DNA of 38,858 bases from Bacteroidota bacterium (GTDB taxonomy: Bacteria; Bacteroidota; Rhodothermia; Rhodothermales; JAHQVL01), in contig JBCCIM010000035.1 in NCBI GenBank assembly GCA_039111535.1, positions 1-38,858 on the forward strand, read 5' to 3'. A model generated the notes under the pieces. That model did no database searches. It was not told where the DNA came from and saw only the letters and a program-made list of their open reading frames with translations. The translations under genes were made by a program, and so were the position numbers. This document shows positions 1-38,858 of the stretch, one piece after another; the stretch's first letter is position 1; each line of letters starts with the position of its first letter.

Positions 1-345
1 ATCGAAGCCTGGCACGACATGGAGAAGGCGCTGGCGCGCCTGCCGGCGCGGACGCGAGCGGTTATCTGGCTCCACGACGTAGAAGGATTTACGCACAAAG
101 AAATCGGACACCTGATGGGTAAAACCGCGAGCTACTCGAAATCGCAGATGGCGCGCGGATACCAGCGGCTGCTCAGCGCGAACGATGCGCAGCGGGCGGA
201 CGGTGCTGACAACCGCGATCGTCTTGCCGGCGACGCGCAGCAGCGGGAAACGCCGCCGGAACAAGAGACGACCAATGAAAGACAGAGCAACACAACGACC
301 GGAATGGAGCGAAGCGCAGCTTTCCCGGCTGCTGGCGCACCGTGA
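1..345 (+). CDS. ECF RNA polymerase sigma factor, C-terminal part (5' truncated by window edge)
   Basis: The frame is open from the first base, so the start lies outside the window. The visible part carries sigma-70 region 4: a helix with LPARTRAVIWLHDVEGF followed by the helix-turn-helix HKEIGHLMGKTASYSKSQMARG, which binds the promoter -35 element in this family. The tail after about residue 60 is polar, low in complexity and without a recognised domain. The next ORF starts inside this gene at 275, in another frame, and begins like an anti-sigma factor, so a sigma/anti-sigma pair is the natural reading. Which genes it controls cannot be seen. Region 4 is clear; subgroup assignment is not possible from the fragment. 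Confidence 0.85.
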   Translation: MEAWHDMEKALARLPARTRAVIWLHDVEGFTHKEIGHLMGKTASYSKSQMARGYQRLLSANDAQRADGADNRDRLAGDAQQRETPPEQETTNERQSNTTTGMERSAAFPAAGAP

Positions 346-1198
346 TGGCGAGCTGGAGGTTGCCGGTTATTGTTTGTCATGTGTCGCTGTTAGTTCTCAC
401 ATACCATCAGAAATGCAGGCAAAGTACCTAAGAGACGCGTGTTTCCTGGCAAGCCGAGGACAAATCCCAGAGGAGATTGTCGTCGTAGTAGTGAAGGTGA
501 GCCAGCGTACGGGCGGAAGCATTCTGGGCGACAAAACGCGTATGCAGCGCATTTCGCGCCACCCCAATGCCTTTGTACGCCCTTCCCCAAACCAGGGCAC
601 CCTCGGCGGCATCGCCCGCCGTACGCGCGAAGCCATGTTGCTCTGTGAAGCAGCCGGTTTTGATGTGATCTTCGTCGAAACCGTTGGTGTGGGCCAGGCT
701 GAGTTTAGCGTGCACCTAATGGTGGATATGCTGCTGCTGTTACTGATCACGGGTGCAGGGGACGATCTGCAGGGAATCAAGCGCGGCATTATGGAAATGG
801 CTGATCTGATTGTAGTCAACAAAGCAGACGGAGAAAATGCGTTGCCGGCACAAAGACTTGTAAAACTCATCCAGCAAGCAACCCATGTCTTACCGGATCC
901 TCGGGACGACTGGTCTACAGCCGTTTTATCCGTTTCGTCGATAGAGCATGCCGGCTTCGAACAAGTAGCAACCGCGCTCAGTACGTTTGAAATGACCATG
1001 CGTGATTCGGGCGCATTGGATGTAACCCGCAGGCAGCAAGCGGTTGCCTGGATGCACCAGCACATCGATGAACAATTGCTTGCCCAACGCAATGGGCATG
1101 ACGTGCTTTTGAATGAGATGGAAAATGCAGTTTCGGCCGGCAAACTAACACCTATGGAAGCTGCCAGAGCCGTTCTTGCACAAATCCTTAAACGTTAA
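275..1198 (+). pseudogene. Chimeric ORF: anti-sigma-like start fused in frame to a MeaB/ArgK GTPase lacking its N-terminus
   Basis: From ATG 275 the protein opens with MKDRATQRPEWSEAQLSRLLAHRDGELE, which resembles the start of an anti-sigma factor following its sigma gene. About 45 residues without recognisable similarity follow. From about nucleotide 500 it matches MeaB/ArgK: RTGGSILGDKTRM, RHPNAFVRPS, the FVETVGVGQ switch region, the IVVNKAD guanine-specificity motif, and the usual C-terminal dimerisation helices. MeaB proteins protect and load methylmalonyl-CoA mutase. The roughly 95 N-terminal residues, including the GxxGxGKS P-loop, are absent, so GTP hydrolysis is unlikely. I infer a deletion/fusion remnant or an assembly joint rather than a working gene. 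An alternative in-frame start lies at 185, deeper inside the sigma gene. Confidence 0.7.
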
Positions 1199-1388
1199 GC
1201 CTTACGGTCGCTTCCAAGAATTATTGAAATCGTCCCCACTTCTTTTCGTAACCGTATTGCCCGGCTTTCAGGCATTAAAGCAGCGCACACGGGATGGCAC
1301 ACTCGTTGAATAGGGAGCACCTGCCCTACCATCCCCCCCCGAATCTTTGCTTCGTTGCATTGAAGCAGTAGCCCCCCAGCTAGCCTGT

Positions 1389-3119
1389 ATGATTAAAAAG
1401 CCCAATGATAACAAATGGGTACGCCTGTTTGTCGTTATAGCCCTTTTTACCTCCCCTATCCTCTTTCAAGGATGCGACACCTTTGGAACTGAAACTACAG
1501 CATCGAATGAAGCCACAAATGCATTAACACCGCAAGCACCTGTATCTGCTGATCATCCCAAACTCCGCCACCCTCAGCTACTTGATCAAGCAAGGGGTAC
1601 CGTAGATGGCGCCGGCAAAGGTGGAAGCGATCAAATCCATCTTATGCTGGCCTTCAACGGCTATGAAGCAGATGGCATTACCAAGCGTGTGATGAACAGA
1701 TATGACGTCACCCGCCGGATCCTGAACAAGTACGAAGATGACATTCGCCTGAAAGTGCAGCTCAGCAAAGCCTTTGACGGGATTTCGATTAAAATCAACG
1801 ACGAAATCATGGAGGACTTCCTCGCAGATCTTGCGCAAGACCCCGATTTTGCATGGGCAGAACCCGACGTTGATTTTGGCCAGCTATGGGTTATCCCCGA
1901 GAAAAAGGGGCATCATGAAGATCAACTTATTCCCTGGGGTATAGCCCGTATTGGTGGCGGCCTTGACAAGCCCAAAAACGACAAAAAAGTCCATGTTTAC
2001 ATTATGGACTCCGGGGTCTCCAAAGAAGACATTAACGTTGTTGAGCACAAAGACTTCACGATGCTTTTCCAGAATCGGGAAGAAGAGTACTGGGATGATG
2101 CTGTCGAGCAAACAACGCCTGTCTACGACCCAGACAATGCCGGCAATCCAGCTGACGAAAGCGGCCACGGCACGCACATCGCTTCAACACTCGGCGCCAA
2201 AGACGACAAAAAAGGCATGCTTGGCGCTGCTCCGAACGTCAAAATCCATTCATTAAAAGTGCTGACGGCAGAAGGACGCACCGACATTACGACGGTTACA
2301 GCTGCTGTTGACTACGTAACTGAGCAAAAGCTGGCGCATCCAGATGAAGCAATTATTGTCAACATGAGCTTTGGCATGGACATCGGTACGACGGCCTACA
2401 ATAGTCTGGATGAAGCAGTTGCGCGCTCCATCGAAGCGGGTGTTGTGTACGTGGTATCTGCCGGCAACGACGGCCGCGATGCCAGCACGTACTCTCCTGC
2501 ACACGTTGAAGGTGTAATCACGGTCGGTGCATACAATGAGTTTGATGCCTTTTCCAGCTTCTCCAACTACGGCGCTGTTGTTGACATCCTTGCGCCAGGG
2601 GAAAATATCCTTGCCCTATCTCACCTGAAGCATGACGTAGACCATAAAGAGCACGTATTAAACAGCGGCACCTCCTTTGCAGCGCCGCATGTGACAGCAA
2701 CAGCCGCGTTCTACATGGGCCAGCATCCGAAAGCAACACCGGCTGAAGTTAAAGAAGCCATCATCGCAAATGCACGGACAGGCATCAAGGGCACGCCACC
2801 TGCTACCACCAACCTGACTGTTTATGCCGGCGACTTCAGCCGGGACAAAAAGAAGGACAAGCCTTTCAAATTCAAAAAAGCCAAATACGACGAGAAAAAA
2901 CAAACGCTAAAAATTGAGGGCGAAGGTCCAAGATTGGAGCGTATCGTGCTGCACGATGGGAATGACCAGGTACTTGCAGAAACCTCTACAGGCTTTGAAC
3001 ACAAATGGAAAGTTGAACTGGAAGAGGTAGAAGCTGTGCCATGTACAATCAGCGTCACCTTAAACGGCGAAACGCAAACACAAGCAGTCGAACACCGACC
3101 CGGTTCTTGTACCAATTAA
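1389..3119 (+). CDS. Subtilisin-like serine protease (peptidase S8), lipoprotein
   Basis: A secreted endopeptidase. The N-terminus from ATG 1389 is a lipoprotein signal peptide with lipobox LFQGC (Cys29). This start is preferred over a TTG 42 bases upstream, which would bury the signal. Residues of about 60–160 look like an inhibitor-I9-type propeptide. The S8 catalytic triad is intact: Asp207 in IMDSGV, His260 in SGHGTHIAS and Ser429 in SGTSFAAPHVT, with the oxyanion Asn in VSAGND. About 100 residues after the catalytic domain are Lys-rich and probably form a small beta domain. The gene stands alone and ends before a strong hairpin terminator shared with the convergent gene. The substrate is unknown; a nutritional or processing role outside the inner membrane is inferred. 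Confidence 0.93.
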   Translation: MIKKPNDNKWVRLFVVIALFTSPILFQGCDTFGTETTASNEATNALTPQAPVSADHPKLRHPQLLDQARGTVDGAGKGGSDQIHLMLAFNGYEADGITKRVMNRYDVTRRILNKYEDDIRLKVQLSKAFDGISIKINDEIMEDFLADLAQDPDFAWAEPDVDFGQLWVIPEKKGHHEDQLIPWGIARIGGGLDKPKNDKKVHVYIMDSGVSKEDINVVEHKDFTMLFQNREEEYWDDAVEQTTPVYDPDNAGNPADESGHGTHIASTLGAKDDKKGMLGAAPNVKIHSLKVLTAEGRTDITTVTAAVDYVTEQKLAHPDEAIIVNMSFGMDIGTTAYNSLDEAVARSIEAGVVYVVSAGNDGRDASTYSPAHVEGVITVGAYNEFDAFSSFSNYGAVVDILAPGENILALSHLKHDVDHKEHVLNSGTSFAAPHVTATAAFYMGQHPKATPAEVKEAIIANARTGIKGTPPATTNLTVYAGDFSRDKKKDKPFKFKKAKYDEKKQTLKIEGEGPRLERIVLHDGNDQVLAETSTGFEHKWKVELEEVEAVPCTISVTLNGETQTQAVEHRPGSCTN

Positions 3120-3150
3120 TGCGCAAATACTGCAGATCGAAATACGCAAA

Positions 3151-3190
3151 CCGTGCCCGACTATCCTGTTTAGTCGGGCACGGCTATTTT
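3151..3190. terminator. Bidirectional-type intrinsic terminator between convergent genes
   Basis: A perfect 13-bp inverted repeat, CCGTGCCCGACTA at 3151–3163 and TAGTCGGGCACGG at 3171–3183, has a 7-nt loop and is followed by CTATTTT. It sits 31 bases after the protease stop and just before the end of the convergent lipoprotein gene, so it could end transcription from the left. The opposite side lacks a good T-run. Confidence 0.8.
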
Positions 3191-3195
3191 CCGTG

Positions 3196-3714
3196 TTAAT
3201 GGAGTGTAAATATATTTGAATAAACACGCGACAACGAGCCATCCCCTTGTCCACAGCATAAAATTTTTTCGTAGTAAAGCCTGTGCGCACCGCTCACAGC
3301 TCCCCAGGGCGCTCCGTGTGAGAACACACTTGGGAAAACCGTCAGGGTATCTACTCTAGACTCACCCGGCAAGACGAGAAAATTGGCTATGCCCGCAACA
3401 CAACCCCAGCCGCGATTGAAGGCTGAGCCTGTACTATCATCTTCGACATATTCAAAACCGAAAACCGGAATCTTGGTATCCAGATTACACCGATCCAGGT
3501 ATACAGGCACAGATTCGCGGTTTTCATAGCGGATCACAAGCTGATATCGGTTGCCGGCTGGAATCACCGAGTTGTATTCCAGTTTATCTGTGCAGATAGC
3601 GTATTCACCGCATTTAAAGTCACCAACCTGCTGAGGCCCTGCACTTCCAATGATTTCACAGCCTGAAACCACAAAGCCCAGCAATAAGCACAAGGCAGGT
3701 TTTAACTGCTTCAT
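3196..3714 (-). CDS. Putative lipoprotein of unknown function
   Basis: A 172-residue protein with a lipoprotein signal peptide ending in VVSGC (Cys19). The mature part has several cysteines (KCGEYAIC, DRCNLD, GWGC, ILCC) and a beta-rich pattern that could be a single immunoglobulin-like sandwich; YQLVIRYENRESVPVYLDRC is reminiscent of such folds. I do not recognise a named family. Its ATG overlaps the stop of the upstream gene by four bases (ATGA), so the two are translationally coupled. The cell-envelope location is inferred from the lipobox. Function unknown. Confidence 0.75.
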   Translation of the reverse strand: MKQLKPALCLLLGFVVSGCEIIGSAGPQQVGDFKCGEYAICTDKLEYNSVIPAGNRYQLVIRYENRESVPVYLDRCNLDTKIPVFGFEYVEDDSTGSAFNRGWGCVAGIANFLVLPGESRVDTLTVFPSVFSHGAPWGAVSGAHRLYYEKILCCGQGDGSLSRVYSNIFTLH

Positions 3715-4229
3715 GGTAGCGCAATCAGTTTCTCAACAATACCGTTGATGCCAGTTGCCAATGCATCGTGCGCTACCACTTCTACATAACTGCCATTGAC
3801 CATGGCAAATTGTCGCATATACGACTCACTGACATACTCGCGCACCCATTTCCCTTCTTCGGGGTGCGTTTCCGGGTCCTGCTGCGCAGCTACTTTAAAA
3901 AACACCTGATCTTTTTTGCCGAGTTCAACAGCCCGCTCATCAAGGCGGTGCATTTTGGTAATTGAGAGGGCCACTTTACCCTCTTCATCAGGATTAGAAA
4001 CCCCAATAAAATAAACCGTAGGGCTATCCGATTCGTACACAAAGCCTTTAGCTTCCAGTGCAGTTTCCAGCATCTCTAAGGCAACACGATGCCGCTCTCC
4101 ACTGGCTTCATCCATGGCAACAAAACTGGCATCAAAGGTTTGTGCCTGGGCAAAAAGAGAAACAGGGGAAATTAAACAAATTGCTAAAAAAGCGACTCCG
4201 GCGAGTCGGCTCAAGATAGAAATACGCAT
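3711..4229 (-). CDS. Secreted protein of unknown function
   Basis: A 172-residue protein with a classical signal peptide (MRISILSRLAGVAFLAICLI, ending near SLFAQAQ), so it is probably periplasmic. The remainder is mixed alpha/beta, with a YFIGVSNPDEEGKVALSI strand region and no cysteines in the mature part. I recognise no family. An AAAGGTG ribosome-binding sequence lies five bases upstream of the ATG, stronger than for most genes here. It is the first gene of a two-gene operon with the overlapping lipoprotein gene at 3196–3714. A shared envelope role is inferred from the operon only. Confidence 0.75.
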   Translation of the reverse strand: MRISILSRLAGVAFLAICLISPVSLFAQAQTFDASFVAMDEASGERHRVALEMLETALEAKGFVYESDSPTVYFIGVSNPDEEGKVALSITKMHRLDERAVELGKKDQVFFKVAAQQDPETHPEEGKWVREYVSESYMRQFAMVNGSYVEVVAHDALATGINGIVEKLIALP

Positions 4230-4349
4230 ATCAGCACCTTTAAAAGAAATGAAAGATGGGTTGCTGTAGCAGAGGTGCAGAGGCGAAGGGTTTTCAGTAA
4301 AAATTTTACGACACTTTAATTTAAAGCATCAAGGGCATTTTATGCAAAC

Positions 4350-4625
4350 CTACACAACTGTGTGGCGCAATTTTATTTCGATGTAACACGATTCGCAAAC
4401 CAGGGCCATGTCATGAAATGCCTTAAAGGCATCTGTTAGGCTGCCCTCAAGCTCGAACAAAGCTTCACAGGCATTACACCAGGCTTGCAAGTCGCGCGGT
4501 ACAGTACTGGTTTCGATAAATCCCAATGGCCCATCTTTTCCTTCGAGTAAATGCCGGCAAATCACTGTAACGGGTCTCTTTCCATGTTTGGCGCAGTCAA
4601 TTTCCAACGTCGTGTCTTCGGCCAT
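4350..4625 (-). CDS. Small Cys/His-rich protein, probable zinc-binding
   Basis: A 91-residue protein without a signal peptide. It carries four ordered metal-ligand pairs: Cys11-x2-His14, Cys23-x-His25, Cys50-x2-Cys53 (WCNACE) and Cys77-x2-Cys80 (VCESCY). That spacing suggests two zinc sites, but no named family is recognised. It begins nine bases after the stop of the DUF2459 gene, so the two are probably cotranscribed. The start at 4625 is the only sensible ATG before the first Cys. The role may be structural or regulatory; nothing in the sequence decides this. Confidence 0.75.
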   Translation of the reverse strand: MAEDTTLEIDCAKHGKRPVTVICRHLLEGKDGPLGFIETSTVPRDLQAWCNACEALFELEGSLTDAFKAFHDMALVCESCYIEIKLRHTVV

Positions 4626-4634
4626 GGGATTCCA

Positions 4635-5312
4635 TCATAAGTGATACATTACGCTTTGCGAAAACGGCGTCCATATCCCTGTTTTGACACCGATACGGCG
4701 CAGCGCCCTGCCCGTCCAGTCGTTACAGGTGTTAAACAGACTGTAAGAGCCGTTGGCTGCATAAAATGTATCGTTCCCCCGGTACCCTCTTTCGGGAATC
4801 AACACGGGATTCCCCCGCGCATCTCTGGCAAATGAGGATTGAATAATGGCAATGAGTCTTTCATGTTGTTCGGATGTAAGCATCAACGAACGCACAAATT
4901 CTCCGGGCTGTGGATTTCTGTAATACGTGACGTGCATCGCCGTTGCGCTTTTGAGTAACAGCGCGCGAACTGCGGTAGATAGGGTGAGGTCATCCCAGGT
5001 AGGCGTATCGAGATAAAAACCACGGTCGCCCCACCCAAACGCTATGTGTGTCATGTTGGCCGGTTGAATCTGACGAAAATGGCCGGCGGGAAATTGCTCT
5101 TGCCAGTTTGTATCTGGCGTATTTAGCGGTAAAATCAGATCTGTATGGACGCCATTGGTGGAGACATAGATCTCAATGCCATCAGGTGGCGCAACTGCGT
5201 GGCGATTTACGGGGATAACAGCTAACACAATGGCCATCAATAAAAATAAAAACGATAATACTAAAACGGCGAGAAATCCTCGCAGCGCTTGTTTTAGTAT
5301 CCGTTTATACAT
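4635..5312 (-). CDS. DUF2459 / TIGR02117 family protein, membrane-anchored
   Basis: A 225-residue protein with one N-terminal membrane segment (about residues 12–34, FLAVLVLSFLFLLMAIVLAV). It then shows the family hallmarks: IYVSTNGVHTDLILPL, a FGWGDRGFYLDTPTW block and a C-terminal LFNTCNDWTGRALRRIGV block. His in HTD and Cys in NTCN are the obvious candidate catalytic residues. The family is uncharacterised; in some genomes it lies near urease genes, but none are here. A good ribosome-binding site (CAGGAG, about six bases before the ATG) supports the start. It leads a two-gene operon with the Cys-rich protein downstream. An extracytoplasmic hydrolase is possible, but this is inference. Confidence 0.85.
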   Translation of the reverse strand: MYKRILKQALRGFLAVLVLSFLFLLMAIVLAVIPVNRHAVAPPDGIEIYVSTNGVHTDLILPLNTPDTNWQEQFPAGHFRQIQPANMTHIAFGWGDRGFYLDTPTWDDLTLSTAVRALLLKSATAMHVTYYRNPQPGEFVRSLMLTSEQHERLIAIIQSSFARDARGNPVLIPERGYRGNDTFYAANGSYSLFNTCNDWTGRALRRIGVKTGIWTPFSQSVMYHL

Positions 5313-5400
5313 AGGCGGCTCCTGTTTATTTTTTTAATTTGGGGATTAGGCATCTAAGAATGCGTGTGCACGAGAAAGTACACAAAAGTACAAATTGGCG

Positions 5401-5883
5401 CTACTCAACGTCACGCATATCAACCCAAAACCTGGCATGATAGGAGCCACCGTATTTCACAAAAAGCTCAACCAATCCACTTAGCTCGCCCTCAAAATTC
5501 GCACGCTGTATTGCAACGCGTCCGCCAGACAATTGCGGGCCATTGAAATAGTTTCCCGTGAGTGTATCCTGCGTACCATACCAGACATCAGTCAAAGCAA
5601 GGGGTGCCTGGTTTAATTCGTTTCTTTTTTCGAGTCTTATTTGAAATACAATCCGCCTCGGCGAATTCGAATCTTCGTCTTGGAAATACTGCAATTGTAC
5701 AGCATCGCCAAAGCGTTTTGCATTCCATTTTTCAACGACATCGTCTTCAGTAAACCGAACACCGCCATAGTTTGTTACTGAAAAGTTCTGCCCGTCTTCG
5801 TTGTCAAGAAACGAACATCCCGTTGTTAAATACAGGATCAGAAACAGTGAAGAAGTCAGCGAAAGGTGATTTTTTTTGAACAT
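5401..5883 (-). CDS. Putative lipoprotein of unknown function
   Basis: A 160-residue protein with a lipoprotein signal peptide whose lipobox is LTTGC (Cys23). The mature part is rich in beta-strand patterns and charged residues (VVEKWNAKRFGDAVQLQYF, RRIVFQIRLEKRNEL) and ends in a hydrophobic-alternating strand region FWVDM. No family is recognised. It is separated from the DUF2459 gene by about 90 bases, so it may be an independent unit or the first gene of the same minus-strand run. An outer-membrane or periplasmic location is inferred from the lipobox. Confidence 0.72.
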   Translation of the reverse strand: MFKKNHLSLTSSLFLILYLTTGCSFLDNEDGQNFSVTNYGGVRFTEDDVVEKWNAKRFGDAVQLQYFQDEDSNSPRRIVFQIRLEKRNELNQAPLALTDVWYGTQDTLTGNYFNGPQLSGGRVAIQRANFEGELSGLVELFVKYGGSYHARFWVDMRDVE

Positions 5884-6038
5884 GACACTACGTTTTTTTG
5901 GTTAGAAAAAAGGGTGTAGTATCAGTCAAAAAAGGGGTGGTATCCTCGCTGTTATTGAAGGGTATAGTTAAGTATAGGCAGAAATTTCAGATTTGTTCTG
6001 GTTCGTCCTGAAAAGTATCGTCACACTTCCAGGATGCT

Positions 6039-6689
6039 TTATGCCATTTTCACGCGTTGATATAGCGATGTTTGCCACATCAGTGTATGCTGACTGCTTA
6101 TTTCCTCAAACCCATTGTTACGGATTTGTTGCTGCAGTACAGCTTCGCTATGCACAAACGTTTGAAAACTGTGCCCCGACAGTCGCCAAATTTTGTTGCC
6201 GAACCAGAACGCGAAGCGGGCATAAGCATGCGGCCTCGGATAGCTGATGGCAAACAAGTTTGTGCACTTCCCCAACACTGCATCCAGCAATTCAATAGGC
6301 GCAGGATAGCAACAGACTACCCGATCCAGCGCAACGACATCGACAACAGGCACCGCATCAGCTTGCTGTACCACATCTCCGTGAATTAACTTCAGACGGG
6401 CTTCCGTCCCCAGTCGCACGGCCTCCTCTTTTGCAAGCGCCAGAGAAGCTGAAGACATGTCCACAATGGTTGCAGCCTTGCCGCCTACGGCTAGCACTTC
6501 GTGCGTGATCATGCCGATACCGCCACCAACATCAAGCAGCGTCGTATCTGTCAGCTTATGCTGGCGGAGTGCATCAACAAGCAGTCTCGTGGTCCCACCG
6601 GGGCCTTTCCTGCGATATTTCCTGAGGTCGCGCAGGGCATATTTCTTGTCGAAGAACTGGTCTGTAGCTTGCACGCAACAACTGGACAT
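6039..6689 (-). CDS. Class I SAM-dependent methyltransferase
   Basis: A 216-residue protein with a Rossmann-type methyltransferase core. Motif I LLDVGGGIGM lies at residues 51–60, the acidic end of strand 2 is in ATIVDMS, and the motif III region is GDVVQQADAVPVVDVVALDRVVCCYP. Overall layout resembles Mg-protoporphyrin O-methyltransferase-like and other small-molecule methyltransferases, but the substrate cannot be assigned. There is no signal peptide, so it is cytosolic. The upstream gene on the same strand (YbjQ-type) ends 59 bases before its ATG, and cotranscription is plausible. The N-terminus MSSCCVQATDQFF contains a Cys pair of unknown meaning. Confidence 0.85.
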   Translation of the reverse strand: MSSCCVQATDQFFDKKYALRDLRKYRRKGPGGTTRLLVDALRQHKLTDTTLLDVGGGIGMITHEVLAVGGKAATIVDMSSASLALAKEEAVRLGTEARLKLIHGDVVQQADAVPVVDVVALDRVVCCYPAPIELLDAVLGKCTNLFAISYPRPHAYARFAFWFGNKIWRLSGHSFQTFVHSEAVLQQQIRNNGFEEISSQHTLMWQTSLYQRVKMA

Positions 6690-6748
6690 AGCCGCTTACT
6701 CTCTGGTTACTCTGATTCTACTTCGCGTATGTATCCCTCCACACCTTC

Positions 6749-7069
6749 TCACTCCTCCTCCATAGTAACAGCCGTTCCATAAGCAAGCATTTCAGCTGCA
6801 CCACCCATCACTACTGATGTTGCAATGCGAACAGACACAACTGCGTTTGCGCCGAGTCGTTCAGCGTCTTCCATCATCCGCGATAGGGCTTCTTCTCGGC
6901 TTTCTTCGAGCAGTTTGGCATACGTGCGGATTTCACCACCAATCATATTTTTGAACACTGCGCCGATATCGTTCCCCAGGTGACGCGCCCGAATCGTATT
7001 GCCTCGTACCAATCCGTGTGTAAGCGTAATTTTTCTCCCATGAATGGTAGGTGTAGTTACTATCATCAT
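6749..7069 (-). CDS. YbjQ / UPF0145 family protein
   Basis: A 106-residue protein matching the YbjQ (UPF0145, putative heavy-metal-binding) family over its whole length: TTPTIHGRKITLTHGLVRGNTI, then a helix with YAKLLEESREEALSRMMEDAERLGANAVV, and the closing strand AEMLAYGTAVTM. Family members form small oligomers and no biochemical role is firmly established. The ATG pair at 7069 is preceded by a strong GGGAGGA ribosome-binding site, unlike most genes here. A GC-rich hairpin (7181–7205) lies in its 5' leader. The methyltransferase follows 59 bases downstream. Confidence 0.88.
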   Translation of the reverse strand: MMIVTTPTIHGRKITLTHGLVRGNTIRARHLGNDIGAVFKNMIGGEIRTYAKLLEESREEALSRMMEDAERLGANAVVSVRIATSVVMGGAAEMLAYGTAVTMEEE

Positions 7070-7180
7070 TATGAATTCCTCCCAGTATAATCTGTGCTCT
7101 TACAAAGTAATAATCCGACAACCTGCGAAAATGCTTCAAGCTGTTGTGTTAGCATCACAGGACGTAAGATCTTCAATATA

Positions 7181-7205
7181 CCCGCCTGTTAGCAAAATAG
7201 GCGGG
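7181..7205 (-). promoter_or_regulatory. Hairpin in the 5' leader of the YbjQ-type gene
   Basis: A perfect 7-bp inverted repeat, CCCGCCT and AGGCGGG, encloses an 11-nt A-rich loop, about 110 bases upstream of the start at 7069. There is no T-run, so it is not an obvious terminator. It may be an operator or a leader structure; function not shown. Confidence 0.35.
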
Positions 7206-7280
7206 GCGACATCAAGTCGATCGTCCACCTGTATGCTTACGCAAGTCGGCCAACTTTGATATTATAGCTGCAATAAATGA

Positions 7281-7316
7281 AAAAAGCCCGCAAGCAACGA
7301 AGCCAGCGGGCTTTTT
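7281..7316. terminator. Intrinsic terminator after the aldehyde dehydrogenase gene
   Basis: The inverted repeat AAAAAGCCCGC (7281–7291) and GCGGGCTTTTT (7306–7316) with a 14-nt loop has A- and T-runs at both ends. It lies 17 bases past the stop of the minus-strand aldehyde dehydrogenase gene and would end its transcript; the symmetry makes it work in either direction. Confidence 0.88.
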
Positions 7317-7332
7317 AATGGATCAAAAGCTG

Positions 7333-8859
7333 TTAGAAATCAAATGAGATTCCCTGCGCAAGGGGCAAGTCAGCGCCATAGTTGACCGTACAGGTCTGCC
7401 GGCGCATGTAAGCTTTCCAGGCGTCAGAACCACTTTCGCGGCCGCCGCCTGTTTCTTTCTCGCCGCCAAATGCTCCACCAATTTCAGCACCGGATGTACC
7501 GATGTTGACGTTGGCAATGCCACAATCTGAGCCGGCAACTGAAAGGAATGCTTCAGCTTCTCTCATGTTGAGCGTGAAGATAGACGAAGAAAGTCCCTGC
7601 GGCACATTGTTCTGGATATCAATGGCTTCCTGAATCGTGTTGTACTTCAGCAAATACAGGATTGGCGCAAACGTTTCGTGTTTGACAATCGCCATGTCCG
7701 GGGTTGCTTCCACGATCGTTGGCTTCACGTAACAGCCCGACTCAAAGCCGGCTCCGTCCAGCACCGCATCACCATTAAGTACATTGCCACCCTGGCTACG
7801 CGCTGCTTTGATTGATGCGTTATATGCGTCTACGGCATCCGTGTCAATAAGGGGCCCCATGTGGTTGTTCTGGTCGAGCGGGTCACCAATGCGGATTTGC
7901 TCATAGGCGTTAACCAGACCGTTTTTGAGCTCATCGTACCGGCTTTCATGGATGATGAGCCGGCGCGTCGTTGTGCAGCGCTGGCCGGCTGTACCTACCG
8001 CACCAAAGACAATCGCCTGGATGGCCTGTTTGAGATCGGCATTTTCAGTTACGATGATTGCATTGTTACCACCAAGTTCGAGAATCATCTTACCAAGACG
8101 CTTGGACACGGCTTCTGATACCGATTTACCCATCCGAGTAGAGCCCGTTGCTGAGACCAGTGGAATCTCAGGGTCGTTAGACATCAGCTCACCCACTTCG
8201 CGATCCCCAACAACTACGCTTGAAATACCCTCTGGCAGATCGTTTTCTTTGAGCACCTCTGCAAAAATCTTCTGGCAGGCGATAGCTGAGAACGGTGTTT
8301 TCTCAGACGGCTTCCACAGGCACACGTTGCCACAAACCCAGGCCAAAGCCGTATTCCACGACCAAACGGCCACAGGGAAATTGAACGCAGAAATGATTCC
8401 AACAATGCCCAGCGGGTGCCACTGCTCAAACATGCGATGGTTTGGACGCTCAGAGTGCATCTGCAGGCCATACAGCTGGCGCGAAAGGCCAACGGCAAAA
8501 TCACAAATATCGATCATCTCCTGCACTTCCCCGAGGCCTTCCTGCAAGCTCTTGCCCATTTCGTAGCTGACGAGCGAGCCCAGGCTTTGTTTGTGCTGGC
8601 GAAGCTTGTCGCCATACTGCCGCACAATTTCTCCACGCTGCGGCGCCGGCATTTTACGCCAGACCTTGAATGCTGCATGCGCTGCTTTTTTAACACGCGC
8701 ATAATCCTCTGCGCTGGCCAGATTGACGGTCCCAATCGTCTTGCCATCTACCGGGGAGTGAACTGCTACTGCGCGTCCGCTACCCTTCCAACTTTTCTGT
8801 CCAGTGCTTACGCCGTTGCTGTCTTTGTCTATGCCCAGGTTCTGAAGAATGTTATCCAT
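7333..8859 (-). CDS. amaB: ALDH7-type aldehyde dehydrogenase (probable alpha-aminoadipate semialdehyde / piperideine-6-carboxylate dehydrogenase)
   Basis: A full-length 508-residue NAD(P)-dependent aldehyde dehydrogenase. The catalytic Cys295 is in [12 protein letters not shown] and the general-base Glu261 in LELGGNN; the [11 protein letters not shown] and [10 protein letters not shown] cofactor-site motifs are present. The C-terminal block [17 protein letters not shown] and [18 protein letters not shown] is typical of the antiquitin (ALDH7) branch, which oxidises the semialdehyde in lysine catabolism, so the symbol amaB is a family-based guess. It is a cytosolic single-gene unit: a terminator lies directly downstream, and a TGTACA-N7-TGTACA candidate operator lies 66 bases upstream of the ATG. 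No other lysine-degradation gene is visible, so a broader aldehyde-detoxifying role is possible. Confidence 0.9.
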
Positions 8860-9329
8860 GTATTTTTATCCCTGTTGAAATCGACACTTCGTATTAACTG
8901 TTTTGCTTCTTCGCTTTGTGCTTATGTACAGCGTTATTGTACACACAGTGCGCCTCAACGCGCAAAGCAAGAAAACTATCCCCATAAGGGTGTGCATTTT
9001 GCGAAAATATCGCAAGACCTGTAAAAAATAGCCACTCATGCGAATTATGGATTGCGTTTAATGCCGATTTTCGAGTGCCGAATGCCGATTGATATTTTTT
9101 TGCAAAGGACGCATACGAGAGTATTGCTACCTGTGCCGTAGTAGTACAAAACAGAAACACTGAAATACGAAAACACGGAAAAATCTTGATTTTGCTTCCA
9201 ATCCTTAATTCGCATCCCTCAAAAGCATTTTGCCGTGAAAAACAGGCTATGGCACGGTCTTCGCAAAACTTGCGGTTACGCTAATGCGACCACAGAAACA
9301 CAAACAAACCCGGCCTTTCGGCTGTCCGT
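8860..9329. other. 470-base intergenic region between divergent genes
   Basis: No gene is supported here. It separates the minus-strand aldehyde dehydrogenase from the plus-strand PL14-like gene, so it must hold both promoters. Visible structure is the TGTACA pair at 8925–8943 and an AT-rich stretch around 9040–9200 containing ATGCCGATT twice (about 9060 and 9082). A short minus-strand ORF at 8894–9160 has no protein-like character. No clear -7/-33 promoter elements were found. Confidence 0.6.
8925..8943. promoter_or_regulatory. Candidate operator upstream of the aldehyde dehydrogenase gene
   Basis: The sequence TGTACAGCGTTATTGTACA has two TGTACA half-sites with centres 13 bases apart, in the intergenic region 66–84 bases upstream of the start at 8859. 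Such paired palindromic half-sites are typical of dimeric repressors. The cognate regulator is not in this window. Confidence 0.4.
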
Positions 9330-11084
9330 ATGAAGCCAGCCCCCAGACGCATCGCACTATTGCTCACCGTTGTGGGACTCAGTTTGATGCATTTGACTAC
9401 ATCTTTATTACACGCACAGGAATTTTCTGCGACGCTGAACAACCATCCGCTTGGTAATTACACCGAATCGCTGATGGAATCCGATTTTTCCAGCGTGCAG
9501 TTGCTCAACAATCTTGGTAACCGGTTTAACATTGTTTCTGGCACTGAGGCGCTGGATGGAAATTCATTGCGTGTTGAATACCTCGCCGGCGAAACTGGCG
9601 CATCCAACAGTGGCGGCCAGTTCTTTGCCTTTTTGCCGGCGCAAGAAGAGTACTTCCTGGAGTACTACATCAAATTCGGCGACAACTTCGACTTCCAAAT
9701 GGGCGGTAAGCTGCCCGGCCTCAGTGGCGGCGAAAGCAATTCGGGCGGCAACAAACCCACAGGCGACGGATGGAGTGCGCGCTATATGTGGCGCGAAAAC
9801 GGCAATATGGTGGTATACCTCTACCACATGGACCAGCCCACCTCGTACGGCGAAGACTTTGAGCTCAACCGCAGCGTACAGCGCGGCACCTGGCACCGGC
9901 TCACGCAGCGTGTGAAGGTGAATACAGGCAACAACAACGACGGCGAGCTCCAGGTGTGGTTTGACGGAGAACTCGTTTTACTGCGCACCGACATCCGTTT
10001 CCGTAACAACAACCAGGCACCGGTCGACCATTTCTTCTTCTCGACCTTCCATGGCGGCAACACGCCTGACTGGGAGCCCGACAACGATGGGTTTGTCTAT
10101 TACGACAACATTCGAATTGGCACCAATCCGGATGACTTTGTACCCGATGGTAATGGCGGGCTGCTTACGCAGGTTGACAAACCTTCAAACGGGGCTGTGT
10201 TTGAGTCGCCGGCTACGATTGCTGTTGAAGCCTCAGCCTTCTCCATTGGCGGAGAAGTCACAGACATTCAGGTGTTTGCCAACGGCACCCTTATCGGTGA
10301 CACTGCAAATCCACCAGCTGCGTTTAACTGGACCGGTGTAACTCCCGGCACCTATACCCTTACTGCTGAAGCCACAAATTCGCTAGGCGAGACGCAAACA
10401 TCTACGCCTGTTCAGATTGCAGTTAATGACATCGACCCGGTTAAAGGGGCCAATCTGGCGCTCAACAAAGAAGTTTCTGTGTCCGCAGAACAAGAAGGCA
10501 ACCGGGGCAGCGGCGCTGTTGACGGGAGTGCTGATCCGGATGACCGCTGGTCTGCGTCTGGTTTCCCTCAGTCGATAACGATAGACCTTGGTGCAACCCG
10601 AGATATCAATTTGGCTGAAGTGATTCCTTACCAGGACCGCGCCTATCAATATACAGTCGCCGTCTCAACGGACAACAACGCATTCGAAACAGTAGTAGAT
10701 CGCTCTTCGAATACGCAAGGCGGATCGCTCTTGTCAGATGCATTCACCAAGACGCCGGCGCGTTACGTCCGGCTAAACGTCACAGGCGCGTCTGGATACA
10801 CGGGCCCATGGATCAGCATTATCGAATTCCGCGTGTTTAACACGGATGGCAGCTCAGAGACGCCACTGCTGGGCGACATATCGCTCGACGGACAAATCTC
10901 GGCGCTTGATGCCTCGATGATCCTCCAGCACGCTGTTGGCCTTATTCAGCTAGAACAGGAAGCGCTCGACAACGCAGACGTGTCAGGCAACGGCGAAGCC
11001 TCTACCTTCGACGCCAGCCTGGTGCTGCAGTATGTGGTGGATTTGATTACCTGCTTCCCAGCCGAGCAAGGCTGCGCAGAATAA
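9330..11084 (+). CDS. Secreted PL14-like polysaccharide lyase with Ig-like, CBM32 and dockerin modules
   Basis: A 584-residue secreted multidomain protein. The signal peptide is about residues 1–29 (ending LLHAQ). Residues of about 31–270 match the polysaccharide lyase 14 fold, with the hallmark KLPGLSGG (from Lys127), GDGWSARYMWRENG and VYLYHMDQ; PL14 enzymes cleave alginate or glucuronan by beta-elimination. Then come a bacterial Ig-like domain (about 281–368), an F5/8-type-C/CBM32 carbohydrate-binding module (about 372–510, NLALNKEVSVSAE to IIEFRVF) and a type-I dockerin-like pair (about 514–575, DISLDGQISALDASMILQ and DVSGNGEASTFDASLVLQ). No T9SS sorting domain is seen. It is monocistronic. 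The exact substrate is inferred from the fold only. Confidence 0.85.
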   Translation: MKPAPRRIALLLTVVGLSLMHLTTSLLHAQEFSATLNNHPLGNYTESLMESDFSSVQLLNNLGNRFNIVSGTEALDGNSLRVEYLAGETGASNSGGQFFAFLPAQEEYFLEYYIKFGDNFDFQMGGKLPGLSGGESNSGGNKPTGDGWSARYMWRENGNMVVYLYHMDQPTSYGEDFELNRSVQRGTWHRLTQRVKVNTGNNNDGELQVWFDGELVLLRTDIRFRNNNQAPVDHFFFSTFHGGNTPDWEPDNDGFVYYDNIRIGTNPDDFVPDGNGGLLTQVDKPSNGAVFESPATIAVEASAFSIGGEVTDIQVFANGTLIGDTANPPAAFNWTGVTPGTYTLTAEATNSLGETQTSTPVQIAVNDIDPVKGANLALNKEVSVSAEQEGNRGSGAVDGSADPDDRWSASGFPQSITIDLGATRDINLAEVIPYQDRAYQYTVAVSTDNNAFETVVDRSSNTQGGSLLSDAFTKTPARYVRLNVTGASGYTGPWISIIEFRVFNTDGSSETPLLGDISLDGQISALDASMILQHAVGLIQLEQEALDNADVSGNGEASTFDASLVLQYVVDLITCFPAEQGCAE

Positions 11085-11105
11085 TGCCGAATGCAAGGTA
11101 AACCC

Positions 11106-11144
11106 TTCGATATTCAGCGTTCCTTGTTCTGTGTTCGATATTCA
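11106..11144. repeat. Two direct copies of TTCGATATTCA
   Basis: Identical 11-base copies lie at 11106–11116 and 11134–11144, a period of 28 bases, in the gap between the lyase gene and the end of gltX. No coding role. They may be remnants of a dispersed intergenic repeat. Confidence 0.5.
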
Positions 11145-11159
11145 AAAGGTTTGCCCCCC

Positions 11160-11190
11160 AGATCCTTCACTACGTTCAGGATGACACGGG
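11160..11190. repeat. Dispersed intergenic repeat, copy 1 (beside the 3' end of gltX)
   Basis: Read on the minus strand this is TGTCATCCTGAACGTAGTGA followed by AGGATCT. It resembles the 'GTCATCCTGA..GAAGGATCT' short palindromic intergenic element found across many bacterial genomes. A diverged copy in the same orientation lies upstream of gltX at 12869–12899. The arms ATCCT and AGGAT can pair. Confidence 0.5.
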
Positions 11191-11209
11191 GTGCAATACG
11201 GCGTCAGCC

Positions 11210-12688
11210 CTAAAGCGTATCCAGCGCTTTCTGAAGCCGGCGCATGCAGGTCTCTTTACCGAGAATGACCATCATGTCGTACAGACTCGGGCCGCCGGCT
11301 ACGCCGGAGAGGGCAATCCGTAGCGGTGCCATGAGTTTACCCAGGCCAGCTTCATGTTCTTCGGCAACCGCTTTCAGATTCGTCTCCAGTGCTTCAGCAG
11401 TAAAATCAGCCGATTCAATGCGCGCCATGTAGGCCTGGAGTAGCGCCGGCGTATCTTCTTTCCAACGTTTCTTGAGCGCCTTCTCGTTATACGACGATGG
11501 ATCGTCAAAGAAATAACGGACTTCTGTCACGAGGTCACTCGCAAAGGACATCCGTTCCTGCATAAGGCCGAGGATAGCAGCCAGCGCATCGTTGTCAACC
11601 TCTATATCGGCCGCAGCAAGCGAAGGCCGAACGCGATGTTGCAGCTCTTCTAGTGAAAAGCCGCGCAAATACTGCTCATTGTACCATTTCAGCTTGTCGA
11701 GGTTAAACTGCACCCCACTGCTGCCTATACGATCCGCAGAGAAAGCAGCAACAAGTTCTTCAACTGTAAACAATTCTTGCTCTGTACCCGGATTCCAGCC
11801 CAGCATAGCCAGGAAGTTTACGACAGCTTCTGGCTCATAGCCGGCTTCCTGATACTGACGCACACTAACCGGAATACCCATTTTCTCGGCATTCCGCTTG
11901 GATAGCTTGCCACCAGTAGGACTGAGAATCAAAGGCAAATGGGCCGTTTGCGGTGGCTCCCACCCAAATGCTTTGTACAACAGCATGTGCTTCGGGGTTG
12001 ACGGCAACCATTCTTCACCGCGGATGATGTGCGTGATCCCCATAAGGTGGTCATCCACAACATTGGCAAGGTGGTAGGTTGGCATGCCATCTGATTTCAA
12101 AAGGATCTGATCGTCGACCTGAGCCGATGCAAAGCTTACGGTGCCACGGACGAGATCATCAAATTGGATCTGCTCATCATCAGGCACACGGAGGCGCACA
12201 ACGTAGGGGTTCCCTTTTTCAATAGCGGCCTGTACGGCAGCCTGGTCCATGGTGAAAGAGTTCTTCATAGACTGCCGCGCCAGGGCATCATATTTGGGCG
12301 AGGGGTTTTCAGGCGTAGCCAGCCGGCTGCGCATCTCATCGAGTTCTTCTTTAGAATCGAACGCGTAATACGCGTGCCCTTCTGCCAGCAATAAATCAAC
12401 GTAGTGGCGATAGTGCGCTTTGCGGTGCGACTGGTAATAGGGTCCATAATCGCCACCAACCTTGGGGCCTTCATCATAATCCAGGCTGGCCCAGGCAAGG
12501 CTGTCGAGCATATCCTGCTCAGCTTCCGCAACGTAGCGCTGCCGGTCGGTATCTTCAATCCGTACAACAAACGTCCCGCCCACTTTGCGGGCAAACAAGT
12601 AGTTATAAAGGGCCGTACGCAATCCGCCAATATGCAGCAGTCCGGTTGGACTGGGGGCAAACCGCACACGCACATCTATTTGATCCAT
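11210..12688 (-). CDS. gltX: Glutamyl-tRNA synthetase
   Basis: Charges tRNA-Glu with glutamate, in the cytosol. The class I signatures are present: RFAPSPTGLLHIGGLRTALYNYLFARK (HIGH region) and the KLSKRN form of KMSKS, with the family block VVRIEDTDRQRYV. From ATG 12688 (MDQIDVRVRFAPSPTG) the protein has 492 residues, the normal length for bacterial GltX. An in-frame ATG at 12754 would add 22 residues unlike the family, so I prefer the shorter form. No discriminating GlnRS features are seen. It is a single gene, flanked on both sides by diverged copies of a short intergenic repeat. Confidence 0.95.
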   Translation of the reverse strand: MDQIDVRVRFAPSPTGLLHIGGLRTALYNYLFARKVGGTFVVRIEDTDRQRYVAEAEQDMLDSLAWASLDYDEGPKVGGDYGPYYQSHRKAHYRHYVDLLLAEGHAYYAFDSKEELDEMRSRLATPENPSPKYDALARQSMKNSFTMDQAAVQAAIEKGNPYVVRLRVPDDEQIQFDDLVRGTVSFASAQVDDQILLKSDGMPTYHLANVVDDHLMGITHIIRGEEWLPSTPKHMLLYKAFGWEPPQTAHLPLILSPTGGKLSKRNAEKMGIPVSVRQYQEAGYEPEAVVNFLAMLGWNPGTEQELFTVEELVAAFSADRIGSSGVQFNLDKLKWYNEQYLRGFSLEELQHRVRPSLAAADIEVDNDALAAILGLMQERMSFASDLVTEVRYFFDDPSSYNEKALKKRWKEDTPALLQAYMARIESADFTAEALETNLKAVAEEHEAGLGKLMAPLRIALSGVAGGPSLYDMMVILGKETCMRRLQKALDTL

Positions 12689-12998
12689 AGGTCGTAAACA
12701 CGCTTCCAGTTGACTTAATCCCCCACTGTACTCCATTCGCGGCATGCTGTTCACGGTTCACGGAAAAAAGACGGGATTCAGGTTGGGTGCCCCGGTTTCC
12801 GATACATGGCATTCGGAATCTGGCGACCTGTAAAAGATTGATGGCTTGACAGGCGCATCTGCCTTCCAAGATTTCCCGGCTTCGTTCGATATGACATGGA
12901 TAAGACGCAGTGCCTGTCCTTCAGAAATCTTTCACGGGCCCATGAGGAAATGGGTAAAGCATAGTGCCCCACCCACTCGAAAATCGGCACTAACAAAA
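12689..12998. other. Intergenic region upstream of gltX
   Basis: No gene is supported. This gap of about 310 bases must hold the gltX promoter (read leftward). It contains the second copy of the dispersed repeat (12869–12899) and starts after the terminator of the sigma/anti-sigma operon. Short ORFs on both strands have no protein-like composition. Confidence 0.6.
12869..12899. repeat. Dispersed intergenic repeat, copy 2 (upstream of gltX)
   Basis: Read on the minus strand it is CCATGTCATATCGAACGAAG followed by CCGGGAAATCT. It has the same layout and orientation as the copy at 11160–11190: both keep TGTCAT at one end, a central GAACG, and ATCT at the other. The two are diverged, so this call is moderate. 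Confidence 0.4.
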
Positions 12999-13026
12999 CA
13001 GGCGCCACCCCGTAGGAAAGCGCCTG
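12999..13026 (-). terminator. Intrinsic terminator of the sigma/anti-sigma operon
   Basis: The inverted repeat CAGGCGC (12999–13005) and GCGCCTG (13020–13026) has a 14-nt loop. On the minus strand it is followed by TTTTGTTA and preceded by an A-rich stretch. It lies 34 bases past the anti-sigma gene's stop. Confidence 0.75.
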
Positions 13027-13059
13027 CTTTTTCTTTGCAACTACTTTAACAAATGACCA

Positions 13060-13641
13060 CTATGGAATAGTGGGTCGGCGAACATCAGCAGAAAGCGCCT
13101 CTACGTCGATGCCCGGGTAAAAGACATATACGTAGTTGGTGCCGGGGAGCACATCCATGTCTGAAAACTGAATCAGTTCGTCGGTACCGGTAACCTGGCC
13201 TTCAACCTGATAAACAGGCGTTTGGCTTGGTGGGTACGTTTCAAAGGTATCAGCTGGTACAAACAGACCTGCCAGAAACAAAAACATGGCAGTAACCACA
13301 GTTGTGCGTAGGGAAATGGCTGTTTTGGCGTTCCACAAAGGCCGGCGATCATCTGCGCGGTCGATGCGCGTCATCATCGTTTTGTGTTTGCGCAGCCGTT
13401 TGAACATGGCTGCGTCGAGCGAAGGAGGCACCGTGAGGTTCTCCGTCCGGCTCATCCGCCGAAATTTCATAACCCCTTCCAATTCCTGCCGGCAATCGCC
13501 GCAAACAGCGAGATGTGCAAACAGATCAGACTGATCTGCTACAGACAACTCACCATCTAGGAAAGCATGTAGCGCCTCAATGGCGGTGTCTTTTGAGACA
13601 TCCTCATTGTGGGCCAACGATTTATTTAAAGGATTACTCAT
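13060..13641 (-). CDS. Anti-sigma factor with zinc-finger motif, single-pass membrane protein
   Basis: A 193-residue partner of the ECF sigma factor encoded just upstream. The N-terminal cytoplasmic part has the ZAS-type motif His43-x3-Cys47-x2-Cys50 (AHLAVCGDC) preceded by ALHAFLDGEL, typical of anti-sigma factors that sequester sigma. A membrane helix spans about residues 108–129 (TTVVTAMFLFLAGLFVPA), leaving a short C-terminal periplasmic domain that could sense an envelope signal. The order sigma then anti-sigma with a 50-base gap, and the shared terminator, support an operon. What signal it reads is unknown. Confidence 0.9.
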   Translation of the reverse strand: MSNPLNKSLAHNEDVSKDTAIEALHAFLDGELSVADQSDLFAHLAVCGDCRQELEGVMKFRRMSRTENLTVPPSLDAAMFKRLRKHKTMMTRIDRADDRRPLWNAKTAISLRTTVVTAMFLFLAGLFVPADTFETYPPSQTPVYQVEGQVTGTDELIQFSDMDVLPGTNYVYVFYPGIDVEALSADVRRPTIP

Positions 13642-13698
13642 CTATATTCTACTCCGATAGGTTCTTGGGCAATGACTACAGAACGTGTGCCTTCCGAT

Positions 13699-14292
13699 CT
13701 AATCGGTCGTTAATTTCTCCGTTTCACTTCCAAGTACTTCTTCGAGATATACCCCGAGTTTCTTCCGCGCTTTGAATAACCGCGATTTTACTGCACTCAG
13801 TGTACTTCTCGTAACAGCTGCAATCTCTTCGTAGGTCATATTCTGGTATTCACGCAAAATGATGACTTCGCGATAGTCAGCTTTCAATTCCAGCAGGAAC
13901 CGATTTACCAATGCAATCTTTTCACTTTTCTCAAGCTCATGCATCGGCGTGTTTTTTGCTCCGTGCAAATGCGGCGGTAAAGCCATTTCCGGATCGAGCG
14001 GAATCTGCCAATTGTTACGCCTGAGCTGATTTAAGCATTGATTACGCGCGATCGTAAACAACCAGGCCTTAAATGAATCTGTTTTCATAAGCCTTTCCCT
14101 GTTCTCGTAAACACGCAAGAATGTGTCTTGTAAAACGTCTTGTGCCAACTCCTTATTCAGGAGCATTTTTACACAAAACGCGTAGACTGCATCCTTGTAA
14201 CGATTGTATAGGGAAACAAAAGCAAATTCATCTCCGGTCTGAAACGCTTCGATCAACGCTCTATCGCCGTTATTAAGTGTGTTTCCAGACAT
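13699..14292 (-). CDS. ECF RNA polymerase sigma factor
   Basis: A complete 197-residue extracytoplasmic-function sigma factor. Region 2 is seen in YNRYKDAVYAFCVKML, DVLQDTFLRVYENRERL and FKAWLFTIARNQCLNQLRR; region 4 in LKADYREVIILREYQNMTYEEIAAVTRSTLSAVKSRLFKARKKL. ATG 14292 is chosen because a GGAG ribosome-binding site lies seven bases upstream; an in-frame TTG at 14316 is the alternative. It forms an operon with the anti-sigma gene and is divergent from the parvulin lipoprotein gene cluster, so it may control those envelope chaperones. That link is inferred from position alone. Confidence 0.93.
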   Translation of the reverse strand: MSGNTLNNGDRALIEAFQTGDEFAFVSLYNRYKDAVYAFCVKMLLNKELAQDVLQDTFLRVYENRERLMKTDSFKAWLFTIARNQCLNQLRRNNWQIPLDPEMALPPHLHGAKNTPMHELEKSEKIALVNRFLLELKADYREVIILREYQNMTYEEIAAVTRSTLSAVKSRLFKARKKLGVYLEEVLGSETEKLTTD

Positions 14293-14401
14293 GAGAAGCT
14301 CCAAAGATAGCTGCAACTGCTGATGAGTAGGACCCCTACGATTTCCGAAAGTTGCTCTTTAGCAGTATTGCTTGTTCAACATCGTAGCATGATTTAATAA
14401 A

Positions 14402-16501
14402 ATGATAAACATTCAAAGCTTCAAAAAATTGCGTACGCTTGTTCCATCGATGTTGCTGGCAGCCTTGTTCGTCGCCGGCTGTAGCAGTTCAAATGTTGGG
14501 GACACTGGTGCTGATCAGATGCCAGATATGCCCAAAACCCCGCAAGTTGCCATGTTTGGCGACCAAACGCTAGGCCTCGAAGAGTTCGAGGATGAATATG
14601 CAAGATCTGTTGGCGGCCGCGACATCGCAGCTGCAGACTCGATGCCCATGTACACCGAATTCCTTGACAGATATGTCGATTTTAGGTTGAAAGTACTTTA
14701 TGCAAAAGACATTGGCCTCGACCAGGATTCTACTCTCCTCTCCGAAATTGATACCTACCGCAACCAGCTTGCGCGTCCGTATCTGCTGGAGAAAGAAATC
14801 CTCGACCCGATCCTGCGCGACCTTTATGTGCGTAAACAGAACATGGTTGATGCCAGCCATATTCTTGTACGCGCCGGCCAGGGAGCAACCCCTGAAGAAC
14901 TGGAGACTGCCCGAATCAAAATGGAGACAATCAGAGATTCCATTGAAATGGGCATCGACTTTAACGAACTGGCCTTCCGTAACTCTGAAGACCCTTCAGC
15001 ACGCGGCCAGCGCAGTGGTGCCATGGGCCGGCTTGGTTATTTTGTAGGCGGCCAGATGGTAAAGCCATTTGAAGACCGCGCCTACACAACGCCAATAGAT
15101 TCAGTATCTGAGGTTTTCAGAACCGATTTTGGCTACCACATCATGAAAATCCATGATCGCCGTGCTAAAGTTGCCGATGTTTGGGCTTCACACATTGCTG
15201 TGCGGTATTTCAAACCTTCCTCACTCGATTCGCTTGATTCTGAAGGCCGTATCGCCCAAATCAAAATGCGACTCGATGCCGGCGAAGACTTTGCCACACT
15301 TGCAAAGGAAGAGTCGGAAGATCTCGACTCAGGCAGCCGCGGTGGACAGATCGGACGCCTCCGGTTCACCCAGCCAGGCATGCCAGACGCGTTCAAGGAT
15401 GCCTTGTTTGCGCTTGAAAATCCTGGCGACTACAGCGATGTCGTAAAAACCGAATATGGCTACCACATTATCAAGCTCGACAAACGCCAGGCAACTGAAA
15501 CGTTTGAAGAAGCTTACGACGAACTAAAAAACCACGCATCTCGCTTGCCACGCCTGAGAAAGGCAGAAAATGCCATGGCAATGCAGATTCGTGAGAAGTA
15601 CGGCGTATCGGTAGACACAACGCTGACGCTTGAAATTCTGGATGGCCGGCATTTTGGTGTACCAAACATCTTGCAAACCCCAGCGAACCAGCTGAACATG
15701 GAAATTGCCTCCCTTGGCGATGAGACGTTCACCTTCCGCGAAGTGGTAACGTTTGTAGAAACAGCTTCTATCCCATTCCAGCCAGATACCCTTGGCCTCG
15801 TTTACGACGCCCTGGAACGCTTCCTCAACGATGAAGCGCTGAACTACGAAGCGGCACGCCTCGAAAGCCGTGACGATTCTTTCAAGCAGATCCTCGACGA
15901 GTTCAAGAATGGCTTGTTGCTCTTCAAGCTCATGGAAGACTCTGTTTGGACCGCCGCTGCGCAAGACACCGCTGGCCTGATGAAGTATCACGCACCTCGC
16001 GCTGACAGCTTCTGGTTTGAAGATCGAACAAGAATTGTAAGCTTCCGTGCCCAGTCTGATTCTGTTTTGAACACACTGGCAACAAAACTCGACGAAGGAA
16101 CGGCCCTCAACGAGCTTGTGAGCATGGCTGCCATGGATTCAACGATGATGGTGCGTGTTGATACAACCTTCCTGGTTGGCCCAAACAAATCCGTCTTTGA
16201 TCGGGCGCTGGCGCTTGAATCTGGCGATTATGTGTCGCCGACGCGCCACAGCAACGGTTTCTTACTGATGATTAATGATGGCATAGCGCCGGCTCGGAAA
16301 AAATCATTCGATGAAGCCCGATCTGAAGTGCTGAACGGCTACCAGACCGAGCTCGAAAACGCGTTGCTTGATCGCCTGCGCGACAAATATGGCATCAAGA
16401 AAATGCCGGCACCCCTTTCAGGAGCCTTTGCTGAAGACAAAGCAATCCTCATGAAAGAAAAAGATCTCTTTGACAACAAAACGCAAAACGCAGGACAGTA
16501 A
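14402..16501 (+). CDS. Peptidyl-prolyl isomerase lipoprotein with two parvulin domains (SurA/PrsA-like)
   Basis: A 699-residue extracytoplasmic foldase. The lipoprotein signal peptide has lipobox FVAGC (Cys27). A helical N-domain is followed by a first parvulin domain at about residues 147–255 (DASHILVRAG to FGYHIMKIHDRR) and a second at about 260–360 (ASHIAVRYFK, GGQIGRLRFTQPGMPDAF, YGYHIIKLDKRQ). The long C-terminal part (about 365–699) is helix-rich and contains a possible third, degenerate unit. Parvulins of this type assist folding and outer-membrane insertion of secreted proteins. It is first of three parvulin-family genes in a row and faces the ECF sigma operon divergently. Confidence 0.9.
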   Translation: MINIQSFKKLRTLVPSMLLAALFVAGCSSSNVGDTGADQMPDMPKTPQVAMFGDQTLGLEEFEDEYARSVGGRDIAAADSMPMYTEFLDRYVDFRLKVLYAKDIGLDQDSTLLSEIDTYRNQLARPYLLEKEILDPILRDLYVRKQNMVDASHILVRAGQGATPEELETARIKMETIRDSIEMGIDFNELAFRNSEDPSARGQRSGAMGRLGYFVGGQMVKPFEDRAYTTPIDSVSEVFRTDFGYHIMKIHDRRAKVADVWASHIAVRYFKPSSLDSLDSEGRIAQIKMRLDAGEDFATLAKEESEDLDSGSRGGQIGRLRFTQPGMPDAFKDALFALENPGDYSDVVKTEYGYHIIKLDKRQATETFEEAYDELKNHASRLPRLRKAENAMAMQIREKYGVSVDTTLTLEILDGRHFGVPNILQTPANQLNMEIASLGDETFTFREVVTFVETASIPFQPDTLGLVYDALERFLNDEALNYEAARLESRDDSFKQILDEFKNGLLLFKLMEDSVWTAAAQDTAGLMKYHAPRADSFWFEDRTRIVSFRAQSDSVLNTLATKLDEGTALNELVSMAAMDSTMMVRVDTTFLVGPNKSVFDRALALESGDYVSPTRHSNGFLLMINDGIAPARKKSFDEARSEVLNGYQTELENALLDRLRDKYGIKKMPAPLSGAFAEDKAILMKEKDLFDNKTQNAGQ

Positions 16502-16571
16502 GACGCACGTCGTATGCTGACCATCGTATACTGCGTGAGGCAGGCATAACCTGCTTGTCTCAAAGTGAAGC

Positions 16572-16630
16572 AAATTAAGGCGAAGTCCTGTTTGGCAAAC
16601 ACAGCGTTGCAACAGGCTTCGCCTTAATTT
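16572..16630. promoter_or_regulatory. Long near-perfect palindrome between parvulin genes
   Basis: The left arm is AAATTAAGGCGAAG then CCTGTT (16572–16592, one bulged T). The right arm is AACAGG then CTTCGCCTTAATTT (16611–16630). Together they form a 20-bp stem, and the loop can pair further (GCAA with TTGC). There is no long T-run, so it may be a terminator, a processing site or a mobile-repeat remnant. It separates the first and second parvulin genes. Confidence 0.6.
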
Positions 16631-16719
16631 CGCTAAAAGCGGTACATCTTCTGATGGGATGTACCTATATTCTCCCCGCCCCCTTCGCTCCACCCTGAAG
16701 CGCCAATTACTCCCTGACC

Positions 16720-17595
16720 ATGAACATGATTAGCCGTTTCTGTTTTACGGGCCTGCTGCTCGTTTGCGTGCTGGGCCTAACTGCATGCAAAGAAAAACAC
16801 GAAGATGTTGAGTATATCGCGCGTGTTGGAGAACGGCTGCTTACCCAGGATGACCTCGGCCCGATGTTCGAGGTATTCCCAGCCGGCCAGGATTCCAGCG
16901 AAGCCATGGAGCAGATCGCTGAGGAATGGGTCAAAAACGAACTTATCGCCCAAGAGGCCATTCGTCGTGGCCTTCGTAATGACCTTGAAGTATTGCGATT
17001 GCTGGAAGAAAACGAGCGTTCGGTACTTGTGAGCACCTTTATCTCGCGCCTTTTCCAGCAAGAACCGCTGGACCCTTCGCCAGAAGAGATTGAGGCGTAT
17101 TACGCAAAAAATGTTGAACAGCTTGCCCTGAGAGAAGACTATATCCGGGTGCGCTATCTATCGAGCAGAGATGCGATAGAGGCTGAGCAGGCGCGCTTGC
17201 TCCTGCGCGACGCTACGGTAGCCGGCAAAGCAGATTCTCTCTGGCCGTCGCTCATTGATCGTTATGCACTCGACCCGAACGCCTCAGCGATGCTCTCCAA
17301 TACATTTTACCCCCGCAGTGTGCTGTTTCCCTCTGCACAACTGCGAGAAATGGTTGCACGGCTTAACGTAAACCAGATTTCTCCTGTAATACAGGAAGGC
17401 GTAAACTATCATTTTGTGCAGGTGGTAGAACGACGCGTGGCCGGCGCCGTCCCCGAACTTACCTGGATTGAGGCTGAACTCAAGCAACGCCTCACTATTG
17501 AGGCAAGGAAACAGATGCTTGCACGTCAGGTTCAACGGCTGAGAACAGAAGCATTGGCCAGGGAAGACTTGGAAATCAAGTATCTCAATGACTAG
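16720..17595 (+). CDS. Degenerate parvulin/SurA-like lipoprotein
   Basis: A 291-residue lipoprotein (lipobox LTAC, Cys23). It follows the SurA/PrsA plan: an N-terminal strand (YIARVGERLLTQDDL), a helical region with EEWVKNELIAQEAIRRGL, a central domain in the parvulin position, and a C-terminal helix. The central domain lacks the usual ASHIL and GG-x-GR motifs, keeping only the closing pattern ISPVIQEGVNYHFVQVVERR, so isomerase activity is doubtful and a pure chaperone role is more likely. It lies between two recognisable parvulin genes; cotranscription is inferred. An alternative start is the Met at codon 3. Confidence 0.82.
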   Translation: MNMISRFCFTGLLLVCVLGLTACKEKHEDVEYIARVGERLLTQDDLGPMFEVFPAGQDSSEAMEQIAEEWVKNELIAQEAIRRGLRNDLEVLRLLEENERSVLVSTFISRLFQQEPLDPSPEEIEAYYAKNVEQLALREDYIRVRYLSSRDAIEAEQARLLLRDATVAGKADSLWPSLIDRYALDPNASAMLSNTFYPRSVLFPSAQLREMVARLNVNQISPVIQEGVNYHFVQVVERRVAGAVPELTWIEAELKQRLTIEARKQMLARQVQRLRTEALAREDLEIKYLND

Positions 17596-17623
17596 CTAAC
17601 TGCTGCTGCTATTGTGTTGTCGA

Positions 17624-17679
17624 TGCCTGCAGATTCGCAGGCAATATTCGTTATATACCGTTCGTTGTGTACTCGAACG
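17624..17679 (+). promoter_or_regulatory. Two hairpins in the leader of surA
   Basis: Hairpin 1 is TGCCTGC (17624–17630) and GCAGGCA (17637–17643) with a 6-nt loop. Hairpin 2 is CGTTCG (17659–17664) and CGAACG (17674–17679) with a 9-nt loop. Both lie in the 103-base gap before the SurA gene. Attenuation or RNA processing is possible; function is not shown. Confidence 0.35.
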
Positions 17680-17698
17680 AGATACAGGTATTACCTAG

Positions 17699-19102
17699 AT
17701 GAGCTTCCTGAAGCATTTTAAAGCCGGGACCACCATCCTGGCCCTTTTTATCGGCCTACTATTTCCCGCGACTATCCACCACGCCGGCGCGCAATCAACC
17801 AGCGGCGCCAATTCCGGGTCCGATGAAGTAATAGATGAAATTGTGGCTGTTGTTGATGAGTATATCATCCTTCGGTCCGAAGTGGAGTCCATTGTACTCC
17901 GCCTCCTCCAATCACAACCCGTTGAATACTCTGGCGATGTTTGGCTCACCGCGCTCGACCAGCTGATCGACCAGCGCGTAATGACCATCCACGCAAAAAA
18001 AGACACCAACCTTGTTGTAACTGATGAGCAGTTGGAGCAGGTACTCGACCAGCGGGTGCAACAGCTTACCGGGCAACTGGGTGGTACAGCACAGTTTGAA
18101 GCAGCTTACGGCAAATCTACCCTCGAAGTAAAATCTGATTTGCGCGAAGACATGCGCGACCAGTTGCTGGCTGAGCAGCTACAGGGCGGCAAAATCAACA
18201 CCATTAAAGTTACGCCTTCAGAGGTGCGCGAATGGTTCTCTCAGTTCCCCCAGGACTCGCTACCGGTCATCCCCGACGTTGTGCGCCTTGCGCACATCGT
18301 ACGCTATCCTGAGCCCTCACAGGCAGCAAAAGACTATGCAATTGAATTGATCACCACAATCCGCGACTCTGTTGTGGTTGGTGGTGGCTCAATGGAGGAT
18401 CTTGCCACACAGTTTACAGATGACACTGGCTCTCAGCAATCGGGTGGCCACTACAAAGGCAGTAAGTTGCGCGAACTCGTTCCCGAATTTGCAGCCGTCG
18501 CATCGCGCGCAGAAATTGGAGAAATCTCGCAGGTTTTCGAGTCACCTTACGGCTATCATATCCTTCGCGTAAATGACAGGCGTGGGGATGAGTTAGACTT
18601 TAACCATGTGCTCATTTCTGTTGATGAATCGTCTGCTGATCCGGCAAATGCAATTGCATACCTGACAGAGGTTCGGGATTCAATAGACGTGGCTGATGTC
18701 CCGTTTGAATTAATGGCCAGACGGCACTCAGAAGAAGAGGTATCAAAAAAACTCGGTGGCCGTGTACTGGACCTTCGGACCGGTGAGCGTGACCTCGTTT
18801 TGCAGGCGCTAAACTTTACGTGGCGACAGACCATCAATGACATGACAGAAGGTGACATCAGTGAGCCGGCGGAAGTTGAACTCCTCGATGGGAAGCGCGC
18901 TTTCCACATTATCCATCTCCAACGGAGAGTACCGGAGCATGTCGTAGACATCGAAACGGACTATGAACGCATTCAGTTGCTTGCCTTGCAAGAGAAACAA
19001 CAGCTTGTGTTGGCGAAGTGGCTTGATGAGCTTCGAGAAGAAGTATTCATCGAAATGAGAGGAAAGGCAAAAGCATTTCAGCTTGCACGCAACAACAACT
19101 AG
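17699..19102 (+). CDS. surA: SurA-type periplasmic chaperone / peptidyl-prolyl isomerase
   Basis: A 467-residue periplasmic protein with a signal peptide of about 32 residues (ending HHAGAQ). The SurA N-terminal chaperone region follows (DEVIDEIVAVVDEYIILRSEVESIV, about 40–160). Parvulin domain 1 is at about 190–290 (RLAHIVRYPEP, GGHYKGSKLRELVPEFAAVA, YGYHILRVNDRR) and domain 2 at about 298–410, which is weaker and typical for SurA in having one degraded unit. It escorts outer-membrane proteins. It closes the three-gene parvulin series, and MoxR begins 45 bases later. The symbol is based on domain order and length. Confidence 0.88.
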   Translation: MSFLKHFKAGTTILALFIGLLFPATIHHAGAQSTSGANSGSDEVIDEIVAVVDEYIILRSEVESIVLRLLQSQPVEYSGDVWLTALDQLIDQRVMTIHAKKDTNLVVTDEQLEQVLDQRVQQLTGQLGGTAQFEAAYGKSTLEVKSDLREDMRDQLLAEQLQGGKINTIKVTPSEVREWFSQFPQDSLPVIPDVVRLAHIVRYPEPSQAAKDYAIELITTIRDSVVVGGGSMEDLATQFTDDTGSQQSGGHYKGSKLRELVPEFAAVASRAEIGEISQVFESPYGYHILRVNDRRGDELDFNHVLISVDESSADPANAIAYLTEVRDSIDVADVPFELMARRHSEEEVSKKLGGRVLDLRTGERDLVLQALNFTWRQTINDMTEGDISEPAEVELLDGKRAFHIIHLQRRVPEHVVDIETDYERIQLLALQEKQQLVLAKWLDELREEVFIEMRGKAKAFQLARNNN

Positions 19103-19147
19103 GCGTATTCGTCGAAAGAGCAATTAATCTAAACATCTTTCCCCTTC

Positions 19148-20149
19148 ATGGCCGAGACGGAGCAAATAGACGTAGACATTTCTTTACTGGATGCCCTTCA
19201 GGATACCTTTGGTAGCCTGCGTAAAGAAGTATCAAAAGTGATTGTCGGACAAGACATCATTATCGAACGCATCTTTGTAAGCTTGCTCGCGAATGGCCAT
19301 GTACTGCTGGTCGGCGTGCCAGGCCTCGCCAAAACGCTGCTAATTCGCACGCTGGCTGACGCATTGGCACTCAATTTCAGCCGTATTCAGTTTACGCCTG
19401 ATCTCATGCCTGGCGACATCACCGGCACAGAGATCATAGAAGAAGACACAACAACGGGCAAGCGTTCTTTCCGCTTCGTAAAAGGCCCTGTCTTTGCCAA
19501 TGTTGTGCTTGCTGATGAAATCAACCGTACACCGCCCAAAACCCAGGCAGCCTTACTTGAGGCCATGCAAGAGCACCGCGTAACCGCTGCCGGGCAAACG
19601 TTTACGCTTGATGAACCATTTTTTGTATTAGCCACCCAAAACCCCATCGAACAAGAGGGTACCTATCCCCTTCCTGAGGCGCAGCTGGACCGCTTCATGT
19701 TGAATCTGTGGCTCGATTACCCAAGCTTCCAGCAAGAAGTAGACGTGGTTCGTAACACAACCAGCGCTTCATCAAATGATATTAAGCCCGTTGTTACTGC
19801 TGAGCAGTTGCGGGCTTATCAGCAGCTGGTACGCCAGATTCCTGTTGCTGATAATGTAATAGAGTATGCGGTCAGGCTTGTCTCTAACACGCGTCCAGGT
19901 CGGGAAGGTACGCCCGATTTTGTGACTAACTTCCTGAGCTATGGTGCCGGCCCTCGTGCCTCGCAATACCTGATTCTCGGCGCCAAAGCCATGGCTGCAC
20001 TAGACGGTAGATCAACTCCTCTAATAAGCGATGTGCGTAACATCGCCATTCCTGTGCTTCGGCACCGCATTGTAACCAACTTCAATGCCGAAGCTGAAGG
20101 CGTAACAACGGTAGATCTGATCGAGCAGCTGCTCAACCTCGATGACTAA
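19148..20149 (+). CDS. MoxR-family AAA+ ATPase
   Basis: A 333-residue cytosolic ATPase of the MoxR group (AAA_3 core with lid domain). Walker A GVPGLAKT is at residues 56–63, Walker B is VVLADEINRTPPK, followed by the family block AALLEAMQEHRV and the sensor region FFVLATQNPIEQEGTYPLPEAQLDRF. MoxR ATPases act as chaperones, usually with von Willebrand factor A (DUF58/BatA-like) proteins encoded next door. None is here: a CAP-domain gene starts two bases after its stop instead. It follows surA closely, so coexpression with the folding genes is likely. Confidence 0.95.
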   Translation: MAETEQIDVDISLLDALQDTFGSLRKEVSKVIVGQDIIIERIFVSLLANGHVLLVGVPGLAKTLLIRTLADALALNFSRIQFTPDLMPGDITGTEIIEEDTTTGKRSFRFVKGPVFANVVLADEINRTPPKTQAALLEAMQEHRVTAAGQTFTLDEPFFVLATQNPIEQEGTYPLPEAQLDRFMLNLWLDYPSFQQEVDVVRNTTSASSNDIKPVVTAEQLRAYQQLVRQIPVADNVIEYAVRLVSNTRPGREGTPDFVTNFLSYGAGPRASQYLILGAKAMAALDGRSTPLISDVRNIAIPVLRHRIVTNFNAEAEGVTTVDLIEQLLNLDD

Positions 20150-20151
20150 AC

Positions 20152-20733
20152 ATGAAGCTGCTGTTTGCCAGCGTGCTCTGTGCCTGCCTGTTCACCGGCT
20201 TGCACGGCCCCACGCACAACCAACTGCATCCCGCTGCCGCTGACCTCGACATTGAAGCCCTGGAGCGTCAGGTGCGCGACATGGTAAATGCCGAGCGCGA
20301 CAAGCAAAAGATTGCGCCGCTCAAATCCAAAACACAACTGGTCTCACTCTCGCGCGCGCATAGCGCTGACATGGCCATCCGAGACTATGTTGCCCACATC
20401 AACCCCGAAGGACACTCTCCAACCGACCGGGCCAGGATTGCCAAGTTTGAATGCAAATCCAAAGGATACAACGGCCTCTTCCCCACAGGCATCGGGGAAA
20501 ACATCTTCATGTCCTACCTGTACAGCCAGTACAAATCAGTAACCATCAACGGTGTGGAAGAGCGCACGTATGATTGGAAGTCCGCTGATGCCCTTGCATC
20601 AGAAATTGTAGGCAACTGGATGCAGAGCCAGGGACACAGAGAAAATATATTGCGAAAAGATTACCTGTACGGTGGCATAGGGATAGCTACGAACCTGAAC
20701 CACCAGATTTTTGTCACCCAGACCTTTTGCTAG
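20152..20733 (+). CDS. CAP (SCP/PR-1) domain protein, secreted
   Basis: A 193-residue protein with an N-terminal signal sequence (LLFASVLCACLFTGLHG). The CAP fold signatures are present: VNAERDKQKIAPL, LSRAHSADMAIRDYVAHINPEG (metal-ligand-like His), GIGENIFMS and the C-terminal GNWMQSQGHRENILRKDY. Bacterial CAP proteins are secreted and most are of unknown activity; lipid binding or peptidase action have been reported for relatives. The start lies two bases after the MoxR stop, so the two are almost certainly on one transcript. The C-terminal residue is Cys. Confidence 0.88.
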   Translation: MKLLFASVLCACLFTGLHGPTHNQLHPAAADLDIEALERQVRDMVNAERDKQKIAPLKSKTQLVSLSRAHSADMAIRDYVAHINPEGHSPTDRARIAKFECKSKGYNGLFPTGIGENIFMSYLYSQYKSVTINGVEERTYDWKSADALASEIVGNWMQSQGHRENILRKDYLYGGIGIATNLNHQIFVTQTFC

Positions 20734-20757
20734 CTTTGTTACTGAAGGGCTTAAAAA

Positions 20758-21921
20758 CTAAGCCGGCAGCTTTTTTCGATCAAACGCCAGGTACAGGACA
20801 ACAGCAATCGCTGTGAATACAATCAGGTAACCAAATCCGGATTTGAGTCCGTACCACTCTGCGATTCCCCCTATCAATACGGGGCCAATGAGGAAGCCCA
20901 GATACCCAAAAGTTGCCACTGCCGCAATCCCTTTCGATGGATGGATACCGGGTTGCTTGCCGGCTTCGGAAAAAACGATCGGGACAAGCAATGCATACCC
21001 GATTCCTGCCACTGTAAAGCCTGCAATACTAAGCCACGCTAGTGCCGGCAACAACATGGCCAGGCCAAGCATGACGCCGGCGCTCGCGACCAGGATAACT
21101 TTGCGCGCCCCAACGCGGGCCACGACGGTATCACCGGCAAACCGTACCAGGGTCATACTGAGTGCAAAACCGGTAAATGCGAGTCCCCATGTATAATCTG
21201 CAGCCTGGACCACCTGCTCCATGTAAACGGCACTCCAATCTGCTACGCCACCTTCTCCCTGCATCGAACAAAACGCGACCACCGCCAGGCCTATCAGGGC
21301 CTTGCCAGGCAGGGCAAAATGGCTCTCCGTCTCTTCATGCGTTTCCCGTACAGTTTCAAGGATGGGCTTCAAAATAAAAAACAGCAGCAGCGAAACGGTT
21401 ACCATGCCGGCCAGCATTTGTGTGACCGCATCAACCGAATAGGCGATCAGTAAGCTCCCCAAAGCTGCTCCAATCATCCCGCCCAGGCTAAAAAAACCGT
21501 GGCAAGTAGACATGATTGCGGTATCATAGTCTTTCTCGAGTAGCGATGCTACGGCGTTCATTGCAATATCCATCGCACCCATAAACAAACCGACGAAGAA
21601 CAGGCTGATGGCCAACATCCAGAAGCTACTCGCCAGGAGCGGTAAAACCATCGTGGCAATATAGCAGGCTGCAGAAACCAGCGTGACCCTGACGGCGCCA
21701 TAGCGGCCTACAAAAACACTGATCGAGAGCATGGCAAGCAAGGCACCTGCCGGCATCCCAAACAATACCAGCCCGAGGTCCCCATCACTGAGCGCCAGCC
21801 GGCTTTTAACCTCCGGGATACGTGTAATCCAGAACGCAAACAGAATTGCATTTATCGAGAAGACCAGACCGATGGTCCAGAACTGTCGGTTTCGAAAAAA
21901 ACTGCCGAGGTGTTTATACAA
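20758..21921 (-). CDS. MFS transporter, 12 membrane segments (YbjJ-like)
   Basis: A 387-residue major facilitator with about 12 hydrophobic helices. The N-terminal block FWITRIPEVKSRLALSDGDLGLVLFGMPAGALLAM is characteristic of the YbjJ-like branch of the superfamily. The start is a TTG at 21921; no in-frame ATG lies upstream in the intergenic gap, and TM1 begins at about residue 14, so this start is acceptable but not certain. It follows glmM by 41 bases on the same strand and may be cotranscribed. Substrate unknown; sugar or drug transport is possible by family. Confidence 0.85.
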   Translation of the reverse strand: MYKHLGSFFRNRQFWTIGLVFSINAILFAFWITRIPEVKSRLALSDGDLGLVLFGMPAGALLAMLSISVFVGRYGAVRVTLVSAACYIATMVLPLLASSFWMLAISLFFVGLFMGAMDIAMNAVASLLEKDYDTAIMSTCHGFFSLGGMIGAALGSLLIAYSVDAVTQMLAGMVTVSLLLFFILKPILETVRETHEETESHFALPGKALIGLAVVAFCSMQGEGGVADWSAVYMEQVVQAADYTWGLAFTGFALSMTLVRFAGDTVVARVGARKVILVASAGVMLGLAMLLPALAWLSIAGFTVAGIGYALLVPIVFSEAGKQPGIHPSKGIAAVATFGYLGFLIGPVLIGGIAEWYGLKSGFGYLIVFTAIAVVLYLAFDRKKLPA

Positions 21922-21962
21922 TCGTTTTCGGGTAGAAGCCTGAGGTTCCGCGAACGGGGAAG

Positions 21963-23363
21963 CTAGGCTTCAGCACCTACACTTTCAAGCGCTTCACGGA
22001 AACGGTTCGCCAGTTGGTCTGCTTCGGCTGCTGTTGGGGCTTCTGTGTAAATCCGGAGAATGGGTTCTGTGTTCGATTTGCGCAAGTGGACCCACCCGTC
22101 GGGGAAATCAATTTTCAGCCCATCAATGGTTGAGTGTTTTTCATCTTTAAAGCGCTCAGCAAGCACAGCCAGCACGTGATCAGCATCCAGTTCACCCAGG
22201 GGAATTTTGCCTTTCGACATTGCATACACGGGCATACGTGCAAGCAATTCGGACATCGAGATATCCTCGTCGGTCAAGTGTTGTAGAATCATCGCTGCAC
22301 CGATGAGCGCATCACGACCGTGGTGCAACTCGGCCAGAATTACGCCACCACTCCCCTCACCGCCCAATACAGCATCAACCTCTTTCATTTTATCGACGAT
22401 ATTAATTTCACCGACAGGGGCACGGTACACCGGCACATTGAAGCCGGCAGCAACATCTTCAATCGCACGAGAGGAAGAAAGGTTGGTTACAAATGGTCCG
22501 GGGTTATGGCGAAACAGAAAGTCCGCAGCCATCACCTGGGTCAGCTCTTCGCTAACATAAACGCCACCGTCAGCAACCAACGCAAGGCGATCTGCGTCAG
22601 GGTCGACCACAATGCCAAGGTCTGCGCCTTCTCTCGCGACAGCTTCCACAATACCTGTTAAATTTTGGGGAAGTGGTTCAGGGTTGTGGGCAAAGAGTCC
22701 ATTGGGCTCGCCGTTCAAGACGGTAATATTTTCCTTCCGAACGCCCAACTGTTCTAGCAAGGCAGGAATTGCAATGCCTCCCACAGAATTGATTGCATCT
22801 ACGGTAACTTTGAAATCACGACCGGCAATTTTCTCAGGTTTGATGTAGGGCAAATCCAGGATGCTCTGAATGTGCTCCTGCAGGTAATCGCGCGTAGTAA
22901 GGCTACCTATTCCTTCGTATGAAACCGTCTCGGCTTCCCCACGCTGAGCGAGTTGAATCACCTCTTCTGCCTCAGAAGCACGCAAAAATTCGCCAAAATC
23001 GCCAAGCATTTTCAGGGCATTCCACTGCACAGGATTATGAGAAGCCGATAAAATTACCCCCCCCAACGCTTCCAGATCGAGTACGGCCGAAGCTACCGTA
23101 GGCGTGGTGGCCAAGTCGAGATCAACAACATCGCAGCCAGTACTTTGCAAGGAAGCGATAACAAGATTAGCACAAATTTTGCCTGTTACCCGCGCATCAC
23201 GGCCGACAATGACAAGCGGCTTCACATTGCGACTGGCAGCACGTCTTGCACACCAGGTACCAAATGCGGTAGCATACTGCACAATCCCGGCAGGATCGAG
23301 TCCGTCACCAAAGATGCCACGAATACCAGAAATGGAAACAATGAGGGTCCCTTTATTTTGCAT
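21963..23363 (-). CDS. glmM: Phosphoglucosamine mutase-type phosphohexomutase
   Basis: A 466-residue alpha-D-phosphohexomutase. The catalytic phosphoserine is Ser108 in ILSASHNP, the Mg-binding loop is DPDADR (254–259), the sugar-binding GEGSGG is present, and the phosphate-binding RKSNTEPILRIYTEA closes the protein. GlmM turns glucosamine-6-P into glucosamine-1-P for UDP-GlcNAc and hence peptidoglycan; ISGIRGIFGDGLDP near the N-terminus is the usual GlmM opening. A bifunctional phosphomannomutase/phosphoglucomutase cannot be excluded. It is followed on the same strand by the MFS gene. Confidence 0.9.
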   Translation of the reverse strand: MQNKGTLIVSISGIRGIFGDGLDPAGIVQYATAFGTWCARRAASRNVKPLVIVGRDARVTGKICANLVIASLQSTGCDVVDLDLATTPTVASAVLDLEALGGVILSASHNPVQWNALKMLGDFGEFLRASEAEEVIQLAQRGEAETVSYEGIGSLTTRDYLQEHIQSILDLPYIKPEKIAGRDFKVTVDAINSVGGIAIPALLEQLGVRKENITVLNGEPNGLFAHNPEPLPQNLTGIVEAVAREGADLGIVVDPDADRLALVADGGVYVSEELTQVMAADFLFRHNPGPFVTNLSSSRAIEDVAAGFNVPVYRAPVGEINIVDKMKEVDAVLGGEGSGGVILAELHHGRDALIGAAMILQHLTDEDISMSELLARMPVYAMSKGKIPLGELDADHVLAVLAERFKDEKHSTIDGLKIDFPDGWVHLRKSNTEPILRIYTEAPTAAEADQLANRFREALESVGAEA

Positions 23364-23531
23364 GATGATTGATCTCGGAAATGCCAGCAGAAGGCGGCGT
23401 TAAACGTATTCAGACAACGTGTTAAAAGACAAGTGCGATTGTGTATCTACTTCTGGTGAAATCGTTCCATAGTTTTTCGTTCAAGAGGTCTTAACGGAAC
23501 TGGCTATTTGTTGGTAAGTTTTCTCCATACA

Positions 23532-24530
23532 ATGAGCACTAAGCATTCAGTTACGCCGGATCCTGATGACGTCCATCAGCAGATTTTTGTCACTACCCTC
23601 ACAGAGGATGTAGCTTTGAACCATGTTGTACCTTCGCCCCCCCAGGCATCCCTAATCCAGCAAGATGTAACCCGTTCGAAGCTGGCAGATTTTTTTACGC
23701 TTACCAAGCCGGAAATTACGTTCCTCGTCACCATTTCTGCCGTAGCCGGCTATCTGCTGGGCAGCACCTCCCCTATTGATGGTTTCCAACTCGTCGCACT
23801 CATGATTGGTGTAGCGCTCTCTTCAGCCGGTGGCGCCGCATTTAATCACTACATCGAGCGGCATAAAGACGCCGAGATGAAGAGAACGGAAAACCGCCCT
23901 TTACCTGCCGGCAGGATCAAACCGGTTAACGCGCTTGCCCTTGCGTGCATAAGCTCTTTGGCAGGTCTTACGCTTTTGCTCGTCTTCACCAACCCGCTGA
24001 CCAGCTTGCTGGCCGCGCTCACTATCGTTCTCTATATCTTCCTTTATACCCCCCTGAAACAGCATACCAAGTACAATACCTTTGTAGGCACCATTCCAGG
24101 CGCCTTGCCAGCCCTTGGTGGCTGGACCGCCGCAACGGGATCAGTTGCCGCCGGAGGCTGGGTGATTTTTGCAATCCTCGTGATCTGGCAGTTGCCCCAT
24201 TTCCTCGCACTGGCCTGGATGTACAGAAAGGATTATGGCCGGGCCGGTTTTAAAATGCTCCCTGTTGTTGAACCCCTTGGGCGCTCCACGGCAAACCAGA
24301 TGCTTGTATCCGCAGTATTTCTCCTGATTGCCAGCATCCTCCCTACTTTTATGGGATTGACCGGCGTTATTTATTTTGCAGGTGTATTGCTCGTAAGTTT
24401 GTGGCTGCTGGGCACGTGCGTTGTTTTCTATCGAACCATGACCAATGTTGCAGCACGCCGTGTGCTCAAGGCCTCTATCGTGCATATACCTGTGCTCGTT
24501 CTATTACTTATAATTGATCGGTTTATCTAA
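23532..24530 (+). CDS. ctaB: Protoheme IX farnesyltransferase (heme O synthase)
   Basis: A membrane prenyltransferase of the UbiA superfamily that adds a farnesyl group to heme B to make heme O for terminal oxidases. About 333 residues from ATG 23532; an upstream TTG would add eight residues. The family motif NHYIERHKDAEMKRTENRPLPAG (first Asp of the usual motif replaced by Glu) and the second aspartate-bearing motif YRKDYGRAGFKML are present, with eight to nine hydrophobic helices. The roughly 45 residues before the first helix are polar and longer than usual. No oxidase subunit genes are in the window. An ABC exporter pair follows after a 162-base gap. Confidence 0.92.
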   Translation: MSTKHSVTPDPDDVHQQIFVTTLTEDVALNHVVPSPPQASLIQQDVTRSKLADFFTLTKPEITFLVTISAVAGYLLGSTSPIDGFQLVALMIGVALSSAGGAAFNHYIERHKDAEMKRTENRPLPAGRIKPVNALALACISSLAGLTLLLVFTNPLTSLLAALTIVLYIFLYTPLKQHTKYNTFVGTIPGALPALGGWTAATGSVAAGGWVIFAILVIWQLPHFLALAWMYRKDYGRAGFKMLPVVEPLGRSTANQMLVSAVFLLIASILPTFMGLTGVIYFAGVLLVSLWLLGTCVVFYRTMTNVAARRVLKASIVHIPVLVLLLIIDRFI

Positions 24531-24670
24531 GCACACGCTATCAATATTCCAGCGTGGTGCCGGTAGCTGATTTAAGGACTGTGATTCAATGTTCAAAAAA
24601 CACAACATGTACCCTTAAACCAGTAACCTTAAGCCGCACGATACTAGCAGTAACCACAGCATTCCCCATC

Positions 24671-24692
24671 CAGCGTATCTTATTCAGCGTAT
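24671..24692 (+). repeat. Direct repeat CAGCGTAT just before the ABC ATPase start
   Basis: CAGCGTAT occurs at 24671–24678 and 24685–24692, a period of 14 bases, ending immediately before ATG 24693. It could be a regulator-binding site or chance; no other evidence. Confidence 0.25.
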
Positions 24693-25625
24693 ATGTCCAG
24701 TTCTGCCGTCTCGGTACACGGCGTTTCGTATCACTACGGTTCGTTTCAAGCACTTGACCAGGTCAGCTTTGATGTTGCTCATGGTGCTTTTTTTGGCTTG
24801 CTCGGCCCGAACGGTAGTGGCAAAACCACGTTATTCCGTATTCTTTCGACCCTGATGCCTCCGGAAGAAGGCGTCTGTAAGGTCTTCGGGCACGACACAA
24901 CGTCTGCCTCGAGCAATGTTCGTGCAAGCATTAGCATGATTTTCCAGCAGCCCTCACTCGACGAAGAGTTGACGGTGCGGGAAAACCTCACCTTTCACGG
25001 CCGCATGTACGGAATGCCAGCCAGGCAGCTCCGCGAGCGTATCACTGTGCTTGCTGAAAAAATGGGTGTAGCAGACCGACTCGATGATCGGGTAAAAAAG
25101 CTCTCAGGCGGCCTCAAGCGCCGCGCCGATATTGTTCGCGGAGTTTTGCATAAACCCCGCGTGCTTTTCCTGGATGAGCCTACAACAGCACTTGATCCTG
25201 CAGCACGACACGGGTTCTGGCAATTGCTGCATACCCTGCGACAGGAAGAAAACCTTACCCTCATTTTGGCAACCCATCTGCTCGAAGAAGCTGAGCAATG
25301 TGATGAAGTTGTCATTCTAGATGCCGGCCGTGTAGCCGTTGCAGGCAACCCCTCAACGCTACGTGAGGAACTGGGCAATCAGATGCTTTGGCTAGCCTCG
25401 CAAGAAGCAGAAAAGCTCGGCGCCTCAATTGCGGATGCGTATGCCTTTCCTGTGCAAACGCTCGATAATGCAGTCTGCCTGTCAGATCCTAAAGCCATCG
25501 AAGCCTTGCCGGCATTCTATGCGGCCTTTCCTGAGTTGATTGATAGTGCGACAATCCGCAAACCTACACTCGAAGACGTTTTCCTCACAACAACTGGCCA
25601 CCAGTACCTGGCCCAACTCGACTAG
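24693..25625 (+). CDS. ABC transporter ATP-binding protein (DrrA/ABC-2 type)
   Basis: A 310-residue ATPase. Walker A GPNGSGKT is at residues 38–45, the Q-loop in ISMIFQQPSLDEELTVREN, the signature is LSGGLKRRADI, Walker B VLFLDEPTTALD and the switch His in ATHLLEEAE. The length and the C-terminal extension with LEDVFLTTTG match the exporter-type (DrrA/NodI) branch, which drives efflux or membrane remodelling. The permease gene begins 11 bases downstream. It lies downstream of ctaB, so a role linked to respiratory-chain assembly is possible but only inferred. Confidence 0.93.
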   Translation: MSSSAVSVHGVSYHYGSFQALDQVSFDVAHGAFFGLLGPNGSGKTTLFRILSTLMPPEEGVCKVFGHDTTSASSNVRASISMIFQQPSLDEELTVRENLTFHGRMYGMPARQLRERITVLAEKMGVADRLDDRVKKLSGGLKRRADIVRGVLHKPRVLFLDEPTTALDPAARHGFWQLLHTLRQEENLTLILATHLLEEAEQCDEVVILDAGRVAVAGNPSTLREELGNQMLWLASQEAEKLGASIADAYAFPVQTLDNAVCLSDPKAIEALPAFYAAFPELIDSATIRKPTLEDVFLTTTGHQYLAQLD

Positions 25626-25636
25626 TACTTCCCCAC

Positions 25637-26416
25637 ATGTTCTACGTACTGCAAGCTCTTTGGAAACGTGAAATTATCAAATTCGTGCGGGATCGAAGCC
25701 GGGTGATTGGCGCCCTTGCACAACCGATTGTTTTCTGGCTCCTGCTCGGACTCGGGTTCCAGCGCTCTTTTGCACTCCCTGGTGTTGACACCGCATCCGT
25801 CAACTACCTGGAATACCTTTTTCCCGGCATCATAGCGCTGATGATTCTGTTTACAGCGATTTTCTCTACCATATCGATTGTAGAAGAACGCAAATCTGGC
25901 TTTTTGCAGGCTGCGCTGATAGCACCCATTTCCCGAACCTCGTTTGTTTTTGGCACAACCCTGGGTGGTACAACGCTCGTGCTATTACAAACCTTATTGC
26001 TGCTGTTGTTGCTACCTGCCATTGGCCATGTCCCTTCCTTCGCAGGATTTCTGGTGATTGCCCTTACCTGCTTCCTCACTGGCCTGTCATTCACAGCGCT
26101 GGGGGTATCCATTGCCTGGATTATGTCTACCACGCGCGGCTTCCATGCAATCATGAACCTCTTCCTGCTTCCGCTATGGATGTTGTCTGGTGCCTTCTTC
26201 CCGTATGCCGGCGCATCCAGGGTTTTGCAATGGTTCATACTCCTGAACCCTGTTTCTTACGCGGTAGATGCCCTCCGTATAGGCATGTACATGCCAGGAG
26301 AAGTGCCAGAAACACTGCAGAGCCTGCCTGTTTCGCTGCTTATTACTGCACTTTTTGCGGCCTTCACCATCGGGGTTGCTGTATGGGTAATTCGCCGCCC
26401 CATGTTTAAAGCCTGA
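25637..26416 (+). CDS. ABC-2 type transporter permease
   Basis: A 259-residue integral membrane protein with six predicted helices in the ABC-2 layout: a short amphipathic N-terminus (LWKREIIKFVRDRSRV), then YLFPGIIALMILFTAIFSTI, IEERKSGFLQAALIAPISRTSFVFG (the coupling region) and LPLWMLSGAFFP. It pairs with the ATPase just upstream (11-base gap) to form a two-component exporter. Substrate unknown. RlmN starts 58 bases downstream. Confidence 0.92.
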   Translation: MFYVLQALWKREIIKFVRDRSRVIGALAQPIVFWLLLGLGFQRSFALPGVDTASVNYLEYLFPGIIALMILFTAIFSTISIVEERKSGFLQAALIAPISRTSFVFGTTLGGTTLVLLQTLLLLLLLPAIGHVPSFAGFLVIALTCFLTGLSFTALGVSIAWIMSTTRGFHAIMNLFLLPLWMLSGAFFPYAGASRVLQWFILLNPVSYAVDALRIGMYMPGEVPETLQSLPVSLLITALFAAFTIGVAVWVIRRPMFKA

Positions 26417-26474
26417 GACCAGGCAAACCTCCGTCCGAGAAGCGCGTTTACGGGCTGGACAATCCCTCAGCGCT

Positions 26475-27575
26475 ATGACTCCGGCTACAGAAGAATCGGC
26501 TACAGAAGAATCGGCTACCAATTTATTTACCCTGAGCCGCGAGGCATTGGAGCAGTACGCAAAAGATGCAGGACAACCCGCTTTCCGGGGCAGGCAACTT
26601 TTCCAGTGGATGTATGGCAAAGGCGCGCGTACGTTTGAGGAAATGACCAACCTGCCCAAAGCATTCAGGCATCACCTCGAAGAGCATGCAACCATCAAGC
26701 ATCTCACGCTTGATCTCATGCAGATTGCCAAAGACCGCACCATGAAGTGCCTGTTCAAACTGCCCTCAGGCTTGCAGGTTGAGTCCGTGCTCATTCCCGA
26801 CTTCAACGAGAACAACGAAGCCAAACGCCTCACTGTATGCGTATCAAGCCAGGTAGGCTGCGCCATGAGATGCTCATTCTGTGCAACCGGACTCATGGGG
26901 TTCAAGCAAAATCTGAACGCTGCCGAGATTTATGATCAGGTATGGCAGCTAAATGAGCTGGCCCTTGAACATTTTGGCAGACCAGTCACCAACATCGTCT
27001 ACATGGGCATGGGTGAGCCGATGCAAAACTACGACAGCGTGTTGCAAAGCACACGGCTACTTACCGATGACGAAGGATTGGGGCTTTCTCCAAAACGCAT
27101 AACTGTTTCCACGGTAGGCCTTGCGCGACGCATCCGTCAGTTGGCTGATGATGAGACACGGTTCAATTTGGCCGTTTCGCTGCACGCGCCTACGGATGAA
27201 AAACGTAGCTCCATCATGCCGGTAAACCGCAATGAGCGGACAGATGTAAAAGCGCTGATGGATGCCCTCACGTATTACACCAAAAAAACAGGCCGGCGTA
27301 TCACGTTTGAGTACTGCATGTTTGACGGTTTCAATGATACACCTGAAGATGCCCAGCATCTCGCGGCGCTTTCAGCACGTTTTCCGTCGAAAGTCAACCT
27401 GATCATGTACAACCCCGTCTCAGCAGTGCCGTTTTCTAAAACCAGCGAGGCGCGATTAAACGCGTTCATCAAGGTGCTGACACAGAAAAAGGTACTGGTG
27501 ACGGTCCGACGCAGTAGAGGCCAGGATATTGATGCCGCCTGTGGCCAGTTGCTTGTAAACCAGCAAGCTAACTAA
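26475..27575 (+). CDS. rlmN: Dual-specificity 23S rRNA/tRNA adenine-C2 methyltransferase RlmN
   Basis: A 366-residue radical-SAM enzyme that methylates A2503 of 23S rRNA and A37 of some tRNAs. The radical-SAM cluster is Cys129-x3-Cys133-x2-Cys136 (GCAMRCSFCATGLMGF). The family blocks GRQLFQWMYGKG, NIVYMGMGEPMQNYD, LAVSLHAPTDEKRSSIMPVN and the C-terminal RRSRGQDIDAACGQL with the methyl-carrying Cys are all present. The N-terminus contains a tandem EESAT duplication from a 15-base repeat. A small membrane-protein gene starts 21 bases later, so the three genes to 29476 may be one transcript. Confidence 0.96.
   Translation: MTPATEESATEESATNLFTLSREALEQYAKDAGQPAFRGRQLFQWMYGKGARTFEEMTNLPKAFRHHLEEHATIKHLTLDLMQIAKDRTMKCLFKLPSGLQVESVLIPDFNENNEAKRLTVCVSSQVGCAMRCSFCATGLMGFKQNLNAAEIYDQVWQLNELALEHFGRPVTNIVYMGMGEPMQNYDSVLQSTRLLTDDEGLGLSPKRITVSTVGLARRIRQLADDETRFNLAVSLHAPTDEKRSSIMPVNRNERTDVKALMDALTYYTKKTGRRITFEYCMFDGFNDTPEDAQHLAALSARFPSKVNLIMYNPVSAVPFSKTSEARLNAFIKVLTQKKVLVTVRRSRGQDIDAACGQLLVNQQAN
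26483..26519 (+). repeat. 15-base tandem repeat at the start of rlmN
   Basis: The unit GGCTACAGAAGAATC occurs at 26483–26497 and 26498–26512, followed by a partial third (GGCTAC). It is in frame and encodes (ATEES)2, so copy-number change would lengthen or shorten the N-terminal tail without a frameshift. Confidence 0.8.
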
Positions 27576-27596
27576 TAAGGCAAGAACGCTAATTGT

Positions 27597-27815
27597 ATGG
27601 GTAATTTGAAAAGTAAACACCGCAACACGGTTGAGAAAGTCTTGCTTGGGGGTATAGGCTCCTTTTTTCTTATTTTGTTATTCCCCCAGGGTGTTAGATA
27701 TTTCTTTCGTAATGTCTTTGCCGGCTTGATCCACGCGATCGTGACCATTTTACTGTCCGGATTATTGACACAGAAACTGTTTGAGAAAATCACCCAAGAC
27801 GGAAGAGACACTTGA
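27597..27815 (+). CDS. Small two-helix membrane protein, unknown function
   Basis: A 72-residue protein with two hydrophobic segments (about 13–30, VEKVLLGGIGSFFLILLF; about 41–57, FAGLIHAIVTILLSGLL) and basic residues before each, suggesting a hairpin with both ends in the cytoplasm. No family is recognised. Its stop codon shares one base with the start of the HerA-like ATPase gene (TGATG), so the two are translationally coupled and their products probably act together. It may tether or regulate the ATPase at the membrane; this is inference. Confidence 0.7.
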   Translation: MGNLKSKHRNTVEKVLLGGIGSFFLILLFPQGVRYFFRNVFAGLIHAIVTILLSGLLTQKLFEKITQDGRDT

Positions 27816-29476
27816 TGTTGTCCAACCCCAATGACCGCCCCGGCAAAATTGGTATCATAACGCAAGGGGCGCTGAGCAAAGGCGTCGAGATGAAGCTCGA
27901 TGCTTCGGTGTCTATTGAAGAAGTAGTGGCTGGCACGTTTGTCGTCATTCAAGGTGCGCAATACGATTTTTTCTCAATGATCACGGATGCGCGCATCGAT
28001 GCATCTAACGAAGGCATTCTCCTCCATCCACCGGGCGAGTCAGACCAGCTCCTGCGCGATGTAATGCACGGCACTGCCACATATGCGACCATCTCGCTCA
28101 AACCCATGCTGATGCTGCCCAACGGCAAACATCAGGACTTGCAAGACGAAGCGCCGCGCGTTGTCAAAACCATTCCCTCCCACTTTTCGCTTGTCGCCAG
28201 GGCAACAGCCGACGATGTAGCCCGCATTTTTGGCCACGAAGCAAACGACGGCGGAAAGACCTACTTCTTCATGGGTGAACCGTTGGGCATGGAAAACATT
28301 CCCGTCTGTATCAACCTCAAACGGTTTGTAGAGCGCTCGAATGCAGTCTTTGGGAAAACAGGCACAGGCAAAACATTTTTGACCCGGCTATTGCTGAGCG
28401 GCACCATCAAAAACGACCGGGCTGTCAACCTTATTTTCGACATGCACTCGGAGTACGGACTCAATGCGCGCCAGGAAGGCGGCACAGCGTTTGTAAAAGG
28501 CCTCAGAGAGCTCTTCCCCTCCAAGGTAGTCATCTTCTCCCTCGACCCGAAGTCGACGCGCAACCGCGGTGCTACACCTGATCTCGATGTCTATCTGTAT
28601 GCTGATCAGATATTACCGGAAGATATCCTGCCCTTGCGCGAGACATTGTCGTTAAACGCAACTGCGGCGGAAAGCGCGTTTTTGGTACGGCAAAAATTTG
28701 GCAAGGCCTGGCTACAGAAGATCCTCGAAACGGATGCTGCCGGCATCGAAGATCTGGCCAAAACTTGCGGCGCAAATACCAGTTCGCTCGAAGCGTTGAA
28801 GCGAAAACTTAGTCCGTTTGTACAGTACGATTTCTTCAGCACCGAAAGCTCTGGTGGCAAACAGGATGTTATCAAATCATTGATTTCATATATCGATGAA
28901 GGCAAATCGATCGTACTCGAGTTTGGGAAATACGATGATCTGAAGGTGTACCTGCTGGTTGCCAATGTGATTACGCGCCGGCTGCGAGACGCCTATGAGC
29001 GTAAAACTAGTACCTATCTGCAAACAAAAAATGAGGCAGACAAACCCAAGCCGCTGATCATCACCATTGAGGAAGCCCACAAATTCCTCAGTCCTGGTAT
29101 TGCAAGAGAAACCCCGTTTGGGAATATTGCGAGAGAGATGCGCAAGTTCTTCGTATCGCTGCTTGTTGTAGACCAGCGCCCCAGCGCCATCGACGAAGAG
29201 GTACTCAGCCAGATTGGCACCAAGATCGTCGCCCAACTGAGCGATGAGAAAGACATCGGCGCAGCCCTCGTAGGCACCAGCAACGCATCCAGCCTCAGGC
29301 AAATTCTAGCATCACTCGACTCCAAACAACAAGCGCTCGTGCTGGGCCATGCCGTCCCCATGCCCGTGGTTATGAAAACCCGTACATACGACGAGGCCTT
29401 CTATGAGGACATGACACAAGACCACCCCACCTCCGCCGACGACGCCCGTGATGAGATGAAAGACATGTTCTACTAA
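27815..29476 (+). CDS. HerA-like P-loop ATPase (DUF87 type)
   Basis: A 553-residue ATPase of the HerA/FtsK superfamily. The N-terminal roughly 160 residues look like a HAS-barrel domain. Walker A FGKTGTGKT is at about 179–187, strand LIFDMHSEYG follows the HerA pattern, Walker B LIITIEEAHKFL is at about 413–424 and the VVDQRPSAID arginine-finger region follows; NIAREMRKFF is also typical. HerA proteins form hexameric DNA pumps, usually paired with the nuclease NurA, or with other effectors in defence systems. No nuclease or Sir2-like gene is adjacent; the coupled partner is the small membrane protein upstream. ATG 27815 is preferred over TTG 27812. Confidence 0.88.
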   Translation: MLSNPNDRPGKIGIITQGALSKGVEMKLDASVSIEEVVAGTFVVIQGAQYDFFSMITDARIDASNEGILLHPPGESDQLLRDVMHGTATYATISLKPMLMLPNGKHQDLQDEAPRVVKTIPSHFSLVARATADDVARIFGHEANDGGKTYFFMGEPLGMENIPVCINLKRFVERSNAVFGKTGTGKTFLTRLLLSGTIKNDRAVNLIFDMHSEYGLNARQEGGTAFVKGLRELFPSKVVIFSLDPKSTRNRGATPDLDVYLYADQILPEDILPLRETLSLNATAAESAFLVRQKFGKAWLQKILETDAAGIEDLAKTCGANTSSLEALKRKLSPFVQYDFFSTESSGGKQDVIKSLISYIDEGKSIVLEFGKYDDLKVYLLVANVITRRLRDAYERKTSTYLQTKNEADKPKPLIITIEEAHKFLSPGIARETPFGNIAREMRKFFVSLLVVDQRPSAIDEEVLSQIGTKIVAQLSDEKDIGAALVGTSNASSLRQILASLDSKQQALVLGHAVPMPVVMKTRTYDEAFYEDMTQDHPTSADDARDEMKDMFY

Positions 29477-29511
29477 GCAACCTCCAAAACTCCTAACGCT
29501 TCACTCCTAAC

Positions 29512-31017
29512 TCACCCCCCAATCGCCCCCTGGGCCCTCAATTCATCTTTCGATAATCGCGGACGACTCCTGAATTCGTTTGGCGCTCCAGTCACGCGAT
29601 CAAACTCGTCTGGCGTCCTGAACTCAGGATCGGTGTCACCACTTGCTTCGCGCATGGCAGCCAGGCGCGCGCGCATGTTTAGCAAGACTTCCTGATGGCT
29701 TGATGACCCCACCAGATTTTCCAACTCAAAAGGATCTGCAACGACGTCGTACAACTCCTCTGAAGGCCTTGGTGCATTAAAAATGCGCAGCTGATCTGCG
29801 TTCAGGGCACCTGCTTCTTTCAAGAGATAGGTAGCTTTGAATGCCCGCCCGGTGAGCGCATCAGCAGGCGGTGTGTTGGCATGTTCAGGGAAGAAATTCC
29901 GAATATACTTGTACTGATGGGTGCGTACCGCGCGTCCAAAATCATCGTGATCATGCCAGTGGTCTTCAGCATAGATAGCGCCGCGAATTTCGGCTTCGGG
30001 GTTCGTGAAGATGGGAGAAAAATCGAGCCCTTCAAAGTTTTCAGGCACAGCCACGCCGGCAAGCGAAAGAAACGTAGGTGCGATGTCTACCGCACTCACC
30101 AGGCTGTTGGACTGCGAAGCGGCATCAACCGATGCCGGCCATTTAACAAGAAAAGGAGTCTTGATGCCGCCGTCATACAAAGTGGTTTTATCGCGCTGGA
30201 AAGGCCGGCCGTTGTCGCTCATGAAAAGTACCAGCGTATTTTCGGCAATACCCTGCGCTTCCAGCTCATCAAGTATCAGTCCTACATAGGAGTCGAGCCG
30301 GCTAACTTCGTCGTAGTACAGCGCGAGATCCGCGCGGACTTCCGACACATCTGGCATGTATGGCGGGACAATCACATCATCAGCCGTGTGCGGCTCATCA
30401 ATGGCGCCCTCTTCATAGATCCTGTGGGGATCCACAGCAGCGAGCCAGAGGAAAAACGGTTGCTCTACCGGCCGGTCGCGAAGCAGCGAGAGCCAGTTTT
30501 CACACCCACTGCCATCACCTTCTGGCGGCAAGTCTTTACCATCAGCCGACAACGCAAAACCAATAGTGCCTACGTCTCGGATCACGTCAAACCGGTCGCG
30601 CACGGCATCACCAAGATGCCACTTGCCGGCCTGCGCCGTCCAATAGCCAGATTCTTTGAGTTTTTCTACGAAAGTAATCTGCTCACCAGGAAGCGGGAAA
30701 TGTAATTGCTCCGCATCGGTGTTGTGAGGATACTGCCCTGTGAGGATACTGCTTCGACTGGGACTGCATGAGCTTGTCGTGAGGAATGCCTGATTAAACT
30801 GCATCCCCTCTTTCGCCATCCGATCCAGGTTTGGCGTTTTGATGTGCGGGTGTCCGTAAGTGCCAAGGTCATCCCACGACAGGTCATCTGCGATGATAAC
30901 GATGAGATTGGGTGGCGAGGATGCAGCTTCATTGGTTTCGGGCGAAGCACAACCGCCAATCAGGCAGGAAGCGAGTACAAAGAGAACGAACGCAGGAATA
31001 CGAGAAATCACGAGCAC
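29512..31017 (-). CDS. Cys-type sulfatase, lipoprotein
   Basis: A 501-residue sulfatase of the alkaline phosphatase superfamily. The lipobox is IGGC (Cys23). NLIVIIADDLSWDDLG supplies metal-binding Asp residues. The formylglycine site is Cys84 in SSCSPSRSSILTG, with Arg88. AGKWHLGD and LFMSDNGRPF supply further active-site residues. It removes sulfate esters from carbohydrate or small substrates outside the inner membrane. Maturation needs a formylglycine-generating enzyme, none of which is in the window. The start is GTG 31017. It is the last gene of a minus-strand operon after the M20 peptidase (24-base gap). Confidence 0.92.
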   Translation of the reverse strand: MLVISRIPAFVLFVLASCLIGGCASPETNEAASSPPNLIVIIADDLSWDDLGTYGHPHIKTPNLDRMAKEGMQFNQAFLTTSSCSPSRSSILTGQYPHNTDAEQLHFPLPGEQITFVEKLKESGYWTAQAGKWHLGDAVRDRFDVIRDVGTIGFALSADGKDLPPEGDGSGCENWLSLLRDRPVEQPFFLWLAAVDPHRIYEEGAIDEPHTADDVIVPPYMPDVSEVRADLALYYDEVSRLDSYVGLILDELEAQGIAENTLVLFMSDNGRPFQRDKTTLYDGGIKTPFLVKWPASVDAASQSNSLVSAVDIAPTFLSLAGVAVPENFEGLDFSPIFTNPEAEIRGAIYAEDHWHDHDDFGRAVRTHQYKYIRNFFPEHANTPPADALTGRAFKATYLLKEAGALNADQLRIFNAPRPSEELYDVVADPFELENLVGSSSHQEVLLNMRARLAAMREASGDTDPEFRTPDEFDRVTGAPNEFRSRPRLSKDELRAQGAIGG

Positions 31018-31041
31018 AACGGGATTGGTGGGAAAGGTGTG

Positions 31042-32406
31042 TTAGGCCACACGCTTTGCTAACCGTGCTTCTGCCAGCAGGGTTAACAAAGCCCACTGTA
31101 TGCTCCGGTGCCCCTCATCGTTAATCCACCATTCCAGCAAAGAATGTGCATGGCCTCCTTCACCACCTCTTCCGATTGTTATGCCAGGAATACCCTGGGA
31201 AATCGGGATATTTGAGTCAGTAGAAGAAATCGAAAAGGTTGGCGTTCCCCCGAGCAAGTGGGCTGCAGCCACTGCATATTGCACAATTGGAACGTCTTTT
31301 TCAATACTTCCTGAGGGTCGGTTGCCGATCATATCAACATTAACCTTCAAAAGTGGCCCGGAGCGCCGCATAATATTCTGCGCATCCAGCGCTTCTGCAA
31401 TTGCTGCGTGTAACAAGGAATCAATCGCACTGAGCCGGCCTGGATCTTCCGAACGCAGATCAATTTCCATCCAGGAGACAAAAGGTATAGAGTTTATGGA
31501 AGTGCCACCACCCAGCCGGCCAATATTGTAGGAGGTTCTGGCCCCCTCCTCAGTAAACGCATCAGCTTTTTCTACAAACTTACTGATTGCATCACCCAAT
31601 GCATGGTGCGGATTTGCCATCCCAAACGCACCCCACGAGTGCCCGCCGGGACCCCTGAACGTAACCCGATAGCGATGCGACCCCAAACCGCGATGCACAA
31701 TATTGCCAAACCGTCCACCATCAATGGCAAGCCAGGCGTCAATGCCAGGTCCTTCATTGCTAAACAGGTGTTTGACGCCACGCAAATCGCCAAGGCCTTC
31801 CTCTCCTACCGTACCGATGAACAGTACATCCGCTTCCGTTTCAATACCAGACTGCGCCAAGGCACGCAAGACGGTTAGTACCTCGACCAGGCCCCGGGAG
31901 TCATCTCCAACGCCCGGCGCAAAAAGGGTATCTCCCCGAATCACCACGTTCACGTTGGTCCCTTCCGGAAATACAGTATCCAGGTGCGCCGACAATGCTA
32001 CCGTGCGCCGATCCTGCGTGGCATGCCGGCCCTGCTGCCCCTTGCGCAAGCCCAGGACATTACCAACGGCATCAATCCAAACAGAGTCTGCGCCGGCTTC
32101 TTGTAACAGGTCTGCAAACAGGGCTGCGCGTGCCGCTTCCTTAAACGGCGGCGCCGGCGTCTCGGTGATGAGAATGTGATCGCTTCGCGTTTGCGGCTCT
32201 AGTGCTTCAATAACCTCAAACGCTTGCACAACCTGCCCTTCAGCGCGCAAGTCACCGACGTATTGCTCAAGGATTTCATCCAACTCAAAAACATCTGACA
32301 CAGTTTTATCAGACACCGGTACAGTTTTTTGTGCCTCTTCTGACAAACATCCAGACATCCAAACGGTGCCCATCATCCATAATATGAAAGACAGCTGTTT
32401 ATACAT
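31042..32406 (-). CDS. M20-family metallopeptidase, lipoprotein
   Basis: A 454-residue zinc exopeptidase/dipeptidase type protein. The lipobox is MSGC (Cys20). Metal ligands are visible: His141 and Asp143 in SAHLDTVFP, Asp168–169 in GVGDDSRG, catalytic Glu202–Glu203 in GTVGEEGLGD, and later the dimerisation domain with GPGGHSWGAFG. The C-terminal GRGGEGGHAHSLLEWW supplies the final His ligand. Extracytoplasmic location is inferred from the lipobox. The start is three bases after the stop of the MFS gene, so the two are coexpressed. Substrate (peptide or N-acyl amino acid) unknown. Confidence 0.9.
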   Translation of the reverse strand: MYKQLSFILWMMGTVWMSGCLSEEAQKTVPVSDKTVSDVFELDEILEQYVGDLRAEGQVVQAFEVIEALEPQTRSDHILITETPAPPFKEAARAALFADLLQEAGADSVWIDAVGNVLGLRKGQQGRHATQDRRTVALSAHLDTVFPEGTNVNVVIRGDTLFAPGVGDDSRGLVEVLTVLRALAQSGIETEADVLFIGTVGEEGLGDLRGVKHLFSNEGPGIDAWLAIDGGRFGNIVHRGLGSHRYRVTFRGPGGHSWGAFGMANPHHALGDAISKFVEKADAFTEEGARTSYNIGRLGGGTSINSIPFVSWMEIDLRSEDPGRLSAIDSLLHAAIAEALDAQNIMRRSGPLLKVNVDMIGNRPSGSIEKDVPIVQYAVAAAHLLGGTPTFSISSTDSNIPISQGIPGITIGRGGEGGHAHSLLEWWINDEGHRSIQWALLTLLAEARLAKRVA

Positions 32407-32409
32407 GTG

Positions 32410-33771
32410 TTATGATTCCACCGCCGGTTGTTGGGTGTCGAGTTGCAAGCTATCACTTTTAGCCCGCAAACCGTATGAAAACAGATGAAACACGGTTGCC
32501 AATACAGCGATAATCAGAAAAGCCGTGGTGTATCCCCCGGTGCTATCTGCCGAAGAGGCAACAATCGCCCCAATCATGGAACCACCAAGAAGCCGGCCAA
32601 AGCCTTTAAAAAGACGTACTATGCCCTGTGCCACAGTGCGCTCTGTTTTTTTGGCTTCTTCCAGTAAAATATAGCTGATAGCAGATCCGAGAATTGCTGC
32701 GAGTCCAAATCCGATGAGCGCAGTCCCTGCGTAATAAAGGTTTACATTAGGCATCAGGGTAGCCAAAATGAAGGTACCGGCTACAACCATGAAGGTGCCG
32801 GCAATAACAACAATGCGCGTCCCTGCTTTGTCTAACAGCCTGCCCCACAAAGGCGAGCCAATTGCCAGCGCAAAGACCAGCGGTAGAAGCATGAAAGACG
32901 CTTCACGATCACCAACACCAAAAGCGACAACGGCGAAGCTGGGCAGGAAGACAAAGATGGCTTCACTCATGCCGGCCCCTACGCTGATAAAACAGGCGAT
33001 ATTGACCTGGCGCGAAGAAAAAAGACCAAGCCGCACAAATGGTGCTTCCACACGGCGCTCGATAAACACAAAGAACCCAAAACACGCCAGGCTGGCAAGC
33101 AGGTAAGGCCAAACAGACATCGAGAGCAGACTCGCACCAAAAGCATTGGAGTCGATCTTGTTGATGCCAAGGGTAATAAGCGCCAAAGCGGTACCCAGAC
33201 TGAGAATACCAGCCAAATCCAACCCGGCAGCATCTGCCGGCTTTGCACGCGGCAGCTTTAGCAGGGCCCAGATCCAAACGATGATGGCGGGCGGCAAAGT
33301 AATCAGGAATAACCACTGCCAGCCATACTGAATAAGAATACCGCCAATAGCCGGCCCAAAAATGAACGAGATTCCAAACACAGCACCGATCAAGCCGAGC
33401 ATCCGTCCCCGTTTCTCTGGTGGATACAGGTCTCCTATAACCGCGCTGGCTACCGGTAGGACACCTGAAGCCCCTATTCCCTGCAAAGCGCGGCCGGCCA
33501 GCACCCCGGTAAATTGCTCACTAACAACCACAACAACCAACCCCAGGATGAAAATGTCCATACTCCAGCAAAAGGCAAAGCGCCGGCCAAACTGATCAGA
33601 GAGGCGGCTCATAAACGGTACACCCAGCTGGGTAAAAAGGGTGTAAATGATAAACACCCACGCCACTGTCCGCTCGTCCACCGCAAAAGAGACACCGATG
33701 GAACGTAGTGCTGGCCCAAGAATTGCTATGTCCAACGCAGTTACCAGTACTCCTAGAAAGAGTACCCGCAT
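32410..33771 (-). CDS. MFS transporter, drug/H+ antiporter type (EmrB/QacA-like)
   Basis: A 453-residue major facilitator from ATG 33771, about 14 hydrophobic helices. A TTG at 33804 would add 11 polar residues. TM1 carries the DHA2-like LVTALDIAILGPALRSIG; motif A is MSRLSDQFGRR, and motif C-like ASGVLPVASAVIGDLYPPEKRGRMLGLIGAVFGISFIFGPAIGG follows. It leads an operon with the M20 peptidase and the sulfatase. In that context it could export or import breakdown products, but the DHA branch is best known for efflux, so direction is uncertain. Confidence 0.88.
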   Translation of the reverse strand: MRVLFLGVLVTALDIAILGPALRSIGVSFAVDERTVAWVFIIYTLFTQLGVPFMSRLSDQFGRRFAFCWSMDIFILGLVVVVVSEQFTGVLAGRALQGIGASGVLPVASAVIGDLYPPEKRGRMLGLIGAVFGISFIFGPAIGGILIQYGWQWLFLITLPPAIIVWIWALLKLPRAKPADAAGLDLAGILSLGTALALITLGINKIDSNAFGASLLSMSVWPYLLASLACFGFFVFIERRVEAPFVRLGLFSSRQVNIACFISVGAGMSEAIFVFLPSFAVVAFGVGDREASFMLLPLVFALAIGSPLWGRLLDKAGTRIVVIAGTFMVVAGTFILATLMPNVNLYYAGTALIGFGLAAILGSAISYILLEEAKKTERTVAQGIVRLFKGFGRLLGGSMIGAIVASSADSTGGYTTAFLIIAVLATVFHLFSYGLRAKSDSLQLDTQQPAVES

Positions 33772-34152
33772 GATGCTACCGCGTCCGTCTTCACTATTTT
33801 CCAAAGTAAATACGTTTAGGGTTAAGGTTTAAGGGACAATGTTTAAAATGATCAAGCAGCGCAAAACTTTCAACCTGCACCTTTTAACATAAAACCCGTT
33901 CCAACGTGCCGTCTATGCATCCAAAACGAGTCCGTTCCGCGCCCGAGAACACTTTTCCGTATTTATTATTCAAAACATCTTGATTCTCTTTGCGGATTAT
34001 GGCTTTAACGAAACGAGATAGTATATTTGAATTGCCTTTTCAAATGTTGTGTGCCCTGAAGTTGACGTTCATTGCAATCTGCAATATACCAGGATTGTAA
34101 TAGGTGTCAGGCGTAACCTCCGTAAAACATTGTTAGCACCTCGGTAAATACC
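33772..34152. other. Divergent intergenic region with two inverted repeats
   Basis: No gene is supported in this 381-base gap. It holds promoters for the minus-strand MFS operon and the plus-strand GH3 gene. Visible structures are two inverted repeats (34025–34045 and 34071–34085) and TATATTTG at 34022–34029, which fits the Bacteroidetes -7 consensus TAnnTTTG, though no TTG at the expected -33 position was found. Confidence 0.5.
34025..34085. promoter_or_regulatory. Inverted repeats upstream of the GH3 gene (candidate operators)
   Basis: Repeat 1 is ATTTGAA (34025–34031), a 7-base spacer, and TTCAAAT (34039–34045). Repeat 2 is ATTGCA (34071–34076), ATC, and TGCAAT (34080–34085). Both are perfect dyads between a TATATTTG box and the start at 34153, positions suited to repressor or activator binding. 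Confidence 0.45.
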
Positions 34153-37143
34153 TTGTATCAGCGCGATTCTTACGACTTGCATGAAGAAGAGCCGCCTTTC
34201 GCGTCTCCATCCCGGCAGACGACCCTGTTAGACAGGGTTACTGCGTTGACCATTGTCATTTGTGTGATAGCAATCCCTGCATGGGTAACCATCACGTTCT
34301 CCTCTTCTGAACCCGTATCGCAAGATACCTACGACCAATATCTTGAAGGCAAAGGCGCATGGGCACGCGCAACACTGAATAAGCTTACCCTCGAACAAAA
34401 AGTCTCACAATTATTTTTCCCGTATGCCTACGGCGTTTACCAGAGTTCTGATGATCCGGCATACAAACGCCTGGTTGACCTGGTTGAACGCTTCGAAGTA
34501 GGCGGTGTGGTGTTTTTTCAGGGTGATCCTTTTTCGCAGGCGCAACTGGCAAATGACCTGCAAAACATGTCTAACCTGCCCCTTATTACGTCGCAGGACA
34601 TGGAGACCGGCGCCGGCTTCCGACTCAAACGCACAACACATTTCCCTTCTGCCATGGCTTTTGGGGCAAGCAGGAATACTGACCTGGCCTACTCAGCCGG
34701 CCTCATCACAGCCCGCGAAGCGCGTGCGCTTGGCGTTTATCAGGTATTTGCGCCTGTGGCCGACATCAACAACAACGCAGACAATCCCGTAATCAACATC
34801 CGCTCTTACGGCGAACGGGCAAACCTGGTGGCAGACATGGTTACCGCGTTCACCTTCGGCTTGCAGGATGGCAATGTGATTGCAACCGTGAAGCATTTTC
34901 CAGGCCACGGAGACACGGCAACGGACTCCCACTCGGATCTTCCCATCTTACCTTTCACACGCGCCCGGCTGGATTCTGTAGAGCTTGTGCCGTTTCGGGC
35001 AGCACGCGATGCCGGCATCATGAGCGTTATGATGGGACACCTTGCGCTCCCTGAACTTGAGCCTGACACCAACATCCCGGCTACCCTCGCCCCTGCTGTC
35101 GTAAATTCGTTGCTTCGTGAAGAGATGGGCTTTAAGGGCTTGATTGTATCGGATGCCATGCGAATGTCGGGCATCACGAAGTCTTTCGGCACCGGTGAGA
35201 GCGCCGTACGCGCCATTGAAGCCGGCGTGGATATTTTGGTGATGTCGCAAGACGAATATGCTGCGCGGGCTGCTATTCTGCGCGCCGTCGAGGAAGGCCG
35301 GCTCACAGAGGAACGCATTGACCAGTCTGTCATGCGCCTCTTAACAACAAAAGAATGGCTCGGGCTGAACAGAAACAGGTTGCTCAACCCGTCCAGTACA
35401 CGTCAGATTGTGGCAACCAATTACCACAAAATGATCAGCGAAACCGTTGCCCGTGAATCAGTGACTTTACTGAGCAACCAGCGCAACCTCTTGCCGCTGA
35501 AGCAAACCCCAAGACGCGTTGCTATCGTTACCATCAGTGACTCTGATGAACCTGAGCGCGGGCAATATTTCAATTCCGTATTCAGGTCGCTTGCCACGCG
35601 TTCTTCTGTATCAAATTACCTGATCGATACAAGGTCAACCAACGACGACTACAACAAGGTACTCAGTCGCGCCAGAAATGCTGACCTGATTATCATTCCC
35701 ACGTATCGGCCCTTCCGGTCCGGTACCAACCGCATTGCATTGCCAGCGCGCATTCAGTCTTTCATGAATAGACTGGTGCGGCAAAACAAACCAACAATTC
35801 TCGTTTCTTTTGGCTCTCCGTACCTCGTTAACGACCTCACACGGCAGCCGAATGTGTATATTGCGGCTTACGGAGAAAGCGAATCTTCCGAGAAAGCCGT
35901 GGCGCAGGCCATGTTTGGGCAAACGGCCATTAAAGGCAAATTGCCTATCACCATCCCCGGGCTCTACCAGTTTGGCGAAGGCATCCAGGTGCCCCAACTT
36001 TTTGCCCGGGAAGGCTACCCAGAAGAAGTTGGGATGTCGAGCGCGTCGCTCTCACGCGTTGACTCTCTTATCAATGCATCTATTGCCGACCAGGCATTCC
36101 CGGGTGCAGCCATAGCAATTGGCCGGCCTGATGTATTGGTAAAACTCCAGGGGTATGGGTACTACACCTACGACTCGGAGCGCCGCGTGGCACCTACCTC
36201 CAAGTTTGATCTTGCGTCGCTGACCAAGGTAGTTGCGACGACAACGGCCATTATGCAGTTATATGAGCAAGGCAAGCTGAAACTCGACGATAAAATCGCC
36301 AAGTTTCTGCCTAACTTCGGTCAGAATGGCAAAGATGGCCTAACTGTCAGGCATCTGCTGACGCATACAAGTGGCATGACTCCTTTTCGCCCGTTTCACC
36401 AGGAAGGTATCACCACGCGCAGCGGCATTATCGACGCCATCTTTTCCGAGGAGCTCATCTATGCACCGGGCACCGAAATGCGCTATAGCGACTTCAACAT
36501 GATCGTGCTTGCGCTGCTGGTTGAAAAAATTAGTGGGCAGAATTTCGGGACGTATACAACACGCAACATTTTTGCACCATTGGGCATGAACGATACCGGC
36601 TTCCGCCGCTCTGGCGTGGGATCCGATCAGACCGTTGTACCTACTGAAGTCGACCAGAATTTCAGGAAACGCCTTGTGCAAGGCGAAGTACACGACGAGA
36701 CTGCTTACAGCCTCGGCGGTACTGCCGGGCATGCCGGCCTTTTTTCGACGGCCAAAGACCTTTCCAAGTTTGCATTTATGATGATGAATGAAGGCAAACA
36801 CAACGGACAGGCATTCCTTAAAGAAGAGACCGTGCGGTTGTTCACAGCTGCCGTAGACGGTTCTCGGCACAGCCGCGCGCTGGGCTGGGACACCAAAAGC
36901 CCGGAAGGCTACTCCTCGGCCGGCCAGCTGTTCAGCACCAAAAGCTTTGGGCACACAGGCTTCACCGGTACCTCACTCTGGATCGACCCCGAAGCCGATT
37001 TGTTCGTGATCCTGTTGACCAACCGCGTGTACCCGACAAGGGACAACAAAAAGCACAGCGCTGTCCGTGCCAAACTCGCAGATATAGCTTACGAGTCCAT
37101 CACCGGTGAAAACGAGACCGTTTTGCCAAAATCGACCAATTAG
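34153..37143 (+). CDS. Membrane-anchored GH3 beta-N-acetylglucosaminidase (NagZ-like) fused to a beta-lactamase-fold domain
   Basis: A 996-residue fusion. A single membrane helix is at about 30–50 (LTIVICVIAIPAWVTITF), with no cleavage site. The GH3 domain at about 75–400 has VKHFPGHGDTATDSH (from about 246; NagZ catalytic loop) and nucleophile Asp334 in IVSDAMRM. A GH3 C-terminal domain follows to about 610. The serine beta-lactamase/esterase fold is at about 640–980, with Ser689-x2-Lys692 (SLTK), Tyr778-Ser-Asp (YSD instead of YSN) and His934-Thr-Gly (HTG). It probably trims peptidoglycan GlcNAc and acts on a linked ester or peptide. Start TTG 34153: the nearest upstream in-frame stop leaves no ATG. 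This fusion is known in Bacteroidota. Confidence 0.92.
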   Translation: MYQRDSYDLHEEEPPFASPSRQTTLLDRVTALTIVICVIAIPAWVTITFSSSEPVSQDTYDQYLEGKGAWARATLNKLTLEQKVSQLFFPYAYGVYQSSDDPAYKRLVDLVERFEVGGVVFFQGDPFSQAQLANDLQNMSNLPLITSQDMETGAGFRLKRTTHFPSAMAFGASRNTDLAYSAGLITAREARALGVYQVFAPVADINNNADNPVINIRSYGERANLVADMVTAFTFGLQDGNVIATVKHFPGHGDTATDSHSDLPILPFTRARLDSVELVPFRAARDAGIMSVMMGHLALPELEPDTNIPATLAPAVVNSLLREEMGFKGLIVSDAMRMSGITKSFGTGESAVRAIEAGVDILVMSQDEYAARAAILRAVEEGRLTEERIDQSVMRLLTTKEWLGLNRNRLLNPSSTRQIVATNYHKMISETVARESVTLLSNQRNLLPLKQTPRRVAIVTISDSDEPERGQYFNSVFRSLATRSSVSNYLIDTRSTNDDYNKVLSRARNADLIIIPTYRPFRSGTNRIALPARIQSFMNRLVRQNKPTILVSFGSPYLVNDLTRQPNVYIAAYGESESSEKAVAQAMFGQTAIKGKLPITIPGLYQFGEGIQVPQLFAREGYPEEVGMSSASLSRVDSLINASIADQAFPGAAIAIGRPDVLVKLQGYGYYTYDSERRVAPTSKFDLASLTKVVATTTAIMQLYEQGKLKLDDKIAKFLPNFGQNGKDGLTVRHLLTHTSGMTPFRPFHQEGITTRSGIIDAIFSEELIYAPGTEMRYSDFNMIVLALLVEKISGQNFGTYTTRNIFAPLGMNDTGFRRSGVGSDQTVVPTEVDQNFRKRLVQGEVHDETAYSLGGTAGHAGLFSTAKDLSKFAFMMMNEGKHNGQAFLKEETVRLFTAAVDGSRHSRALGWDTKSPEGYSSAGQLFSTKSFGHTGFTGTSLWIDPEADLFVILLTNRVYPTRDNKKHSAVRAKLADIAYESITGENETVLPKSTN

Positions 37144-37175
37144 GCGTGTTATAGGTCAACAAATTCTATTCGCCT

Positions 37176-37991
37176 TTATTGGATACTCCCTCGCGCTTCG
37201 ATCACATAATCGGCGATCTCCTCAACTGTATCCAACCAGAATCCGTTTGCCGGGTCCTGCAGGTATGGGATAAGTTGCTCAAGCATAGCCAGCCGCGTAG
37301 TTTGCCGGCCTCCGTCATCCATTTCATGGCCTGAAAGGATTACCCAACCACCATCTGCTTTTGCCTGATCTAATATAGCAAGCACTTCTTCGAAGGTTTT
37401 GCCGTCCATCTCGATCCCGGTGAGCTGCGCCATATCTACATAAGCCGGGTCGCTCGCAGCTTCATCCAACCATCCTCTGCCCGATGTAAACATGTCAGCA
37501 ATAACTGGCACGTAACTTTTCGTTGCGCTTCCCCGCCCCACAAAAGACTGCCCGCAGGGGTACGCAAACGAGACGGGCGTTACCCCCAACAATGCATGCA
37601 GTTTTTTGTTTGCCTGCGCCAGTTCAGCGCGCATCTCATCCAATGAATACTGCTCGAGGGCCTTGTCACGCGCCCACAAAAAGTTACCAGAGCATGGATG
37701 CATCATCGAGTGATTCCCAATCTCATGGCCGGTAGCAATAGCGGCCTTCCACCCCGCCAACTGCGCTTCAACAGCTCCCGGCATTACATAAAAAGTACCT
37801 TTTGCACCAAAGCGATCGAGCAACGGTATTCCTTTTGACACCTGACTGGGCCGCGCATCGTCAAACGTCAAACTTACAGCCGCAACTGCACCATCAGGCC
37901 ATTCAAAGGCTGTTGAGGACTGGCCATAGCCTGTCGCAGGAAACACGACGAGCAAGCATATCACGCTTGCTCGTAATAAGGATTGAGACAT
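37176..37991 (-). CDS. Secreted polysaccharide deacetylase (carbohydrate esterase family 4)
   Basis: A 271-residue secreted protein with a signal peptide (about 1–23, ending GYGQ). The NodB-homology motifs are Asp44–Asp45 in LTFDDARPSQ and His94-x3-His98 in IGNHSMMHPC, giving the metal triad. SFAYPCGQ and WVILSGHEMDDG follow as motifs 3–5. It removes acetyl groups from N-acetylated glycans such as peptidoglycan or chitin-like polymers in the periplasm. It is convergent with the GH3 fusion, 33 bases away, and may act in the same cell-wall turnover; that is inferred. Confidence 0.9.
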   Translation of the reverse strand: MSQSLLRASVICLLVVFPATGYGQSSTAFEWPDGAVAAVSLTFDDARPSQVSKGIPLLDRFGAKGTFYVMPGAVEAQLAGWKAAIATGHEIGNHSMMHPCSGNFLWARDKALEQYSLDEMRAELAQANKKLHALLGVTPVSFAYPCGQSFVGRGSATKSYVPVIADMFTSGRGWLDEAASDPAYVDMAQLTGIEMDGKTFEEVLAILDQAKADGGWVILSGHEMDDGGRQTTRLAMLEQLIPYLQDPANGFWLDTVEEIADYVIEARGSIQ

Positions 37992-38240
37992 TGGTGGTTA
38001 GTAATGCGAATGAGAGGAATCAAAAGACCACAACGAACCGTGAATAACGCCATGATGTGGCAATATACGTTTACAACGTAATATGTCGTTGTCCCTAACC
38101 TAGGAGCACTACGTGCTTCTACTTTGTTGTGAAATAGATGTGCTATACGCCTAGGCCCTGAATTATCCGGCACAGAAACCTCACCGCTATTAAAAAGTTA
38201 TCCTTTCCGTTATATCTGTATCGTAATCTGATAACATCGT

Positions 38241-38576
38241 ATGCCTACCTACACCTACAAACGGGAAGACGGGAGTGTCTTTGAAATTGATCAGCGCATC
38301 ACAGCTGATGCCCTCGAGGTATGTCCGACTACCGGACAGAAAGTAAAGCGGATTATCAGCGGCGGCGCCGGCCTCGTATTCAAAGGCTCTGGTTTTTACC
38401 TGACAGACTATGGCAAGTCGGGCAGTTCAGCAGGCAATGCGCAGGCCAAAGAAAAAGGAAGCAGCGGCACCTCGGAAAGCACCAAAGGTGACACGGCTTC
38501 CTCTTCTTCAAGCAATTCTGACTCAGGCAAATCTGACGCAAGCAAATCCAAAAGCAAGCCTGCAAAAGCCGAGTAA
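38241..38576 (+). CDS. FmdB-family protein with degenerate zinc ribbon
   Basis: A 111-residue protein. Residues 1–57 follow the FmdB (putative regulatory) family layout: MPTYTYKREDGSVFE, TADALEVCPTTGQKVKRIISGGAG and FKGSGFYLTDYGK. In canonical members four Cys form a zinc ribbon (CxxC twice); here only the Cys in CPTTG remains, so zinc binding is unlikely. The rest is a Ser/Lys-rich, low-complexity tail of about 50 residues. It is cytosolic. Role unknown. It ends four bases from the convergent SusE/F-like gene. Confidence 0.88.
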   Translation: MPTYTYKREDGSVFEIDQRITADALEVCPTTGQKVKRIISGGAGLVFKGSGFYLTDYGKSGSSAGNAQAKEKGSSGTSESTKGDTASSSSSNSDSGKSDASKSKSKPAKAE

Positions 38577-38580
38577 TACC

Positions 38581-38858
38581 CTAGCGTGTCGCAAGACTGT
38601 CTAGCGAATACGCATACGTTTCGCTGTTCAGGGTAAACTTATACGTACCAGGTGCGGGGATATACGCTCGGATGTTCTGTGTGTTATTGCCGCCATCTAT
38701 TGCGGCCACACCTGAAATGGGAAACCCAGCAGGATTTGCTTCAATTGCTCCGAGATTGATGTCCCAAGACTCGTTCGCGGTGAATTTAAAGTCAATGACT
38801 CCTGGGTTGTCGAACGCCATCTCCATTGAATAGTCCGTATCGCTCTGTTGGGTCATCG
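38581..38858 (-). CDS. SusE/SusF-like carbohydrate-binding protein, C-terminal fragment (5' end outside window)
   Basis: The reading frame is open to the window edge, so only the last about 92 residues are seen. The pattern VIDFKFTANESWDINLGA, GGNNTQNIRAYIPAPGTYKFTLN and ETYAYSLDSL resembles the repeated starch-binding modules of SusE/SusF outer-membrane lipoproteins. The Met near the edge is probably internal. The family is expected next to SusC/SusD genes, which would lie to the right. Identification is by pattern and moderate. Confidence 0.55.
   Translation of the reverse strand, partial: MTQQSDTDYSMEMAFDNPGVIDFKFTANESWDINLGAIEANPAGFPISGVAAIDGGNNTQNIRAYIPAPGTYKFTLNSETYAYSLDSLATR

Follow-up and report, generated by a model that had tools for sequence, protein, structure and literature searches.

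The open reading frame at 275-1198 on the plus strand of the window (307 aa) is almost certainly an assembly artefact formed at a chimeric contig end, not a biological fusion. The window is the entire contig JBCCIM010000035.1 of a Bacteroidota bacterium (38,858 nucleotides, here called C35), which belongs to an assembly of 6,594,453 bases in 355 contigs. The same frame remains open further upstream, as ORF 185-1198 and as frame 116-1198. A sequence-only reading had described an anti-sigma-like start joined to a MeaB/ArgK C-terminus, and this description was borne out by the frame itself and by a Pfam MeaB match from residue 69. The reading had taken the frame as a join of two parts; the join is present, but three parts were distinguished (Table 1). 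It had left the choice between a deletion that fused two loci and an error of assembly or recombination. The assembly error is favoured by the other half of meaB on a second contig (C115), by the gene order in relatives and by the composition and kinship of the upstream bases, while a genuine fusion is not.

Table 1 Features at the start of the window
Feature	Position	Strand	Evidence
ECF sigma factor gene truncated by the contig start, leaving its 3' part with region 4; apparently non-native here	1..345	+	Pfam Sigma70_r4_2, E 6.7e-12; gammaproteobacterial nesting; GC3 0.70
Anti-sigma-like gene start overlapping the sigma 3' end	275..357, boundary approximate	+	LLAHRDGE motif placed as in L147 and L154; similarity lost at about 357
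Middle piece, open in the ORF frame	358..499	+	Matchless in relatives and in genome, viral, phage and plasmid collections; GC 0.479 (360-499)
MeaB C-terminal 232 residues, native downstream half	500..1198	+	PF03308, E 6.2e-68; 95% identity to the end of C115; gene order

MeaB/MMAA/ArgK proteins are GTPase chaperones of methylmalonyl-CoA mutase. When the whole frame was scanned, the Pfam MeaB match from residue 69 had an E of 1.1e-68. The Pfam MeaB domain scored 231.7 bits against a gathering score of 23.1, covering profile positions 66-268 of 273. Residues 76-307 form an unremarkable MeaB C-terminus. However, the window copy departs from the family: 94 N-terminal residues, the P-loop among them, are missing, and its score fell below the cut-offs of both NCBIfam models (NF006958, 299.6 against 329 bits; TIGR00750, 223.4 against 240.75 bits). 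The P-loop motif GxxGxGK[ST] was not found in the ORF. For M. extorquens MeaB, PMC9974510 places the P-loop at residues 62-70 and switch I at 92-108, and describes switches II and III and the base loop. By these motif positions, the ORF lacks the P-loop together with part of switch I, and the window protein would probably be unable to bind GTP by the established mode.

Searched as DNA against the own assembly, bases 1-1300 hit a single further place, C115 20340-20779, which matches window 500-939 with 95% identity over 440 bases and reaches the exact end of that contig (20,779 bases). On C115, a mutase gene is followed by the start of meaB with the P-loop GAPGAGKST and then by the 440 common bases, and the contig ends inside meaB. 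The C115 copy has 94 residues ahead of the position of base 500, this motif included, in agreement with the earlier estimate that about 95 residues with the P-loop were missing. DNA similarity to the C115 meaB starts at base 500 (ORF residue 76), and the junction lies 500 bases from the first base of C35. In the 59 bases upstream of it 18 agree with C115, about chance level. MeaB-like matches in the assembly were three, namely C35, C115 and a separate frame on C4, whose length of 1156 residues points to the fused mutase IcmF. A second meaB paralogue was considered and rejected. As no other matches were found, the assembly carries one meaB gene, split across two overlapping contig ends. An antisense ORF of 248 aa also mirrors meaB on the minus strand at 397-1143; it was rejected as a gene, its matches being the reverse strand of the relatives' meaB, as is expected of a shadow ORF.

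The two copies differ at 21 of 440 bases and are therefore different variants, probably strains. Over 438 aligned coding bases the copies differ in 21 codons, 18 of them synonymously, while neutrality predicts a synonymous share of 25-29% (P 7e-9 to 9e-8). Both the C35 and the C115 variant have recently been selected as MeaB. This pattern argues against a long-lived GTPase-dead form, and a very recent break is still compatible with it. If one strain had truly undergone a deletion or recombination, this would leave an acquired sigma/anti-sigma fragment joined to the back half of meaB as a pseudogene, with the C115 allele belonging to the other strain. The presence of two variants and the frame open across both joins fit such an event. 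It is nevertheless very unlikely, because two joins and two foreign pieces would have to fall within 500 bases right at the contig start, residues 1-75 have no host-order homologue in the 195 genomes searched, and the synonymous excess leaves room only for a very recent break. That a strain holds in this way a GTPase-dead remnant under stress-sigma control is highly improbable. Two other contig ends (3' of C35, 5' of C115) showed no second variant and so give no sign of a strain mixture across the assembly.

Gene order in relatives was analyzed by tblastn of the window and C115 frames against their meaB neighbourhoods. Three relatives (G012, G023 and G009) have the C115 genes, the mutase, meaB and the window block of 11.2-20.1 kb in this common order on one contig, and the mutase-meaB order is likewise kept on C115. 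In G012 (single contig, L057), the mutase at 12841-10793 and meaB at 10335-9631 are followed by the window frames of 11210-20149, placed from 8536 down to 57; the order in G023 (L053) is identical, and G009 (single contig, L050) shows mutase, meaB and block within the stretch fetched. Bases 500 onward thus stand where they belong natively, with C115 as the native upstream part. A stretch of about 10 kb of the window (1199-11200), in which a subtilase-family protein is encoded at 1347-3119 (Peptidase_S8, E 9.7e-47), separates meaB from the block which adjoins it directly in these three genomes.

The P-loop is kept in all 29 non-window loci among the 30 best meaB loci from 60 genomes, 33-34 residues before the junction point; all 60 genomes gave a match, some only to an IcmF-sized frame. 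The intact intervening sequence, which the sequence-only reading had named as the sign of a misassembly, is present in relatives as well as on C115. For ORF residues 1-75, the window was the sole match in 195 genomes, the 194 others giving none. A genuine fused gene, in which an anti-sigma-type N-terminus and a MeaB unable to hydrolyse GTP would act as regulator or decoy in a stress-sigma operon, can draw on the open frame and the overlap with the sigma gene only. It is hardly credible, as no such gene occurs in the relatives searched, the anti-sigma likeness covers only about 28 residues, residues 1-75 carry no Pfam domain, and the P-loop and part of switch I, as placed in PMC9974510, are gone. 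The earlier suggestion of a stress-sigma operon driving a MeaB without GTPase activity is unsupported for the same reason, the fusion being absent from the relatives searched, and because the 440-base overlap differs almost only synonymously. Only two of the comparison genomes are of the same family, and their contigs also break inside meaB (G001 C264 and C133, loci L059 and L058; G002 C203, locus L049). The two meaB contig ends of G001 overlap by exactly 99 bases, as at a k-mer branch. Breaks in a gene of about 1 kb in three of three same-family assemblies exceed the expectation from about one contig per 15-19 kb.

The GC3 of the sigma part (0.70) is above that of all the 22 window ORFs of at least 250 aa in a mechanical list (mean 0.561, sd 0.041, maximum 0.66). 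A sigma homologue search of genome contigs gave 80 loci, mostly from Woeseiaceae and other proteobacterial MAGs. In a 101-row tree, for which 100 of the 103 loci tried gave a usable row (those with fewer than 42 aligned residues or with a stop were excluded), the window sigma nested with sequences of one family, to which a Pseudomonadales MAG belongs (10-12 rows in the starred sets), and apart from 11 host-order homologues; this tree has 52 columns, an unsettled bootstrap and a long-branch warning, and its label 'gamma' also took in four Gemmatimonadetes MAGs and one Deltaproteobacteria MAG. By composition and tree position, bases 1 to about 357 look foreign, with gammaproteobacterial kinship. 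A source at species level was not found in any of the genome sets searched with this piece: 8 genomes from which loci came (7 with a match, the top one 81% over 108 bases), one family of 206 genomes searched as protein (26 matching at E <= 1e-15), a second family of which 107 genomes were searched as DNA (18 at E <= 1e-15) and 390 genomes drawn from the order of the first family (1 at E <= 1e-10). The best identities, 78-81% over 108-155 bases, are below species level.

The ORF starts at 275 inside the sigma frame 1-345, the position looked for in an anti-sigma gene, which starts within or adjoining its sigma gene. In two loci of the Pseudomonadales MAG family (L147 and L154), a sigma-overlapping gene carries DLLAHRDGE near its start where the window ORF has RLLAHRDGE, and the phmmer comparison gave E 0.25 and 0.58, weak by score. 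No anti-sigma domain was found by Pfam in 275-499 (residues 1-75) up to E 1, and short-peptide tblastn of the start peptide against the 80 loci gave chance matches only. It is reasonable to consider the first 28 or so residues anti-sigma-like from motif and position, though weak by score alone. The window shares region 4 and the overlapping LLAHRDGE gene with gammaproteobacterial pairs of an ECF sigma factor and an overlapping anti-sigma gene, as in these two loci, but its pair is cut off at both ends. The middle piece gave nothing acceptable as protein in 60 genomes including the own one; one other match, of 26 residues at E 0.03, was set aside as chance. Residues 1-75 against genome contigs, and 358-499 against viral contigs and by DNA against phages and plasmids, gave nothing. 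When bases 358-499 were shuffled 20,000 times, 5.8% of the shuffles were open in the ORF frame, and 574 of 2028 real 142-base slices of the window (28%) were open in that frame, so it is not very improbable that the frame runs through.

Short-read metagenome assemblies commonly contain chimeric contigs. C35 resembles such inter-genome contigs in having parts of different kin with the join near the contig end: the sigma part groups with gammaproteobacterial rows, meaB and the downstream block follow the host order, and the missing part of meaB stands in the same assembly at the end of C115, which breaks off inside the gene. For a mock community, PMC11261854 counts chimeric contigs at 2.63 per genome with SPAdes and 22.15 with megahit; C35 differs in that its chimerism is read from sequence comparison, an indirect but strong line of evidence. 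On the preferred reading, one ordinary meaB would have been broken into two contigs which overlap by 440 bases and derive from two sequence variants, C115 holding the upstream genes and the P-loop half and C35 the remainder. About 500 bases of other DNA, a sigma/anti-sigma part of gammaproteobacterial kin and a piece of about 142 bases, would then have been attached at the broken end of C35, the reading frame running through by accident. The join probably arose outside any cell, during library preparation or assembly, and fragmentation and mixed variants suggest that this is a metagenome assembly. Counting against an artefact are the low contamination listed for the assembly (0.06), the lack of a species-level source for 1-499 and of any source for 358-499, the single variant at the two other contig ends, and a comparison with only two other genomes of its family.

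In the organism, meaB would be expected to encode a normal full-length MeaB, the GTPase chaperone of methylmalonyl-CoA mutase, and no function is to be read from the fused ORF. Annotated as it is, it would wrongly credit the genome with an anti-sigma/MeaB fusion and with the loss of MeaB GTPase activity. Where a fused ORF lies within a few hundred bases of a contig start, it should be compared with the other contig ends of its assembly before a new domain architecture is claimed.
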